Shown here: positions 1 to 64,000 of the stretch, one piece after another
Layout: every line of letters begins with the position of its first letter
Position numbering within the stretch: the first letter of the stretch is position 1
Source: Oscillospiraceae bacterium
GTDB lineage: Bacteria; Bacillota; Clostridia; UMGS1810
Assembly (NCBI GenBank): GCA_015069095.1
Contig: SVJH01000001.1
Location: 1-64,000, forward strand
Length of the DNA: 64,000 nt
Reading direction: 5' to 3'
Made by a program: the position numbers and the translations under genes
The notes under the pieces: generated by a model
Seen by the model: the letters and a program-made list of their open reading frames with translations, nothing else
Told to the model about the DNA's origin: nothing
Database searches by the model: none

Positions 1-606
1 ACCCGTGAGCAGATGGCGACCTTTATCCACCGTGCCCTTATGTATGTGAAGAACAACTCCAAGATAAGATATACACCATACGAATCGCAGCTTGACAGCT
101 TCTCTGACTGCTGGTCGATTTCATCGTGGGCAAACGAGCCTATGGCGTTTATGAATGCACTCGGGCTTATCAAAGGCAAGAGCGATACAGCCATTGACCC
201 GCAGGGTACCTGCACCATTCAGGAAGCAATTTTAGTTGCGCAAAGAAGTGTAAATGCTGCTGAAATCGGATATTATCAGGCGGTACTTCCTGATGAAAAA
301 AATCTTCGCGGCTGGAAGGGCGGTACAAACGGTAAAAACTTCCTGCCCACTTCGGATAATCAATGGATGATGCTTCAGCACTCTTATGCGAATGGCGACA
401 GAATCTGGGTGACAGGGCCGAAAGTCGGTGATACTCTGCCCGTTATAGACAAATATAACGGAGAACAGATTTGGGCGTACTACGAAGATTTCAAACCCGT
501 AAGAGAGCTTAGCGAGGATGACATCTCTGCGTATGAGTATTACAATAAAAACAATGTTGACAAATTCAAGGCTTTTGTCGCACCGGCATATAAGGGGAAT
601 AAATAA
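1..606 (+). CDS. SLH-domain surface protein, C-terminal part (5' end outside window)
   Basis: The reading frame is open from the first base, so the start lies upstream of the window; the first ATG at 13 is internal. The opening residues TREQMATFIHRAL are a typical end of an S-layer homology repeat. A second SLH-like unit follows, with FSDCWSISSWANEPMAF, then GLIKGKSDTAIDP, then an IQEAILVAQRSV helix. SLH repeats anchor proteins to secondary cell-wall polymers. The last 100 or so residues (several Trp and Gly, GWKGGTNGKN) match no family I recognise. Base composition is visibly richer in G and C than the following genes, which may mean different expression or origin. The SLH call is firm; the function of the whole protein is unknown. 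Confidence 0.8.
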   Translation, partial: TREQMATFIHRALMYVKNNSKIRYTPYESQLDSFSDCWSISSWANEPMAFMNALGLIKGKSDTAIDPQGTCTIQEAILVAQRSVNAAEIGYYQAVLPDEKNLRGWKGGTNGKNFLPTSDNQWMMLQHSYANGDRIWVTGPKVGDTLPVIDKYNGEQIWAYYEDFKPVRELSEDDISAYEYYNKNNVDKFKAFVAPAYKGNK

Positions 607-622
607 ATTAATTTAAATATAT

Positions 623-627
623 GGAGG
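623..627 (+). promoter_or_regulatory. Ribosome binding site that selects an ATT start
   Basis: GGAGG lies 7 nt upstream of ATT at 635 and 34 nt upstream of the first in-frame ATG at 662. Only the ATT gives both normal spacing and a complete lipoprotein signal. Confidence 0.6.
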
Positions 628-634
628 ATTTTTT

Positions 635-1117
635 ATTAAAAAACTTTTAGCACTTTTACTTATGGCAGTTATGTCATTTACACTTTTAACAGGTTGCGGT
701 TCAGATCCCGTTTATGATGATTTGGAAAACTTCTTAAATGTAGAAATGAAAGAAGTTACTGAAAATTATACAAAAATCACAACAGAGGTTGGAACTTGGG
801 AAACACTTGAAGATGATGCTGCTATTAAGAAAAGTATTGATGATACACTTCTTCCTCTGGTAAATGGTTCGCTTGAAAAGCTCAAGGACATTAACCCCGA
901 AACAGAAGAAGTTAAGGCTATTAAAGATAAGTATGTTAAGATGATGGATGCTTACAAAGCAGGATTTGAAGCTCTCTCTGAAGGCTGTGAAACTCAGGAT
1001 GAAGCAACAGTTAATGCAGGAAATGATAAGCTTGTAGAAGCTGTTGAACTTCTTGATGGATATAACAAAGCATTAGAAGAACTTGCTAAAGAGCACGGCT
1101 CAGAAGTTGAATATTAA
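635..1117 (+). CDS. Small lipoprotein, probable ATT start
   Basis: Read from ATT at 635 the protein has 160 residues. It begins MKKLLALLLMAVMSF and has a lipobox LTGC with Cys at residue 21, a complete signal for lipid attachment to the outer face of the membrane. Starting at the ATG at 662 would remove the positively charged n-region and leave no usable ribosome binding site. The mature part is acidic and mostly helical, with several Glu/Lys-rich helices, which suggests a small helical bundle. I do not recognise a named family. It follows the SLH gene by 28 bases and may be co-transcribed with it. A sequencing error turning ATG into ATT is the main alternative to a real non-standard start. 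Confidence 0.7.
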   Translation: MKKLLALLLMAVMSFTLLTGCGSDPVYDDLENFLNVEMKEVTENYTKITTEVGTWETLEDDAAIKKSIDDTLLPLVNGSLEKLKDINPETEEVKAIKDKYVKMMDAYKAGFEALSEGCETQDEATVNAGNDKLVEAVELLDGYNKALEELAKEHGSEVEY

Positions 1118-1234
1118 TAGCAGAACAGTGTATTGAGAAAAATTGAATGCAAAAAGCAAAAAAATTAGTAAAAAGACATAATGCCGTAAACCAACATAAT
1201 ACAAGGGTTTACGGCTATTCGTTTAATTTAATCG

Positions 1235-1319
1235 TTTCGGCGAAGCATTACGTCTACTTGAAGATGAGTTAAATCATAAAAATAAAACCGGCTGTGGAAT
1301 TGCAGATTTGTGCAAATAA
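1235..1319 (+). repeat. 85-bp repeat holding an in-frame 27-codon gene tail (copy 1)
   Basis: This stretch matches 20463-20547 without gaps, with 7 base differences. Both copies read as a C-terminal tail FGEALRLL(E/K)DELNHKNK followed by TGCGI(A/L)DLCK and a stop. Four of the six changed codons are synonymous. The frame is closed by a stop a few codons upstream, so this is a gene remnant, not a complete gene. The parent family is not recognised. The rest of 1118-1578 holds only the hairpin at 1340-1380 and the promoter at 1491-1519. Confidence 0.7.
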
Positions 1320-1339
1320 AAAATAAGATAGTAAATATG

Positions 1340-1380
1340 ATATGCACCCAAAAGTTTTAAACTTTTTGGGTGCATATTTT
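1340..1380 (+). terminator. Rho-independent terminator
   Basis: ATATGCACCCAAAAGTTT pairs with the following AAACTTTTTGGGTGCATAT, with one small irregularity, and a T-rich tail follows. It lies downstream of the lipoprotein gene and separates it from the RpiR operon. Confidence 0.75.
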
Positions 1381-1490
1381 TATTGCAAAAAATGGCAATT
1401 TTTCTGTTGAAGTAGTTGCAATAGGTGTGTTCTTGCAAAATTGATATTAAACATACTTATAAATTTCTTTATGATACTATTGATTTTATC

Positions 1491-1519
1491 TTGACAAACG
1501 GGGAATTTTACGATAAAAT
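1491..1519 (+). promoter_or_regulatory. Sigma-A-type promoter for the RpiR operon
   Basis: TTGACA at 1491-1496, a 17-nt spacer and TAAAAT at 1514-1519. Transcription would begin about 55 nt before the regulator start at 1579. Confidence 0.75.
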
Positions 1520-1578
1520 AGAAAAAAATTCTAATCAACAAAAATATAATGAAAAATGTTTCTAAAACAGGAGATAAT

Positions 1579-2418
1579 ATGGTTATTGCAAAAATTCATA
1601 ATGTGTTTAAAAACCTTACAGATACAGAGCAAAAGATTGCGTCTTATATTTTAGAATTTCCCCAGAAGATTGTTAATATGACAGCTAAAGAACTTGCAAG
1701 TGCTTGTGGTACAGTTCCGTCAGCGGTTAATCGAATGTGCAAATCTATTGGTGTGGAAGGTTTTTTAAAACTGAAAATTTTGTTGGCTACTGCAGTTGGT
1801 AAGGAAGAATACAATGAAAACAACATTCCGTTTGATAAAGAAGATAATCCAAAGATGATTTTCAATAAGGTTTTTAATTCTGGCATAAATACACTTAAAA
1901 ACACCTATCAAATGATTGATTTTTCAAAAATAGATGAAATAACAAAAAGATTTGCAACAGCAAAGCGTATTTTTATATTCGGTGTTGGTACATCTTCTGT
2001 GGTTGCAGTTGATGCAGCTTATAGGTTTTCTCAACTTGATGTTCAGGCGTATGCTTACACAGACATTTTACAGATGAATGTTATGGCAAACAATATGAAA
2101 AACGGTGATGTTGCATTTGGAATTTCGCACAGCGGAAGAACAAAAGCAGTTGTTGATGCAATGCGTTCTGCAAAACAAGCCGGTGCAACAACGATAGCAT
2201 TAACCAGTTTTACGAAAAGTCTTTTATATACAGAGAGTGATTATTCAATTTCTGTGTATGCTGATGAAGAAAATTATCCTGTTGAAGCTGTATCAGCCCG
2301 CATAGCACACATGTGTGTAATTGATGCGCTTATGCTTTCAATAGCTTCTCTTAATTATGACGATTATTTAAAACATATTTCTTTAAGAAATGCTGCCCTT
2401 GATGGCATAAGATATTAA
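1579..2418 (+). CDS. RpiR/MurR-family regulator with SIS domain
   Basis: The 279-residue protein has an N-terminal RpiR helix-turn-helix (about 1-75, including LTDTEQKIASYILEFP) and a SIS sugar-phosphate-binding domain (about 110-250). The SIS core contains IFGVGTSS and later GISHSGRTKAVVDAM. This is the usual build of regulators that sense phosphosugars. I start it at ATG 1579 because AGGAG lies 5 nt upstream; the in-frame ATG at 1549 lacks such a site. It is the first gene of an operon with a phosphodiesterase and an AEC permease, so it probably controls their uptake and hydrolysis functions, perhaps in response to a sugar phosphate. The ligand cannot be told from sequence. Confidence 0.9.
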   Translation: MVIAKIHNVFKNLTDTEQKIASYILEFPQKIVNMTAKELASACGTVPSAVNRMCKSIGVEGFLKLKILLATAVGKEEYNENNIPFDKEDNPKMIFNKVFNSGINTLKNTYQMIDFSKIDEITKRFATAKRIFIFGVGTSSVVAVDAAYRFSQLDVQAYAYTDILQMNVMANNMKNGDVAFGISHSGRTKAVVDAMRSAKQAGATTIALTSFTKSLLYTESDYSISVYADEENYPVEAVSARIAHMCVIDALMLSIASLNYDDYLKHISLRNAALDGIRY

Positions 2419-2440
2419 AACTAAAAAGAGGTATAATAAA

Positions 2441-3229
2441 ATGGACAACAAGGTTATTCTAATTTCAATTGATGGCATGCGTCCCGACGGACTTATAAAA
2501 TGTAATAATCCTTATGTTGATGAGCTAAAGAAAATGGCATCTTATACTTTTGATGCAAGAACGGTATTTCCGTCTGTTACACTTCCATGTCATATGTCAA
2601 TGTTTCATAGTGTTCCGCCGGAAAGACACGGAACAATCACTAATACATATATGCCACAGGTACGTCCGGTTGACGGGTTGTTTGAACGGTTAAAATATGC
2701 AGGTAAAGTATCTGCTATGTATTATGGCTGGGAACCACTTCGAGATGTATCAAGACCTGGTTCTCTTAAGGAGTCCGGATATACAAATGCGTATTCATTT
2801 GAGCATACTGATGCAATGTTAACCGAAAAAGCACTTAGCTACATTAAGGTGGCTAAACCTGATTTTGTGTTTCTTTATATGGTGGAAACGGACGAAAAAG
2901 GCGGGCATGACAACGGATGGATGAGCCAAGTATATCTTGATTATATTAACCGCGCAATCAGTAATGTTAAAAGAGTGATTGAAGAAACAAACGGAGAGTA
3001 TACCGTAATTGTAACAGCCGACCATGGCGGGCATGACAGAGTGCATGGAAGTGATATGGATGAGGATATGACAATACCGATGTTTTTTTACGGTCCGCAA
3101 TTTGTACCAGGCAAAAAACTTAGCGGGGTAAGTATTCTTGACATAGCACCGACAATAGCTGACATTATAGGTGCTTCTCCGGCAAAAGAATGGGAGGGGA
3201 AATCGCTTGTAGGCGATGAAAATGTATGA
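2441..3229 (+). CDS. Type I phosphodiesterase / nucleotide pyrophosphatase (alkaline phosphatase superfamily)
   Basis: This 262-residue protein belongs to the alkaline phosphatase superfamily (PF01663-like). The metal and nucleophile set can be followed: Asp11 in SIDGMRPDG, Thr47 in FPSVTLPCH as probable nucleophile, Asp151 and His156 in ETDEKGGHD, Asp194-His195 in TADHGGHD and His203 in VHG. There is no signal peptide, so it should act in the cytoplasm on a phosphodiester or phosphonate substrate. It lies 22 bases after the RpiR gene and overlaps the next gene by 4 bases (ATGA), so the three form one operon. The exact substrate is unknown. Confidence 0.88.
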   Translation: MDNKVILISIDGMRPDGLIKCNNPYVDELKKMASYTFDARTVFPSVTLPCHMSMFHSVPPERHGTITNTYMPQVRPVDGLFERLKYAGKVSAMYYGWEPLRDVSRPGSLKESGYTNAYSFEHTDAMLTEKALSYIKVAKPDFVFLYMVETDEKGGHDNGWMSQVYLDYINRAISNVKRVIEETNGEYTVIVTADHGGHDRVHGSDMDEDMTIPMFFYGPQFVPGKKLSGVSILDIAPTIADIIGASPAKEWEGKSLVGDENV

Positions 3230-4155
3230 GTGTTTTTACTACTACATTAAATCAGATAGCTTTCCTTTTTGGATTTATAGTTATAGGGTACATACTTGTT
3301 AAACTTAAAGTATTACCGGAAAACTCAGCCACAGTTTTATCAAAACTTGAAAACACAGTTTTTATACCTGCGCTTGTTATGGGAACATTTATTGAAAATT
3401 TCACCATCGAAAGAATAGGTGCTGCGTGGAGTTTGCTCAGTGTAAGTTTTATAATAGCGTGTATTGCAATTCCTTTTTCAATTTTGGTTTCTAAATTGGT
3501 TATAAAAGATAAGTATATCCAAAATATTTATACATACGGGTTATCATTTTCGAATTTTGGATTTATGGGAAACGCAGTTGTAAGTAGTTTGTTTCCTGAT
3601 ATGTTTTTTGAATACCTGATTTTTACACTGCCTTTGTGGATATTTATATATCTTTGGGGAGTACCAAGACTTCTTATTGCAGATTCGGGAAAAAAACAAA
3701 CATTTAAGGAATTGCTTAAATCATTTGTTAATCCTATGTTTGTAGCGATGCTGATAGGTATGGTAATTGGTCTTTTAAATATTCAACTTCCTAAGTGGAG
3801 TATATCGCTGATAAAAGTTTCAGGTGATTGTATGTCGCCAATCGCTATGATTCTTACCGGAGTAGTGGTGTCATCAATATCTATGAAAGAGACTTTTTCA
3901 AATGTAAGGATTTATATTGTTTCGATTATAAGACTTATTATTATGCCTACTGTTTTCATATTGGCGGCATCTTTTTTCATAATTCCCGAAACAACCTATA
4001 TCTGTGCACTTTGCTCATTAGCGATGCCACTTGGACTCAATACCATTGTTATTCCAAGCGGTCTTGGTAAGGATACAACGGAAGCGGCAGGTATGGCGGT
4101 AATTTCGCATTTGCTTTCCTGTATAACAATTCCTTTGATTTTTTCAATTATATAG
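3226..4155 (+). CDS. AEC-family permease (auxin efflux carrier type)
   Basis: The 309-residue protein is almost entirely hydrophobic, with about ten membrane segments in two halves, as in bacterial AEC transporters (usual length 300-320). Features include the early FLFGFIVIGYILVKLKVLP helix, SNFGFMGNAVV in the middle and LAMPLGLNTIVIP with EAAGMAVISHLLS near the end. AEC members carry organic anions such as malate as well as other small molecules. Translational coupling to the phosphodiesterase suggests that it moves the substrate or product of that enzyme. A REP-like repeat and a terminator follow it. Confidence 0.9.
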   Translation: MSVFTTTLNQIAFLFGFIVIGYILVKLKVLPENSATVLSKLENTVFIPALVMGTFIENFTIERIGAAWSLLSVSFIIACIAIPFSILVSKLVIKDKYIQNIYTYGLSFSNFGFMGNAVVSSLFPDMFFEYLIFTLPLWIFIYLWGVPRLLIADSGKKQTFKELLKSFVNPMFVAMLIGMVIGLLNIQLPKWSISLIKVSGDCMSPIAMILTGVVVSSISMKETFSNVRIYIVSIIRLIIMPTVFILAASFFIIPETTYICALCSLAMPLGLNTIVIPSGLGKDTTEAAGMAVISHLLSCITIPLIFSII

Positions 4156-4164
4156 AAAATAAAA

Positions 4165-4196
4165 CACTTTGGGGACGGGGCAGTTTTTGTTACATT
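4165..4196 (+). repeat. GGGGACGGGGCAG-type dispersed repeat, copy 1
   Basis: Core CACTTTGGGGACGGGGCAG followed by TTTTTGTTACATT. Related copies lie at 20306, 28432, 30003, 32080, 36046 and 37806, all in the same orientation. Similar GGGGACGG motifs are known around REP-associated Y1 transposases in Clostridia, but no transposase is present here. Confidence 0.7.
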
Positions 4197-4206
4197 TATA
4201 TCGAAA

Positions 4207-4243
4207 TAAAAACAGGATAGTAAAATCTGTCCTGTTTTTATTT
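4207..4243. terminator. Bidirectional terminator between convergent genes
   Basis: AAAACAGGA and TCCTGTTTT form a stem with T-rich flanks on both strands, between the AEC permease (plus) and the AraC regulator (minus). A near-identical hairpin lies at 20551. Confidence 0.7.
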
Positions 4244-4250
4244 TATAAAT

Positions 4251-5087
4251 TTAAATATTGTTCTGTTTTCTGTATTTGTGTGGTGTTGTATCTGTTATTT
4301 TTCTAAATGCAGATAAAAAATGCGATGTATAATTAAATCCAACCATTTCTGATATTTGTGAAATTGAATAATTAGTTGTAATAAGCAGATCTTTAGACAT
4401 AAGAATACGATAATTTATAATGTACTGATTAAGCGTTTTTCCTGTATATTGTTTCATTATTGTATTAATGTAATTTTCGTGGTAATTTGTAAGATTGGAT
4501 ATATCCTTATGCGTAATTTTGGTTGCGTAGTTATCTTTTATGTAACTGATTATAAGATCGGCTGTACTTTGAGGCCTTTCGCTTTTAATTGAAATATGTC
4601 TTGCTATGTAGAAAAGAATATCTTTAAGCATACCTGAAATTCTATCACGATAATAAATTTTTTGTGTCATAAATTCGTCAACAATTCTTAAAATTCTGTC
4701 TTCGATTGAATCTGCATTTTCAAGTATTACCACATCGTTAAATGCTTTTGGCTCGTCAAAATAAACAATTTCTGTAATATTTTCTTTTTTAAAATCTTGC
4801 GGTAAGTCAGGTATGATGGCAGTTTCAGTTGAAGTGTTAGAGTGTGTATAATCAAAAGTTATAAGAATAAGATTTGCGGAGTATGTATTTTTTACGCAGT
4901 ATTTTGTACCACTTTTAAGAAGAGCAAGATTTCCTTTTTTGAATGTATAAGATTTACCATTAACCCAAAGTTCAGTTTCACCTTTTATAGCATAAATAAT
5001 TCTGGTGTCATAGCAAACAAGGGGATATCTTGCAATTCTGGCATTTCCTGCAAAACGAACAAAAGGATTTACATTAGATGCATTCAT
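4251..5087 (-). CDS. AraC-family regulator, divergent from the GH106/GH10 operon
   Basis: The 278-residue protein has an N-terminal cupin-like sensing domain (about 10-110; VNGKSYTFKKGNLALL) and a C-terminal double helix-turn-helix (about 180-275), with ISNLTNYHENYINTIMKQY, then ISQISEMVGFNYTSHFLSAF and KITDTTPHKYRK. AGAGGTG precedes the ATG. It is divergent from the hydrolase operon that begins at 5243. The 21-bp-spaced half-sites in the shared intergenic region are the obvious candidate target. It is likely an activator responding to a plant-derived oligosaccharide or sugar; the ligand is unknown. Confidence 0.9.
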   Translation of the reverse strand: MNASNVNPFVRFAGNARIARYPLVCYDTRIIYAIKGETELWVNGKSYTFKKGNLALLKSGTKYCVKNTYSANLILITFDYTHSNTSTETAIIPDLPQDFKKENITEIVYFDEPKAFNDVVILENADSIEDRILRIVDEFMTQKIYYRDRISGMLKDILFYIARHISIKSERPQSTADLIISYIKDNYATKITHKDISNLTNYHENYINTIMKQYTGKTLNQYIINYRILMSKDLLITTNYSISQISEMVGFNYTSHFLSAFRKITDTTPHKYRKQNNI

Positions 5088-5143
5088 AATTAATCACCTC
5101 TTCATTTATTATAATATATTCGCAATGTTTTTGCAATAAAATA

Positions 5144-5177
5144 TTTGTTTTTTATAATTTTTGTTTTGTTTTTTATA
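5144..5177 (+). promoter_or_regulatory. Direct-repeat operator, 21-bp spacing (copy 1)
   Basis: TTTGTTTTTTATA occurs at 5144-5156 and again at 5165-5177, exactly 21 bp apart, so both lie on the same face of the helix. The second ends just upstream of a weak -35 (TTAACA at 5183). Pairs with the same core and spacing occur at 16097-16128 and 20169-20200, in the same direction relative to their genes. This is the arrangement expected of an AraC-type activator site. Confidence 0.65.
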
Positions 5178-5182
5178 TTTAC

Positions 5183-5211
5183 TTAACATTTTATTTTTGG
5201 TAAAATATAAT
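5183..5211 (+). promoter_or_regulatory. Activator-dependent-looking promoter of the GH106/GH10 operon
   Basis: TTAACA at 5183-5188, 17-nt spacer, TATAAT at 5206-5211. The -35 is poor and lies 8 bases after the T-run of the operator, which suits class II activation. Confidence 0.6.
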
Positions 5212-5242
5212 TGAGAATATTTTGATGTATCAGGTGAAAAAT

Positions 5243-7516
5243 ATGAAAAGTCCTCTTGTTGTGATGAGTGCCGTTACGGGCAAGCCAAATAGAGAAGAAA
5301 TCTTTAAATATATGAATGGCCTTAAAAACTGTGGAATAGAACAGGTGATGGTATATCCGCGTTCTGGATGTGAACTTAAGTATTTATCAGACGAATGGTT
5401 TTGTGCAGTAGAAAATTTTATTGATGCTTCAGTTAAACTTGATATGAATTTGTGGCTATATGATGAATTCAACTGGCCTTCGGGTGATGCAGGCGGAGTA
5501 GTAAGTGAAAAATATCCTTTGAAGGCTATTGAAACCAAAGGCGAAAACAAGGGCGAAATAAGGTATCGTTCTCCGCTTGAAAATAAAAAAGACAGGTTTT
5601 TTCCTGACCTTTTAAATGAAGAAGCAACCGAGTTATTTATAAAATGCACGCACGAAAAATACTTTGAAAAATTTGGTAAGTATTTCGGAAGTGTCATAAA
5701 GGGTATATTTTCCGATGAGCCCGCTTTGGGATATACTGCAACAAAAACATCAATTCCGTATTATGACGAAATAGAAGAAGACTATAAGAATAAGTTTAAC
5801 CGAAGTTTTTCAGATGATTTAAAAAATGAACACGAAAACTTTTTGGGAAATGCGATAGATATTATTTCTGAAAGATTTAATAAATGTTTTGTTAAAAAAG
5901 TTGCCACCTGGTGTAAAGAACATAACGTTTTAATGACAGGTCACCTGATGGAAGATAACAATCCTTATGGTGGAGTACTTCAAAACGGGAATTTACTAAA
6001 AAATTTATCGGAATTTTCACTTCCGGGTGTTGACGAAATAGTTACAGATTTTTTTGACGAAAGAGAATTTGGCCTGTTAGCAACCGCGATGTATTCAAAA
6101 AGCGAAAACGGTCTTATGGCTGAACTTTTTGCACTGGGGCCATGTGATATAACGTATGCTAAAAAAAGATGTATGATTTATCTTATGTCCTGTTTCAAAG
6201 TGAATTATTATTTTCTTGGCTTATCTCATATAGATAAACGCGGAAATTACGTAAAAACACTTTATTTTAATGATTTTTCATGTGATCAGCCTGATTTTGA
6301 AGGAACAAGATTACTTTCTGAGGATGCAAAAAAAGCATCAGTTTTAGCAGATAAAGATTTTACGCCGAAAGTTTATGTAAGATATCCGCAAAAAGTATGT
6401 GCTAAATCACTTACTGATAAAAAAGATATAAAACGCTATTACAACCTTTTAAATGAACTTTCGTTTGCGCAAATTCCGTGGAAATTGCTTAATGAAAACG
6501 AAGATAGCAAAAATATTCCGACAGTTGAATTTACAGATGATTTTGATTATGTTTTAGACGGTAAGATTTCAGATGCAGATGAAATTATAAAAAGATTTGA
6601 AAATCTTTGTGTTACAGATGAAAACGGAAACACACCTGAAGGAATTTTTGTAAGAATTTTCGACGATGAAACATACGTCATAATAAATTTAAACGAAACT
6701 CAAAAAACACTAAAAAAAGATGGAAAAGTATTTAAAATAGAAGGGCACGGCGTTTTGATTTGTGAAATACCGTATGCTAAAAAAGAAGAAAAAGTTGATT
6801 TATCTTTTGATGTTAACTATAAAAATAACAATATGATGCGTGCAATGTACGCAGGAGATGCAAATAAAACAAAAGTAATATTAGAAGAAGATACTGATGT
6901 GATTTTTGCTGTAAGAAATGATACAGAAGCGCTCATAGAAAACAAAAAAATAGATGTAAGCGAAAAGAATAATGATACTTTGTTTGGGGGAATAAAAACA
7001 CTTTATAAGACATCTGAGAAAATATCTCTGAAAAAAGGAGAAACAGTTATTGAGTCAAAAGATGACATCAAATATCTTCCAAGTGTATTTGTAATTGGTG
7101 ATTTTAAAACAGATTTTATACCAGATGATATTTGCCGGGTTGTTTTATCTCCAAGAAAAAAAGAGTGCTGCACAGGTGAAAAAATAAGTGATTTTGGCAC
7201 AGTTGAATTTTCAGCGACTGTAAAAATACCTGAAGACGTAAAGTCAATAAAACTTATTGGAACAAATCTTTATACAAGACTTTATATTGATGATTTGCTC
7301 ATAGACGAAAAAATATACTCGCCATACGTTTTTGATATTGGCAAAGAATATTGGAATAAAGAAGTAAAAATTAAAATTGTGCAACATTCTTCTTTAGGAC
7401 CGATATTTGGCGATGTTAAATTTTTTGAAGATAATCTGAAAGGAAATTTCTGGCGAGGAACACCAACGCCTAAAGAAACACTTTTTGGGTTTGATGAGAT
7501 ATTATTTATATTTTAG
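5243..7516 (+). CDS. GH106-like (alpha-L-rhamnosidase-related) glycoside hydrolase, short form
   Basis: The 757-residue protein has a TIM-barrel region with WLYDEFNWPSGDAGG, the sequence style of GH106 and related rhamnosidase-like hydrolases (WxYDExxWPSGxAGG). It also has SVIKGIFSDEPALGY and a later FTDDFDY region. After about residue 500 it becomes beta-rich, with a possible galactose-binding-like C-terminal domain (GTVEFSATVKIP). No signal peptide is visible, so it should act inside the cell on imported oligosaccharides. Classical GH106 enzymes are longer (about 1000 residues). AGGTG 7 nt upstream favours ATG 5243 over TTG/ATG at 5222-5225. It is the first gene of the operon running to 14675. 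Family assignment is by motif only. Confidence 0.7.
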   Translation: MKSPLVVMSAVTGKPNREEIFKYMNGLKNCGIEQVMVYPRSGCELKYLSDEWFCAVENFIDASVKLDMNLWLYDEFNWPSGDAGGVVSEKYPLKAIETKGENKGEIRYRSPLENKKDRFFPDLLNEEATELFIKCTHEKYFEKFGKYFGSVIKGIFSDEPALGYTATKTSIPYYDEIEEDYKNKFNRSFSDDLKNEHENFLGNAIDIISERFNKCFVKKVATWCKEHNVLMTGHLMEDNNPYGGVLQNGNLLKNLSEFSLPGVDEIVTDFFDEREFGLLATAMYSKSENGLMAELFALGPCDITYAKKRCMIYLMSCFKVNYYFLGLSHIDKRGNYVKTLYFNDFSCDQPDFEGTRLLSEDAKKASVLADKDFTPKVYVRYPQKVCAKSLTDKKDIKRYYNLLNELSFAQIPWKLLNENEDSKNIPTVEFTDDFDYVLDGKISDADEIIKRFENLCVTDENGNTPEGIFVRIFDDETYVIINLNETQKTLKKDGKVFKIEGHGVLICEIPYAKKEEKVDLSFDVNYKNNNMMRAMYAGDANKTKVILEEDTDVIFAVRNDTEALIENKKIDVSEKNNDTLFGGIKTLYKTSEKISLKKGETVIESKDDIKYLPSVFVIGDFKTDFIPDDICRVVLSPRKKECCTGEKISDFGTVEFSATVKIPEDVKSIKLIGTNLYTRLYIDDLLIDEKIYSPYVFDIGKEYWNKEVKIKIVQHSSLGPIFGDVKFFEDNLKGNFWRGTPTPKETLFGFDEILFIF

Positions 7517-7561
7517 ATAATAGATATGTTTTAACAAATTAAAATTTAGGAGGAAAAAAGA

Positions 7562-10500
7562 ATGAAAAAAATTTTATGCTTAGTACTATCAATTTTAATG
7601 GTAATTTCATCTTTTAGTATGGTTGTATTTGCAAATGATGAAATCAGCGTGATAGTAAACGGCAAAAAACTTGTGATGGACCAAAGTCCGATTATTGTAG
7701 AAGGCAGAACACTTGTTCCACTTCGTGCAATTTTTGAAGCACTTGGTGCAACTGTAGAATGGGACGATGCCACAAAAACAGCAAGTGGAAAACTTGGTGC
7801 AAAAACAGTATCACTTCAGATTAACAACACAGTTGCAAAAGTAAATGGTGCAGATGTAACACTTGATGTTCCTGCACAGATTGTTAACTCAAGAACACTT
7901 GTACCTGTAAGATTTATTTCAGAATCTTTAGGCGCGCTTGTAGGCTGGAACGGTGACACAAGAACTGTTACTGTAACACTTGCATCTTCAAACGATAACC
8001 TTATTTTCTATGAAGATTTTGAAACTGCAGGGGTAAAGATTGGCGATAAACTTAAAGATACAATCGGTACTGCTGCTGCATTTGGTATGGTTCCAACTTA
8101 TGATTCAAATGCAAAGGAAGGTGCTAAAAGTATTAAATGCACACTTTCAGAAGGAAAAACTGCAAATTTAGGTTGTAAATTGTATTTAACATCAGATGCA
8201 AAAAACAAACTTGTTGATGGTCAAACATATACACTTTCAGCTTATGTTTACTTTGATTCACAAGTATCTGGATCGGGAAAAGTGTATATTAAAACACTAA
8301 ACGGTACAGGTGCAAAAGAAGTAGTAAAAGGTAAAGCACAAACAGCAAATAAAGGTGAGTGGACACTTATTACAAATACATTTGTATATGAAGCAGAAAA
8401 ATATCCTGATGGTCTAAACATAAGAATAGATACATTGGAAATTGGCGCAGGTTCTTTATATTACGTAGATGAAGTTAAAATTTCAAAAGGCGATAAAGTA
8501 GCAGAACAGGTTACCACAACCGTTACACCTCCGATCCTTTTGGAAAATGATATTTTCTATGAGAATTTTGAAACTGCAGGGGTAAAGATTGGCGATAAAC
8601 TTAAAGATACAATCGGTACTGCTGCTGCATTTGGTATGATTCCAACATACGATTCAAATGCAAAGGAAGGTGCTAAAAGTATTAAATGCACACTTTCAGA
8701 AGGAAAAACTGCAAATTTAGGCTGTAAATTGTATTTAACATCAGATGCAAAAAACAAACTTGTTGACGGACAGACTTACACGCTTTCAGCTTATGTTTAC
8801 TTTGATTCACAAGTATCTGAATCGGGAAAAGTGTATATTAAAACACTAAATGGTACAGGTGCAAAAGAAGTTGTAAAAGGTAAAGCCCAAACAGCAAAAA
8901 AAGGCGAGTGGACACTTATTACAAATACATTTGTATATGAAACAGAAAAATATCCTGATGGTCTAAACATAAGAATAGATACATTAGAAATTGGCGCAGG
9001 TTCTTTTTACTATGTAGATGAAGTTAAGATTTCAAAAGGCGAAGGTGTTGCTGCGGCAACACCTTCCTTAAAAAGTGAACTTGGAGATTATAAAGTTTTA
9101 GGAACAAAAGTAACAGATGGACACAGACCTGTTCCAACAAATTTTGAAACAGGCAAAAATTTTGAAGATTTATTGTGGTTTTCTGAGCAAAAAGAATATG
9201 ATATGGACAAGTTTTTAGCATCTCTTTCAGGCGGAGAAGTAGTTGCAGACGACAGCGTCCTTTTTAAAGATGAATTCTTCGGTGAATTTGAACAGGGGAA
9301 AATTGAGAAAATAGATGTAGAAGGTATGCCTTTTTCAAAGGCAGTAAGAGCAACTGTAAATGACATTGGCGTAAATCCTTACTCGTTTCAGATTCAGCTT
9401 GGAAATATTTTAACTGACAAAGCAAAAACGGGAGATATACTACTTCTTAAAGTTTATATGAGAACTGTTTCGGGCGGAGCAGATGAATCTATGAATGGAA
9501 AAATTCAGATGATTGTGGAACAAAATGTATCTCCACATGACAAAGCACTTCAGGCAGATGTTATTTCTACAACTGACTGGACGGTAAACTATCTTCCTTT
9601 TGAATTTAAGAATGAAAATTATGTAAGAGCAACAATAAGACTTGCTTATTACGAGCAGGTTGTTGATATTGGCGGGTACGAAATTGTAAATTATAAAAAT
9701 CAGGTAAAAGTAGAAGATTTGCCTGAGCAAGTTACAAATTCTTCAATAGCTAAAGATGCCACATGGCGAAAAGAAGCATGGGACAGAATCGAAAAGATAA
9801 GAAAAGGCGATTTTAAAGTTATTGTAAAAGATGCAAATGGAAATGTTATTCCAAATGCAAAAGTAAGCTTTGATATGTACGAACACGAATTTAAATGGGG
9901 AACAGCCGTAAGCCCTGCAATGCTTACAAACGAAAAATATCAAAGAGCACTTCAGGAAAACTGCAACTATATTGTTTTGGAATCTGAACATAAACCGCGT
10001 CTTTACGAAGAAGACCCTGCAGCTGCAGATAATACTGTAAGTCTTGCAAAGGACCTTGGAATAAAAGCCGCAAGAGGACATTGTCTTGTTTGGGACAAAA
10101 GATGGAATCCTGAAGGGCTTAATACTTCTACAACAGATAAATTTAATGAAATTATAAATTCGGGCGATAAAGCCGCTTTAGAAGCAGAAATTAAACGTTC
10201 TATATTCGCTACTTTAGAAAGAACAAAAGGTACTTTAACTGACTGGGACGTTTTAAACGAAGGGCTTCGAAATGATATGCGATTTTTGGCAGATGATGGT
10301 CATAACACAACAGAATACGGATACTCGCTTATCAAAAAAATGTATGACTGGGCAAGAGAAGCGGGCGGAGATATTGATCTTTACTATAACGATTATATAA
10401 TGACGAGCGAACTTATAACACACGTTGAAAATATGATTGCGCATGGTGTGGATTTTGACGGCGTAGGACTTCAGACACATAACGGATATATGGGAAGTGA

Positions 10501-10927
10501 CATTACAACTCATCTTCGTCTTTGGGACAAGATAGCATCACTTGGCAAAAAGGTTAAAATTACAGAGTTTGATGTAGATACAGATGACCTTAACTTCCAG
10601 GCAGATTTTAGCCGTGATATGCTTATAGCAGCATTTTCGCATGAGGCAGTTGACGGATTTGTTATATGGGGAATGAACACCAAAGAGGATATTATGTATG
10701 ACTCTAAATTTGAAAATGCAAAACCTGCACTTAAAGCATGGCAGGATTTAATCTACAACAAATGGTGGACAAACGAAAGCACTCAGTCAAATGCAAACGG
10801 CGAAGCAACTGTAAGAGGTTTTTACGGTGATTACGATATTACAGTAACAGCAAACGGAAAATCAAAAACTGTATCAGCACCGCTTTATAAAGCAAACAAT
10901 AATGAAATCGAAATATTTTTAGACTAA
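7562..10927 (+). CDS. Secreted GH10 endo-xylanase with stalk domain and duplicated binding modules
   Basis: The protein has 1121 residues. Order: signal peptide (1-24), copper-amine-oxidase-N-type stalk domain (about 29-140; VEGRTLVPLRAIFEALG and SRTLVPVRFISESLG), two almost identical carbohydrate-binding-like modules (148-310 and 331-493), a CBM22/CBM4-like module (about 505-735), GH10 barrel (about 740-1070) and a short beta domain. In the barrel, RGHCLVWDKRW matches the GH10 RGHTLVWH region, Glu900 in WDVLNE is the acid/base and Glu1002 in KITEFD the nucleophile. It should cut xylan outside the cell; the stalk domain probably keeps it at the surface. RBS GGAGG precedes ATG 7562. A diverged homologue is at 49163. 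Confidence 0.93.
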   Translation: MKKILCLVLSILMVISSFSMVVFANDEISVIVNGKKLVMDQSPIIVEGRTLVPLRAIFEALGATVEWDDATKTASGKLGAKTVSLQINNTVAKVNGADVTLDVPAQIVNSRTLVPVRFISESLGALVGWNGDTRTVTVTLASSNDNLIFYEDFETAGVKIGDKLKDTIGTAAAFGMVPTYDSNAKEGAKSIKCTLSEGKTANLGCKLYLTSDAKNKLVDGQTYTLSAYVYFDSQVSGSGKVYIKTLNGTGAKEVVKGKAQTANKGEWTLITNTFVYEAEKYPDGLNIRIDTLEIGAGSLYYVDEVKISKGDKVAEQVTTTVTPPILLENDIFYENFETAGVKIGDKLKDTIGTAAAFGMIPTYDSNAKEGAKSIKCTLSEGKTANLGCKLYLTSDAKNKLVDGQTYTLSAYVYFDSQVSESGKVYIKTLNGTGAKEVVKGKAQTAKKGEWTLITNTFVYETEKYPDGLNIRIDTLEIGAGSFYYVDEVKISKGEGVAAATPSLKSELGDYKVLGTKVTDGHRPVPTNFETGKNFEDLLWFSEQKEYDMDKFLASLSGGEVVADDSVLFKDEFFGEFEQGKIEKIDVEGMPFSKAVRATVNDIGVNPYSFQIQLGNILTDKAKTGDILLLKVYMRTVSGGADESMNGKIQMIVEQNVSPHDKALQADVISTTDWTVNYLPFEFKNENYVRATIRLAYYEQVVDIGGYEIVNYKNQVKVEDLPEQVTNSSIAKDATWRKEAWDRIEKIRKGDFKVIVKDANGNVIPNAKVSFDMYEHEFKWGTAVSPAMLTNEKYQRALQENCNYIVLESEHKPRLYEEDPAAADNTVSLAKDLGIKAARGHCLVWDKRWNPEGLNTSTTDKFNEIINSGDKAALEAEIKRSIFATLERTKGTLTDWDVLNEGLRNDMRFLADDGHNTTEYGYSLIKKMYDWAREAGGDIDLYYNDYIMTSELITHVENMIAHGVDFDGVGLQTHNGYMGSDITTHLRLWDKIASLGKKVKITEFDVDTDDLNFQADFSRDMLIAAFSHEAVDGFVIWGMNTKEDIMYDSKFENAKPALKAWQDLIYNKWWTNESTQSNANGEATVRGFYGDYDITVTANGKSKTVSAPLYKANNNEIEIFLD
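8003..8491 (+). repeat. Intragenic duplicated binding module, copy 1
   Basis: 489 bp that align with 8552-9040 at a constant offset of 549 without indels and with few differences. Each encodes one 163-residue jelly-roll-type module (GTAAAFGM, CTLSEGKTANLG, YYVDEVKIS). The high identity points to recent duplication or gene conversion. Confidence 0.85.
8552..9040 (+). repeat. Intragenic duplicated binding module, copy 2
   Basis: Partner of 8003-8491; same 163-residue module with scattered, mostly third-position changes. Confidence 0.85.
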
Positions 10928-10948
10928 TTTTAAATTATGAGGAATGTT

Positions 10949-11863
10949 ATGAAAACAAAAAAACTGGTGGGAATTTCAACCTTTCAATTGCAAAGAATTT
11001 ATGGCGATGAAAAAGCACTTGAAATAGCAAGTAAGATTGGAGCAGATGCGATAGATTTTGACCTTTCCTGCTGCGAAAGATTTAATTGTGAAAACCCATT
11101 ATCAATTTATTCTAAAAGTGATGATGAAATACGACAGTATTTTTCTCTGCTAAAAGATAAGGCAGAAAAACTTGGTATTAAAATATCGCAAACTCATGGA
11201 AGATTAAGAATATATTTGGGTAATCCTGATGAGGATAAAATTGCACTTGAAAATGCAAGACTTGATTGTCTGGCTACATCAGTTTTAGGTGCACCGTATT
11301 GTGTAATGCACAGTATTGCAACAAGTGTAACAGGTCCCGATGCAGATGCGTCATTTATGCATGATACCTGTTTTGGAGTATATAAAACAATTATTGGTTA
11401 TGCAAAAAAATACGGTGTAAAAATAGCAACCGAAACAATGGGAGATTCTCCAAAATATGGCTGTTGTGATTTTTTCGGAAACCTTGCAGAATTTAAAAAA
11501 ATGTACGACAGAGTTTGTGCTTATGAAGATAATGAAAATTATTTTGTCATCTGCATTGATACAGGGCATTGCAATAAAGCTATGAGATTTAACAACAATC
11601 CAAAACCGTCGGATTTTATTCGTGCGATGGGAGACAAAATAAAGTGCTTACATTTGAATGATAACAATACTTTTACCGACCAGCACAAAATTCCCATGTC
11701 GGGAGATATAGACTGGAACGATGTAGTGAAAGCGCTTGACGAAGTAGGATATGACGGTGTATATAACCTGGAACTGAATCTTAAAAATTTCGGAGAAGGT
11801 TTGGAAATAGAAATGGCAGAATTTGCAATTAAAGTAATGAGAAATATGCTAAATTTAAAATAA
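10949..11863 (+). CDS. Sugar phosphate isomerase/epimerase-like TIM barrel protein
   Basis: The 304-residue protein resembles the xylose-isomerase-like TIM barrel family (AP endonuclease 2 fold). Markers are ISTFQLQRIYGDEKALEIA, SQTHGRLR, the metal-binding style ATETMGDS, ICIDTGHCN (Asp and His), LHLNDN and a final YNLELNL. Such proteins isomerise or epimerise sugars or related polyols using a divalent metal. The start at 10949 has AGGA 6 nt upstream; ATG 10937 lies on that site. It sits in the xylanase operon, 21 bases after the GH10 gene, so it probably handles a released monosaccharide. The substrate cannot be named. Confidence 0.85.
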   Translation: MKTKKLVGISTFQLQRIYGDEKALEIASKIGADAIDFDLSCCERFNCENPLSIYSKSDDEIRQYFSLLKDKAEKLGIKISQTHGRLRIYLGNPDEDKIALENARLDCLATSVLGAPYCVMHSIATSVTGPDADASFMHDTCFGVYKTIIGYAKKYGVKIATETMGDSPKYGCCDFFGNLAEFKKMYDRVCAYEDNENYFVICIDTGHCNKAMRFNNNPKPSDFIRAMGDKIKCLHLNDNNTFTDQHKIPMSGDIDWNDVVKALDEVGYDGVYNLELNLKNFGEGLEIEMAEFAIKVMRNMLNLK

Positions 11864-11876
11864 TGAGGTCGATAAA

Positions 11877-14675
11877 ATGAAAAAAATTATTTGTTTGACA
11901 GTTGCGTTTGTTTTGTGTATGGTTTTTTGTGTTTCTTATGCAGAAAGTTCTATATATACACAAAATTTTGACGAATTAGGTATTGCTGATAATACGCAGA
12001 TTTCAACGGATATCGCAGCAGGTGCAAGCAATGGTGCTAATCCAGTGGTTTCATCTAAATACGCATATTCAGGCACATATAGTATGAAAGTGCATTTTAA
12101 AAGTAATAGTACAGCAACCAGTGGTCTTGGAGCTAAACTTTTGTTAACAGATACTCAAAAAGCAGCGCTTGTAGATGGAACAGAGTACATAATAAAAGCA
12201 AAAGTATATTACGAATCTTTAGAAAATAACAGTGTATCTATTGATTTACAAACAATGAATAAAGCAAAAGTATCACAATCAAGAACAAATGTTACAAAAG
12301 GGTCATGGCAGGATATTCAACTGATATTTGTATATGAGGCAAGCAGCCATCCTGATGATTTCTATTTCAGATTTGTATCAGCTTCAACTGTCATCCCTAC
12401 GGACTGTTATTATGTTGATGATGTAGTAATCGAAAAAAATGTGCAAAAATCATACTTTGCTTCAAAATCAGCAAATTTTGACGATATAGATGAGCTTGTT
12501 AGCAACGTGGATTTTTCGAACAACGATTCAAAATCAACAATTTCAATTTCTAAAGAGATGGACCATACTTTAGGTACAGGAAAAAGTATGAAAGTTACAG
12601 GTGCAGAAAGCACATCGGGAAGAATTTGTCTTATGGACTTTTTTGAAGAAAGCGAACTTGGTAGTACTTGTTATGTAAGACTTTATATTTATCCACTGAC
12701 AGACGGAAGTTTTAGAATAGGTATAAAAGGCGATACAAATTCAAACAGCTATTGGGGAGCTAATCAGTTTTTCGAAGTAACAGCCAATAAGTGGAATGAA
12801 ATTATCATTCAAGTTGAAGTAGTAGAGAAAAGTACATCTTCTGCAACAAAAATAACAAATCATATTGCAATAGTACAAAATGGTGGACCGATAGACACAT
12901 TTTATATTGATGATGTAAGTCTTTATACTCCTACATTAGAACCTGCACAGTATTTTGCAGACCATGCAGTATTTCAGAGAAATAAACCAATTCCTGTTTG
13001 GGGTACACACACAAATAAAGATGCAACCATAACGGTTGTTTTTGATGGTGAAACAAAACAGACAAATGTAAATGAAGACGGCACATGGAAAGTTGAGTTT
13101 GATGCTAAAGACGTAAAAACAGATGTTGAAATGTCAATTTCAGACGGCGAAATTACTTATGAATATAAAGATATAGCAATCGGCGAACTTATTCTTTGTG
13201 CAGGTCAGTCGAATATGCAGATAAAAGTATATGCAACAGAAGATTACGAAAAAATGCTTGAAATTTGTGAAAGCTATGACATAAGATTTTTTGAGCAGGA
13301 TAATGCCGAGTCGTTTGATGAGCAACTTGATGTAACAAACGGCAGATGGATACTTTCCAGTAAACAAAATTTACAATATATTTCAGCGCTTCCTTATTAC
13401 ACAGCGTATTTCTTACACGATTATTTAGAAAATGTTCCGATTGGCCTTGTTGATATGGCTTATGGCGGAACAAAAATTCAAACATGGGTAAGCGAAGATA
13501 TAGTAAGAAACAACGATATGTTTAACGGTATAGAAAAACAACTTGATAATGCGATTGAAAGTGGTCAAATAGACAGAAATACACCTTCTGCATGTTATAA
13601 TGCTATGTTCTATCCAATGCGTCATCTTCCTGTAAAATCTATTATTTGGTATCAGGGTGCATCTGACGTGGCAGGCGATGTATATAGCGCAATGTTTGAT
13701 GAACTTGTTAAAATGTGGCGTGAAAATTACAACGATGAAGATATGGTTGTTATTGTAACACAGCAGACACCAAATGATGGAAAATCACCGGGTATGAGAA
13801 TGAATCAGTTTACCGATGCTAAAAGAAATCACAATGTATTTTGTATATCAACTGAAAATGAAGGACCTAACGGAAGAGAAACTCCGGACCTTGGGCCTTC
13901 TCATACAAGAGATAAAACGCCACTCGGATTTAGAATGGCGCAAATAATGAAAGCAAATATTTATGGAGAAGATATTGAATATTCCGGTCCTGAATATAAA
14001 TCAATGACAGTAAAAGACGGCAAAGCAATTCTTATATTTGACCATATTGGTACAGGAATGATAATTGATGATGGCAGAGAAAAACTTTATGGATTTGAAA
14101 TTTCAGATGATCCTTCAGTGGATATTTATACAGAAGGCGAAGGGTTTGTGCCTGCAGATGCCGAAATTGCCGGAAATACAGTTATTGTGTCAGCTCCGGG
14201 AATAACAAATCCGGTAAGCGTTAGATACTGCCACGTACGAATTGACGAAGAAATAAGAAGCGAAACAGGCAGTGCAACACTTGGTGGAAACCTTTCAAAT
14301 AACACAAAAATTCCGGCATGTCCGTTTATTGCAACACTTAGCGATGCAGATTTTGAAACGATAAAAATTACAGATACAAAAGGCAATGAAGTGGCACTTA
14401 AAGATGGCATAAAAGACGGAATAAAACTAACGATAAATTCAAAAAATGAAGGACTAAGCGCACAGGATGCGAAAATTATTGTTGCTTATTACAAAAACGG
14501 AATTCTAAGTGATACAGAAGTTATTGATTCGTATTTTGAAACAAGAATGGGCAGAAGTTTTACATCAAAAGTAATAAAAGATGAAGCTTATTTAGAAAAT
14601 GATAACTGCGAAATAAAATTATTTTTATGGAATGCAAAAACAGTTCCTCTTACACAAAGTATATCAGTGAAATAA
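11877..14675 (+). CDS. Secreted sialate-O-acetylesterase-type (SASA) carbohydrate esterase with two binding modules
   Basis: The 932-residue protein has a signal peptide (1-22), two jelly-roll binding-like modules (about 25-190 and 200-360; each ends in YYVDDV or FYIDDVS), a SASA esterase core (about 365-790) and a C-terminal beta domain (KLFLWNAKTVPL style). The core shows VFQRNKPIPVWG, the catalytic Ser445 in CAGQSNMQ, MAYGGTKIQTW and a late SHTRDKTPLGFRMA that should supply the Asp/His pair. Such enzymes remove acetyl groups from sugars; beside GH10 xylanase, deacetylation of xylan or rhamnose-containing polymer is more likely than sialic acid. It is the last gene of the operon and a strong terminator follows. 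Confidence 0.9.
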   Translation: MKKIICLTVAFVLCMVFCVSYAESSIYTQNFDELGIADNTQISTDIAAGASNGANPVVSSKYAYSGTYSMKVHFKSNSTATSGLGAKLLLTDTQKAALVDGTEYIIKAKVYYESLENNSVSIDLQTMNKAKVSQSRTNVTKGSWQDIQLIFVYEASSHPDDFYFRFVSASTVIPTDCYYVDDVVIEKNVQKSYFASKSANFDDIDELVSNVDFSNNDSKSTISISKEMDHTLGTGKSMKVTGAESTSGRICLMDFFEESELGSTCYVRLYIYPLTDGSFRIGIKGDTNSNSYWGANQFFEVTANKWNEIIIQVEVVEKSTSSATKITNHIAIVQNGGPIDTFYIDDVSLYTPTLEPAQYFADHAVFQRNKPIPVWGTHTNKDATITVVFDGETKQTNVNEDGTWKVEFDAKDVKTDVEMSISDGEITYEYKDIAIGELILCAGQSNMQIKVYATEDYEKMLEICESYDIRFFEQDNAESFDEQLDVTNGRWILSSKQNLQYISALPYYTAYFLHDYLENVPIGLVDMAYGGTKIQTWVSEDIVRNNDMFNGIEKQLDNAIESGQIDRNTPSACYNAMFYPMRHLPVKSIIWYQGASDVAGDVYSAMFDELVKMWRENYNDEDMVVIVTQQTPNDGKSPGMRMNQFTDAKRNHNVFCISTENEGPNGRETPDLGPSHTRDKTPLGFRMAQIMKANIYGEDIEYSGPEYKSMTVKDGKAILIFDHIGTGMIIDDGREKLYGFEISDDPSVDIYTEGEGFVPADAEIAGNTVIVSAPGITNPVSVRYCHVRIDEEIRSETGSATLGGNLSNNTKIPACPFIATLSDADFETIKITDTKGNEVALKDGIKDGIKLTINSKNEGLSAQDAKIIVAYYKNGILSDTEVIDSYFETRMGRSFTSKVIKDEAYLENDNCEIKLFLWNAKTVPLTQSISVK

Positions 14676-14698
14676 TAGGTTTTTTCATTCTCCTTTTG

Positions 14699-14738
14699 AA
14701 AATAGCAAGGATACATTCGGTATCCTTGCTATTTTTCT
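14699..14738 (+). terminator. Terminator of the GH106/GH10/SASA operon
   Basis: AATAGCAAGGATAC pairs perfectly with GTATCCTTGCTATT around a 5-base loop, followed by a T-run. Confidence 0.9.
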
Positions 14739-14786
14739 TATCATTTCTTTGAAAAACGAATTGCACTTGTAAGGTGTTATAACAAT

Positions 14787-14821
14787 AAAAAGCCGGGTAA
14801 TTTAAAATTACCCGGCTTTTA
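14787..14821 (-). terminator. Terminator of the minus-strand binding-protein operon
   Basis: AAAAGCCGGGTAATT and AATTACCCGGCTTTT form a perfect GC-rich stem with A and T tracts on either side. It lies just after the 49-residue gene on the minus strand and may also act on plus-strand read-through. Confidence 0.85.
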
Positions 14822-14835
14822 GTGATTGTCAATTC

Positions 14836-14985
14836 TTATTTGTTGAATAGGTTGTTAACAGTACCAATGTTGTAACCTTTAGCAATAAGTTCCTGCTTTG
14901 TAGGAGTAGATGTACCGCTTGTTGTGATAACATCTTCGGAAACGAAAGAATTGATTTTAACTTCTGGTTTAATGTAATTTTTCAT
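14836..14985 (-). CDS. 49-residue peptide with SEDVITTSG motif
   Basis: Minus-strand reading gives a 49-residue peptide starting MKNYIKPEVKINSF, then SEDVITTSGTSTP, and ending GTVNNLFNK. A strong AAGGAGG lies about 8 nt upstream of the ATG. It starts 15 bases after the stop of the secreted protein at 15000-16007 and is followed by a terminator, so the two are one transcript. Short proteins with a KPEV...EDVITTSG pattern are common in gut Clostridia and, to my knowledge, uncharacterised; that is from memory. There is no signal peptide or membrane helix. It could be a precursor peptide or a small partner of the secreted protein. Confidence 0.7.
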   Translation of the reverse strand: MKNYIKPEVKINSFVSEDVITTSGTSTPTKQELIAKGYNIGTVNNLFNK

Positions 14986-14999
14986 TATTCTTTCCCTCC

Positions 15000-16007
15000 T
15001 TACTCGCCTTTAGCGCCAAGCCATTTAAGATTTTCGCCTGCATCGTTTACGCTGTATGTAAATACTTCACCAAGATATGTTTCGCCGTCTACTACAACAT
15101 AAGGAACAACAAGTATTTTTTCACCAAAGTATTCTTCGCCGATTTCTTCGACAAGTACGTTTATAAGACCATTTGCATCTTTTAGACTGTTTTTAGCATC
15201 ATCGCCTGTAGCAAAAACGCTTTGTTTGCCATCTTCATATCCCAATCTGTAAACGTACATACCAAAACTATCGTATGACGCAACATCATCATCGTTATCA
15301 GAAATGTATGCATCAAATGAAATTGCGCCTGTTTTTACATCTGCATCAAAAGTATCAGCATAGTAACCTGCGTCTGCTGTTGTGCTTACTTTTTCGCCTT
15401 TAGTGTTTTTAAAGTAGTCAGTTACAACTTCTTCAACTGCAAGATTGTCAATATAAAGAATATCTTTGTTTTCGCCACTTATGTCATAAGTAGTGCCGTC
15501 TATTCTTACATTAATACCGTCTGTGGCATCAGCTGCTGATGCATTATACACAAATTCTTCAGAATAAATTGTTGTCCAATTTCCAGCCTTGCAAGAAGTT
15601 ACACTCTGGGATAGAACAGTTCCTTTCCATCCATTTAAGTAACCAATCTTAATTTGTTTTTTATCTACGTCAGTAGATGCGTTAAGATCAACAAATACAT
15701 CTGCTTTAAATCTGTATGTTTTGCCATTCTCTAAAATGCTATTGTCAACACGTATTTTTGCACCACAATTGTTGTTCGTAGCATTTTTGTATAGTGCAAT
15801 ACATCCAGAGCCGTCTTTGCCGTTAGTTGTATTAAATTCTACTGTATTTGCAACAACAACACCGGCAAACTTGTCATTAAGTTCGCTTTCAACGTCAAAA
15901 TTCTGTGTCCATACTGTTTCATAACCTGTATAAGCAAAAGCAGGCATAATGCTTAAAACAGAAAACAGCATGGTAAGCGTGATTAAAATTGCAATAATTT
16001 TTCTCAC
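15000..16007 (-). CDS. Secreted carbohydrate-binding-like protein without a catalytic domain
   Basis: The 335-residue protein has a signal peptide (1-25, MRKIIAILITLTMLFS, ending AFA) and one jelly-roll module (about 28-195; WTQNFDVE, LYIDNLAVEEV). This is similar to the modules on the GH10 and SASA enzymes. A second beta-rich domain follows (about 200-330; SFDAYISDNDDD, VPYVVVDGETYLGEVF). No hydrolase motif is seen. It should be an extracellular sugar-capturing protein. Its promoter carries the 21-bp-spaced operator seen upstream of the xylanase operon, so co-regulation is likely. The GTG or ATG choice does not change the signal peptide: ATG follows AGGAGG. Confidence 0.8.
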   Translation of the reverse strand: MRKIIAILITLTMLFSVLSIMPAFAYTGYETVWTQNFDVESELNDKFAGVVVANTVEFNTTNGKDGSGCIALYKNATNNNCGAKIRVDNSILENGKTYRFKADVFVDLNASTDVDKKQIKIGYLNGWKGTVLSQSVTSCKAGNWTTIYSEEFVYNASAADATDGINVRIDGTTYDISGENKDILYIDNLAVEEVVTDYFKNTKGEKVSTTADAGYYADTFDADVKTGAISFDAYISDNDDDVASYDSFGMYVYRLGYEDGKQSVFATGDDAKNSLKDANGLINVLVEEIGEEYFGEKILVVPYVVVDGETYLGEVFTYSVNDAGENLKWLGAKGE

Positions 16008-16090
16008 TTTTACTCCTCCTTATAAAATAATTTTTTTAAAATGAAAAAATCTATATGCTATTTTATGATACCATAATATTAAAATAAATA

Positions 16091-16231
16091 AAATCCAAAA
16101 AACAAAGGAAAAATGATAAAAAACAAAGATTTTTATTGAAGAATTTTGCTATATGATTATAATAAATGAATATATCTTGTTTTTAGTTTATTTAAAATCT
16201 GAAATATCAAATTTCCATTCTTCTCTTTTTC
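16091..16231. repeat. 141-bp direct repeat bounding the Fe-S cassette, copy 1
   Basis: Matches 20163-20303 at a constant offset of 4072 with five mismatches and no gaps. It covers the last 15 codons of the QueG-like gene 16188-17123 plus the downstream operator region that serves the next gene. Confidence 0.9.
16097..16128 (-). promoter_or_regulatory. Direct-repeat operator, 21-bp spacing (copy 2)
   Basis: On the minus strand CTTTGTTTTTT occurs twice, at 16118-16128 and 16097-16107, exactly 21 bp apart. A TAAAAT -10 candidate lies at 16060-16065, with the weak -35 about 8 bases from the operator. It serves the secreted binding protein at 15000-16007. Confidence 0.65.
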
Positions 16232-17123
16232 TAAATGGAGTTTTAAATTTTTTAGAAAGCATTCCTTTTTCTTCAAGATGAATATAGCATGCTACATCAC
16301 ATGCTCTGCCGCATATTGAACATTGGTATGCATGTTGAGCAGGCGGATAAAAGTATATATTATCGAGTATTTTTTTTGCAGTTTCTTTAGTTACTTTTGC
16401 ATCTCCTGCTATAATTTCAATTCTGTTGTCAAAGTTCGAAAATGCATCTTTTGGCATAAACGGATTTTTTGTTCCATTTGCACCGTTATAATATACTGCG
16501 CATTGCCACGCATCAACACTTCCGTCGTCATTTATTGCTTTGCCAGGGCAGGCATTTTTACATTTTCCGCATTTATCACATAAATGCGGTTCTACAACAT
16601 CATCAGTTTCAAATTCAGCGTCCGTAAGTATAAAGCAGTATCTTACCATTGGACCAAATTCATCAGTAATTAGTGCATTGTGAAATCCTTTTTCACCAAG
16701 TCCGCATTTAATTGCAGTATCAAGAAAATCAATCTGTGTTTCCTGTGTTTTGTTGCGATATACAGAGTTATAATCAACTTCAGGATTGGTGCTGTCTTCT
16801 TCTGCCATTATCTGCTGATGTTTTCTTTGTGGCATAGCAAGGTTTCCTTCTTCTTCCAAAAGCATACACACTTTAAGCTGTGCCATAGGCATTATGGTTT
16901 CTTCCATATTTTCTACACCCATAGTTGTGTACTGATAATATGTGCTTCCTTCTTCAATACCGCGGTATATACCTCTTAAAACCCTGAATGCAAGTCCTAT
17001 AACAGTTTTTGTTTCAGGCATTATTTTAAATATCGGATTATCTTTTTCAAATCTTTTAGCAGGGGCAAATTTTATGATATCTGCTCCATTAGCTATGGCA
17101 AGCTCAATGATTTTGTTTTTCAT
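16188..17123 (-). CDS. QueG-like double-[4Fe-4S] protein, paralogue 3 of 3
   Basis: The 311-residue protein resembles epoxyqueuosine reductase QueG and the C-terminal half of reductive dehalogenases. Signs are GLGEKGFH at 140-147 (QueG GLGxxGK region), Cys182/185/188/192 in CDKCGKCKNACPG, Cys208 in DAWQC, and Cys268/271/275/279 in CSICGRACDVAC. Two cubane clusters are expected; QueG itself also uses cobalamin. It is the last gene of the four-gene cassette: a single base separates its start from the stop of the previous gene, and AAAGGGGGA precedes the ATG. With three different paralogues in a row, a role in queuosine synthesis is unlikely for all. The redox substrate is unknown. Confidence 0.8.
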   Translation of the reverse strand: MKNKIIELAIANGADIIKFAPAKRFEKDNPIFKIMPETKTVIGLAFRVLRGIYRGIEEGSTYYQYTTMGVENMEETIMPMAQLKVCMLLEEEGNLAMPQRKHQQIMAEEDSTNPEVDYNSVYRNKTQETQIDFLDTAIKCGLGEKGFHNALITDEFGPMVRYCFILTDAEFETDDVVEPHLCDKCGKCKNACPGKAINDDGSVDAWQCAVYYNGANGTKNPFMPKDAFSNFDNRIEIIAGDAKVTKETAKKILDNIYFYPPAQHAYQCSICGRACDVACYIHLEEKGMLSKKFKTPFRKREEWKFDISDFK

Positions 17124-17124
17124 A

Positions 17125-18018
17125 TTATATTTCCCCCTTTAAATGTTTATGGCAGGCCATATCACATTTTCTTCCACACAGGCATGGAACATATCCCCAC
17201 TGTGTTTTAGGAAGAAAATCAAGCTCTTTGTATATTTCTCTTGCTGATTCTGCATCAAAACGTTTTTGACCATTCAAAATTGCATCTCGTTCAGGATGGT
17301 TTTTTAAGAAATCTTCTCTAATAAACGGATTTGATTTGTGAGCACCTTTGTAATATACTGCACACTGCCACGTATCAAGACCGTTTTCATCTATTGCATT
17401 TCCCGGGCATACTTTAATACATTTGCCGCATTTATTACAGATTTCTTCTGTCAAAGGTTCATCACACTCAAGTGGAGCATCTGTTATGATAAAGCAATAT
17501 CTCATAAACGGGCCGTATTTTTTGTTGATTATTTTTCCACTAAGCCCCATTTCGCCAAGGCCACAAGCTTTTGCAGCTTTGCCAAAATCAATAATAACAT
17601 CAGGCACAGGTTTTCCTTCTTCTACAGCCTGCGCGTGTATAAGTTCATACGTATCAACAACCTCAGGATTTGTAGTTTTATCTCCTTTAATTCTTAAATT
17701 AGGAATTGCTTTTTGAAGGCAGGCATCATATCCCTCGTTCTCTATTATTCCACCCATTTTAAGTAAGAATATTTCTGCCATTTCTTCGTCAATATATTTA
17801 ACGCCCAAAGAAGTGTAAGTGTAATACTGTGCGTTATTTTCCATCGCTTTATATATAGCTTTTGGAACTAAAAAACCAAAACCAATTATAGCTTTTGCAT
17901 TCGGTAAAATCATTTTAGGAGAACGTTGAGGATTTTCTTCTTCATAAATCTTACCAATTCCGCATATAGTAGCACCCATCTCTTTTGCTTTTTGTTTAAT
18001 AAATTCAGCTGTAAGCAT
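17125..18018 (-). CDS. QueG-like double-[4Fe-4S] protein, paralogue 2 of 3
   Basis: The 297-residue protein shares the layout of its neighbours: an N-terminal IGFGFLVPKAIYKAME segment, GLGEMGLSG at 153-161, a first cluster CNKCGKCIKVCPG (Cys194/197/200/204) and a second CLCGRKCDMAC (Cys279/281/285/289). The second motif is tighter than in paralogue 3, with CxC replacing CxxC at its start. Strong AAGGAGG precedes the ATG. It lies 15 bases after the upstream paralogue, in the same direction. It is cytosolic, with no Tat or Sec signal, unlike exported respiratory reductive dehalogenases. Reaction unknown. Confidence 0.8.
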   Translation of the reverse strand: MLTAEFIKQKAKEMGATICGIGKIYEEENPQRSPKMILPNAKAIIGFGFLVPKAIYKAMENNAQYYTYTSLGVKYIDEEMAEIFLLKMGGIIENEGYDACLQKAIPNLRIKGDKTTNPEVVDTYELIHAQAVEEGKPVPDVIIDFGKAAKACGLGEMGLSGKIINKKYGPFMRYCFIITDAPLECDEPLTEEICNKCGKCIKVCPGNAIDENGLDTWQCAVYYKGAHKSNPFIREDFLKNHPERDAILNGQKRFDAESAREIYKELDFLPKTQWGYVPCLCGRKCDMACHKHLKGEI

Positions 18019-18033
18019 AATATAGAGTCCTCC

Positions 18034-19116
18034 TTATCTGTCCAATTTCCAAGCTTTTTTTGTTCTGAGTGGCTCTTTGAAACGATTTTCCATACATCCG
18101 CCCTTTTTCTCCAAAACAGATACACACGCTCTTATGCAACCGCCACATTTTGCCATGTTATATCCAACCCAACTTGGAAAATATTTTTGCAGTGCAGTAT
18201 ATACCTTGACAACTTCGTCTTCATTTGCAATATCGGTAACACCTTCCATAAGGTCAAGTGAGCCGTTTTCGTTTTTGTCCCATACTTCTTTTGGAACGAA
18301 TGGGTTATAGTAACGACCTGCGTGAGTATAAAAGGCATAGCAACGCCACATATCAATATCTGCCCATTCAAGAATTTTGCCATCTAAGTTTACTGTTAAT
18401 TTTTTGCCTGAGTTAAGTGCAGGAATACAACCGCCGGGACATTCTCTTACGCAGGCACCGCATTTGCGACAAAGTGGGGTGCCATTATACATTTGGTCAT
18501 ACTCATCAACCTCAGCATCAGTAAAAATAAATGCCACACGTTGAAGTGGTCCGAATTCAGGCGTTAAAAGCATTTTACTCCAGCCAATTTCACCAAGTCC
18601 ACAGGCAACAGCCGCAATTCTGAACTGAAACTGCAAATCCGGTGCAACGTTATCTTCTCGGGTAGGTCTTGTAAACTGAACACTTCTATGATGTGGTGTT
18701 GCATTTCGCTGTCCTTCGTTAACTTCAATCTGTTCTTCAGGTGATAATGTGTTTCCGGGTGCACCGTCCATATCAGAAACTACACCTCTTGCACCTGTAT
18801 TACGATAAACAAATGCTTCATAGCCTTCGTCTTCAATAACTTTTCCAACCTGGTACAATACTGCCGGCGCAAAAATTTCGTTTATACCGCCGTATGCCAT
18901 TGAAGGATACTGATAAAACTGAGTACCTTCTTCTATACCTCTTTGTACTCCTCTTGGAATTCGAAATACAAATCCTATACAGCTTTTTGCTTCAGGGAAT
19001 AAAAACTGTGGATTCATTTCATCAGGAGCACCATTAAATCTTGACATTGGCGCAATGCCGCAAGCATCTGCTCCTGCAGCTAGTGCTGCTTCTTTTATTA
19101 GTTTGCTGCTAATCAT
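18034..19116 (-). CDS. QueG-like double-[4Fe-4S] protein, paralogue 1 of 3 (long form)
   Basis: At 360 residues this is the longest of the three paralogues. It shares IGFVFRIPRGVQRGIEEG with them, has GLGEIGWSK at 173-181, a first cluster CRKCGACVRECPGG (Cys216/219/222/226) and a second CGGCIRAC (Cys324/327/331). An insertion of about 45 residues (TLSPEEQIEVNEGQRN and HHRSVQFTRP) precedes the GLGE motif and is absent from the other two. This may shape a different substrate pocket. CGGAGG precedes the ATG, and its first 8 bases overlap the end of the U32-like gene, implying translational coupling. Confidence 0.8.
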   Translation of the reverse strand: MISSKLIKEAALAAGADACGIAPMSRFNGAPDEMNPQFLFPEAKSCIGFVFRIPRGVQRGIEEGTQFYQYPSMAYGGINEIFAPAVLYQVGKVIEDEGYEAFVYRNTGARGVVSDMDGAPGNTLSPEEQIEVNEGQRNATPHHRSVQFTRPTREDNVAPDLQFQFRIAAVACGLGEIGWSKMLLTPEFGPLQRVAFIFTDAEVDEYDQMYNGTPLCRKCGACVRECPGGCIPALNSGKKLTVNLDGKILEWADIDMWRCYAFYTHAGRYYNPFVPKEVWDKNENGSLDLMEGVTDIANEDEVVKVYTALQKYFPSWVGYNMAKCGGCIRACVSVLEKKGGCMENRFKEPLRTKKAWKLDR

Positions 19117-20071
19117 ATTTTTCCTCCGATTTATTATTATCTAATGAAAGTTTAACTAATTTTAAAGGATCTCCATTTTCCAAAATATATGGATATATAC
19201 TGAAAGTTGGCTCGAGAAGTCTTAAAATATCGCCGATGTATTTTTGATTTATGTAGCTTTCTAATATGACCTTAGGATTGCTATGTACTCTTGTGGCAAG
19301 TTTTACAGATTCAAACAATCCTTCGTATTTGTAAATATTTTCAGGTCTTACAAAGTTTGTACATTCTAAAAGTTTAGGATAGTTTTTTTCGTCTTTCAAA
19401 AAATCGCGACATATACCGACAAAATTATATGCATTATCCATTTTTGCAATTTCACTTTCGTGAGATACGAGATTATCATGAAAGTTGTGTGCGGGGCAGA
19501 AATTCAAACATCCGCTGTTTGCAAGCATAAAAAGTTTCTTTCCGTTTACATCACACCAGTTTTTAAGTTCTTTAATTTTTTGAAAATCTCTGTTATATTC
19601 GCGTTTCATATAGTATCCGTCAAATAAGTCGGCAACGTACTCCATAGCAGATACCGTTCCGATTTCCATATTTACAGATGCTCGAAGCGTAATATCTTTG
19701 AAATTGTTTTTTACAAATTTTGCAATAAGCGGCGATGTAGTTGTTATAGAATTTAATCCGTATGTTCTTTTAATGTAATCGATTGTATTGCCGATTTTGT
19801 TAAAAAACGATCTTGACTGACTGTCTTTTCCATAACAGTTTGCATTTAAAAGCAGATTAAGCAAAATGTTGTTTATACTTAATTTTTTAAGTGCGTCATC
19901 CTGCCATTTTTGCATTTCCCATTCAGTGTATTGTTCACTCTGAGTTTGAAGATTTCTTCCATTTGGGATATTGCCCCAAGAAAAATACACTTCATAAATA
20001 TGCTCTTTATTATCTATTATATTTTCCAAAAATGTTATGTTTTGGTTATTCAACCCGACCATATATTTCAT
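19109..20071 (-). CDS. U32-peptidase-like iron-sulfur protein heading the cassette
   Basis: The 320-residue protein looks like a diverged member of the peptidase U32 family (UbiU/UbiV/TrhP/RlhA type). It is TIM-barrel-like, with IEVYFSWGNIP-type strands, TTSPLIAKFVK, LRASVNMEIGT and a Cys set at 188, 192 (SGCLNFCPAH), 221 and 237 that could hold one [4Fe-4S] cluster. U32 members usually perform cluster-dependent hydroxylation or modification, often oxygen-independent. I start it at 20071 because GGTGG lies just upstream of that ATG; the ATG at 20131 has no such site. It is the first gene of the cassette and its promoter carries the shared operator. The family call is moderate. Confidence 0.6.
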   Translation of the reverse strand: MKYMVGLNNQNITFLENIIDNKEHIYEVYFSWGNIPNGRNLQTQSEQYTEWEMQKWQDDALKKLSINNILLNLLLNANCYGKDSQSRSFFNKIGNTIDYIKRTYGLNSITTTSPLIAKFVKNNFKDITLRASVNMEIGTVSAMEYVADLFDGYYMKREYNRDFQKIKELKNWCDVNGKKLFMLANSGCLNFCPAHNFHDNLVSHESEIAKMDNAYNFVGICRDFLKDEKNYPKLLECTNFVRPENIYKYEGLFESVKLATRVHSNPKVILESYINQKYIGDILRLLEPTFSIYPYILENGDPLKLVKLSLDNNKSEEKYD

Positions 20072-20132
20072 AATTTCACCACCAAAGCTATTATTTGCAT
20101 AGATTTTCGGTATCTGTAACAAATTCTTCACA

Positions 20133-20161
20133 ATTATATTTTATCAAATCTAAAAATAAAG
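20133..20161 (-). promoter_or_regulatory. Promoter of the Fe-S cassette
   Basis: On the minus strand TATAAT lies at 20133-20138, with a weak CTTTAT -35 candidate at 20156-20161 (17-nt spacer), 7 bases from the operator. The sequence around the -10 (GATAAAATATAATTG) closely matches the -10 region of the GH106 operon (GGTAAAATATAATTG). Confidence 0.55.
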
Positions 20162-20162
20162 T

Positions 20163-20303
20163 AAATCCAAAAAACAAAGCAAAAATAACAAAAAACAAAG
20201 ATTTTTATTGGAGAATTTTGCTATATGATTATAATAAATGAATATATCTTGTTTTTAGTTTATTTAAAATCTGAAATATCAAATTTCTATTCTTCTCTTT
20301 TTC
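20163..20303. repeat. 141-bp direct repeat bounding the Fe-S cassette, copy 2, with gene remnant
   Basis: Copy of 16091-16231. Its 20260-20303 part still encodes, on the minus strand, the last codons of a QueG-like gene (KREE-stop-KFDISDFK), with the Trp codon of the intact gene changed to TAG. The remnant ends abruptly at a REP-like repeat at 20306. Confidence 0.88.
20169..20200 (-). promoter_or_regulatory. Direct-repeat operator, 21-bp spacing (copy 3)
   Basis: CTTTGTTTTTT on the minus strand at 20190-20200 and 20169-20179, 21 bp apart, just upstream of the cassette promoter. It lies inside the 141-bp repeat. Confidence 0.65.
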
Positions 20304-20305
20304 AA

Positions 20306-20353
20306 CACACTTTGTGGACGGCATACTTTGGGAACAGTGCAATTTCTGTTACA
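20306..20353 (+). repeat. Degenerate GGGGACGGGGCAG-type repeat, copy 2
   Basis: ACACTTTGTGGACGG and then ACTTTGGGAACAGTGCAATTT with CTGTTACATT: one and a half decayed copies of the element. It directly abuts the truncated gene remnant. Confidence 0.55.
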
Positions 20354-20462
20354 TTTTGTTAAGGCAATAGGACAATGGTATGAACTTGTTTGTATAAAAC
20401 AAATTAAACACCCCACAACCCGCATTACACCGGCGTTTTTCACGTTCTCCTTAAATTACTAA

Positions 20463-20547
20463 TTTCGGCGAAGCATTGCGCCTACTTAAAGATGAGTTAA
20501 ATCATAAAAATAAAACCGGCTGTGGAATTTTAGATTTATGTAAATAA
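20463..20547 (+). repeat. 85-bp repeat holding an in-frame gene tail (copy 2)
   Basis: Partner of 1235-1319. The same C-terminal tail is encoded, with E to K and A to L changes. No start or upstream coding part remains. Confidence 0.7.
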
Positions 20548-20550
20548 AAC

Positions 20551-20586
20551 AAAAACAGGACAGTAAAAACTGTCCTGTTTTTTTAT
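20551..20586. terminator. Strong terminator hairpin
   Basis: AAAACAGGACAGT and ACTGTCCTGTTTT pair perfectly round AAAA and are followed by a T-run. The minus-strand AraC remnant begins just beside it. Confidence 0.85.
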
Positions 20587-20690
20587 TTATACAATCCCTT
20601 ATAATTGTTCGGAGACATTCCTATGAATTTTTAGAACACTTTGCTGTAATAAAACTGGTGTCATGTTCAAAAATCAAACCTTCATAATCG
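20583..20690 (-). pseudogene. Remnant of an AraC-family regulator (C-terminal end only)
   Basis: Minus-strand reading gives HQFYYSKVF, stop, KFIGMSPNNYKGLYK, stop. This is the conserved last helix region of an AraC regulator; compare DQFYYSRVFKRF and TGMSPENYKK in the gene ending at 28431. At least two further stops interrupt the upstream part, and no N-terminal domain remains. The rest of 20691-21091 is AT-rich non-coding DNA upstream of the large secreted protein. Confidence 0.75.
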
Positions 20691-21091
20691 TTTTTTAAGT
20701 GTACATATTTTTGTTTTTTTGAGATAATTTTTTTATAATGGGAATGTGGATTCAAAAGTGTAAAAAATATTATTATATTAAAGACGTGAGGATTATTTTT
20801 ACGATGTAATAATGTATTTTAATTAAATGGATTTCACTTTTGATTTTGCTCAAATTGACACTGATTCAACCAATGTTAAATTTTAACAATGTGTAGGATT
20901 GTTCGGTTTTTGTGATAATAATTACATTGTAAAATATAGTGGTTTTTGTTATCTTATAATTAAACCAAAAAGGTTTTATATTGGTGTTTACGTTAAAAAA
21001 CAAAGGCGATTTGTTTTAAAATATAACAATTTTGGCAAAACACAATTCCAAAAATTAAAAAAGTTTTAATGACAGAATGGGAGAGGTAAAA

Positions 21092-24000
21092 ATGAAAACA
21101 ATAAAAAGAATAGTGTGCTTTGTTTTGTGTTTGGCATTGTCAATTCCTTTTATAAGTGTTTTGGCAGATGAGGCAACTGAATTAAGTGATACTGTACAAA
21201 AAACTTATATTGAGTTTTTACTTGATGAAATTGATACAACAAGCGGCGTAGTATTAACTTTTAATGCAAAAAGCGAAGGATCACAAAAGGTTAATGTGTA
21301 TGCAATAGACAGTTCAATTGAAGAAAATGGAATTACATGGAAAAACGCACCTGGAAACAATGTTTCTTCAGTCGGTGCTGACGGTACATTTATACAAAGT
21401 GTGAATGTAAATGGCGAAAACGTATATTCAATAGATGTTACAAATATTGTATCGGAATATAAAACTAACGAAAAAACAAAAATAACATTTGTTATTACAC
21501 CTGACAGCGCAAATACAAATGAAGTTATAATTGATTCAAAAGAACTTACATCAAAAATAGTATATGCTCCTGATTTTGACAGTCTTGCAAGCGATGCTTA
21601 TATTCTTGGCGATACAAGTGCGCAGGTACAATATAACGCAGAAACAGAATATATGTACTATTATGGCGGAACAAACGGTCTTTCTGTAAAAGAAGTATCA
21701 GATGCATATAATTACCCATCAAACAAATCGGGTAAAAGCTTAATGATTGACAAAAATTATTCTAATACAAATACAGGAAGATTAAAACTTGTTAATTCAT
21801 TTGTTACAAGTGCATCTGATATGATAGAAGGAACAGAATATCAGATTTCATTTAAAATCAGATATGGTGCTGATGCTCCTTTAGGTACAGATGTTACACA
21901 AACAACAAACATTCAGGCGGTAGCAATTAACACAAGTACAGGCACTACAAAACTTAACGGCGGAACAAACCTTACAGTGAGTAAAAACGACTGGACATCA
22001 TATAGTTTTACATATACAATGACTGATACTGCAAAATCAATGTTTGGTTTTGTTCAGAATAACGAAAATGCTGAGTTTTACGTTGATGATTTGGTAATTA
22101 CAAAAACGTTAGATGCTTCAAAAAATGCACCAAGACTTGTAAATGGCGATTTAACAGTTGTTGCAAATGCAGATACTTTTATTGAAAACGGCGATGGCGA
22201 AGACAAAAACTATGGTACTTCTTCATCATTAAAAGTATCAGCAGGTATTTTTCCTGCTGTCAGCACAGAAAAAGTATATGTTAAATTTCCACTTGCAAAT
22301 GTTGATACAAGTGAAACGGTTTATTTAAATATAAATGCAAAAACTACAGGCAATCAAAAACTTAATGTATATGCGACGGAAGAAAGTTTTAATGAACTTT
22401 CAGTTACATGGACAAATGCCCCGAAAAACAATCTTGAAGGCTACGATACAGACGGCACATACATCGGACAAATTGCGTTAAATGGGGACGGTACATATAA
22501 AATAGATGTAACACAAACAGTAAGTGCATATAAAGATGCAGGAAAAGAAAGTATTACATTTGCACTTTGCGCAGAAAGTACCAATACTGCTTCTGTAATA
22601 ATTTTATCAAAGGAAAACAATAAAGAAACAGTTTACGCTCCTGATTTTGACAATTTAGCAGAAGATGCCTATGTTCAGGGAAGCGGAACACAGGTTCAGT
22701 ATAGTCAAGACACAGAATATATGTTCTATGTAGGCGGTTCAAATTCACTTGAATTAAAAGGAATTACATCAGATTATAATTATCCTTCAGATTCAGACGG
22801 CAAAAGTATGAAACTTGGCAAGAAAAACAGTAATACAAGTACAGGTCGTTTTAAACTTGTTAATTCACTTGTAAAAAGTGCATCTGATATGGTAGAAGGA
22901 ACTGTATATCAGATTTCATTTAAAATCAGATATGGTGCTGATTCAGATTTAGGTACAGATGTTACACAGACAAAAAATATTCAGGCGGCAGCAATTAACA
23001 CAAGTACAGGCACAACAACAATACAAACTCTTACAGTAAGCAAAACTGATTGGACTGAGTATAACCTTACATACACAATGACAGATACAGCAAAATCAAT
23101 GTTTGGTTTTGTTCAGAATAGCGAAAATGTTGAGTTTTATGTAGACGATTTAGTAATTACAAAAACAATTGATTCAACATATATTGCCCCAAGATTAACT
23201 TGTGGCGAAAGTGTAATTGCAAATAATGCAGATGCTTTTGTTTCAAATCTTAAAGAACGCAATCAAAACTTCGGCGCATCAAATGAACTTTGTGCAACTT
23301 ATGGCTTAAATGAGGTAATTGACGACTACAGAATAATATCAGAAAATATAAGCGGGTCTTTAAAAGCAAACGGCAACTTAACGTATACAAGAACTGTAAA
23401 GAATAATACAGCATCTTTAAGCAATGTGCTTATGGTTGTAGCTATTTATGATAATGAAGATAACCTTGTATGTGCAAAAGCGCAGAAGGTAGGCATTGCA
23501 TCAGGTGAAAAAGACGATTTAAGTGTAAGTTTTGAAAAATTACCGAGCGCTCTTAAAGAAGATTCATATTTAAAAGTATTTACATGGAACGAAGATTTTG
23601 AGCCGATATTTAACTTGGATGAATATGTAGATTTTTACGACAAAGATGAAATTGTTGTAAAAGTTGATTCGCCAAAAACAGGAAATGATTATGCATCGTT
23701 TTATGTGTTCGTAAAAGGCGAAAACGAACTTAGCAATAAATATGTAAGATACAATTTTATTTATACAAAAGATGATTCAATCAAAACAGAAATTAAAAGA
23801 GTAACAAAAGATGATGCAATAAATACAGTAAATACTGCTGTTTCTGGCGAATTTGATATAAGATTTGGCGGAACACCAAAAGGAGCCGAGTTGTCATCTG
23901 ACAAAGACCATACAACAGGAAGCGGTAAATCGCTGTACTTTACAAGAGACGGAAGAACCGACAGAATTAAGTTTTATAATACATTTAAAACAACAGAACT

Positions 24001-24454
24001 TACAAAAGATGATATAGGCAATGTATATAATGTGTCATTCTGGGTTTATCCGGAAGAAGATACACAAATCCGCAGTGGTATTATGAGCGCATGCGGCGAA
24101 AAGAATTATGCAACTTTTTACGAAAAAACAGGATATGTAAATATTGAGGCCCAAAAGTGGTCGCAGGTAAGTTTTACTTATACAATTGACGAAACAAATG
24201 TTGACTATAAAATCGGTATGCTTGCTATAGAAGACAGTGTGGGTACGCCGTTTTATATCGATGATATTTCAGTAACACAAAATACAACAGATGTTACAAT
24301 TACTGCAAAAGAGGGTATTGATATATCAAACGGAAAGTTTGAGCCAAAGCTTAAAGTTATTCCAGGGCAAAAAGATGATACAAAAAACAAAGAAGCAACA
24401 ATAAATTTTTCTTTTGTAGAGTTTTTTGTATATTTTATGTTGGCCGGGAAGTAA
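21092..24454 (+). CDS. Large secreted multi-module carbohydrate-binding protein with replaced C-terminus
   Basis: From ATG 21092 (GAGAGG upstream) the protein has 1120 residues. It has a signal peptide (1-26), then alternates CBM96/DNRLRE-type modules (one incomplete at about 28-150, one complete at 355-505 with ADTFIENGDGEDKNYGTSSS, one stub at about 708-740) with jelly-roll binding modules (about 158-345, 515-700 and 890-1085; each ends FYVDDLVITK or FYIDDISVTQ). A domain at 745-850 (VKNNTASLSNVLMVVAIYDNE) also occurs in the 43574 and 11877 proteins. No catalytic motif is seen. The last 19 residues, from about 24396 on, are antisense to an AraC fragment, so the natural C-terminus is lost. 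Confidence 0.82.
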   Translation: MKTIKRIVCFVLCLALSIPFISVLADEATELSDTVQKTYIEFLLDEIDTTSGVVLTFNAKSEGSQKVNVYAIDSSIEENGITWKNAPGNNVSSVGADGTFIQSVNVNGENVYSIDVTNIVSEYKTNEKTKITFVITPDSANTNEVIIDSKELTSKIVYAPDFDSLASDAYILGDTSAQVQYNAETEYMYYYGGTNGLSVKEVSDAYNYPSNKSGKSLMIDKNYSNTNTGRLKLVNSFVTSASDMIEGTEYQISFKIRYGADAPLGTDVTQTTNIQAVAINTSTGTTKLNGGTNLTVSKNDWTSYSFTYTMTDTAKSMFGFVQNNENAEFYVDDLVITKTLDASKNAPRLVNGDLTVVANADTFIENGDGEDKNYGTSSSLKVSAGIFPAVSTEKVYVKFPLANVDTSETVYLNINAKTTGNQKLNVYATEESFNELSVTWTNAPKNNLEGYDTDGTYIGQIALNGDGTYKIDVTQTVSAYKDAGKESITFALCAESTNTASVIILSKENNKETVYAPDFDNLAEDAYVQGSGTQVQYSQDTEYMFYVGGSNSLELKGITSDYNYPSDSDGKSMKLGKKNSNTSTGRFKLVNSLVKSASDMVEGTVYQISFKIRYGADSDLGTDVTQTKNIQAAAINTSTGTTTIQTLTVSKTDWTEYNLTYTMTDTAKSMFGFVQNSENVEFYVDDLVITKTIDSTYIAPRLTCGESVIANNADAFVSNLKERNQNFGASNELCATYGLNEVIDDYRIISENISGSLKANGNLTYTRTVKNNTASLSNVLMVVAIYDNEDNLVCAKAQKVGIASGEKDDLSVSFEKLPSALKEDSYLKVFTWNEDFEPIFNLDEYVDFYDKDEIVVKVDSPKTGNDYASFYVFVKGENELSNKYVRYNFIYTKDDSIKTEIKRVTKDDAINTVNTAVSGEFDIRFGGTPKGAELSSDKDHTTGSGKSLYFTRDGRTDRIKFYNTFKTTELTKDDIGNVYNVSFWVYPEEDTQIRSGIMSACGEKNYATFYEKTGYVNIEAQKWSQVSFTYTIDETNVDYKIGMLAIEDSVGTPFYIDDISVTQNTTDVTITAKEGIDISNGKFEPKLKVIPGQKDDTKNKEATINFSFVEFFVYFMLAGK

Positions 24455-24633
24455 CCAATAGAATTATCAGTTAATTTTATTTTTTTATTGTTGTGTCCTA
24501 TGATTGCATCAGTTTCATATCTGAAAGCAATAGCATCGCAATGCCTGTTGATGTTACATACTTTGCTGGGACCTAAGTCAAAGGATAATACATTCAGTAT
24601 TTGAAAAACAATATTATCCTGATAAAATATCAC
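24397..24633 (-). pseudogene. Truncated AraC-family regulator (N-terminal 79 residues)
   Basis: From a GTG at 24633, with AAGGAGG 7 nt upstream, 79 codons align with the N-terminal cupin part of the intact regulator at 24758-25516: MIFYQDNIVFQILNVL against MIFEQDSTIFKILDVL, and TDNSIGYFP against TDNAICYFP. Homology ends at KEKFIV (about 24397), where the sequence becomes the antisense of the 21092 gene. The helix-turn-helix is missing, so it cannot be a working regulator. Confidence 0.8.
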
Positions 24634-24757
24634 TGTTATTCCTCCTTAAAATGTATCAAAATCAACTTGATACCACTTTTATATTACATTTATATAGTAT
24701 TTAATCACACTCAAAAAACGATTTTTATGGTTGGTATTTTGAAAAAAGAATATACAA

Positions 24758-25516
24758 TTAAAATTTATATGTGTACTTAGAAGGCGCTACATTCATAATT
24801 TTTTTGAATTCAGATGAAAAGTGCTTGTAATCGTCATATCCACACATTTGCGATATTTCCTGCAGCGAAAGATGCTCTTCTTTAATTAGCGATATCGCAT
24901 ATTTTATTCTGTGTTCGATTACATATTTTTTTGGAGACATCCCAAATTCTTCACTGAAAATTTTTCTGAAATATGATTCGCTTATAAAAGATTTTTTTGC
25001 AGCTGTCTGCAAGGAGAAATCTTTTTTTAAGTAATTTGATTTTATATACTGAATAGATTCGCTTATTTTTGATTTTTTATCTTCGTTAAGATTTTTGTTG
25101 TCTTTGTAAAGCTCTGCAAAAATGTTACTAAGAATAGCAGCACATTCATATTTGTAAGATGGCAATTTTGCATTCCATATATCAAAAATTTTTTTGAAAA
25201 GCTTAGCATATTTTTCGAAATCGTCAGGATGCAAATATTCAATATTGTCGCAACGATAGTTAAAAACTTTGAAATGAATAACAATCATTTTGTCTTTTTT
25301 TGCATTTTTTGTATAACTGACTTCTGAAGGGAAATAGCAAATAGCGTTATCTGTATAAGTTATTTCTTTGTTTTTTGAATTAACTACAGCGTCTGCTTCA
25401 TAATGAAATGACAGTGCATCATAACTACGTTTTGTAATGGTTGTTTTTACATCTTTTTGTTCAAAATAAAGAACATCCAGTATTTTAAAAATAGTTGAAT
25501 CTTGTTCAAAAATCAT
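24758..25516 (-). CDS. AraC-family regulator
   Basis: The 252-residue protein has an N-terminal cupin-like domain (about 1-100) and a C-terminal double helix-turn-helix (about 155-250), with FSLQTAAKKSFISESYFRKIF, then SLQEISQMCGYDDYKHFSSEFKK and NVAPSKYTYKF. The start at 25516 is set by GAGGAG 9 nt upstream; the ATGs at 25525 and 25546 lie on or before that site. It is divergent from the truncated stalk gene at 25696, which was probably its target. The same paralogue family left a truncated copy at 24397-24633. Confidence 0.88.
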   Translation of the reverse strand: MIFEQDSTIFKILDVLYFEQKDVKTTITKRSYDALSFHYEADAVVNSKNKEITYTDNAICYFPSEVSYTKNAKKDKMIVIHFKVFNYRCDNIEYLHPDDFEKYAKLFKKIFDIWNAKLPSYKYECAAILSNIFAELYKDNKNLNEDKKSKISESIQYIKSNYLKKDFSLQTAAKKSFISESYFRKIFSEEFGMSPKKYVIEHRIKYAISLIKEEHLSLQEISQMCGYDDYKHFSSEFKKIMNVAPSKYTYKF

Positions 25517-25695
25517 ACTTGTCATCTCCTCACTTAAAAAAAGCATAGCATTTCAAAAAACAAACCTGTGCAATCGTTTTTATGGTGTACTTCTTTTTTT
25601 AAAAGTGCGATAATTGTAGATGTAATGGAATAATCGGATTATAGACATTGTAGAAAGAGTGTAGAACTCAGATAGGATTGAAAGGAGAATTTAAA

Positions 25696-25989
25696 ATGAA
25701 AAAAAGAGTAGTTTCAATGATGCTTATTGTTTCAATGATTTTGTCGTTGTTTACAGCAGTTGCTTTTGCAAATGACAGCACAGTTTCAACACAAGACAAT
25801 GAAATTAGTATTTGCATCAACGGAATGTATGTAACCTTTGACCAAATGCCTTTTAATAAAGATGGCCGAGTTCTTGTGCCACTTCGAGGTATATTTGAAG
25901 TGCTTGGCGCATCCGTTGAATACGATGGCGAAACAAGAAAAATTACAGCAAAGAATCTTGTAGTTTTTGTGCCTTTGCCGTCATCGTAA
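25696..25989 (+). pseudogene. Truncated secreted copper-amine-oxidase-N stalk protein
   Basis: The frame has a good ribosome site (AAAGGAG), a signal peptide (MKKRVVSMMLIVSMIL, ending AFA) and the first half of a stalk domain (DGRVLVPLRGIFEVLGASVEYDG), very like the start of the GH10 proteins at 7562 and 49163. After KITA (about 25957) the reading runs into the antisense of the beta-helix gene and stops at 25989. The second half of the stalk and any enzyme domain are gone. It is probably the 5' stump of a third GH10-type or similar enzyme. Confidence 0.8.
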
Positions 25990-27152
25990 GATGCAGTGAT
26001 ATTTTCATCTACTGTAATTTCTTCTGGTGCTTCTTCAATAATGTAAGCATCATCTGTTTCTTTAAGTACATAACCTTCGCCTGCTGTAACATTTGCGCTA
26101 AATCCGTTTTTAATAATTGTAAGCGGTCTGTTTGCAACTGCACCTTCTGCGTTATTTGCTAAAAGGTAAATGTCATTTTCGCCTGCATCTTCAATTGCAT
26201 ATGCAAGTGTTTTGTAAGTTGTGTCGTTTGTTAGGTAACTTGTTGCACTATTGTAGTATCTGTTTGATATAGTATCATCTGTGTAAGCTGCAGAGGCATT
26301 TGAAACTTCAAATTTGTTTGCGCCTATTTTATTTGAGTAGTATTGAGCATCAAGATACTCAGATACATCGCAAGGGAATGTTCCACCTGTAATATCAAAC
26401 TTGGTGTTTGATTTACTTGTGTATCCTTGTCCCATTGCATAAGCATCATCAGGATTAGAAGTTGTATTTTCAAAAGTACCGCCGTAAATGTTTACATTAC
26501 CTGCCTGCCATTTGTAAATACTTGAGTTTGCGTTTGTAGATGTAAACTTACCATCGTAAATATTGTATGTACCATTTGTTTTCATTGAATAGAAAACAAC
26601 GGTAGATGCAGTTATCTCAGTATTTTCGCCAGTTATTGTTACTTCGGCACCTTTTTGACTTGAAAGTGTTCCTGACCAACCTGTTGTAATACCGCCCGTT
26701 GCACTTGTAAGTTTTACATTTTCAATTGTAAGTTTTTTTAGTTGAGATGCACTGTTACCAAATATTTTTATTGCATAGTTTTCTGTTCCGTTATATATAA
26801 TAGAACCGTTTTTAATTGTTGCCTCTCCACCAATTGTAAAACCAAATTTTTTGCCTATGCCAGACGGGAATGTAATTGTATTTCCGTTCAAATCAACGAC
26901 AACCTTTGTTTTATTGGAGAATTCTGCGATAGTTGATTCTGTTACATCTTTTGTAAGTGTAACTGTAACAACGGTTGAATCATCATTTTTTGCATTAACA
27001 AGTGTTGCTACAGCAGATAAACTATCTGCAGTTGTGCTTGCTGTTCCGTCCGAATAAGTAACTGTAAATGCTGCGGTATCTGCAAATACAACTGTACTAA
27101 ACGAACTGAATAAAAGTGTGAGAATTACTAATGATGTTAAAATTTTCTTCAT
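25957..27152 (-). CDS. Secreted beta-helix-like protein, 3' end replaced
   Basis: On the minus strand from ATG 27152 there is a signal peptide (MKKILTSLVILTLLFSS, ending VFA). A repetitive region of about 300 residues follows, with short beta strands (ATIKNGSIIYNG, LKKLTIENVKLTSATGG, GNVNIYGGTFENTTSN), typical of right-handed parallel beta-helix (pectate-lyase-like) surface proteins. Authentic sequence ends near DDGKGTKT (about 25957). The frame then runs on through the antisense of the stalk gene to a stop at 25668, giving a 494-residue hybrid. Function is probably adhesion or polysaccharide binding; no catalytic motif is evident. Confidence 0.7.
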
Positions 27153-27308
27153 TTTTTTACTTCCTTTCTTTTTTTAAAAATTTAGTTTGTTATGATAAAA
27201 ACTACAAATTTCATAACTACCCAAATTTAGTTTAGCACAACATTTGTTTAAAAGTACATTGACGGAAGTAATAGTATGGATTATACGAACATTTTTTTAG
27301 AAAAAATA

Positions 27309-27338
27309 TTGACTTTCAATGTGAAAACAACTTATTAT
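27309..27338 (+). promoter_or_regulatory. Sigma-A-type promoter without an adjacent gene
   Basis: TTGACT at 27309-27314 and TATTAT at 27333-27338, with an 18-nt spacer. A terminator hairpin lies 100 bases downstream, before the AraC gene at 27616. Confidence 0.55.
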
Positions 27339-27439
27339 GTAAAAAAGTTGTGGAATGGATTTATGTTTCATTTAATGTAAAAATGGACTTTAAAAACCAA
27401 ACAAACAGCTTTTTAGATTTTCTTTTCAAAATAAATAAG

Positions 27440-27480
27440 GCAAAAGGCGGGGCAGAAAACTGCTTCGCTTTTTGCTTTTT
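27440..27480 (+). terminator. Terminator or attenuator upstream of an AraC gene
   Basis: A 16-bp stem (GCAAAAGGCGGGGCAG with CTGCTTCGCTTTTTGC, including G-U pairs) with an AAAA loop and a T-run. With the promoter at 27309 it would end a transcript of about 135 nt. Apart from this, 27153-27615 shows no convincing gene. Confidence 0.7.
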
Positions 27481-27615
27481 GTGTATTTATAAAATATTGG
27501 GGAAAAATAATTATATTGATAAAAATAACATTATGGACTATTATTACATTATTTTTGGCATTTTGTTGACAATTATTTTATGGATTATTAAAATATTTTT
27601 AAAGAGGTGATTTTT

Positions 27616-28431
27616 ATGTATACATCTTATGGACGTGGAAAAGGAGAGTCGGATTTTCAGCGTGACAAACAGTTTTATGTAAATAATTGCGGTATGATGA
27701 AAAAACTTCCGTTTCGTGTTTATTCCAACAGACCAAATGGACGAAACGATTATCAGGTTATTTATGTAACGGACGGATGTATCGAAATTGAAACAAAAAA
27801 CGGCTGGAAAAAAGTTATTAAAGGCGATTTAGTATTTTTTGAACCAAAAACACCTCAGCACTACTATGCAGTGCCAAATGTAAATACAACATATTGCTGG
27901 ATGCATTTTACAGGATATGATGCAGAAAGAATAGTAAAAAAACTAAACCTTAAAACGGGCGTTTATCAGGTGGGAAAATTTGATGATTTTGTAACAAGAT
28001 GCATTGAAATTATAAATACAATGAAGAAAAGGGATGAGATTTTAGAATATAAAATATCGTCCCTTGCAATTGCAAACCTTGTAGACGTTTACGAAAAACT
28101 TATACCACGAAAAAGAAAAAAATTTGAAGATGTTGTTTTGCTTATGGAAAACGACAAACCAAACGGAACAAAAATAGACGAGTACGCAAAAATGTGCAAT
28201 TTTTCGCGTGTACATTTCAGCCGTCTTTTTAAAGAAGAATATGGAATGTCGCCAACAAATTATAGGTTAAAACTTTTGGTGGATAAAAGCAAACCACTTT
28301 TGATAGATTCGGGTCTTAAAATAAGTGAAGTTGCAGTTATGTGCGGATTTGACGACCAGTTCTACTATAGCAGAGTTTTTAAAAGATTTACTGGAATGTC
28401 GCCGGAAAATTACAAAAAAATGCATAGTTAA
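27616..28431 (+). CDS. AraC-family regulator
   Basis: The 271-residue protein has an N-terminal cupin domain (about 20-100; RNDYQVIYVTDGCIEIETKN, PQHYYAVP) and a C-terminal AraC DNA-binding region (about 170-270), with YAKMCNFSRVHFSRLFKEEYG, VAVMCGFDDQFYYSRVFKRF and TGMSPENYKK. ATG 27616 follows AAAGAGG by 8 nt; the in-frame GTG at 27607 lies on the ribosome site. It stands alone between the hairpin at 27440 and the Rhs region. Its last helix closely matches the AraC remnant at 20583-20690. Confidence 0.88.
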   Translation: MYTSYGRGKGESDFQRDKQFYVNNCGMMKKLPFRVYSNRPNGRNDYQVIYVTDGCIEIETKNGWKKVIKGDLVFFEPKTPQHYYAVPNVNTTYCWMHFTGYDAERIVKKLNLKTGVYQVGKFDDFVTRCIEIINTMKKRDEILEYKISSLAIANLVDVYEKLIPRKRKKFEDVVLLMENDKPNGTKIDEYAKMCNFSRVHFSRLFKEEYGMSPTNYRLKLLVDKSKPLLIDSGLKISEVAVMCGFDDQFYYSRVFKRFTGMSPENYKKMHS

Positions 28432-28505
28432 ACAAATTGGGGACGGGGCAGTTTATGTATAAAATTCAAAATACTTTGTTGTGTAAAATCAAAAAAGGCA
28501 GTTTT
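28432..28505 (+). repeat. GGGGACGGGGCAG-type repeat, copy 3 (subtype A)
   Basis: TTGGGGACGGGGCAGTTTA then TGTATAAAATTCAAAATACT and TTGTTGTGTAAAATC up to AAAAAAGGCAG. The 32080 and 36046 copies share this extension (subtype A). It directly precedes an orphan Rhs tip. Confidence 0.8.
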
Positions 28506-28519
28506 TTTGTTTGATTTTG

Positions 28520-28548
28520 TTGACAAGTAAATAGGCAAATGGTAAAAT
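28520..28548 (+). promoter_or_regulatory. Promoter-like element at the head of an orphan Rhs tip
   Basis: TTGACA, 17-nt spacer, TAAAAT. The same arrangement is kept at 30111-30139 and 36131-36159. In the 30102 frame the same bases also encode LTREEANGKIK, so it may be coincidental. Confidence 0.4.
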
Positions 28549-28550
28549 AA

Positions 28551-29552
28551 AAGTATAAATATGATGGCAATAACCTACGGCAAAGCAAAACAACAAACGG
28601 CGTAAAAACAAGTCATATTTACGATGGACAAAACATAGTTTTAGATGTAACTGAAAACGGCAATACTGTTTATAACAGAGGTTTAACTCTGATTAACAGA
28701 ACAAACCAAAATGGTACTGATTATTACCATTTCAACATTCACGGTGACACAGTTGCCTTAACAGATGCTAACAATCAAATAACCGTTAACTACAAATATG
28801 ATGCTTTTGGAAATCAGTTGACAGATAACACAAACGATACAAACCCATTCCGTTATTGCGGAGAATACTTTGATGCTGAAACAGGATTTGTATATTTAAG
28901 AAATAGGTATTATGACCCAAGTTTAGGACGTTTCATCAGTGAAGATCCTCATTGGAATGTAAGCAATATGATTTATGGGGATAAACAGTATAAAGAAGAT
29001 GAAATAAAAATTCCTGATATGTCCGCAATAATGCAAAACAATAATTTGTATATTTATTGCATCAGCAACCCAATACAATACAAAGATCCGTCAGGAAAGA
29101 ATAAAACGATAGATTTAGGTAGTGGTTGGTCGTATAGAATTGATAATGGGCAAAATGGACAACAACATATTCATGTTGATGGCCCAAATGGTCAAAGTTA
29201 TAGTAGAAATGCAGATGGTACAAAACATGATGGGAGCGAAGATACCCCGCCAAAATGGGTTCGAAAAAAGATTGATGAAAAACTTGGAAAAAAAGGTCCT
29301 TGGAAATGGGATGTTGGAGACTCAAACAATAACAATAGAAATTCAAATAATAGCTCTAACACTAATTCAGATAATAAATCATCCAGCAAAAATATCTCTA
29401 ATAATTCTAAAGTATCAAAAGCGGTAAGTAAAGGTGTAGGGATTGGATTAGGTTTATACACAGCATATCAATTTTGCAAATGGGCAATAGCGACAATGGC
29501 GGCGCCATATACCGGAGGAAGTTCGTATGTAATTGCTGGTGCAATGCCATAA
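28551..29552 (+). pseudogene. Orphan Rhs core with toxin-like C-terminal tip
   Basis: The frame opens after a stop at 28548-28550 and has no ATG with a ribosome site near its start, so it looks silent. It encodes the Rhs core end: KYDGNNLRQSK, GTDYYHFNIHGDTVALTD, NPFRYCGEYFDAETGFVYLR, NRYYDPSLGRFISEDP and YCISNPIQYKDPSG. A variable tip begins after the DPSG boundary: GWSYRIDNGQNGQQHIHVDG, YSRNADGTKHDG, an Asn/Ser-rich linker and a hydrophobic end. This is the organisation of polymorphic toxins, in which the tip is the toxin. The tip's activity is unknown to me. A probable immunity gene follows 16 bases later. Confidence 0.75.
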
Positions 29553-29567
29553 GAAATGGAGGATTAT

Positions 29568-29996
29568 ATGAATTATTTCACAGAAGAGCTTTGGAAAGGT
29601 ATAAATGGAATTTCTGATGTTTACGATATTGAAACTGCAGATGTGGTGTTTCAGGAAAATATATTAAAATATAATGAATATTTTCACACAAAAATAGTAC
29701 CATTTTTATCAAAAGTTACATTAGAATTGTATGAAAAATATGATGGATTTCATGATATGAAAATCATAAAATTACAATATGAGAAGAATAAATTCTATAT
29801 TTACGGGAAAACAGTACATATTACATTTGATGATATAAAAGAGTTACATGCAAATATTATTGGTTATATTGATACATTTGGATATATGGAAATTTTTTAT
29901 CGTAAAGAAACTAATGATTTCCAAGTAGGAATACTTTTTTCTTGGGAAGATAGCATTTATATAACTTGTAGCAGTATCATTGTTGAACCAGCATAA
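29568..29996 (+). CDS. Probable immunity protein for the Rhs tip (DUF4085-like)
   Basis: A 142-residue cytosolic protein starting MNYFTEELWKGI, with GGAGG 5 nt before the ATG at 29568. It contains FHDMKIIKLQYEKNKFYIYG and a beta-rich C-terminal half, reminiscent of the DUF4085 family (YFTKE-type start and an HD motif), though this is from memory. Its position immediately after a polymorphic toxin tip is the classic place for a cognate immunity gene. Codon use is AT-rich like the tip. It has its own ribosome site, so it could be expressed even if the toxin lacks a start. Confidence 0.6.
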   Translation: MNYFTEELWKGINGISDVYDIETADVVFQENILKYNEYFHTKIVPFLSKVTLELYEKYDGFHDMKIIKLQYEKNKFYIYGKTVHITFDDIKELHANIIGYIDTFGYMEIFYRKETNDFQVGILFSWEDSIYITCSSIIVEPA

Positions 29997-30002
29997 CACA
30001 AG

Positions 30003-30100
30003 AACAGTTTGGGGACGGGGCAGTTTCTGTTACATAACACAAAAACGGCTTTGTTCTAAAATAAAACTAATTAAGGCAGGTTTAAAACCTGCCTTTTTTG
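30003..30100 (+). repeat. GGGGACGGGGCAG-type repeat, copy 4 (subtype B), ending in a terminator
   Basis: TTTGGGGACGGGGCAGTTT, then CTGTTACATAACACAAAAAC and GGCTTTGTTCTAAAATAAAA, ending in a hairpin AAGGCAGGTTT / AAACCTGCCTT (30073-30099). The 37806 copy has the same extension (subtype B). Confidence 0.75.
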
Positions 30101-30101
30101 T

Positions 30102-30761
30102 TTGATTTTATTGACAAGGGAAGAGGCAAATGGTAAAATAAAAACGTACAGTTACGATAATAACGGCAACAGAATAGGTTTTTCACTTGCCGTTAACGGC
30201 GAAAATGTGATTGATACAACTTACACTTATGATGCATTAAATCGCCTTGCAACTGTAACGAATAACGGCGAAACAACAACGTATGCATATGACAACAATG
30301 GCAATTTGATTTCATCACAAACAGGCGAAAATGCTGTTACTTATGAGTACAATAACGCAAATATGCTAAAGAGCCAGACAAACAACACTCTTGGCGTAAC
30401 TTATGGCGCAACGTACTACTTAAACGGCAACCGCAGAACGCTTGACGAAACAAACAAACCGCAAATTGTTTACACATACGATGACTATGGAAAACTTGTA
30501 AATGAAGATGCAAGTTCGTATATTATAAATTACATCTATGACAACCGTGGTAACCGCATACAAAAAGCAAAAACCGAACTTGGCTTAACAGAAACTACAA
30601 CATATTCTTACGATAAAAACAACAAATTATTGCAGGAATATATGTACTATGACGGTGTTGAGCACGTTACAGATTACACATACGACAACAACGGAAATCA
30701 GATTGTAACTAACTACTACACCCTATCGGAAAACGAAGAAGAGAGCAAGGTTTGGGATTAA
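30102..30761 (+). pseudogene. Rhs YD-repeat fragment
   Basis: 219 residues of Rhs/YD repeats: ANGKIKTYSYDNNGNR, TYTYDALNRLATVTNNG, TTYAYDNNGNLIS, YTYDDYGKLVNE, YIYDNRGNRIQKA and TDYTYDNNGNQIV. It lacks an N-terminal secretion or anchoring part, the conserved core end and any tip, and closes soon after the repeats. It is a middle piece of a large Rhs gene, not a complete gene. Its first codons overlap the TTGACA/TAAAAT promoter-like element. It may have been split from the same parent as the tips at 28551 and 36162. Confidence 0.8.
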
Positions 30762-30802
30762 GGGTATCTTATACAACTTTTTCGATTGGAGAGTAAAAAA
30801 GT

Positions 30803-32077
30803 ATGAAAAAAGTTATATCATTATTGCTCATCATTACAATTGTATGTAATGTGTTTTTGCCTGTTATGGGTTTGGCTGAAGATTCTACAGATTCAGAAAT
30901 TATGCTTACAAGGTCTGATTGCTTGGTTTTTATAATGATGGGTATTGGAGCAAAATCATATCAATACAATATATTGGAAAAATGGAATATTTGCGATGAG
31001 TTTGAAGAAGAATTATTTGATGAACAAACGATAAAAAATGCAAAAAAAGGTTGTTCAAAACTTTTGTTTTCCAGTAAGGTTGATTTGGCAGGGGTTGCTG
31101 TTATGTATGCCGGTATTGCTAATGGCGAGTGTATGATGGGCAACAACGATGAATATGTATATATGAACTTTTATAGAACAGTAAAATTAAATGAAGCACT
31201 TGCTTTTATGGTTAGATGTCTTGAGAAAGATAAGGCTATCGGGAAAGGTTTGGATGAAACATTTGAGATGGCAAAAGAAAAAGGGTTAATCAAAGAAACA
31301 GATTTGTTTTATGAATTTCCTGAAAAAAATCTTACCTTAAGCGAATTTAAAATTATTTTCAAACGATTTTTGAAGATGCCAAGAGGATGGTATCATCAGT
31401 TACCGTTAACAGAAGATTATTTTAATTATTTTAATTATAAATATGATGAAAACAGAAGCAAAACTTATGAAGAAATGTTGTCAGAAATATACACAATTTC
31501 TTTTGTAGACGAATTATTAGATTATGATGCTTTGAATTTTGAGTGGAATCCTGATATACGAAATGGTTATAAAAAAGTAAAAAATCTTTATGGCAAAGAC
31601 TATAAATTTGATTTTTTGGTGCCAAAAATAAAGTACGCAAAATTTCCATTTAGATTAACTTATGAACACAATGGTGAAATAAAAACAAAAGAGGATACAA
31701 TAACGTGCAGTTGGGCTGGTCATTTTGTTGTAAACCAAGATGCCGTGATTTGTCAAAGATGGGTAGTTGATTTGTTAAATACAGATCAACTTAACGGGAA
31801 ATTTGAAATAATAGATGTATCTGATTACAATGAAAGAACTTCAGATGGTAAAAGAATAGATTCTGTAGTTTTTTCTTATGGTAATGGTGCTTATTACATG
31901 GGCGAAAATATAAATGTAGTTGAGCCGAAAGTTTCAGATTTTGTAGAGATAGAATGTCTTGATTTGAAAAATAGGATTTCATATGAAAAAATCTCTTTAG
32001 ACGATGCGCATGATAAATTTGGCATTCGTTTAATTGATTGGGAATGTGCACCACCTATTGAAAACAATTATGAATGA
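30803..32077 (+). CDS. Secreted protein with degenerate SLH-like N-terminal region
   Basis: The 424-residue protein has a clear signal peptide (MKKVISLLLIITIVC to about residue 25) and GGAGAG upstream. The next 170 residues recall decayed SLH repeats: LTRSDCLVFIMMGIG, VAVMYAGIANGECMMGN, LNEALAFMVRCLEKD and LTLSEFKIIFKRFL. The C-terminal 230 residues (KIKYAKFPFRLTYEHNGEIK, VVNQDAVICQRW) match nothing I know. It lies between an Rhs fragment and repeat copy 5 and may have been carried with them, but it is not a typical immunity protein. It could be a cell-surface protein of unknown function. Confidence 0.65.
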   Translation: MKKVISLLLIITIVCNVFLPVMGLAEDSTDSEIMLTRSDCLVFIMMGIGAKSYQYNILEKWNICDEFEEELFDEQTIKNAKKGCSKLLFSSKVDLAGVAVMYAGIANGECMMGNNDEYVYMNFYRTVKLNEALAFMVRCLEKDKAIGKGLDETFEMAKEKGLIKETDLFYEFPEKNLTLSEFKIIFKRFLKMPRGWYHQLPLTEDYFNYFNYKYDENRSKTYEEMLSEIYTISFVDELLDYDALNFEWNPDIRNGYKKVKNLYGKDYKFDFLVPKIKYAKFPFRLTYEHNGEIKTKEDTITCSWAGHFVVNQDAVICQRWVVDLLNTDQLNGKFEIIDVSDYNERTSDGKRIDSVVFSYGNGAYYMGENINVVEPKVSDFVEIECLDLKNRISYEKISLDDAHDKFGIRLIDWECAPPIENNYE

Positions 32078-32079
32078 AG

Positions 32080-32170
32080 AACAGTTTGGGGACGGGGCAG
32101 TTTATGTATAAAATTCAAAATACTTTGTTGTGTAAAATCAAAAAAGGCAGGTTTTAAACCTGCCTTTTAA
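32080..32170 (+). repeat. GGGGACGGGGCAG-type repeat, copy 5 (subtype A), ending in a terminator
   Basis: TTTGGGGACGGGGCAGTTTA with the subtype A extension, ending in a perfect hairpin AAAAGGCAGGTTT / AAACCTGCCTTTT at 32141-32170. The hairpin serves both the plus-strand gene and the convergent GH78 gene. Here the terminator is whole, unlike the copies before the Rhs tips. Confidence 0.8.
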
Positions 32171-32172
32171 TT

Positions 32173-34386
32173 TTATTTTTTGTTTATTTCAAAGTCAATG
32201 ATTGGTAATTTTGCTTTGAATTTTGCAAAATAATCTTTACAAGGGGAGTTTTCGTTGAATCTTACTTTGCCACCTTTAAAATCTAAACCGAGTACATATT
32301 TGCAGTACACAATAATTGGTGTTGTGCTCCATGCATGGCAACGGCTCATTGCACGCATATGGTCTTCTACTTTTTCATTTTCCCAAATGCTTGTTGCGCC
32401 TAAATAAAGCATATTTCCCCATTTATCAGCAATTTCTTCAAACACGATATCGGCATATTTCATACCTTTTTCAAGAAGTACCTCATATTTGTAAATTAAA
32501 TAACTTATTGAAAGTTTTATAAGGTCGTTATCTTTGTTTGAAAGGGCATCTAAAACAAAGTCTTTTTTATCTTCATCACAAATTCCAGTATATAACGCCA
32601 TAGCCTGAGTAAGCTCGTCAAAGCGTATTTGCTCGCCATTTAAAACGTGAGATGCAAAAACTTTTTTATGATTATTCCAAAATGTTTCGTTAAATACTTT
32701 TTTCATATCTTTGGTAAAAAGTAAATATTTATCTGCAAAATCATTATCGCCGACTTTTTTTGCAATCCATATTGCAGATGTAATTCCCATATATGAAAAA
32801 ATGTGATAAAGACCATCTTTAATTTTGTCGTAATTTTCGCCTATGAGTTTTTTTGTATTATAATCCTCGCAAGACCATTCATAAAAATTCCAGGTTTTAA
32901 TATCTTTTAAGTCAACTGGTTTTAAAATGCCGTCAAATGAATTTTTTGAAAAATTATTAACCATTTTTTTAATAATTTCCCAGTTTTCTTTTACTAAACT
33001 TACATCGCCGCTAAACTCGGTATATTCTTTAAGCGAAAGAAGGAAAATCATTGTAAATGACGGAATTGTAAGTTCGCTTTTTGAAGGTGCAGTTAAATTT
33101 ACATAAGTTTCATCAAGCACAGATTCGCAAAGAAGCTTTAAAGATGCTCTTGTAAATTCTTTACTTCCGCCTAGTGTGTAGTATGCACAAAGTGCGGAGT
33201 TTCGCGTATCAGACGCATAAAGCGCTTGTTCTCTCCATGGGCAGTCTTCATAATGCTCGTGCATGCAAAGTTTTAAAGTATCAAGACATACATCAAAAAC
33301 TTTATTGTGAAGTGAATCACTGCATTTAAATGTACCTTCGTCCGAAAATGGATATTTTAGCGGTTTAATTCCAACGTAATCAACAGATAAGTTTTTGAAA
33401 TTCGATATGTTAATCTGCAAATATCTTCCTGCAATTCGTCTTGCATAATGAGTAAATGTCTGTTTGCCTTCACGGCAGATGTACGTATCGGTAAAATTTC
33501 TGTAATCGATTTTTGCGCGCACTCTTAAATCGTCAAGATGCTCGCCGTGAGAAATATCAACTCTTGCGCCTTTGTTTGTTGTAAGAGTAAATGTTATGTA
33601 ACCGCACATTTCTTTCCCTAAATCGACTATAAAATAAATTCCGTCGGTTTCTGGTTTTCTTTCAATAAGTTTAACGGGAAAAGTATTTTTGCCTTCAAAA
33701 AACCTGTCAAATTCAGTAAATGAAAGATAGTCTGTCATAACAAGTTCAGATGCAAGTTTAGATGCACCTTTTCTTAAAAAATCGCCTTGTGCAATAATTT
33801 TTGTTTCAGGCTCTTTTCCGATATTGAGTTTTAATATCGGTCTTTTTGTCAAAGTTGTTTTTATTTCTTTTTCTTTGGCATTTTTCCAAGATGAATCTAT
33901 AATGTAATCTTCTTTTATAAAATCATCTTCGCCCGTTGCATCGTATTCAAAGCCAAAGCCCATTTGAGTTGTTGTAAAATGAACTTTTCCGCTTTTGTAC
34001 GTGTTTGATAATCTTGAAAGTGTATTTAAGTCGCTAAAAACTACTTCGTCATTGTTTTTTAGTGCGAAAATAAGTCCTCGCTCGCCCGCCTTGTATCTTG
34101 ATGAACTTTCTCCCTGATAATATGCGCAAATTGCAATTTTATTCATTCCTGTTTTTAGAAACTTTCCGATACTTAATTCGTCATATTTCTGGTTTTCTGG
34201 ATAATTGCCATACTGACCGCTGGAAACAAATTTACCATTTATATATAATGCATATTCTGAGTCAACGCAAATTTGCATTGTTGCGTTTTTATCGACTGCG
34301 TCAATATTAAATTCGCGTATAAAATCAGCATATTCATTAACGTTGTATTTTTCTTCTGCCCATATCCATTTGGCGTAATTTATCAT
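32173..34386 (-). CDS. GH78-type alpha-L-rhamnosidase
   Basis: The 737-residue protein has an N-terminal beta domain (about 1-150; YALYINGKFVSSGQYG), a second beta domain (about 190-340; GKEMCGYITFTL, ISHGEHLDD) and an alpha/alpha-toroid catalytic region. In that region, HEHYEDCPWREQALYASDTRN corresponds to the GH78 DxPxRExxxxxGD signature with its acidic residues, followed by WSCEDYNTK and WSTTPIIV. It removes terminal rhamnose from plant glycans or glycosides. No signal peptide is seen, so it is intracellular. ATG 34386 is preferred because GAGG lies 9 nt upstream; the earlier GTG and ATG lie on that site. It is divergent from the phosphoesterase-isomerase fusion. Confidence 0.88.
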   Translation of the reverse strand: MINYAKWIWAEEKYNVNEYADFIREFNIDAVDKNATMQICVDSEYALYINGKFVSSGQYGNYPENQKYDELSIGKFLKTGMNKIAICAYYQGESSSRYKAGERGLIFALKNNDEVVFSDLNTLSRLSNTYKSGKVHFTTTQMGFGFEYDATGEDDFIKEDYIIDSSWKNAKEKEIKTTLTKRPILKLNIGKEPETKIIAQGDFLRKGASKLASELVMTDYLSFTEFDRFFEGKNTFPVKLIERKPETDGIYFIVDLGKEMCGYITFTLTTNKGARVDISHGEHLDDLRVRAKIDYRNFTDTYICREGKQTFTHYARRIAGRYLQINISNFKNLSVDYVGIKPLKYPFSDEGTFKCSDSLHNKVFDVCLDTLKLCMHEHYEDCPWREQALYASDTRNSALCAYYTLGGSKEFTRASLKLLCESVLDETYVNLTAPSKSELTIPSFTMIFLLSLKEYTEFSGDVSLVKENWEIIKKMVNNFSKNSFDGILKPVDLKDIKTWNFYEWSCEDYNTKKLIGENYDKIKDGLYHIFSYMGITSAIWIAKKVGDNDFADKYLLFTKDMKKVFNETFWNNHKKVFASHVLNGEQIRFDELTQAMALYTGICDEDKKDFVLDALSNKDNDLIKLSISYLIYKYEVLLEKGMKYADIVFEEIADKWGNMLYLGATSIWENEKVEDHMRAMSRCHAWSTTPIIVYCKYVLGLDFKGGKVRFNENSPCKDYFAKFKAKLPIIDFEINKK

Positions 34387-34503
34387 AATATTCATCCTCA
34401 CAAGTTAAAGTTATTTTTATAATATCATAACATCTTTTAAAAATCAATTGAACAAAACTTAAAAATATAGTACAAATGTTCACTTTTTGAAAAATACACT
34501 TTG

Positions 34504-34532
34504 TTGACTTGCCAAAATAACTGTGATATACT
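34504..34532 (+). promoter_or_regulatory. Promoter of the phosphoesterase-isomerase fusion gene
   Basis: TTGACT at 34504-34509, a 17-nt spacer and TATACT at 34527-34532, about 40 nt before the start codon. Confidence 0.7.
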
Positions 34533-34573
34533 TTAAAAAAGTATTTAGTTAAAAATATGAGGAGAGTGTAAAA

Positions 34574-36043
34574 ATGAAAATAGCAGTTATGTGCGATATG
34601 CATCTTCCATACGAAAAAGATGCCGTACAGTACGATTATTTTGACCTCGCAATAGAAGATATAAAAAATACAAAGCCTGATTATACAATTGTTGCAGGCG
34701 ATATTACGGCTTATGCCGAAATGGAATCGACAGATGCTTTTATAGAAAAAATATCGGAACTCAATAACGTAATAGTTGTTGCAGGAAACAGTGATGTAAG
34801 AAGCAAAAACGAAAAGATTTTATCTTTTGCAAAGGGCGGAACAATTGATGCAGGAAGAAAGATTTTATGCATAAACACTCCGCATGGTTACATAACAAAA
34901 GAAGATTTTGAAAAAATAGAAAATTTAAACGATGGCGATGTTTTTGTTATGCATCATTATGTTAAAAGAGGGCTTGATGCAAAGACAAAAGAAAGACTTT
35001 TTAAAATTTTAGATGAAAAAAGCATCATTGTAATTTGCGGACATATTCACTCATTTGCCGATGAAACTGTGGGCAAAAGCAGAGTTGTTGCCCTAAGAGC
35101 ACTTGATGCAGAAAAAACAATAGGAGCACCGCCTTGCATAACATATTTTAACATTACAAAAGATGAATTTTCATACGAAGAAAAAATATTTTCAATACCA
35201 AAAGAAAATATGAATGGTTTTAGAGATTTAATAGGAATAAGTTGTTTTGACGTTGAAACTACATTTGACTATGCCGTTAAAAGCAATATAAAAAACATTG
35301 AACTAAGAAAATACAGTGAAGATGACGGACTTTTTGATTTGACAGTTGAAAAAGTTAATATGTGGCGAAAAAAATGCGGAAATGTTCTTTCGATGCATAT
35401 GCCGGATGTGAATTTTGAGGATGGAAAAATAGTATATCCAAAATGGGAATATGCACTAAAACTTGCAAAAGCAACAGGTGTTACATCTATGACAGTTCAT
35501 CCACCAAGAGTAAGCGTGGAATTTATGAAAGAACATTTTGACGAGTTTATATCGATTTATTATGATATTTTTTCAAAATTGCCATCAGATATTAAAATCG
35601 GTTTTGAAAATATGCATATGAGAAAAGGCATAGACAATGCAGACGAAACAAGAGGATACGGGTATCTTCCGCCGGAAACAAACGCACTTATAGATGCTGT
35701 TAATAAAAAGTTTGGCTATGAAAGGGTAGGAGCAGTTGTTGATATCGGCCACGCAAGAAATAATATGCCATATAACAGTATTTATCCTATAGGAACATGG
35801 CTTGCAATAATGGGCAAAAAAATTGTTGCTTTTCATATTCATCAAAGCGTTAAAGATGAAAAACTGGGACTTAGAAATCACAATGCAATAACTAACTGGC
35901 ACGGACCTATGATTTCGTATTCAGGTATTTTTAAAGCGTGGGAGAAAAATAAAATTAACAGATGTCCTATGTTTTTGGAACTTAGAAAACTTGAAGAAGC
36001 AATAGAAAGTATAGAAGCGTTTGATAAACTTACAGAATTTTAA
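34574..36043 (+). CDS. Fusion of metallophosphoesterase and sugar isomerase-like TIM barrel
   Basis: The 489-residue protein has two domains. Residues 1 to about 200 form a calcineurin-like phosphoesterase: CDMHLPYEKD (replacing the usual DxH), IVAGDITAY, VVAGNSD, VMHHYVKRG and ICGHIHSF. Residues 215 to 489 form a xylose-isomerase-like TIM barrel: LIGISCFDVETTFDYAVKSN, VLSMHMPDVNF, TVHPPRVS, GFENMHMRKG, AVVDIGHARN and VAFHIHQSV. The fusion suggests a two-step conversion of a phosphorylated sugar. It is divergent from GH78 rhamnosidase, so rhamnose-related metabolism is a reasonable guess. GAGGAGAG precedes the ATG. I know of no standard pathway with this exact fusion. Confidence 0.85.
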   Translation: MKIAVMCDMHLPYEKDAVQYDYFDLAIEDIKNTKPDYTIVAGDITAYAEMESTDAFIEKISELNNVIVVAGNSDVRSKNEKILSFAKGGTIDAGRKILCINTPHGYITKEDFEKIENLNDGDVFVMHHYVKRGLDAKTKERLFKILDEKSIIVICGHIHSFADETVGKSRVVALRALDAEKTIGAPPCITYFNITKDEFSYEEKIFSIPKENMNGFRDLIGISCFDVETTFDYAVKSNIKNIELRKYSEDDGLFDLTVEKVNMWRKKCGNVLSMHMPDVNFEDGKIVYPKWEYALKLAKATGVTSMTVHPPRVSVEFMKEHFDEFISIYYDIFSKLPSDIKIGFENMHMRKGIDNADETRGYGYLPPETNALIDAVNKKFGYERVGAVVDIGHARNNMPYNSIYPIGTWLAIMGKKIVAFHIHQSVKDEKLGLRNHNAITNWHGPMISYSGIFKAWEKNKINRCPMFLELRKLEEAIESIEAFDKLTEF

Positions 36044-36045
36044 CA

Positions 36046-36120
36046 TTTTGGGGACGGGGCAGTTTATGTACAAAATTCAAAATACTTTGTTGTGTAAAAT
36101 CAAAAAAGGCAGGTTTTTTG
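36046..36120 (+). repeat. GGGGACGGGGCAG-type repeat, copy 6 (subtype A)
   Basis: TTTGGGGACGGGGCAGTTTA with the subtype A extension up to AAAAAAGGCAGG. The second terminator arm is missing, exactly as before the 28551 Rhs tip. Confidence 0.8.
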
Positions 36121-36130
36121 TTTGATTTAA

Positions 36131-36159
36131 TTGACAAGTAAAGAGGCAAATGGTAAAAT
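36131..36159 (+). promoter_or_regulatory. Promoter-like element at the head of an orphan Rhs tip
   Basis: TTGACA, 17-nt spacer, TAAAAT; third copy of the arrangement at 28520 and 30111. Confidence 0.4.
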
Positions 36160-36161
36160 AA

Positions 36162-37343
36162 AAGTATAAATATGACGGAAATAACCTACGCCAAAGCAAA
36201 ACTGTAAATGGCGTAAAAACAAGTCATATTTACGATGGACAAAACATAGTTTTAGATATAATGGATAGTGGTAATACTGTTTACAACCGAGGTTTAAGTT
36301 TAATTAATAGAACAAACCAAAATGGCACAGATTACTACCATTTTAACATTCATGGAGATACAATAGCACTTACAAATTTACTTGGCGAAATCACAGTAAA
36401 TTATCAATATGACACATTCGGTAATCAACTAACAAATGCCGAAAACGATACCAACCCATTCCGTTATTGCGGAGAATATTTCGACCAAGAAACAGGTTTT
36501 ATCTATTTAAGAAATAGATATTATGACCCAAGTTTAGGTAGGTTTGTTACAGAAGATCCGATACGAGATGGCGAAAACTGGTATGTGTATTGTTCGAATA
36601 ATCCTGTTATGTTTGTGGATCCAGAGGGATTGGAAAATATTGTGGTTTCAGGTGGAAAGTACGGAAATGATGATCCATGGCCATACGAATTTATTGAGAC
36701 GGCATTAAATAAAATCTGGGATTGGAAGGAAAACAATCCTGATGAAACTATAACATGGATTGTATCTATGGCTGGTTGGACACAAAAAGATATTGATAAT
36801 TTTAAGAATGCTGTATATCCTGAAAAGAGTATAAATGTAGTTGCCATTACAGATAGTGAACAGTTGATTAATTATATAAATTCAAAAGATATTAATTCCT
36901 CATCTTTATCTCAAGCACGTAAAGATGATACTATAACAGATTTTGCACTATTTTCTCATGGTTTATTAGAAGGTAATGGCACTATTGCATTAGGGTATGG
37001 ATTTTCAAATTCTAGCAATTTGAAATTGTCTATATCTCAAACAAATAAAATGAATACGAGTGCATTTTCACCTAATAGTGTAAGTGAGTTTTATTCTTGT
37101 AATACAGGTACGACAGGAAATAAAAGTTTTGCTCAAAATTGGTCAAATAAAACTTCTGGAATTACATATGCTTTTTATGGTAAGTCTAATTATGGTAAAA
37201 TACACAAAGGTCAATCATTTGGGATATGGTTATCAAGACAAATAAGAGGTTTTTATTGGGGAGGTTCATGGAATTTGCCGATTCCTGGAACTGAACTACA
37301 CGAAGGAATTAAACCTCATATGCGTAAATTTACTCCTAACTGA
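36162..37343 (+). pseudogene. Orphan Rhs core with caspase-like (clan CD-type) toxin tip
   Basis: Open after a stop at 36159-36161; the first ATG (36261) has no ribosome site, so expression is doubtful. The core end is intact: GTDYYHFNIHGDTIALTN, NPFRYCGEYFDQETGFIYLR, NRYYDPSLGRFVTEDP, NNPVMFVDPEGL. The tip of about 240 residues has TITWIVSMAGWTQKDID, then DFALFSHGLLEGNG with His233, and EFYSCNTGTTGNKSFA with Cys280 (numbered from ATG 36261). A His-Gly followed about 47 residues later by a Cys after a beta strand is the pattern of caspase-like cysteine peptidases. This would make the tip a peptidase toxin; that is inference from motif spacing. A small membrane-anchored gene follows, the expected immunity position. 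Confidence 0.7.
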
Positions 37344-37362
37344 TATAGTGGAGGAAGGACAT

Positions 37363-37803
37363 ATGACTAGAATTTTTACTAATATTGCAAAATTACTTTG
37401 CATATTATTACTTTTAGGTATAATATTTATTAGATATTATCCGATAAAAATGGCAAAAGATATGAATAATATACAGTCTGAATATGAATGTATAGTATGT
37501 AGTGCAGCATATACTACTGGTTTTGAATGGTTAGTAGAACAAAGTTCAAACTCATATAAGGGCTACATTTTTATTGAAGGAGTTATGGAAAATCCACACA
37601 AAAGTATTAAATATGATGTTTTACCAGAGAATAAGTTTATATTATATGGAAATTATGATGGGGAACGTTATTTTGATGGAAAATATTATCCTGTATTTAA
37701 GGCGAAAAAGTGGGATGTGGTGTATCCTGTTAAAAGAAGTGATGCATTGCCATGCTTTTTATCTCCTTCATTTGGATTGACTTGGATAGATTTACTTCAT
37801 TAA
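37363..37803 (+). CDS. Small membrane-anchored protein, candidate immunity protein
   Basis: The 146-residue protein has one N-terminal membrane helix (about 7-24; IAKLLCILLLLGIIFI) and a C-terminal beta-rich domain (about 45-146; GYIFIEGVMENP, KFILYGNYDGERYF, YYPVFKAKKWDVVYP). It starts at ATG 37363 with AAGGA upstream, 19 bases after the Rhs tip. No family is recognised. Position and size suit an immunity protein for the preceding toxin tip. A membrane-tethered, outward-facing domain would fit protection against a toxin at the cell surface, but this is inference. Confidence 0.55.
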   Translation: MTRIFTNIAKLLCILLLLGIIFIRYYPIKMAKDMNNIQSEYECIVCSAAYTTGFEWLVEQSSNSYKGYIFIEGVMENPHKSIKYDVLPENKFILYGNYDGERYFDGKYYPVFKAKKWDVVYPVKRSDALPCFLSPSFGLTWIDLLH

Positions 37804-37805
37804 GA

Positions 37806-37904
37806 AACACTTTAGGAACAGGGCAGTTTATGTTACATAAAACAAAAAAACGGCTTTGTTCCAAAACAAAACTAATTAAGGCAGGTTTAAACCTGCCTTT
37901 TTTA
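37806..37904 (+). repeat. GGGGACGGGGCAG-type repeat, copy 7 (subtype B), ending in a terminator
   Basis: CACTTTAGGAACAGGGCAGTTT (slightly decayed), the subtype B extension with ACGGCTTTGTTCCAAAACAA and a hairpin AAGGCAGGTTT / AAACCTGCCTT at 37878-37903. Confidence 0.75.
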
Positions 37905-37913
37905 TAAAAAGAA

Positions 37914-37947
37914 AACCCTTACAAGTGCAATCTTGTAAGGGTTATAT
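37914..37947 (-). terminator. Terminator of the amidohydrolase operon
   Basis: AACCCTTACAAG and CTTGTAAGGGTT pair perfectly around TGCAAT. It lies directly downstream of the minus-strand amidohydrolase gene. Confidence 0.85.
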
Positions 37948-37948
37948 T

Positions 37949-38833
37949 TTATTTGTTAATAAGTCTTTCAGCGTTTTTATAATAAATAAGTTCTTTAACA
38001 TCTTTATTAAGATTTAATTCTTCAATAATTTGTTGATGTTTATTATCAAAACAATCACGCGCATAAAGAAATCTATCGGGGAATTTATTTATAAGTTTAT
38101 ATGAATATTCTTTATCTCTTGAAAGCGCGCTATATCCCGATTTAGCAGAAATGTCGCAGTATAAATTTGGATATGCACCAAGTAAATATTCAATTTTTCC
38201 ACCTGTCTTTACCGGAGCATCCGGATTAGATACAGTATACATAAGATCGTCGTTTGAAATATGTCCCCAAAATCCTGGAGCATGACCTAAAAAGTTTGTT
38301 TTTGGACATAAGTTCAAAAGATGTTCAAGTGTATCTATACTTCCGCCATACCACCAGTTAGACCGAGGATAATTATAAGATTTTTTTGTTGCCTGGGGAT
38401 AGTCAAAATGAAGTGTTACAGGAATGTTTGCATCACCGCAGAACTTAAATATTTCAACTGCATCTGGATTATCATAAAGCATACGTAGTTTAACTTCTCC
38501 GCAAACCTTAACGCCGTAAATTGACACAGCAGTTTTCATACACGAAAGAGCATCAACTCTGCGAAGGTCGGGAGCGTATCCAAGAATAAATCTTTCTGGT
38601 GCTCTTTGTACATAATCAATACATCTTTCAAAAGGTACAGGATATGAATTTGTATCTTTTGACTCAAATAAATGTCCGCTTGTCATTTCCAAATTAAACG
38701 GACTGTAATCTCCAAAAGGTGCTTCCCACGTAAGAAGCCACGTTTTATCTATACCGTTTTTATCCATATCGGCAATAAATGATTCAAAATTCATTCCATC
38801 CCAGTCAGGATGATTGTGTGCATCAATAATCAT
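37949..38833 (-). CDS. Amidohydrolase-2-family metal-dependent hydrolase
   Basis: The 294-residue protein begins MIIDAHNHPDWDG, the metal-binding HxH at the end of the first strand of amidohydrolase barrels. It continues with LTWEAPFGDYSP, VKVCGEVKLR, VTLHFDY, NFLGHAPGFWGH and a late LYARDCFD that should provide the remaining metal-binding His and Asp. Members hydrolyse lactones or decarboxylate and hydrolyse other small carboxylic substrates. The ATG at 38833 has AAGGAG 8 nt upstream; the GTG at 38842 overlaps that site. It is the last gene of an operon with a Gfo/Idh/MocA dehydrogenase. Hydrolysis of a sugar lactone made by that dehydrogenase would fit, but is inferred. Confidence 0.82.
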   Translation of the reverse strand: MIIDAHNHPDWDGMNFESFIADMDKNGIDKTWLLTWEAPFGDYSPFNLEMTSGHLFESKDTNSYPVPFERCIDYVQRAPERFILGYAPDLRRVDALSCMKTAVSIYGVKVCGEVKLRMLYDNPDAVEIFKFCGDANIPVTLHFDYPQATKKSYNYPRSNWWYGGSIDTLEHLLNLCPKTNFLGHAPGFWGHISNDDLMYTVSNPDAPVKTGGKIEYLLGAYPNLYCDISAKSGYSALSRDKEYSYKLINKFPDRFLYARDCFDNKHQQIIEELNLNKDVKELIYYKNAERLINK

Positions 38834-38854
38834 ATTTTTCACTCCTTGAAAAAA

Positions 38855-39883
38855 TTAATTCTGATTTAAAACTACTGCTTTGCCTGTTTTTGATGATGAG
38901 TAAACTGCATTTATAACTTCAACTGCCCTAAATCCGTCTTCAAGCGGAATCATCGGCTCAGTTTTATTTATTACAGCGTCAATGAAGTCCTGTATCTGAA
39001 AAGCGTGGCCTGAAATATCAAGTGCTTTTGGATCGTTAAACGAATTTACAACTGCATTTTCAGGTTTTAAATTATAATCAAGTCCCTCAATTTCGCATCT
39101 TGAAATATTATCGGCTTTAACAGTAACAGTTCCTTTTGTTCCTGATATTGTCAAGCTTCTTGGAAATCCTTTGTAAATGGAAGTGGTGCTTTGAATAACT
39201 GCAAGAGCACCGTTTTGAAATTCTACTGTTGCAACTGATGTATCTTCTGCTTCAATATCGTGTGTAAGAGTGTTTATGCATCCAAAAACTCTTTTTACAG
39301 GCCCCATTATGTAAAGGAGTAAATCAACTCCGTGAATCCCCTGATTCATAAGTGCACCACCATCTAACGCCCATGTTCCGCGCCACGCACTTGAATCGTA
39401 ATATTCCTGCGAACGATAATATTTCATAAGAAGGTCTGCAGTGATTAGTTTTCCAAGTTTTCCTCCACTGACAAATCCTTTTAATTCCTGTATTGCCTCT
39501 ATAAAACGGTGCTGTGATATAACACCTGCACAAACACCTTTTTCTTTTGCGGCTTTAATAACCTTTTGGCAGTCTTCGTTTGTAATAGCAAGAGGTTTTT
39601 CGATAAGTACGTGTTTTCCTGCATTTATGGCTTCAAGAGCAACAGATGCGTGAAATCCGCTTGGTGTGCATATTGTTACTGCATCAATTTCATCGCTTTT
39701 TAGCATTTCGTCGATAGAATCAAAGTATTTTACATTTTCGTTATTTTCAGAAAACCTTTTTGCATTTTCTTTTTTTGCATCGGCAACGCCGGCTAATATA
39801 CCGTTTTTTGACATTTTGATTGCTTTTGCATGCCACGTAGCAATAGAGCCACAACCTATAATTCCAAGTTTTAATTTTTCCAT
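38855..39883 (-). CDS. Gfo/Idh/MocA-family NAD(P)-dependent sugar dehydrogenase
   Basis: The 342-residue protein has an N-terminal Rossmann fold with GIIGCGSIATWHAKAI and TICTPSGFHASVALEAINAG, then the catalytic EKPLAIT (Lys of the EKP motif). The C-terminal alpha/beta domain carries WALDGGALMNQGIHGVDLLLY, with the usual conserved His. The family oxidises or epimerises sugars and polyols. It follows the AraC gene by 18 bases and precedes the amidohydrolase by 21, so the three form one operon, a likely small pathway that oxidises an unusual sugar. CGGAG precedes the ATG. Confidence 0.92.
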   Translation of the reverse strand: MEKLKLGIIGCGSIATWHAKAIKMSKNGILAGVADAKKENAKRFSENNENVKYFDSIDEMLKSDEIDAVTICTPSGFHASVALEAINAGKHVLIEKPLAITNEDCQKVIKAAKEKGVCAGVISQHRFIEAIQELKGFVSGGKLGKLITADLLMKYYRSQEYYDSSAWRGTWALDGGALMNQGIHGVDLLLYIMGPVKRVFGCINTLTHDIEAEDTSVATVEFQNGALAVIQSTTSIYKGFPRSLTISGTKGTVTVKADNISRCEIEGLDYNLKPENAVVNSFNDPKALDISGHAFQIQDFIDAVINKTEPMIPLEDGFRAVEVINAVYSSSKTGKAVVLNQN

Positions 39884-39901
39884 AATAACTTTCTCCGTAT
39901 A

Positions 39902-40765
39902 CTAATTTTTTTCACTGTATTGCCCCGTCAAGTACGCTTTTGGCGAAGAACCAATTATCTTTTTAAAGCATCTGCAAAAATATGTGTAATCTTCAAATCC
40001 AACTGTTTCCGATATTTGTTTTATTGAAAGATTTGAATTTTTCATAAGTGAAATTGCTTTGTTTATTTTAAGATTGTTTATATATGTAATCGGCGTTTCG
40101 CCTGTAATATTTTTAAAAACACGGCAAAAATGAGGTTCACTTACATAACACTCTTTTGCTATGTCGCTTACTTTAATTCGCTCATCAAAGTGTGTGTGAA
40201 TATACAAAAATGCATTGTTTATTATTTCGGAACTTTTTGAGTCATGACTTACAGTTACATTTTTTTCATTAACCACATGTTTTTTCAGTGATGAAAAAAA
40301 TGCAATGAATAGCCCCAATGAAAGCATTGTGTCATTTTTTTCAAAAGATGAAAAAAGTTTATCGGCATATTCTATAACAACAGGATCATTTTTTATTACA
40401 TTTGTAAATTTTATATTTAAAAAATCACATTTTGCAAAATCTTCTTTAAAAAGGCTATTGTTAAACACGCGTGATAAATTAACACAAAACATATTGTATA
40501 TGGCTGTTTCGCCATTTTCCAGTTTATTTGCGTGATACTCAAAGGGGTTTATAATTACCAAATCTCCTTTTTCGGCGCGTATAGTATTTGTACCAAGATT
40601 TATACTCATAGAACCTGATACTATGTATTTTACTTCCATCTCTTCGTGCCAGGCAAGGTTTGAATAGTAATGTTCGTTTACTTTTCTGTTTAAATCATAA
40701 ATAAAAAGTGAGTTGTTTTTGTTGTATAAAATTTTATCGTATTCTGCTGTTAATAAAAAAGACAT
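39902..40765 (-). CDS. AraC-family regulator of the dehydrogenase operon
   Basis: The 287-residue protein has an N-terminal cupin (about 35-120; WHEEMEVKYIVSGSMSINLG, GDLVIINPFEYHAN) and a C-terminal AraC domain (about 185-285), with VSDIAKECYVSEPHFCRVFKN, ISETVGFEDYTYFCRCFKK and IIGSSPKAYLTGQ. It is the first gene of the operon with the Gfo/Idh/MocA and amidohydrolase genes and divergent from the DegT gene. AGAGGAAGAAGG lies before the ATG. It probably activates its own operon in response to a sugar. Confidence 0.9.
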   Translation of the reverse strand: MSFLLTAEYDKILYNKNNSLFIYDLNRKVNEHYYSNLAWHEEMEVKYIVSGSMSINLGTNTIRAEKGDLVIINPFEYHANKLENGETAIYNMFCVNLSRVFNNSLFKEDFAKCDFLNIKFTNVIKNDPVVIEYADKLFSSFEKNDTMLSLGLFIAFFSSLKKHVVNEKNVTVSHDSKSSEIINNAFLYIHTHFDERIKVSDIAKECYVSEPHFCRVFKNITGETPITYINNLKINKAISLMKNSNLSIKQISETVGFEDYTYFCRCFKKIIGSSPKAYLTGQYSEKN

Positions 40766-40996
40766 AAATTACCTTCTTCCTCTTAAAAGAGTGATTTTAT
40801 CTCTATGTTTTTTTCACATTTAAGTATTTTAAAAAAGTTTTCCTTTTTTATCATTATATATTGATTTTTTGTGTATATCAAGTAATATTTTAATGAATTT
40901 ATTGGACAATTTTGATAATTACTAATTTTGGAAAAGTATTAACGCGCGTATTATAATGAAGGAAATAAAAAATTAGATTTTTTATAAAATAGTCCA

Positions 40997-41035
40997 ATTT
41001 TAAGTCAAAATTATTCATTGAATTTGACTTTAAAT
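40997..41035. promoter_or_regulatory. Imperfect palindrome upstream of the DegT gene
   Basis: TTTAAGTCAAAATT, a short centre, then AATTTGACTTTAAA: an inverted repeat with one unpaired base, about 70 bp before the DegT start. It could be an operator for a dimeric repressor. The rest of 40766-41103 is AT-rich non-coding DNA. Confidence 0.5.
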
Positions 41036-41103
41036 TTGTTTATCATATAATTGTACAAAGAAATTTGTACGATGCTAAATTATTTATTACGAGGTGTATA
41101 ATT

Positions 41104-42375
41104 ATGAGTAATAACGAACTAATAAAAGCGCTGGCAGTAAACGGAGGAGAAAAAGCAATTAAAACTCCGTTCCCACCAAGAGGACATTTTGGTCAGGAAG
41201 AAAAAGACGCTTGTAATCGTGTTCTTGATGATGCAATAGCAAGAGGTGTTGCACCTGGGTATAATGGTCCTGAAAGAGAAGCACTATCTAAAGAATTTGC
41301 CGATATGCTTGGTGGTGGATATGCAGAATGTGTAAATAGCGGAACTGCATCGGTTTATGTTGCACTTCGCTCTCAGAATATTCAGCCGTTTACAGAAATT
41401 ATTTGCGGACCTGTTACAGATGCCGGCGGATTTATGCCTATTACTATGATGAACTGTATACCTGTTGTAGCAGATTCTATTCCGGGAAGTTTCAACATCA
41501 GTCTTGAAGGTGTTAAAAAAGCATATACAGACAGAACGAGTGCAATTTTAGTTATTCATATTGCCGGTGAACCTTGTGAAGATATAGAAAAAATCTGCGA
41601 ATTTGCAAAAGAAAAAGGAATACCTGTTATAGAAGATTGTGCACAGTGTCATGGTGCTAAACTAAACGGAAAAATTATTGGAACATTCGGAGATGCATCG
41701 GGATTTTCTATGATGAATGGAAAACATACATGTTCCGGTGGTCAGGGTGGAATTGTTTGGACAAGAACTAAAGAAGCGTATCACAGAGCACGACAAGCAG
41801 CTGATAGAGGAAAGCCTTATGGGGTAGAGAACGCAAAAGGAAATGTGTGTGCATCGCTTAACTATAATATGGATGAAATGCATGCTGCAATAGGCAGAGT
41901 ACAGATTAAAAAACAGTTCCCAATTGGAAATGCACGTCGTGAAATTGTAAATAAAATCAAATCAGGTTTAAAAGATAATCCAGCTGTAAGTTTTTCTTAT
42001 ATTTCAGAAAATTGTGAGCCATCATATTGGTTTTTAAGAGTTTTATTTAATAAAGATGCCGTTACTGTTGACAAAGAAACATTTCAGCAGGCAATACTTG
42101 CAGAAGGTGTAGCGTCAATAAGCACCTATCCTTCAACACCTTACATATACGAATGGTACAAAAACAGCGCTGTTTTTGGCGACAGCAAATATCCATGGGC
42201 TGCTCCTGAATATAAAGGCGATAAAGAAAAACGTTACTCATTTGACGACATTCCAAATCTTAAAAAAGCACTTGATGATACAATTGTTGTTTATCTTCAT
42301 GAATCTTGGAAAGACGAAAACATAAATGAAGTTATTGCTGCATTTAACAAAGTATATAACGCATATAAAAAATAA
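41104..42375 (+). CDS. DegT/DnrJ/EryC1/StrS-family PLP aminotransferase-like protein
   Basis: The 423-residue protein shows the sugar aminotransferase fold: PGYNGPEREALSKEFADMLG, CVNSGTASVYVALRS, CGPVTDAGGFMPI, PVIEDCAQCHGAKLNGK, and FSMMNGKHTCSGGQGGI with Lys207 as probable PLP lysine. It also has NYNMDEMHAAIGRVQIKK. Members transfer amino groups to ketosugars, for example in scyllo-inosamine or amino sugar formation, or remove them. ATG 41104 follows CGAGGTG; the earlier ATG at 41065 does not. It stands alone, divergent from the AraC/dehydrogenase operon, so it may act on the ketosugar made there. Confidence 0.9.
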   Translation: MSNNELIKALAVNGGEKAIKTPFPPRGHFGQEEKDACNRVLDDAIARGVAPGYNGPEREALSKEFADMLGGGYAECVNSGTASVYVALRSQNIQPFTEIICGPVTDAGGFMPITMMNCIPVVADSIPGSFNISLEGVKKAYTDRTSAILVIHIAGEPCEDIEKICEFAKEKGIPVIEDCAQCHGAKLNGKIIGTFGDASGFSMMNGKHTCSGGQGGIVWTRTKEAYHRARQAADRGKPYGVENAKGNVCASLNYNMDEMHAAIGRVQIKKQFPIGNARREIVNKIKSGLKDNPAVSFSYISENCEPSYWFLRVLFNKDAVTVDKETFQQAILAEGVASISTYPSTPYIYEWYKNSAVFGDSKYPWAAPEYKGDKEKRYSFDDIPNLKKALDDTIVVYLHESWKDENINEVIAAFNKVYNAYKK

Positions 42376-42428
42376 TTGTTTGCATGGTGAAATCGTTAAC
42401 AAATAGTTTTACTATGTTAAGATAAAAC

Positions 42429-42464
42429 AAAAAGCGACTGATTTGCCTTCAGTCGCTTTTTTGT
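42429..42464. terminator. Bidirectional terminator
   Basis: AAAAAGCGACTGA and TCAGTCGCTTTTTT pair around a short loop between the convergent DegT and AraC genes. Confidence 0.88.
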
Positions 42465-42465
42465 A

Positions 42466-43266
42466 TTACATAAGTTTTTTCTTGTATTCTTTAGGCGTCA
42501 TTTTATATTTACCAACAAAAACTTTCAAAAAATAAGATACAGAATTAAATCCGCTTGTCATCGCAATTTCGGTAACTGAAAGATTTGTGCTTGATAGGAG
42601 TCTTACTGCGTAAGCAAGGCGTTGATCAGTAAGAAACTGTTTAAATGTCATACCTGTAATTTTTTTGAATTTAGAGCAAAAATAGTTTGACGAAAGACCT
42701 GTTATTTTTGCAACAGACTCCAAAGTTAAGTCTTCCCTAAAGTGTGTACAAATGTAGTGAATAGGTGTATTGATATCGTTGGTAGGGAGTGCTTTAATAT
42801 TGGTTTCTTTGGCAAATTCCATAAATATAAGGTTTATTGCATACATTATATATTCTTGCTTGTATGGAGAATTTGTTTCATATTCGTAAATAGCTTTATC
42901 AAAAAGAGAGTTAATCCATTTAAATTGCTCTGACGGTATCTGCATTATTTTTATACCTGAATTGAAAACTGAATTTGCGACAGAACACGGATTTAAAATA
43001 AAGTCGCTAAAATGGATTTTTTTAATTTGTGTACTTTTGAAAAAAGTGTAGGAGTGAAAATCCGTAGGAGTAACAAAGTGGATGGTTCCGTCTTTAAAAG
43101 GGAAGTCTTTACCATTTATATTTATAATTCCTTCTCCTTCGTAGATAAATTCAATTTCATAATAGTCATGCCAATGCTGTTTTATAGTTTCCCATTTGCT
43201 TAAAGTAGAAGCAGCGTATATCGGGTCATCACTATGATATTGTTTGTAGTTTGAATAATCATCCAT
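42466..43266 (-). CDS. AraC-family regulator divergent from the giant esterase
   Basis: The 266-residue protein has an N-terminal cupin (about 25-110; WHDYYEIEFIYEGEGIININGK, TPTDFHSYTF) and a C-terminal AraC domain (about 165-265), with VAKITGLSSNYFCSKFKKITG, VTEIAMTSGFNSVSYFLKVF and KMTPKEYKKKL. AAAAGGAGTG precedes the ATG. It is divergent from the secreted esterase gene at 43574. The 307-bp region between them holds the esterase promoter; no 21-bp-spaced CTTTGTTTTTT pair is present. Confidence 0.9.
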   Translation of the reverse strand: MDDYSNYKQYHSDDPIYAASTLSKWETIKQHWHDYYEIEFIYEGEGIININGKDFPFKDGTIHFVTPTDFHSYTFFKSTQIKKIHFSDFILNPCSVANSVFNSGIKIMQIPSEQFKWINSLFDKAIYEYETNSPYKQEYIMYAINLIFMEFAKETNIKALPTNDINTPIHYICTHFREDLTLESVAKITGLSSNYFCSKFKKITGMTFKQFLTDQRLAYAVRLLSSTNLSVTEIAMTSGFNSVSYFLKVFVGKYKMTPKEYKKKLM

Positions 43267-43478
43267 AATTTCACACTCCTTTTATGATATCAATTTTATA
43301 ATAACATATTTTTTGAAATTTTTAAAGAGAATCGTAAAAAATTACAATAAAATGATAAAATTTAACTATAACTGAAAGATAAATAATGATATAATTTTGT
43401 TATAATGGAAAAAGGTCATATTTTTTTGCACCGTGATAATCAACTAACTTATTTACATACATATATAGAATTTGTGTA

Positions 43479-43506
43479 TTGAACGGTTTTGTTTTTTGGG
43501 TATAAT
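43479..43506 (+). promoter_or_regulatory. Promoter of the giant esterase gene
   Basis: TTGAAC at 43479-43484, a 16-nt spacer and TATAAT at 43501-43506. The start codon at 43574 gives a leader of about 60 nt. Confidence 0.6.
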
Positions 43507-43573
43507 AAAATTAAGAAGATTTTTTTTGTGCAATTTTAAAAATAGATTTGTTTTTATATTAAGGAGGATAAAA

Positions 43574-46500
43574 ATGAAAAGAATAATTTGTTTGGTTCTT
43601 GCATTTATGCTTGTTTTGCCAACATTACCAGTGTTTGCAGATGAAGTTTTAGATGCACATCAGTCGATTTCTACAGCATTTGAAGATTACAATGTATATA
43701 CAACCACTCTTGAAAACGATGGAAAAATTGGTATTCCTGTAAAGATTGATACTTATGTAAAAGGTACGACAACAACGATGACAAACACCATAATTTACGT
43801 TATAAATCACGCTATGGAAAGAATTGGTACTGAAGACGATGTATCAATTATTACCGATCTTTTAGACGAAGGTTACATAGTGGTTGTTGTTGACTATCAA
43901 AACAGTCCTAAAGCGGTATCTCCTGACCTTGACTGGAGTGTGCAGGGAATAAGAACAAAAGTTAATAACGGAAACTACTTGAACGGCAACTTGTACAGAA
44001 AAGATTATATGTATGTTCTTCCTGCAGGATGCAGAATAAAAAGAGACGTTAAATTCTTTAACTTTTTGGAACACGGTGCAAAAGGAACAGAAGAAGCAAT
44101 AATTGACAGTTGGAATACAAGTGTTAAAAAATATAAAAGTGCACTTGTTCCTCCTTGCGAAGGAAACAACTACGAGGGCGGATGGTTTGAAGCAACAAGT
44201 ATCGACCAGCTTGTAAGACCTGATCCTACCGACTCAACAAAAGCTATTCCGATTGATTTGGATCTTAAAATGGACTTTATATATCCTTCAAATCCAAAAG
44301 AAGCGCCTCCGTTATTTTTGTGGGCATCTTCAACAGAAACAAGAAATGGAATATCAGTAAGAGAAGAAAGACCTATGCAGGTTGGACTTTTATTTAAAGG
44401 ATTTGCATCTGCACTTTATGACTTTGCGTATTTCCCAATGGCAAGAAATGACCATTACGGATATTTTAATTTATATGGTATGGCAGAAACAAATGGTGTA
44501 AAAGCAAATACTGCAGCGGTAAGATGTGCAAGATACTATGCCGATGAGCTTGGTTATGACGCATCTCGCATTGGCCTTGCAGGACACTCAAAAGGTTCAT
44601 ATTCGGCGCTTTTAGCACGTGAAAATCCTGAACTTTTAGAAGAAACCAATGATTACACATCATATGGCTATACAAAAGGAGAAAACTACGGTGAGCAGCC
44701 GTTTTTAACATACAAAGACGGAAGCGAAATTCCAAGTAATGTTCAGGCGTGTTATTCATCAATGGGTGCAGGTACAGGTGCTTATGCTAAACTTTTAAAT
44801 GAAACAACTTGTCCTTCAGTCATTGCGTGCGGTTACCATGATGAATTTGGTTCATGGTACGGTTGGGAAGACATACAAGATGGTTACAAAAAAATGGATG
44901 TTGTAAACATCGCAATGAGTATGTACGACCTTGGACACGATTATCCTTACGGAATTGATACGGTTTTAAACTATGACCGTTATGATGCACTTGTTGATTT
45001 TTATGATTACAACTTAAACGGCGCTGCACCTCAAATCATTTATACATCGCCTGTTGACAAAGCACAAGGCGTTAATTTGGATGAGAATATTAAAATTAAA
45101 TTCAATGCTCCGATTGATGAAGCATCGTTTAATAAAGGTGTAAAAATAATAAATACAAAAACACTCTCTGAAGTAAATGGAACATGGACAAAATGTAACG
45201 GGAAAACAGAATGGGATTTTGATACATCTGCTCTCGATAGCGAAACAACATATAATATTGTAATAACTAAAGATGTAAAAGATGTAAACGGCATGGCAAT
45301 TAGTGAGGGTGTTGTTACAAGATTCCATACAGAAAATGCAATCGGTATAGATCCTTATACAGATGCATATACAGACTTAGAAAATGCAAGTGCGAACTTT
45401 GGAACAGCAAATACTCTTGAAATTTCAAAAGATAAAAAAGTTGCTTATATTAAATTTGACGAAGATGCGGAAAATATAGGCAAAGCAGTTCTTAATTTAA
45501 AAGTTACAAATGATGCAAAACAAAAACTTGTTGTTTATGATGCAGCCGATTTTTCTGAAGATGAAATTACAAGTGCAAATGCACCGTCTATTGGAGAAAA
45601 AATAGGTGCAATTACAGTAAACGGCAAGGGAACTTATAAAATAGATTTAACAAATTACTTTGAAACAAAAGAATTCCCTGTATCACTTGCAATTTGCGCA
45701 GATGTAGAAACTAATGCTCCTGCTCATATTTTATTTGACGGAAGCGAAGCTTTTGTATCGGGCAGTGAATCAGTCAACCAGTCATATTCGGAAAATTACG
45801 ATATAAGATATGCAGGCGGCAGTGTTTCACTAAAACAGTCAAGTGATTATGATTATAAAAATGATGGTAGTGGATCTTATAGATTTTACAGACAAAATGC
45901 TTATGGACGAGTTAAGTTCTACAATAGTTTTGCAAACTATGAACTTTCAAGCGAAGACATTGGCAGAGAAATAAAAGTTTCGTTTAAAGTTTATTCTCCT
46001 GATGTTGACACAAAACTAAGTGTAGGTGCAATGTCAGCAACAGGTTCCATGTTCTCACAATCATTCCATATCTCATCTACAATCAATATTCCAAAAAATA
46101 CATGGACAACATTTGAAAGAACATATAAAATTGATGAGTTTCATATCGGCGATGAGCAGGCAGGACTTATTACACTTGAGGCAAATAATACAAATGACTT
46201 GTATTTAGATGATATTAAATTTGAAGTATTGTCAACAGATGTTTTGATTTCATCAAAAGAAAATGACTTAAACTCTTGGATGCGTGTTGCAACAAATAAT
46301 AATGCTGTAATTGATGCTTCAAATGCAACATACGTTGAAAGCGGTGCCAATAAAACAACAAACTTTGACGGAAGTGCAAATCTTCTTATAAACGGAAGTG
46401 AGAGTGCTGGCAGTATCGACAGAATATCAAAATCATATATTAAATTTGATATTTCAACTCTTTTGGATGCACAGAAAGTTGAACTTAAACTTAATCAGGA

Positions 46501-49078
46501 ATCGGGTACACCTCAAACAGTAAATGTTTACGGAATTGATGCAGGGGTTGAAAACTTAAATACATCTTCAACCGCAACAACAGGAAGTGTTCACAACTGG
46601 GAACAAAGCAAAATTACGTGGCTAAATGCAGTTGCCAATGATAGAAACAGTTCACAAATTGAACTTAATTATGCATATAACAGTGCACCGATTGCATCTG
46701 TTAAAACAACAGGAACGGGAACTTATAAAGTAGATGTTACTTCTTATGTAAATGCACTTAAAACTGAAGGTTCGCAGTATGTAACATTTGTTATTACACC
46801 TTACGATACAGCGCCAAATGATTTTTATATGAATTTTGAAGAAGACAAAACCTTGGTAAGAGGCGAAACTTCAGATAATACCGAAATTTATTCTGATTCG
46901 TATGATTTAAGGGGCGGCGGAGCTTGTCCTACACCTTCAAGATCAAGCGAACAAGCATACAAAGGAAAATACAGTTTAAAACAAACAAGAACTCAGAGTT
47001 ACAACAGAATGAAGTTCCATAACAGTTTTAAAAAATCTGCACTTACAACTGATGATATTGGTAAAAAATATGATGTATCAATGTGGGTATATTCTTCGGG
47101 CAGTGCAACAACATTTTCATTTGGTATTATGGCACCGAGCGGAAGTTCATTCTGGAAACAAAAAGACATATCAATTCCTGCAGATACATGGACACAAGCA
47201 TCTTATACATTTGAAATTACATCAAATATGGTAGCAAGTCAGGCAGGTATGCTTACATATCAGGCAACAGGTACAAACACATTGTATCTTGATGAAATAA
47301 GAGTTACAGAGGCAAGTGCGCCTGCAACATTCTCGTCAATAGAATGTACAACAGATGACAATAAACCAACACTTGTTGCAACTTTGGCTGATGAATCAAA
47401 TGAGAGCATTGTTGCAGTAGCTGACTCATATGTAGACAGTAGTGTTCAGACAAATTATGGAAGTCAAAAAACTTTAAAAGTTTCAAACATACTTTATGCA
47501 TCGGAACTTAAAAACGCAAGAAAAGTGTATTTAAAATATGCTAAAGGCGACCTAACAGATGCACAAAGCGCAGTTTTAAAATTTAAAACAGGCGATGGAG
47601 ATGCACAGGATATTTTAATTTACGGACTTAATAATCCATCAAAAGTTGAAACCGGAATTACATATGAAAATGCAACAGCAAATGATTTAAATTCAAATGG
47701 CGTTAAACTTTTGGAAGTTTATAACGGAACACCTATTGCAACGCTTAGTGCAGAGCCAAACACTACTTATGAAGTAGATGTATTTGATTATGTTACAAAT
47801 GTTTCCGGCAACTATGCAGCATTTGTAATTGTAAGTACTAAAAATCTTCCATACAAAACTATTGACTGGAATTTTGATGATAATTTTGTAAATCTTGTCA
47901 ACAATGCTGACTTTAGAAAGGCCGGTGGCTTCTGGGATCAGGTTGTATTGTCAGAAGAAAAGGCATATAGCGGTGAAAAATCACTAAAAATAGGTAGATT
48001 TGCTCAAAGTTACAACAGACCTAAATTTTTAAACGTATTTAACAACTCAATTCTAACAAATGATGATATAGGTACAACTTACAGAATTTCGTTTAAGGTT
48101 TATCCGACAAATCAGGGGAGTGATGACACTACTATTTCTCAAATAAAATTAAGAGCCGGGATTTATTCTTCGTATTTTGGTTCGTATGGATCTAATCCTG
48201 CGTCAAGCATAGATAAGGTTATTACAACGGAAAAATGGAATGATATAAGTTTTGATTACAAAGTAACTCAAAATTCTGTAAATGGAAAAGCTGTTACACT
48301 TGGTATTTGTCAGGGAGAAACAATACCTCATTCAAAATACATTTACATTGACGATTTAAAAATCGAAAAAATTACAAGTACATCTGCAAATGCTATTTCG
48401 ATATTAAATGACGAAACAAATGCTCCAAAACTTGTAGTTAATAAACCTATTGAAACAGCTCCTATTGAAGAAACTTACAGTGCTAAAATTTGTGATGCTG
48501 TATCTTCTGGCGAATTTAAAGAAGGCGACACAGTAGATATAGGTGTTACAGTTAAAAATTCAATCAATGTTGATGTTGCAAGTGTAGAATTTTACAACGG
48601 TACAACACTTATTGACGGAAAAGTGTACAAAGATGGTTATGATTACAAATTAAGAATTTACAACATTTTGCCGGGAGAATATAACATCAAAGCAGTTGTA
48701 ACATTTACAAATGATGAATCAGTTACAACTGATGTAAAAACATTCAGTATTTTAGCAGGCAAATCTTACACGGTTGTTTCTGAGTCGGTAACAGGTATAA
48801 TTGAAGCAGGAAAAAATATAAGTGTTACAAAAACAATAAGAAACAATACATCATCCGATAAAAATGGTGTGATTGTAATAGCATTTTACGGAGACAGAGA
48901 TGTATTTTTAGGTGCACGCGTTGGTGAAAGCAAACCTATTTTAGTTTCACAAAATGCTTCTCTTACAGTTGCATTTGAAAATATTCCTGAAGGTGTATCA
49001 TACGCGAAAGTATTTATATGGAATAATACAAATGATGTAATGCCTATTGTTAACACACAGATAATTAATGCACAATAA
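43574..49078 (+). CDS. Giant secreted alpha/beta-hydrolase esterase with many binding modules
   Basis: From ATG 43574 (AAGGAGG upstream) the protein has 1834 residues. Order: signal peptide (1-22), alpha/beta hydrolase (about 25-485; nucleophile Ser339 in GLAGHSKGSYSAL, YHDEFGSWYGW and DLGHDYPYG for the acid and His), Big_5-type Ig domain (about 486-595; TSPVDKAQGVNLDENIKIKF), then three CBM96/DNRLRE-type modules alternating with three jelly-roll binding modules (about 596-1580), an Ig-like domain and a C-terminal domain (IIEAGKNISVTKTIRNNTSS, VFIWNNTNDVMPI). It is probably a surface or extracellular esterase (acetyl or feruloyl) on plant polymer. Several modules are close to those in the 21092 protein. 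Confidence 0.85.
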   Translation: MKRIICLVLAFMLVLPTLPVFADEVLDAHQSISTAFEDYNVYTTTLENDGKIGIPVKIDTYVKGTTTTMTNTIIYVINHAMERIGTEDDVSIITDLLDEGYIVVVVDYQNSPKAVSPDLDWSVQGIRTKVNNGNYLNGNLYRKDYMYVLPAGCRIKRDVKFFNFLEHGAKGTEEAIIDSWNTSVKKYKSALVPPCEGNNYEGGWFEATSIDQLVRPDPTDSTKAIPIDLDLKMDFIYPSNPKEAPPLFLWASSTETRNGISVREERPMQVGLLFKGFASALYDFAYFPMARNDHYGYFNLYGMAETNGVKANTAAVRCARYYADELGYDASRIGLAGHSKGSYSALLARENPELLEETNDYTSYGYTKGENYGEQPFLTYKDGSEIPSNVQACYSSMGAGTGAYAKLLNETTCPSVIACGYHDEFGSWYGWEDIQDGYKKMDVVNIAMSMYDLGHDYPYGIDTVLNYDRYDALVDFYDYNLNGAAPQIIYTSPVDKAQGVNLDENIKIKFNAPIDEASFNKGVKIINTKTLSEVNGTWTKCNGKTEWDFDTSALDSETTYNIVITKDVKDVNGMAISEGVVTRFHTENAIGIDPYTDAYTDLENASANFGTANTLEISKDKKVAYIKFDEDAENIGKAVLNLKVTNDAKQKLVVYDAADFSEDEITSANAPSIGEKIGAITVNGKGTYKIDLTNYFETKEFPVSLAICADVETNAPAHILFDGSEAFVSGSESVNQSYSENYDIRYAGGSVSLKQSSDYDYKNDGSGSYRFYRQNAYGRVKFYNSFANYELSSEDIGREIKVSFKVYSPDVDTKLSVGAMSATGSMFSQSFHISSTINIPKNTWTTFERTYKIDEFHIGDEQAGLITLEANNTNDLYLDDIKFEVLSTDVLISSKENDLNSWMRVATNNNAVIDASNATYVESGANKTTNFDGSANLLINGSESAGSIDRISKSYIKFDISTLLDAQKVELKLNQESGTPQTVNVYGIDAGVENLNTSSTATTGSVHNWEQSKITWLNAVANDRNSSQIELNYAYNSAPIASVKTTGTGTYKVDVTSYVNALKTEGSQYVTFVITPYDTAPNDFYMNFEEDKTLVRGETSDNTEIYSDSYDLRGGGACPTPSRSSEQAYKGKYSLKQTRTQSYNRMKFHNSFKKSALTTDDIGKKYDVSMWVYSSGSATTFSFGIMAPSGSSFWKQKDISIPADTWTQASYTFEITSNMVASQAGMLTYQATGTNTLYLDEIRVTEASAPATFSSIECTTDDNKPTLVATLADESNESIVAVADSYVDSSVQTNYGSQKTLKVSNILYASELKNARKVYLKYAKGDLTDAQSAVLKFKTGDGDAQDILIYGLNNPSKVETGITYENATANDLNSNGVKLLEVYNGTPIATLSAEPNTTYEVDVFDYVTNVSGNYAAFVIVSTKNLPYKTIDWNFDDNFVNLVNNADFRKAGGFWDQVVLSEEKAYSGEKSLKIGRFAQSYNRPKFLNVFNNSILTNDDIGTTYRISFKVYPTNQGSDDTTISQIKLRAGIYSSYFGSYGSNPASSIDKVITTEKWNDISFDYKVTQNSVNGKAVTLGICQGETIPHSKYIYIDDLKIEKITSTSANAISILNDETNAPKLVVNKPIETAPIEETYSAKICDAVSSGEFKEGDTVDIGVTVKNSINVDVASVEFYNGTTLIDGKVYKDGYDYKLRIYNILPGEYNIKAVVTFTNDESVTTDVKTFSILAGKSYTVVSESVTGIIEAGKNISVTKTIRNNTSSDKNGVIVIAFYGDRDVFLGARVGESKPILVSQNASLTVAFENIPEGVSYAKVFIWNNTNDVMPIVNTQIINAQ

Positions 49079-49085
49079 ATCAACT

Positions 49086-49124
49086 TAAGCAAACCCTCGT
49101 CTTTTTGGCGGGGATTTGCTTTAA
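49086..49124 (+). terminator. Weak terminator between esterase and second GH10
   Basis: TAAGCAAACCCTCG and CGGGGATTTGCTTTA form an imperfect stem. It may only partly stop transcription, so read-through into the xylanase is possible. Confidence 0.5.
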
Positions 49125-49162
49125 AACAAAAATAGAAATAACCATTTACAAGGAGGATAAAA

Positions 49163-52100
49163 ATGAAAAAAATCATATCAATTATTCTGTCGGTTGCACT
49201 TATTCTATCGTGTTTGGGAATGACAAGTGTGGTTTTGGCAGATGATACAATCAAAGTAGTTATAAACGGCGAAAATCTTAATATGGATCAACCGCCTGTT
49301 TTAACCGAAGGAAGAACACTTGTTCCTGTAAGAGCAATTTTTGAAGCACTAGGTGCGAAGGTGGAATGGGACGATATCACAAAAACTGCAACAGGTGTGC
49401 TTGGCGAAACAAAAATTGAAATACAAATAAACAATAAAGTTGCAAAGGTAAACGGAAAAGATATTACTCTTGACGTTCCTGCGCAGATAGTAAATTCAAG
49501 AACACTTGTTCCGGTAAGATTTATTTCTGAATCACTCGGTGCTAAAGTTGATTGGGATGGAAATACAAAAACTGTAATTATTACAACAAGTTCGGGAAAC
49601 GTAATGACATTTGACAATCTTGATACTTTTGCATCAGGAACAGATTTTATTGTTGGCGGTGCTCTTCCATCAGCAAATGTTTCGCTTTCAACTGAAAAAG
49701 ACCACACAACAGGAAGCGGAAAGAGTTTAAAAATTGACGGAAGAAAAGAATTCCACAACAGATTAAAACTTAAAAATTTCTTTAACGAATCACATATTGG
49801 AACAACATTTGAAATCTCAGTATGGGTTTACATTCCAGATACAGATGCAACAATTACAATCGGTGCATACGGCGATTCAGGACAGGAATACGCACAGTAT
49901 CCTGTAAGAAATCAGACAACACTTGTAAAAAAAGATACATGGACCGAGATTGTGTTTAAATATAAACACGAAAAGATAGGCATTACACAACTTGGTATTG
50001 AACAACTTGATAAAGACGGAGAAATTGCAAAAGTAATCTATTTAGACGATATTGCTTTGGTTGATCCAACTAAAGTAAATACAAATACATCAGTTTCATC
50101 TGATGCAATGACATTTGATGCACTTAGTACTTTTGAAAACGGAAAAGATTTTATTGTTGGTGGTGCTCTTCCATCAGCAAGTGTTTCTCTTTCAACTGAA
50201 AAAGACCACACTTCAGGAAGCGGAAAGAGTTTAAAAATTAACGGAAGAAAAGAATATCACAATAGATTAAAACTTAAAAACTTCTTTAATGAATCGCATA
50301 TTGGAAAAACATATGCAATTTCAGTATGGGTTTACGTTCCTGACACTGATGCAACTCTTACAATTGGTGCGTACGGCGATTCTGGACAGGAATACGCACA
50401 GTATCCAGTAAGAAATCAAACAACACTTGTTAAAAAAGATACATGGACCGAGGTTGTGTTTAAATATAAACACGAAAAGATAGGCATTACACAGCTTGGT
50501 ATTGAACAACTTGATAAAAATGGTGCGGTTGCAAGTGTAATTTACATTGATGACATAAGTTTTAAAGACTCTTCATATGAGGTAAAAAATGAAGAGGTAA
50601 AAACTGATTATTCAAAGGTAGAAAATTACGGAGCACCTTCAAAAAGACCTGTTCCTACTGAGTTTAAAACATCAAGCAGTTACGATGATTTAATATTCTA
50701 TAAAGAAATTACACCGCCGGAACAACTACTTAAAAATCTTGGCGAAGGAAAAACAGTAATTTCTAATGAAGATTTTTTAAAATGTAAACTTCAGGGACCT
50801 GAATACGGAACAATAGAAATAGTTGATGTAGAAGGTATGCCGTTTACAAAAGCAGTAAGAGCAACTGTAAACGAAGTTCCTTCAAACTCATATAAAATTC
50901 AGCTTAATAACTTTTTATCTGCTCCTATTGAGGCTGGAGATAAACTTTTAATCACTGCTTATATGAGAACTGTATCAGGCGGAGTTCCTGAAACAAAAGC
51001 AGGGCAGGTTCAACTTGTTTTTGAAAATACACAAACTGATGCAAAACTTGTTCAGGGAAGTGTAACTGCAGGCCCAGAGTGGCAGGTTGCATATTTTCCG
51101 GTTGAAGTAAAAGCAGGATACGAAGGAAATATTTGCTGGGCACCTATAAGACTTGGATTTTACGAGCAGGTTGTTGAAATCGGCGGATATTCAGTAGTAA
51201 ACTACGGAAAAGATATTAAACTTGAAGATATGCCGGCATCTGTTGGATATAAAGGTATTGAAAAAGATGCCGCATGGAGAAAAGAAGCATTTGAAAGAAT
51301 TGACAAAATAAGAAAAGGCGATATAAACATCATTGTAAAAGATGCAAATGGGAATGGTATATCTGATGCAGATGTAAAAGTTGATATGACTGAAAGCGAA
51401 TTTCAACTTGGTACAGCAATTCAATCAAACAGACTTGACCAAGGCGATACCAATACAAAAATGAGAAAAGCGTTGGTAAGCTTGTTTAATGGCGCTGTAT
51501 ATGAAGGCGAAATGAAATGGGGCGACTGGGAAAGAGGCAACAAGGAACGTATGAGAGCCATGATAGACTGGCTTAAAGCAAACGGTGTTGTAAATCTTCG
51601 CGGACACGTTTTAGTATGGGATAAAGGAGATTCTTTAAGTATAGGTTCAACAATCCCTGAAGATTTGCCAAATATCATTGACGATAAAGAAAAACTTTTT
51701 GCAAGAATGAAGGAACATGTTACAAAAATAACACAGGAATATAAAGATGATTATATTGACTGGGATGTAACAAACGAACTTACAAAGATTTATCCAACTC
51801 TTAATGGAATTTATTTATCGAGATACGGAAAAGAATTTATTGCAGACTGGTTTAAGTGGGCAGAGGAATCTATTCCTGACACAAAACTTTATATCAATGA
51901 AACATCTATAACAGGCGATGGAAGCACAGTTGATACATATTGCAAAGTTATTGAAGAAGCAATGGCTAATGGTGCAAGAATTGACGGTATAGGCGTTCAG
52001 GGACACTTTGCAACAACTTGCGATCCAACAAGATTTTATGCAGAACTTGATAAACTTGCTTCTTTTGGAAAAGACCTTAAAATTACTGAATTTGACGTAA

Positions 52101-52462
52101 ATATTCAGGATCCTGAACTAAATGCAAGTTTCACTCGTGATATTTTAATTACAATGTTCAGCCACGAGGCAGTAGAGGGAATATTTATGTGGGGCTTTTA
52201 TGATGGTGCACACTGGCTTAAAAATGCTCCTATTTACGACAGAAACTGGAATTTAAAACTTAGCGGCGAACAGTTTATAGATTTATTCTACAACAAATTC
52301 TGGACTCGTGAAAGCGGAAAAACAAATACAGAAGGCAAATACAACCTAAGAGGTTTCTACGGCGATTATGAAATTACAGTAACTAAAGACGGAAAAACAA
52401 AAACTGTAAATGTACCATGCCGAAAAGGGAACGACAACACAATTACAATAGTTCTTGACTAA
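49163..52462 (+). CDS. Secreted GH10 endo-xylanase with stalk domain and duplicated binding modules (second)
   Basis: The 1099-residue protein has a signal peptide (1-27), a copper-amine-oxidase-N-type stalk (about 31-142; EGRTLVPVRAIFEALGA, SRTLVPVRFISESLGA), two tandem binding modules (148-300 and 316-467; TGSGKSLKI, RLKLKNFFNESHIG), a CBM22/CBM4-like module (about 490-700), a GH10 barrel (about 710-1045) and a small C-terminal beta domain. Glu872 in WDVTNE is the acid/base and Glu976 in KITEFDVN the nucleophile; RGHVLVWDKGD is the third conserved block. It is a diverged homologue of the 7562 xylanase, with different duplicated modules. AAGGAGG precedes the ATG. Confidence 0.93.
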   Translation: MKKIISIILSVALILSCLGMTSVVLADDTIKVVINGENLNMDQPPVLTEGRTLVPVRAIFEALGAKVEWDDITKTATGVLGETKIEIQINNKVAKVNGKDITLDVPAQIVNSRTLVPVRFISESLGAKVDWDGNTKTVIITTSSGNVMTFDNLDTFASGTDFIVGGALPSANVSLSTEKDHTTGSGKSLKIDGRKEFHNRLKLKNFFNESHIGTTFEISVWVYIPDTDATITIGAYGDSGQEYAQYPVRNQTTLVKKDTWTEIVFKYKHEKIGITQLGIEQLDKDGEIAKVIYLDDIALVDPTKVNTNTSVSSDAMTFDALSTFENGKDFIVGGALPSASVSLSTEKDHTSGSGKSLKINGRKEYHNRLKLKNFFNESHIGKTYAISVWVYVPDTDATLTIGAYGDSGQEYAQYPVRNQTTLVKKDTWTEVVFKYKHEKIGITQLGIEQLDKNGAVASVIYIDDISFKDSSYEVKNEEVKTDYSKVENYGAPSKRPVPTEFKTSSSYDDLIFYKEITPPEQLLKNLGEGKTVISNEDFLKCKLQGPEYGTIEIVDVEGMPFTKAVRATVNEVPSNSYKIQLNNFLSAPIEAGDKLLITAYMRTVSGGVPETKAGQVQLVFENTQTDAKLVQGSVTAGPEWQVAYFPVEVKAGYEGNICWAPIRLGFYEQVVEIGGYSVVNYGKDIKLEDMPASVGYKGIEKDAAWRKEAFERIDKIRKGDINIIVKDANGNGISDADVKVDMTESEFQLGTAIQSNRLDQGDTNTKMRKALVSLFNGAVYEGEMKWGDWERGNKERMRAMIDWLKANGVVNLRGHVLVWDKGDSLSIGSTIPEDLPNIIDDKEKLFARMKEHVTKITQEYKDDYIDWDVTNELTKIYPTLNGIYLSRYGKEFIADWFKWAEESIPDTKLYINETSITGDGSTVDTYCKVIEEAMANGARIDGIGVQGHFATTCDPTRFYAELDKLASFGKDLKITEFDVNIQDPELNASFTRDILITMFSHEAVEGIFMWGFYDGAHWLKNAPIYDRNWNLKLSGEQFIDLFYNKFWTRESGKTNTEGKYNLRGFYGDYEITVTKDGKTKTVNVPCRKGNDNTITIVLD
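49604..50058 (+). repeat. Intragenic duplicated binding module, copy 1
   Basis: Aligns with 50108-50562 at offset 504. Long identical stretches encode REFHNRLKLKNFFNESHIG and GDSGQEYAQYPVRNQTTLV. Confidence 0.8.
50108..50562 (+). repeat. Intragenic duplicated binding module, copy 2
   Basis: Partner of 49604-50058; about 150 residues, with few amino acid changes. Confidence 0.8.
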
Positions 52463-52463
52463 T

Positions 52464-52497
52464 AAAAAAACAGGGTAGATTTTCTACCCTGTTTTTA
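52464..52497. terminator. Bidirectional terminator
   Basis: AAACAGGGTAGA and TCTACCCTGTTT pair perfectly round a 3-base loop with A and T tracts. It separates the accessory region from the minus-strand HIT gene. Confidence 0.9.
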
Positions 52498-52565
52498 TTG
52501 TGTTTTGCAATAAAGTTATAAAAAACTTAAACTTATTAGTTTTTTGCGAGGTTTTTATTATACCA

Positions 52566-52910
52566 TCAACCTGGAGGCCATCCTAAGTTTCTTCCTCCAA
52601 GCATATGAAAATGAATATGGCCAACTGTCTGACCGCCGTCCTGACCGCAGTTATTTACAATTCTGAATCCTGTTTTGTCAATGCCAAGTTTTTTTGCAAT
52701 TTTACTTGTTACAGAAAAAATATGACCTATAATTTCACAGTTTTCGTCATTTATATCCAAAGCAGATGAAAAGTGCTCTTTTGGAATGATAAGCACATGA
52801 GTCGGTGCTTTAGGGTCAAGGTCGTTAAATGCAATTACTTTATCATCTTCATAAACAACGCTTGACGGTATTTCTTTATTTGCTATTTTACAAAAAATAC
52901 AGTCTGACAT
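52566..52910 (-). CDS. HIT-family nucleotide-binding hydrolase
   Basis: The 114-residue protein is a standard histidine-triad protein: CIFCKIANKEIPSSVVYEDD at the start, FNDLDPKAPTHVLIIPKEH, FRIVNNCGQDGGQTVGHIHF and HMLGGR, giving the HxHxH active site. Length equals the family norm (110-140). HinT-type enzymes hydrolyse purine nucleoside phosphoramidates, including aminoacyl-adenylates, which fits its place 12 bases after alaS in the same direction. Confidence 0.93.
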   Translation of the reverse strand: MSDCIFCKIANKEIPSSVVYEDDKVIAFNDLDPKAPTHVLIIPKEHFSSALDINDENCEIIGHIFSVTSKIAKKLGIDKTGFRIVNNCGQDGGQTVGHIHFHMLGGRNLGWPPG

Positions 52911-52922
52911 AAATTCACCTTC

Positions 52923-55568
52923 TTATTTAATCATATTTGTAATAAGTTCATCAACTTTTGAAAGTGCATCGTCAATTTTTAGTGCATCTGTGCCGCCGCC
53001 CTGTGCCATGTCAGGTTTACCGCCGCCGCGTCCACCGCAAATTGCAGTAATTTCTTTAATTATGTTACCGCAGTGTACGCCAAGTGCAACAGCCTCTTTC
53101 ATAGCCATAGCAACGAATGTAATTTTTCCGCCTGCATTTGATGCAAGAACAATAACGCCATTTGTCATTTTTGATTTAGCGTCGTCTGCAAGTGCTTTCA
53201 TTTCATCAGCGCCCATATCATCAACATATGCTGTAAGTACATTTACATCGCCAAGATGTCTTATACCTGACATCATATTTTTAGATTTGAGTGAAGCAAG
53301 TTTTACTTGGAATTCTTCAATGCTTCTTTCAAGTGATTTATTTTCTTCCATAACAGATTGTGCTTTTTCGTCAATTTCGTTTAATCTGTTTGTTTTAAGT
53401 GCAATTGCAGTTTTTTCAATAAGTTCATCTTTTTCTTTAACGTAGTTTAGTACGCCTCTTCCTGTAATTGCCTCGATACGTCTTACGCCAGATGCAACGC
53501 CTGTTTCAGAAATAATTTTGAAAAGTCCGCAGTTTGCAGTATTTTTAAGATGTGTACCACCGCAAAGTTCAATAGAGAAATCTCCCATTTTAACAACTCT
53601 TACAGTGTTGCCGTATTTTTCGCCGAAAAGTGCCATTGCGCCAAGTTTTTTAGCATCTTCAATAGGCATTTCGGTGCAGGAAATATCGTATGATGCAAAA
53701 ATGGCGTCGTTAACAATTTTTTCAACTTCCATAAGTTGGTTACTGCTTACTGCATCGTAATGTGAGAAGTCAAAACGAAGTCTTTCTTCGCTCACGAAAG
53801 AACCTGCCTGTTCAACGTGGTCGCCAACTACCATTCTTAATGCTTTTTGAAGAAGGTGAGTAGCAGAGTGGTTTCTTTCGATATTTTTTCTTCTTTCAAC
53901 GTCAACTTTTGCTTTTACGCTTTCGCCTTTTGAAATAGTACCTGATTCAATAACGCAGGCGTGAATAATTCTTCCATCTCGAAGTTTTTTAGAATCAACA
54001 ACTTCAACAACTGCATTTTCAGTAACGATTGTACCTGTATCGCCAACCTGACCGCCGCCTTCACCGTAGAAAGGAGTTTTGTCAAGTACGATAGTAACAT
54101 TTTTATCTTCGTAATTTGCGCTGTCTACAAAGTCGTTTTCCAAAAGGATACCTGTAATTTTACTTTCTGTTTCGGTTGTTTCGTATCCAACGAATTCTGC
54201 TTTGTCGATTGTAGCAAATTTTTCTAATATTTCATCTTTCCAACCAACTGTATCAGCATTTTTTCTTGCTTCTCTTGCTCTTGTTCTTTGGTCGTCAACA
54301 TATTTTTTAAATCCGTCAACGTCAACTTCAAATCCCATTTCGCCAAGAATTTCGTTAGTTAAATCGATAGGGAAACCGTATGTGTCTGAAAGTTTGAATG
54401 CACTTTCGCCATCAAGTATTTTTTCGCCTTTTTCTTTAAGGGCATCAACGTATGAATTTAAAATGTTCATACCTTCATTAACAGTTTTGTTAAAACTTAT
54501 TTCTTCTTGTTCAATAATTTTTTTGATAAAACCTGCTTTCTGTACAAGATAAGGATAAGCAGATTTATTTTCTTCTATAACAGTATCGCACACTTTGTAA
54601 AGGAATGGCTCGTTAATTCCAAGAAGTTTTCCGTGTCTTGCAGCACGTCTTAAAAGACGTTTTAAAACGTAGCCTCTGCCTTCGTTTGCGACTTTAACAC
54701 CGTCGGCAATCATAAATGTTGTGCTTCTTATGTGGTCTGTAATAACACGAAGTGAAACGTCATTCTGAGCGTTGTCGCCATATTTAACGCCGGCAAATTC
54801 AATTACTTTGCCCATAATGTTTTTAACTGTGTCAACTTCAAAAATGTTATTAACACCCTGCATAATACAAGCAAGTCTTTCAAGACCCATACCTGTATCA
54901 ATGTTAGGATTTGCAAGGCGGTTATAGTTTCCGTCTTCATCTTTGTCAAACTGAGTGAAAACAAGGTTCCAGAATTCAACAAATCTGTCGCAGTCGCAAC
55001 CGATTTTACAGTCAGGTGATCCGCATCCTGCATCTTCGCCTCTGTCAAAGTAAATTTCAGAACAAGGTCCGCAAGGTCCCTGACCGATTTCCCAGAAGTT
55101 GTCTTCTTTGCCCATTCTAACAATTCTGTCAGGTGCAACGCCAACTTCTTTTGTCCATATATCAAATGCTTCGTCGTCATCCTGATAAATTGTAACCCAA
55201 AGTTTGTCAACAGGCATATTTAATACTTTTGTACAAAATTCCCAAGCCCATGCTGTTGCTTCGTGTTTAAAATAATCTCCAAAAGAGAAATTACCAAGCA
55301 TTTCAAAGTATGTTCCGTGTCTTGCAGTTTTACCAACGCTTTCAATGTCAGGTGTTCTTATACATTTCTGACAAGTTGTAACTCTTTTTCTTGGTGGTTC
55401 TTCCTGACCTGTAAAGTAAGGTTTAAGTGGAGCCATACCGGCATTTATAAGTAGCAGACTTCTATCGTTTTGCGGAACAAGTGAAAACGAAGGAAGTCTT
55501 AAGTGTCCTTTTGTTTCAAAAAATGAAAGATATTTCTCTCTAAGTTCGTTAAGTCCTAATTTTTCCAT
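52923..55568 (-). CDS. alaS: Alanine-tRNA ligase
   Basis: The 881-residue protein is a full-length class II alanyl-tRNA synthetase. The catalytic domain starts LNELREKYLSFFETKGHLRL, followed by LINAGMAPLKPYFTG, CQKCIRTPDIESVGKTARH, EIGQGPCGPCSEIYFDRG and GMGLERLACIMQGVNNIFEV. The editing domain has HSATHLLQKAL (zinc-binding His pair) and ELCGGTHLKNT. The C-Ala end has GGRGGGKPDMAQGGG. It charges tRNA-Ala in the cytosol. It is the first gene before the HIT gene. Confidence 0.98.
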   Translation of the reverse strand: MEKLGLNELREKYLSFFETKGHLRLPSFSLVPQNDRSLLLINAGMAPLKPYFTGQEEPPRKRVTTCQKCIRTPDIESVGKTARHGTYFEMLGNFSFGDYFKHEATAWAWEFCTKVLNMPVDKLWVTIYQDDDEAFDIWTKEVGVAPDRIVRMGKEDNFWEIGQGPCGPCSEIYFDRGEDAGCGSPDCKIGCDCDRFVEFWNLVFTQFDKDEDGNYNRLANPNIDTGMGLERLACIMQGVNNIFEVDTVKNIMGKVIEFAGVKYGDNAQNDVSLRVITDHIRSTTFMIADGVKVANEGRGYVLKRLLRRAARHGKLLGINEPFLYKVCDTVIEENKSAYPYLVQKAGFIKKIIEQEEISFNKTVNEGMNILNSYVDALKEKGEKILDGESAFKLSDTYGFPIDLTNEILGEMGFEVDVDGFKKYVDDQRTRAREARKNADTVGWKDEILEKFATIDKAEFVGYETTETESKITGILLENDFVDSANYEDKNVTIVLDKTPFYGEGGGQVGDTGTIVTENAVVEVVDSKKLRDGRIIHACVIESGTISKGESVKAKVDVERRKNIERNHSATHLLQKALRMVVGDHVEQAGSFVSEERLRFDFSHYDAVSSNQLMEVEKIVNDAIFASYDISCTEMPIEDAKKLGAMALFGEKYGNTVRVVKMGDFSIELCGGTHLKNTANCGLFKIISETGVASGVRRIEAITGRGVLNYVKEKDELIEKTAIALKTNRLNEIDEKAQSVMEENKSLERSIEEFQVKLASLKSKNMMSGIRHLGDVNVLTAYVDDMGADEMKALADDAKSKMTNGVIVLASNAGGKITFVAMAMKEAVALGVHCGNIIKEITAICGGRGGGKPDMAQGGGTDALKIDDALSKVDELITNMIK

Positions 55569-55695
55569 AACTTTTCCCTTCTAAGTGTATAGTAGTTTCA
55601 TCTTATTATATTATAATAAAAAAGCACATTTTGTCAACCCATATCGATGTTTTTTTGAAAAAAAGGTTAAAATCGGATAACATAAAAAATTTTTG

Positions 55696-55724
55696 TTGAT
55701 GTTTTTAAAAAAATGTGATAAAAT
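55696..55724 (+). promoter_or_regulatory. Promoter of the small SLH gene
   Basis: TTGATG, a 17-nt spacer and TAAAAT; transcription would start about 35 nt before ATG 55766. Confidence 0.6.
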
Positions 55725-55765
55725 ATATGATGTACTATTTTACCAAACTGCAGGGAGATGAAAAA

Positions 55766-56443
55766 ATGAAAATAAAATCTTTATTTTGCGTCATTTTAAT
55801 AGTGATAATGATGTCAACAACTGCTTTTGGCGCTTCGTTTACGGATACTGAAGGACACTGGGCAGAAGATTACATAGAAAAAATGGCACAGGCTGGATAT
55901 GTTAAAGGATACGGAGACGGAACTTTTAATCCTGACGGACCAATGACAAGGGCAGAAGTTGCAACTGTTTTAACAAATGTTTTTGCAATTCCTCATACAA
56001 TAGCCGGTCATAAAGTTTTAAAAGATGTTAACGAAACAGACTGGTTTATGCCATATTCACTTGTGGGGTATCTTGTTTTTCCGCCGGAAGAGGGTAATGC
56101 ACAGATATTTCGCGGAAATGATAAAATTACAAGGGTTGAGGCAGCGCATGCAATAATTGCACTTTATAATTGTGCTGAAAGTACGGGATATGCCGCGCAA
56201 ATGGCAGATTATGATACATTTAAAGACAATTTTTTTGTGAAAAAAGTTGTATCAACCGCAGTAAAATACGGAATTATGCAAGGAAAAGGCGAAACAGGAT
56301 TTGAACCTTTTTCAACACTTACAAGGGCAGAACTTTGCACACTTGTTATGCGTACACTTGAGAATAAAGGCGATGCCGATAAAGAAACACTTGAAACACT
56401 TACTGATTTTACAAATCAGATAAATGAAAAATATAGCAAATAA
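55766..56443 (+). CDS. Small secreted SLH protein
   Basis: The 225-residue protein has a signal peptide (1-22, ending AFG) and S-layer homology repeats: ASFTDTEGHWAEDYIEKMAQ, GYVKGYGDGTFNPDGPMTRA, a middle, weaker repeat (VLKDVNETDWFMPY, NDKITRVEAAHAIIALYN) and VVSTAVKYGIMQGKGETGF with LTRAELCTLVMRTLEN. It consists of little besides the three SLH units, so it probably binds secondary cell-wall polymer without an enzyme. ATG 55766 is chosen over 55715 because GGGAG lies just upstream and the signal peptide begins there. Confidence 0.88.
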   Translation: MKIKSLFCVILIVIMMSTTAFGASFTDTEGHWAEDYIEKMAQAGYVKGYGDGTFNPDGPMTRAEVATVLTNVFAIPHTIAGHKVLKDVNETDWFMPYSLVGYLVFPPEEGNAQIFRGNDKITRVEAAHAIIALYNCAESTGYAAQMADYDTFKDNFFVKKVVSTAVKYGIMQGKGETGFEPFSTLTRAELCTLVMRTLENKGDADKETLETLTDFTNQINEKYSK

Positions 56444-56501
56444 GCCATCTTTTGATTTGGATGACTTTTTATACATAACAAAGTTTTAAGGAGAATTTTT
56501 A

Positions 56502-57893
56502 ATGAAAAGCGTAGAAATCAGAAATATTTACCGTAATCAAACAGAATATGAGAACAAAAAAATAACTGTTGCAGGATGGATAAGAAGCCTTCGTGCATCT
56601 AATGTATTTGGATTTATAGAACTTAATGATGGTACATTCTTTAAAAACTTACAGGTTGTTTTTGAAAAAGAAACACTTGAGAATTTTGAAAAAATATCAA
56701 AACTTAATGTTGGAAGCAGTATTTATGCAACAGGTGTTTTAGTTCCTACTCCTGATGCAAAACAGCCATTTGAAATAAAAGCGGAAAGCATTGTGATAGA
56801 AGGTGCATCAACTCCTGATTATCCGCTTCAGAAAAAAAGACATTCACTTGAATTTTTAAGAACAATTCCTCACTTAAGACCAAGAACAAATACATTTAGT
56901 GCAGTTTTGAGAATTCGTTCACTTGTAGCGTACGCAATCCACAAATTCTTCCAGGAAAGAGGATTTGTATATGTTCACACACCAATTATTACATCAAGTG
57001 ATGCTGAAGGTGCAGGCGAAATGTTTAGAGTTACAACTCTTGACCTTGATAATATTCCCAAAAATGAAGATGGAAGCGTTGACTACACAAAAGATTTCTT
57101 TGCAAAATCAACTAACCTTACAGTAAGCGGACAACTTGAAGGCGAAACTCACGCTATGGCATTTAGAAATATTTATACATTCGGGCCAACATTCCGTGCA
57201 GAAAACTCAAACACAGCGCGTCATGCTGCAGAGTTCTGGATGATTGAGCCTGAAATTGCATTTGCAGACCTTAAAGATGATATGATTTTAGCAGAAGATA
57301 TGATTAAATATATCATTTCATACTGTATGGAAAATGCTCCTGAAGAAATGGAATTTTTCAATAATTTTATAGATAAAGGACTTATTGAAAAACTAAATTC
57401 AATAGTAAACAACGAATTTGGTCATGTAACATATACTGAAGCAGTTGAACTTTTAGAAAAAAGCGGTGAAAAATTTGACTACCCTGTTAAATGGGGAATT
57501 GACCTTCAGACAGAACATGAAAGATATCTTACAGAACAGATATTTAAAAAACCTGTATTTGTAACAGATTATCCAAAAGATATAAAAGCATTCTATATGA
57601 AACAGAATGAAGATGGAAAAACTGTTGCAGCAATGGACCTTTTAGTTCCTGGTGTAGGTGAAATCATTGGTGGAAGCCAAAGAGAAGAAGACTACGACAA
57701 ACTTCTAAAGAGAATGGTAGAACTTGGAATGGACCCTGAGGACTATTCAAATTACCTTGACCTTAGAAAATATGGTACAACAAATCATGCAGGTTTCGGT
57801 CTTGGATTTGAAAGAATTATTATGTACATCACAGGTGTATCTAACATAAGAGACGTACTTTCATACCCAAGAACAGTTAAAAACGCATATTAA
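56502..57893 (+). CDS. asnS: Asparagine-tRNA ligase
   Basis: The 463-residue protein has an OB-fold anticodon domain (about 1-105; [20 protein letters not shown]) and a class IIb catalytic core: [77 protein letters not shown] and [17 protein letters not shown]. The insert [19 protein letters not shown] followed by [11 protein letters not shown] is usual in AsnRS, not AspRS. It opens a housekeeping operon that runs to recR. AAGGAG precedes the ATG. Confidence 0.98.
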
Positions 57894-57905
57894 GGAGAAC
57901 TTTTG

Positions 57906-58727
57906 ATGAAGGGAATTATAAATCTTTTAGCCTGGGCAGTTGTAATATTTATTTTGTTTTATGAAGCATGGGTTAATTTTGGATTTTTCGGAATAGCGAT
58001 AGTAATTGCTGCCATTTTTGGTGTTTTGTATGTTGTGTTCCGTGCACAGATTATGTTTTTAAAGGGAAATGCAAGATATAACACCAATGATAAACAAGGT
58101 GCATTTGAAATATATGAGAAAGCATATCTGACAGGTAGATTAAAACCTGTAAATTCCCTTTATTATGCATATCTTCTTTTAAGAGACGGCAAGATAGAAA
58201 AAAGCGAAAAAATGATAGATGAAATATCTAAAAAGTACAAAAATGTTCTTTTAAAAAATGAAAAATTGAGTATAAGAATAAACAAAGCGCTTATAAAATG
58301 GAAAAAAGGCGACCTTAAAGATGCAATAGCCGATGCAGAAGGTATTTACAATGAAGGAGTTAAAAATACATCGCTTTACGGAGTACTTGGATATTGGTAT
58401 ATTTTAGATAAAAGATACGATGACGCTCTTAAAATAAACGAAGAAGCGCACGAATATAACAGTTCGGATCTTATAATTTATGATAATCTTGCGCAGAATT
58501 ATTTTCTTGTCGGAAATAAGGAAAAAAGTGAAGAAATGTACAAGGATATTTTAGATAAAAATCCTGATTTTATTGAGCCGTACTATAATTACGGAATGCT
58601 TGTTTTATCAAACGGAGATAAAGAAAAAGCAAAAGAATATTTTGAAAAAGCACTTTCAATGGAAGAAAAATTCTTATCAACAGTAACACATGATATGGTA
58701 AGATATGAGATTGAAAAAATTTCATAA
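57906..58727 (+). CDS. Membrane-anchored TPR protein
   Basis: The 273-residue protein has two N-terminal membrane helices (about 2-45; IINLLAWAVVIFILFYEAWV and FGIAIVIAAIFGVLYVVF). The rest is cytosolic tetratricopeptide repeats (about 55-270), including AFEIYEKAYLTGRLKP, DALKINEEAHEYNSSDLIIY, NLAQNYFLVGNKEKSEEMY and KAKEYFEKALSMEEKF. TPRs are protein-protein interaction scaffolds; the partner is unknown. ATG 57906 has AAGGAG upstream at good spacing. It lies 12 bases after asnS and 9 before the LarC-like gene. Confidence 0.88.
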   Translation: MKGIINLLAWAVVIFILFYEAWVNFGFFGIAIVIAAIFGVLYVVFRAQIMFLKGNARYNTNDKQGAFEIYEKAYLTGRLKPVNSLYYAYLLLRDGKIEKSEKMIDEISKKYKNVLLKNEKLSIRINKALIKWKKGDLKDAIADAEGIYNEGVKNTSLYGVLGYWYILDKRYDDALKINEEAHEYNSSDLIIYDNLAQNYFLVGNKEKSEEMYKDILDKNPDFIEPYYNYGMLVLSNGDKEKAKEYFEKALSMEEKFLSTVTHDMVRYEIEKIS

Positions 58728-58736
58728 GGTGAAAAA

Positions 58737-59441
58737 ATGAAAATTTTATATTTTGACTGTTTTGATGCAGTAAATTTAAACCTTTTATTATCTGCGTTTA
58801 TGGACGCGGGAGTAACAAAAGAATATATTTATGAAAAAATGTGTGAACATTCTTTTAAAATAGATTCTGAAAAAATGGAAGATGATATTATTCCTTCAAC
58901 AAAGTCAGACATAACTGTAGAAAACGATGAACTTATGACATCAGACAGCCTTTTAAAATTATCCGATACAATTTTAGACGATTTGGAAAGAAGCCTTGTA
59001 AACAGTACATTAAGAAATGTCGATATCATTAAATTTTCGGATTATTTAAAAATACGTGCCTGCATAATTGCATTTTTAAGTTTAGATGTCAATTATGCAG
59101 TTTCTTCATATCTTATAGAATCCTTAAAAGATGAAGATGGCAAAATTCTGCCAGAAACAAATGTTAAAAAAATTCTCGATGATAACAACATTCCATACAA
59201 AATTATATCACAAAATGGAAAACTTTTATCTTTATGCGGTGTAAGTCTTATTTTGGCGCTTTCAAAAGAGTATGGATACGAAACAGAACTTGATATCATA
59301 AAAATTGCTTATGGAACAGATGGGAAAAGATATTTAAGAATTGTTATAGGAGCGCCTAAAAACAAAACAAAAACAGATTTTTTACAAATGGAATTTAAAC
59401 AGTATGATATCGGCGTTTTAAGTTGCGGAGAAAACAAATGA
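58737..59441 (+). CDS. Degenerate LarC-like protein, N-terminal domain only
   Basis: The 234-residue protein starts MKILYFDCFDAVNLNLLLSA, matching the LarC start MKxLYFDCFAGISGDMxLGA but with the conserved GISGDM replaced. Later parts follow the LarC1 order: VNYAVSSYLIESLKDEDGKI with LPETNVKKILDDNNIPYKI, then GKLLSLCGVSLILALSKEYG where LarC has ELxTPTGAAIL. The His-rich stretch normally in the middle is absent, as is the LarC2 domain. LarC makes the nickel-pincer cofactor (CTP-dependent nickel insertion); this protein has probably lost that chemistry. It overlaps the next gene by 4 bases. Confidence 0.65.
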   Translation: MKILYFDCFDAVNLNLLLSAFMDAGVTKEYIYEKMCEHSFKIDSEKMEDDIIPSTKSDITVENDELMTSDSLLKLSDTILDDLERSLVNSTLRNVDIIKFSDYLKIRACIIAFLSLDVNYAVSSYLIESLKDEDGKILPETNVKKILDDNNIPYKIISQNGKLLSLCGVSLILALSKEYGYETELDIIKIAYGTDGKRYLRIVIGAPKNKTKTDFLQMEFKQYDIGVLSCGENK

Positions 59442-60379
59442 AAACTGTAATTGTAAATTCAAACGATGCCAATCAGCGCATAGACAAATTTTTAACTAAA
59501 TATTTTAAAGATATGCCTCAAAGTGCAATTTATAAATATATCCGTAAAAAAAGGGTAAAAATAAACGGTAAAAAGTGTGAAATATCGTATAAATTAAACG
59601 AAGGCGATAAAATTGATTTATACATTAACGACGAGTTTTTTACAGAAAATAAAAGCGCATCATTTTTAGATATAAAATCACATCTTGACATAATTTACGA
59701 AGATGAAAATATACTTCTTGTAAATAAGCCTTTTGGAATGGTTGTTCACGAAGATGAAAACGAAAAAAGAGATACACTTATAAATCATATAAAAGCATAT
59801 TTGTATGAAAAGGGCGAGTATAACCCTAAAGACGAACATTCTTTTGCACCATCGCTTTGTAACAGAATAGACAGAAATACAGGCGGGATTGTTATAGCGT
59901 GCAAAAATGCAACTGCACTTAAAGAAATGAACAACGTAATAAAGATGCGAGAAATAAGAAAATATTATATGTGCCTTGTTTATGGACATCTTAAAAAAAA
60001 CGAGGATACACTGCGAGGATATTTGTTTAAAGACAGTACAAAAAATACCGTTTATGTTTATAATGAAAAACGAGTAGGTTCAAAAGAGATTATCACAAAA
60101 TATAAAGTGCTTGAAAAAAGAAAAGAAACATCTTTAGTAAAAGTTCATCTTGTAACAGGAAGAACACATCAGATAAGAGCACATTTTGCTCATATAGGAC
60201 ATCCCTTAATTGGCGACGGAAAATACGGCAAAAATGAAATAAACAAAAAATTCAACTGGAAAAATCAGGCGCTTTATTCGTATATGCTTGTTTTTGATAC
60301 TCAAAACGAGTTTTTAAGTTATTTAAACGGCAAAGAATTTAAAGTAAACGATATTCCTTTTTACAATATCGATAAATAA
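59438..60379 (+). CDS. RluA/RluD-family pseudouridine synthase
   Basis: The 313-residue protein has an N-terminal S4 RNA-binding domain (about 1-80; ANQRIDKFLTKYF, IRKKRVKINGKKCEISYKL) and a pseudouridine synthase domain (about 85-300). The latter shows NKPFGMVVHEDE, NRIDRNTGGIVIACKN with the catalytic Asp, YMCLVYG, HLVTGRTHQIRAHFAHIGHP and IGDGKYG. The active-site motif reads NRIDRNTGG instead of the usual HRLDRxTSG. It modifies uridines in rRNA or tRNA. ATG 59438 overlaps the LarC-like stop (ATGA). Confidence 0.93.
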   Translation: MKTVIVNSNDANQRIDKFLTKYFKDMPQSAIYKYIRKKRVKINGKKCEISYKLNEGDKIDLYINDEFFTENKSASFLDIKSHLDIIYEDENILLVNKPFGMVVHEDENEKRDTLINHIKAYLYEKGEYNPKDEHSFAPSLCNRIDRNTGGIVIACKNATALKEMNNVIKMREIRKYYMCLVYGHLKKNEDTLRGYLFKDSTKNTVYVYNEKRVGSKEIITKYKVLEKRKETSLVKVHLVTGRTHQIRAHFAHIGHPLIGDGKYGKNEINKKFNWKNQALYSYMLVFDTQNEFLSYLNGKEFKVNDIPFYNIDK

Positions 60380-60396
60380 TCGAAAGGAAATAAAAA

Positions 60397-60993
60397 ATGT
60401 TGTATTCAGAAAGTTTGTCAAAACTTATTGAAATGTTTAAAAAAATGCCTGGAGTCGGGCATAAATCTGCTGTTCGTCTTGCATTTAACATTATCGAAAT
60501 GTCAAAAGAAGAAGCAGACGAAATAATAGAAATAATAAAAAATGCAAAAAGCAAAATTACATATTGCAGTGTATGTCAGAACTTGACTGAAGGCGATGTG
60601 TGCGAAATATGCTCAAACGAAAAAAGAGACAATACAACAATTTGTGTTATGGAAACACCCAAAGATGTTATTGCTCTTGAAAAAACAAGAGAGTACTATG
60701 GAATGTATCACGTTCTTCACGGTGCAATTTCTCCTATGGATGGAGTAGGGCCTGAGGATTTAAAAATAAAAGAACTTATTTTAAGAGTAGGCGAAGGCAA
60801 CATAAAAGAAATTATACTTGCAAATAATCCAAGTATTGAAGGCGAAGCAACTGCAATGTATCTTTCAAAACTTTTAAAACCGCTTGGCGTAAAAGTTACA
60901 CGTATTGCATTTGGACTTCCTGTTGGCGGAGATTTGGAATATGCCGATGAAGTAACAATTACAAAGGCACTTGAGGGAAGACGTGAAATATAA
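60397..60993 (+). CDS. recR: Recombination mediator protein RecR
   Basis: The 198-residue protein is a complete Rec[21 protein letters not shown] with helix-hairpin-helix, the zinc motif [16 protein letters not shown] and the Toprim domain ([39 protein letters not shown]), ending [20 protein letters not shown]. It helps RecF and RecO load RecA at gaps. It lies 17 bases after the pseudouridine synthase gene. In many Firmicutes recR follows dnaX, so this context is different. No strong terminator is seen before the greA promoter. Confidence 0.97.
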
Positions 60994-61051
60994 AATATGA
61001 ATAAAAAACAGGCAAAATAATAACTATATATTATACTAAAAAATAAAACTG

Positions 61052-61080
61052 TTGACATTTTTGTCTTAAAAGGTTATAAT
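61052..61080 (+). promoter_or_regulatory. Strong sigma-A promoter for greA-lysS
   Basis: Consensus TTGACA at 61052-61057, 17-nt spacer and consensus TATAAT at 61075-61080, about 75 nt before the greA start. Confidence 0.9.
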
Positions 61081-61155
61081 GTAGTATAATTGCGGAATTA
61101 AACAGTCTTAATTTAAAAAATTAGGGCTGTATTATATTGTAAGGAGATAATTAAA

Positions 61156-61626
61156 ATGAGTACAAAACAAACAATTCTTACTCCTGAGGGCTTAAAAAAA
61201 TTAGAAGACGAATTAGAAAATTTAAAAGTAGTAAAAAGAAAAGAAATTGCTGAAAGAATTAAAATTGCAAGAGATTTCGGAGATTTATCTGAAAATGCAG
61301 AATATACAGCAGCAAAAGAAGAACAGGCTAAAATGGAAACAAGAATAGCCGAAATTAAAAAACTTCTTGAAAACGTTGTTGTTCTTGACGAAACAGATAT
61401 TTCAACAGATATAGTAAACATCGGTTCAACAGTAAAAATTCATGATCTTTCAGAAGATGAAACACTTGTTTATGCAATTGTTGGTTCAATGGAAGCAAAC
61501 CCAAGAGAATTTAAAATCTCAGACCAGTCTCCGATGGGAAAAGCACTTATCGGTGCTCGTGTTGGTGAAACAGTTGAAGTTGAAAGCGTAGAACCTTTTA
61601 AGGTTAAAATTCTTGAAATCAACTAA
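61156..61626 (+). CDS. greA: Transcription elongation factor GreA
   Basis: The 156-residue protein has the N-terminal coiled coil (about 5-75; ILTPEGLKKLEDELENLK, DFGDLSENAEYTAAKEEQ with the two acidic tip residues) and a C-terminal FKBP-like domain (about 80-156; VNIGSTVKIHDLSEDETLVY, ISDQSPMGKALIGARVGETV). It rescues backtracked RNA polymerase by stimulating transcript cleavage. The GreA-lysS pairing is common in Firmicutes. AAGGAG precedes the ATG. Confidence 0.97.
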   Translation: MSTKQTILTPEGLKKLEDELENLKVVKRKEIAERIKIARDFGDLSENAEYTAAKEEQAKMETRIAEIKKLLENVVVLDETDISTDIVNIGSTVKIHDLSEDETLVYAIVGSMEANPREFKISDQSPMGKALIGARVGETVEVESVEPFKVKILEIN

Positions 61627-61650
61627 TTTTTATACGAAAGGTTGACACAT

Positions 61651-63210
61651 ATGAGCGAAAACACAAATAATGCTCCTGAAATGGAACTTAGTGAAATTAT
61701 ACAGGTAAGACACGACAAGTTAAAAGAACTTTGCGAAGAAGGAAGAAATCCTTTTGAAATTACAAAATTTGATGTAACACATTCATCTGGAGATATTCAG
61801 AATAACTACACCGAAGAAGAAAGAGAAATTACAAAACGCGGAAGCGAAGAAACAGAAAAAATTATGGCTAAAATTTCTTCGCTTAACGGCGAAAATGTAG
61901 TTGTTGCAGGACGTATTATGTCTAAAAGAGGTATGGGTAAAGTTGGTTTTATTCATATCAGCGATATAGACGGACAAATTCAGCTTTTTGTTAAAAAAGA
62001 TATTCTTGGCGAAGATGAATATAATCACTTCAAAAAACTTGATATAGGCGATATTATCGGTGCAGAAGGCGAAGTATTTACAACTCAGACAGGTGAAATT
62101 TCTATAAGAGTGTCAAAAATCACACTTTTATCAAAATCATTAAAACCGCTTCCTGAAAAATTCCACGGAATGACAAATACAGACCTTCGCTACAGACAGC
62201 GTTATGTTGATTTAATTATGAACAAAGATGTAAAAGATACATTTATGAAACGTTCAAAAATTATTTCTTCAATAAGACGTTATCTTGATGCAGACGGATT
62301 TTTAGAAGTAGAAACACCAATGCTTGTTTCAAATGCAGGCGGGGCAGCAGCACGTCCTTTTGAAACACATTTTAATGCACTTGATGAAGATTTCAAACTT
62401 CGTATTTCACTTGAACTTTACTTAAAACGTCTTATCGTAGGTGGATTTGATAAAGTTTATGAAATCGGCAGAGTTTTCAGAAACGAAGGACTTGACACTC
62501 GTCATAATCCGGAGTTTACACTTATGGAACTTTATCAGGCATATACAGATTACCACGGCATGATGGATTTAACAGAAAACCTTTACCGTCATGTTGCACT
62601 TGAAGTTCTTGGCACAACAAAAATTGTGTATAACGGAATTGAAATGGACCTTGGTAAACCGTTTGAAAGAATTACAATGCTTGATGCTGTTAAAAAATAT
62701 TCAGGTGTAGATTTTAACGAAATTAAAACACTTGAAGAAGCAAGAAAAGTTGCAGATGAGCATCATGTTGAATATGAAGAAAGACATAAAAAAGGCGATA
62801 TTTTAAACTTGTTCTTTGAAGAATTTGTGGAAGATCATCTTATTCAGCCAACATTTGTTATGGACCATCCGGTTGAAATTTCTCCACTTACAAAGAAAAA
62901 ACCAGAAAATCCTGACTATGTTGAAAGATTTGAATTCTTTATGAACGGATGGGAAATGGCAAACGCTTATTCTGAGCTTAATGACCCAATCGACCAAAGA
63001 GAAAGATTTAAAGCACAGGAAGAACAACTTGCACAGGGCGACGAAGAAGCAAACACAACAGATGAAGACTTTATGAATGCCCTTGAAATCGGTATGCCTC
63101 CAACGGGCGGTATAGGTTTTGGTATCGATAGAATGTGTATGCTGCTTACAGATTCAGCCGCAATCCGTGATGTATTGTTGTTCCCAACAATGAAACCGCT
63201 TGATAAATAA
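61651..63210 (+). CDS. lysS: Lysine-tRNA ligase (class II)
   Basis: The 519-residue protein has an OB-fold (about 60-170; [32 protein letters not shown]) and class II core: [33 protein letters not shown] with [43 protein letters not shown] and [17 protein letters not shown]. It charges tRNA-Lys. ATG 61651 has GAAAGG at the right distance; the TTG at 61642 does not. It is the last gene of the greA-lysS operon. Confidence 0.98.
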
Positions 63211-63310
63211 AAATCAGTATTTATGCGGGTTTGAGGGTGTTAGTTGGTATAATTTACGCCCAATTTACGTTCAAAATTTAATAACTTTCGCAAAGATTTA
63301 TGCAATAATT

Positions 63311-63350
63311 AATCCCCAAAGTGAGTTTATTTTTACTTTGGGGATTTTTG
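63311..63350 (+). terminator. Terminator of greA-lysS
   Basis: AATCCCCAAAG and CTTTGGGGATT pair around a 14-base loop, followed by a T-run. Confidence 0.85.
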
Positions 63351-63459
63351 TTTTATTTATTTCATATAAATGTCGATTTGTTGTTAAGTTTATCTTCGAG
63401 CATACGTAGTGTTACACAGAAATTAGTAATTTAATGAAAATAATATAACCATAGATGTA

Positions 63460-64000
63460 TCAAAGGTTATGATGCTTTTTATTTTTTTTGTTTTTAATTT
63501 GTCGGTATTTAGAAGGTGACAGACCTGTATGCTTTTTGAAAAGACGTGAAAAATATGTGTAGTTATATATTCCAACGCGTTCGGCAATCATTGAAGCATT
63601 ATCCACTGTATCGGTTAGCAGTCTGGCGGCTATTTTTATTCGTTGATTGGTGATATATTCGTTTACAGTACAATTGTAGAAACTTCTAAATGATTTGTAC
63701 AGGTAGTTTTTTGAAACAAAAAATTGAGTGCATATAGTTTCAACTGTCAGATTTTCTGTAAGGTTGTTGTCAATATAATCTGTTACAGCTGCTAAAAATT
63801 CCCCGTAATCAATTTCGATTGAATTGTCAAATAAGATATGAGATATGAGCTTTATAAAGCCAGCCATTTGTTCTTCGGACAAATGTGTCATTTGATTATA
63901 GTCATTTAATGTGATGTCGTATTTATCACAGATAGATTTGTCTATGGTATTTTCCATATTTTTTTCAGGACGTACTCTGCCTATTATTATGTACGCAACG
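63460..64000 (-). CDS. AraC-family regulator, 5' end outside window
   Basis: The minus-strand frame is open to the end of the window (VAYIIIGRVRPEKN before the ATG at 63957), so that ATG is probably internal and the N-terminal sensing domain lies outside. The visible 180 residues include a linker and the C-terminal AraC domain: LTVETICTQFFVSKNYLYKS, FRSFYNCTVNEYITNQR, IAERVGIYNYTYFSRLFKK and HTGLSPSKYRQIKNKK. It is convergent with lysS, separated by the terminator at 63311. Confidence 0.85.
   Translation of the reverse strand, partial: VAYIIIGRVRPEKNMENTIDKSICDKYDITLNDYNQMTHLSEEQMAGFIKLISHILFDNSIEIDYGEFLAAVTDYIDNNLTENLTVETICTQFFVSKNYLYKSFRSFYNCTVNEYITNQRIKIAARLLTDTVDNASMIAERVGIYNYTYFSRLFKKHTGLSPSKYRQIKNKKNKKHHNL

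Follow-up and report, generated by a model that had tools for sequence, protein, structure and literature searches.

The 64,000-nucleotide stretch of Oscillospiraceae DNA analysed here (the window) carries a four-gene cassette encoding a very divergent U32-fold iron-sulfur protein and three paralogous proteins, Q1, Q2 and Q3, which lie within the cobalamin/[4Fe-4S] fold of RdhA and QueG but form a branch that is neither QueG nor RdhA. The folds are known ones; for the clade, the gene combination and the cysteine spacing we found no earlier description, and the open-access literature yielded no account of the cassette. It occurs in herbivore-gut bacteria and is co-controlled here with xylan-digesting genes, and it points to novel anaerobic chemistry on plant-derived material. 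Our best explanation, to which we assign slightly less than an even chance, is that the cassette encodes the enzymes of a low-potential, anaerobic redox system that acts on a small molecule derived from the plant cell wall. If true, this would explain how gut anaerobes handle a cell-wall component beyond ordinary hydrolases. The cassette offers the field a defined target in the form of four genes, a candidate regulator, an operator and named host genomes. The cassette genes are as follows.

19109 to 20071, minus strand: U32-like iron-sulfur protein (320 aa), the first gene, start ATG at 20071
18034 to 19116, minus strand: Q1 (360 aa), RdhA/QueG-fold protein, from its ORF, structural matches and tree
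17125 to 18018, minus strand: Q2 (297 aa), second paralogue, with eight cluster cysteines, from its ORF, profile score and tree
16188 to 17123, minus strand: Q3 (311 aa), third paralogue, with eight cluster cysteines, from its ORF, profile score and tree

The layout proposed in the first-pass annotation, four ORFs in tight succession, is borne out by these coordinates: the U32-like gene and Q1 overlap by 8 bases, and gaps of 15 bases and 1 base separate Q1 from Q2 and Q2 from Q3. An in-frame GTG at 20131 offers an alternative start for the U32-like gene, but relatives align from the ATG at 20071 instead. When 84,980 species genomes were scanned, 372 stretches proved to encode relatives of the U32-like protein, and the analysis used the best 80 of these. 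The order U32-like, Q1, Q2, Q3 was kept on one strand in 65 of the best 80; the other 15 comprised 11 loci cut by contig ends, 2 with the Q block on the opposite strand and 2 with the U32 gene alone, one of the latter in a genome that has Q1 to Q3 on another contig. Among 391 genomes of the class, a cassette-type Q1 was present in all 18 with a cassette-type U32-like gene; one further genome of the class combines a Q1 of 64% identity with a two-gene version, in which a protein designated U32' accompanies one Q1-like gene (L021, L022, L061, L062, L063 and L204). The order is thus kept in other genomes, and the prediction of a conserved multi-gene unit across Clostridia held; chance clustering of the four genes is ruled out by the conserved order and the co-occurrence. 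The source genomes come mostly from goat, roe deer, sheep, buffalo and other herbivore guts, and two belong to the Lentisphaerota, a host spread that suggests that the cassette has moved between lineages as a unit.

The Q proteins share 38 to 40% identity with Q3, in keeping with their description as three tandem paralogues. As had been noticed at the outset, each carries a CxxCxxCxxxCP motif followed by four later cysteines, and the second set varies, being CxxCxxxC in Q1 and CxxxCxxxC in Q2 and Q3; all eight cluster cysteines are 100% conserved in 71 Q1, 67 Q2 and 67 Q3 sequences. An insertion after the first Q1 cluster motif had been called paralogue-specific, a claim that did not stand: it is also found in the Q proteins of the two-gene version, so that it looks ancestral, and shortened in Q2 and Q3. 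Of the four proteins, Q1 has evolved most slowly, with a median identity to the window copy of 83% versus 56 to 66% for the others. In a Foldseek search with the predicted Q1 model (pLDDT 81.5), all 46 matches at E of 1e-3 or below were RdhA or QueG, followed at weak E values by the B12 chaperones CblD and CblC; the fold match covers a nitroreductase-like domain joined to a two-cluster ferredoxin domain, the combination that marks class III cobalamin enzymes.

Although the Q proteins share with RdhA (TIGR02486; PceA, NpRdhA) the N-terminal nitroreductase-type fold, the ferredoxin part with two [4Fe-4S] clusters, a GLGExG...FGPxxR motif and the active-site arginine (PceA Arg305), they score only 36 to 57 bits, over part of the profile, against a family cut-off of 160.35 bits; they fall in a separate clade, and unlike RdhA they are encoded as a trio of paralogues, alongside a U32-like protein, in a single operon under carbohydrate regulation. 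With QueG (TIGR00276) they share the class III cobalamin fold and the same eight-cysteine cluster layout, but their scores (21 to 50 bits, again partial) lie far below its cut-off of 200 bits, they are tandem paralogues in a clade of their own, they have the active-site arginine that QueG lacks, and they stop shortly after the last cluster cysteine and therefore have no C-terminal QueG domain. Profile searches and a profile-profile comparison, in which only four QueG sequences were used, place the Q family nearer to RdhA than to QueG. In an 84-sequence tree, each of the three paralogues formed its own clade with full support, Q2 being sister to Q3. Nested with them were the single Q proteins of the two-gene version and Q-like genes, tandem or single, from other Bacillota, and this whole branch stood apart from both QueG and RdhA; because the tree search was quick and the QueG and RdhA branches are long, the deep joins need care. 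On this phylogeny each paralogue is an ancient clade of its own. Identification of the Q proteins as ordinary RdhA is ruled out by score and tree, and as ordinary QueG by score, tree and domain layout. Elsewhere in the phylum, tandem pairs of two different Q-like genes occur with no adjacent U32-like gene (L201:5778-7880, L202:3581-5502 and L205:3411-5383). A single Q-like gene adjoins a cysteine-synthase-like gene at L207:6256-7164 and L208:6079-7119, which represent another uncharacterised branch of the same fold.

These comparisons bear on two alternative functions. The closer approach of the Q profile and fold to RdhA than to QueG would suit ordinary reductive dehalogenases of natural organohalogens, but with scores of at most 57 of the required 160 bits, a separate clade and a sugar-related gene context, we find this scarcely credible. 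A queuosine-like system for RNA or cofactor modification, induced during growth on plant fibre, is also very improbable. QueG and most characterised U32 proteins are RNA modifiers, and five of the cassette-bearing genomes tested gave no QueG-type match besides their Q-like proteins. Against such a system stand its patchy spread (18 of 391 genomes of the class), the AraC-type control held in common with xylanases, the carbohydrate neighbours, the truncation of the Q proteins after the ferredoxin part and the possession by the host genome of its own QueG-like gene, a short form (L024:175-972, on contig G000:C22) of 265 aa scoring 176 bits against the cut-off of 200. The initial exclusion of queuosine synthesis is upheld by this separate gene, by the low QueG scores and by the separate branch; the proposed phylogeny did not group Q1 to Q3 with ordinary QueG in one clade. 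Short QueG-type forms of this kind are also present in related genomes.

The assignment of the first gene product rests on a fold search and on its distant relatives. The window protein gave no match to the Pfam U32 family (PF01136, cut-off 22.4 bits); three closer relatives scored 15.6 to 19.8 bits, and distant relatives, at 28 to 57 bits, exceeded the cut-off. Its AF2 model (pLDDT 86) has as its top Foldseek match the U32 protein Mk0906 (5d88; E of 8.5e-11), the next match lying at about 1e-4. The original label "U32-like" is therefore correct at the level of fold but not at that of a Pfam match for the window protein, which diverges strongly within the U32 fold and shows a new four-cysteine spacing. 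C79, C188, C192 and C221 are 100% conserved in 79 sequences and are predicted to be the ligands of a [4Fe-4S] cluster. Like the U32 family (PF01136; UbiU/UbiV, TrhP, RlhA and Mk0906), the protein has a TIM-barrel fold and four conserved cysteines, but it is paired with RdhA/QueG-fold proteins, and its spacing of CxnCx3Cx28C differs from the CXnCX12CX3C of UbiV and the CX6CX16CX38C of UbiU (PMC6747719). Two distant U32 relatives (L065:5912-7093 and L066:6783-7925) lie inside natural-product-looking clusters with carrier-protein and adenylation-like genes.

The main rival to our explanation makes the U32-like protein the catalyst, an O2-independent hydroxylase or oxidase like UbiU-UbiV, with Q1 to Q3 as cobalamin-free iron-sulfur subunits for electron transfer. 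U32 proteins do act as iron-sulfur oxidases, often in hetero-oligomers (PMC6747719, PMC11574389), and Q2 and Q3 keep all of their clusters without the tyrosine discussed below. However, conservation is much stronger in Q1 than in the U32-like protein (median identities to the window copy of 83% and 56%), a pattern unlike that of a mere electron carrier, the active-site arginine is retained in all Q proteins, and Q-like genes exist without U32 in the tandem pairs of L201, L202 and L205. We consider this rival fairly unlikely.

Arg193 (Q1 numbering), which is invariant in all Q proteins, aligns with PceA Arg305, a proton-transfer residue that QueG lacks (PMC4646009). The tyrosine proposed as proton donor in RdhA (PceA Tyr246) is matched in the alignment by Tyr75 of Q1, but within a gapped region, and an ungapped alignment puts Glu80 at the catalytic position instead. 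The Tyr75 position is tyrosine only in Q1 and most outgroups; every Q2 and 93% of Q3 have valine there, and a glutamate that follows shortly afterwards, Glu80 in Q1, is nearly invariant across the three paralogues. The gapped alignment and the missing aligned tyrosine in Q2 and Q3 count against a cobalamin reductase, as does the lack of a cobalamin riboswitch in the 64-kb window, in which Rfam gave no match at all. A gene for a B12-binding protein was found in every genome tested, of MetH size in nearly all, including the host genome, so that a cobamide is probably available to cassette hosts.

The regulatory context was examined through the following features of the window.

20169 to 20199, minus strand: cassette operator, two TTTGTTTTTT half-sites 21 bp apart, then a -10-like TAAAATATAAT
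16097 to 16127, minus strand: second operator copy, upstream of the gene at 15000 to 16007
5144 to 5174, plus strand: third operator copy, between the AraC gene and the xylanase operon
15000 to 16007, minus strand: gene for a secreted protein with no Pfam match, just downstream of the cassette and an operator target
4251 to 5087, minus strand: AraC-family regulator, resembling a cassette-flanking AraC (36% identity over its full length, E of 5e-60)
5222 to 14675, plus strand: xylanase operon behind the third operator copy
5222 to 7516, plus strand: glycosidase-like protein, xylanase operon
7562 to 10927, plus strand: GH10 xylanase with CBM, xylanase operon
10937 to 11863, plus strand: AP_endonuc_2 TIM barrel, xylanase operon
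11877 to 14675, plus strand: SASA esterase with CBM, xylanase operon
16075 to 16231 and 20147 to 20303, strand not assigned: 157-bp direct repeat, 94% between copies, the second upstream of the U32-like gene

An AraC gene lies near 67 of the best 80 cassettes, mostly divergent and adjacent, and of the 56 cassettes whose AraC gene is both nearby and divergent, 42 carry two TTTGTTTT half-sites exactly 21 bp apart, with at most two mismatches in all (0 to 2 in shuffles); we infer that AraC binds this operator. With three mismatches allowed, the full operator occurred four times in the host genome, every time exactly, and the reversed pattern had no occurrence there. The four sites precede the cassette, the secreted-protein gene at 15000 to 16007 and two GH10 loci, one being the operon in the window and the other, on a different contig, the fourth of five tandem secreted GH10 genes (L246:234-15846, on G000:C13). 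The operator first reported as common to the cassette and the xylanase operon is thus confirmed by exact copies at both, and the cassette appears to be part of a small xylanase regulon in its own genome. Co-control with xylanases did not extend to the other cassette genomes tested, in which the operator was found only at the cassette: across 19 genomes a general operator pattern matched cassette promoters only, besides one weak non-cassette match in the host genome. The xylanase link is therefore local, and this counts against the reductase interpretation. The first copy of the 157-bp repeat spans the end of Q3 (~44 bp) as well as the operator/promoter. This arrangement suggests an earlier tandem duplication or recombination event that supplied the current promoter of the cassette and separated the cassette from its AraC gene.

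At the best 80 loci, carbohydrate-related neighbours are of several kinds, and for this reason "xylan" is better read as "plant polysaccharide"; an aryl compound, the substrate suggested at first, is only one option. A small cupin-like gene, in most cases placed between Q1 and Q2, is present at 29 loci, a GFO/IDH oxidoreductase at 28 and DUF5696 glycosidase-like proteins at 13, and further neighbours include serine hydrolases, GH106, AXE1, GH3 and GH43. Among these neighbours there was no constantly linked gene for a transporter or electron donor, which counts against a reductase complex. The two-gene version resembles the cassette in having both kinds of protein adjacent, sugar-catabolism neighbours (GH10, GH28 or pentose-type genes) and, in one copy, a position beside a GH10 xylanase, but it has a single Q gene, and U32' has a cysteine-rich C-terminal extension. 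At L022:4891-19355 it occurs twice on opposite strands, one copy being cut by a contig end, with MetF- and MetH-like genes between.

These surroundings lend something to another alternative, the O-demethylation of methylated plant sugars or phenolics, such as the 4-O-methylglucuronate of glucuronoxylan, in which Co(I) would accept the methyl group and pass it on. The GH10 regulon of the host genome, the position of the two-gene version beside GH10 in L021 and GH28 in L022, and the MetF- and MetH-like genes of L022 would fit such a reaction. The substrate, however, is a guess from context, the cassette neighbours held no constantly linked methyl-acceptor gene, and the RdhA/QueG fold is not known to act as a methyltransferase; we regard demethylation as decidedly unlikely.

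We return to the low-potential redox system as our preferred reading. The known reactions of the B12/iron-sulfur fold are reductive dehalogenation and epoxyqueuosine reduction, and a widespread linked cassette with three ancient paralogues and a U32 protein, under xylanase-type control here, implies a further reaction class. The proposed reductase complex would probably be cobalamin-dependent, and we infer cobalamin binding, a heteromer, the direction of the reaction and the nature of the substrate. The AraC regulator would sense a product of polysaccharide breakdown and activate the promoter through the tandem TTTGTTTT half-sites. Q1 would be the catalytic core, with the class III cobalamin enzyme fold, holding base-off cobalamin in its N-terminal domain and two [4Fe-4S] clusters in its ferredoxin domain. 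Co(I), together with Arg193 and a proton donor, either Tyr75 or Glu80, would serve to break a C-O bond, such as that of an ether or O-methyl group or that of a hydroxyl on a decorated sugar or hydroxycinnamate. The other two paralogues may be diverged partners in the Q1 complex, serving as electron relays or as further substrate-specific reductases, and the U32-like protein, with one [4Fe-4S] cluster in its TIM barrel, may bind or activate the substrate or perform a paired oxygen transfer. The conserved order, the co-occurrence of U32 and Q1, the Lentisphaerota genomes, the fold matches and cysteine sets, the invariant Arg193, the B12-binding protein genes, the four operators and the carbohydrate neighbours argue for a reductase. 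In its most specific form, a third functional type within the class III cobalamin enzymes, in which a three-subunit heteromeric Q reductase and a U32-fold iron-sulfur protein anaerobically cleave a C-O bond (ether, O-methyl or hydroxyl) of compounds derived from plant polysaccharides in herbivore guts, the proposal is a tentative one that we consider possible rather than probable.

Apart from the cassette and its regulon, the window contains fragments of RHS/YD-repeat-like proteins at 28818 to 30761 and 36261 to 37343.
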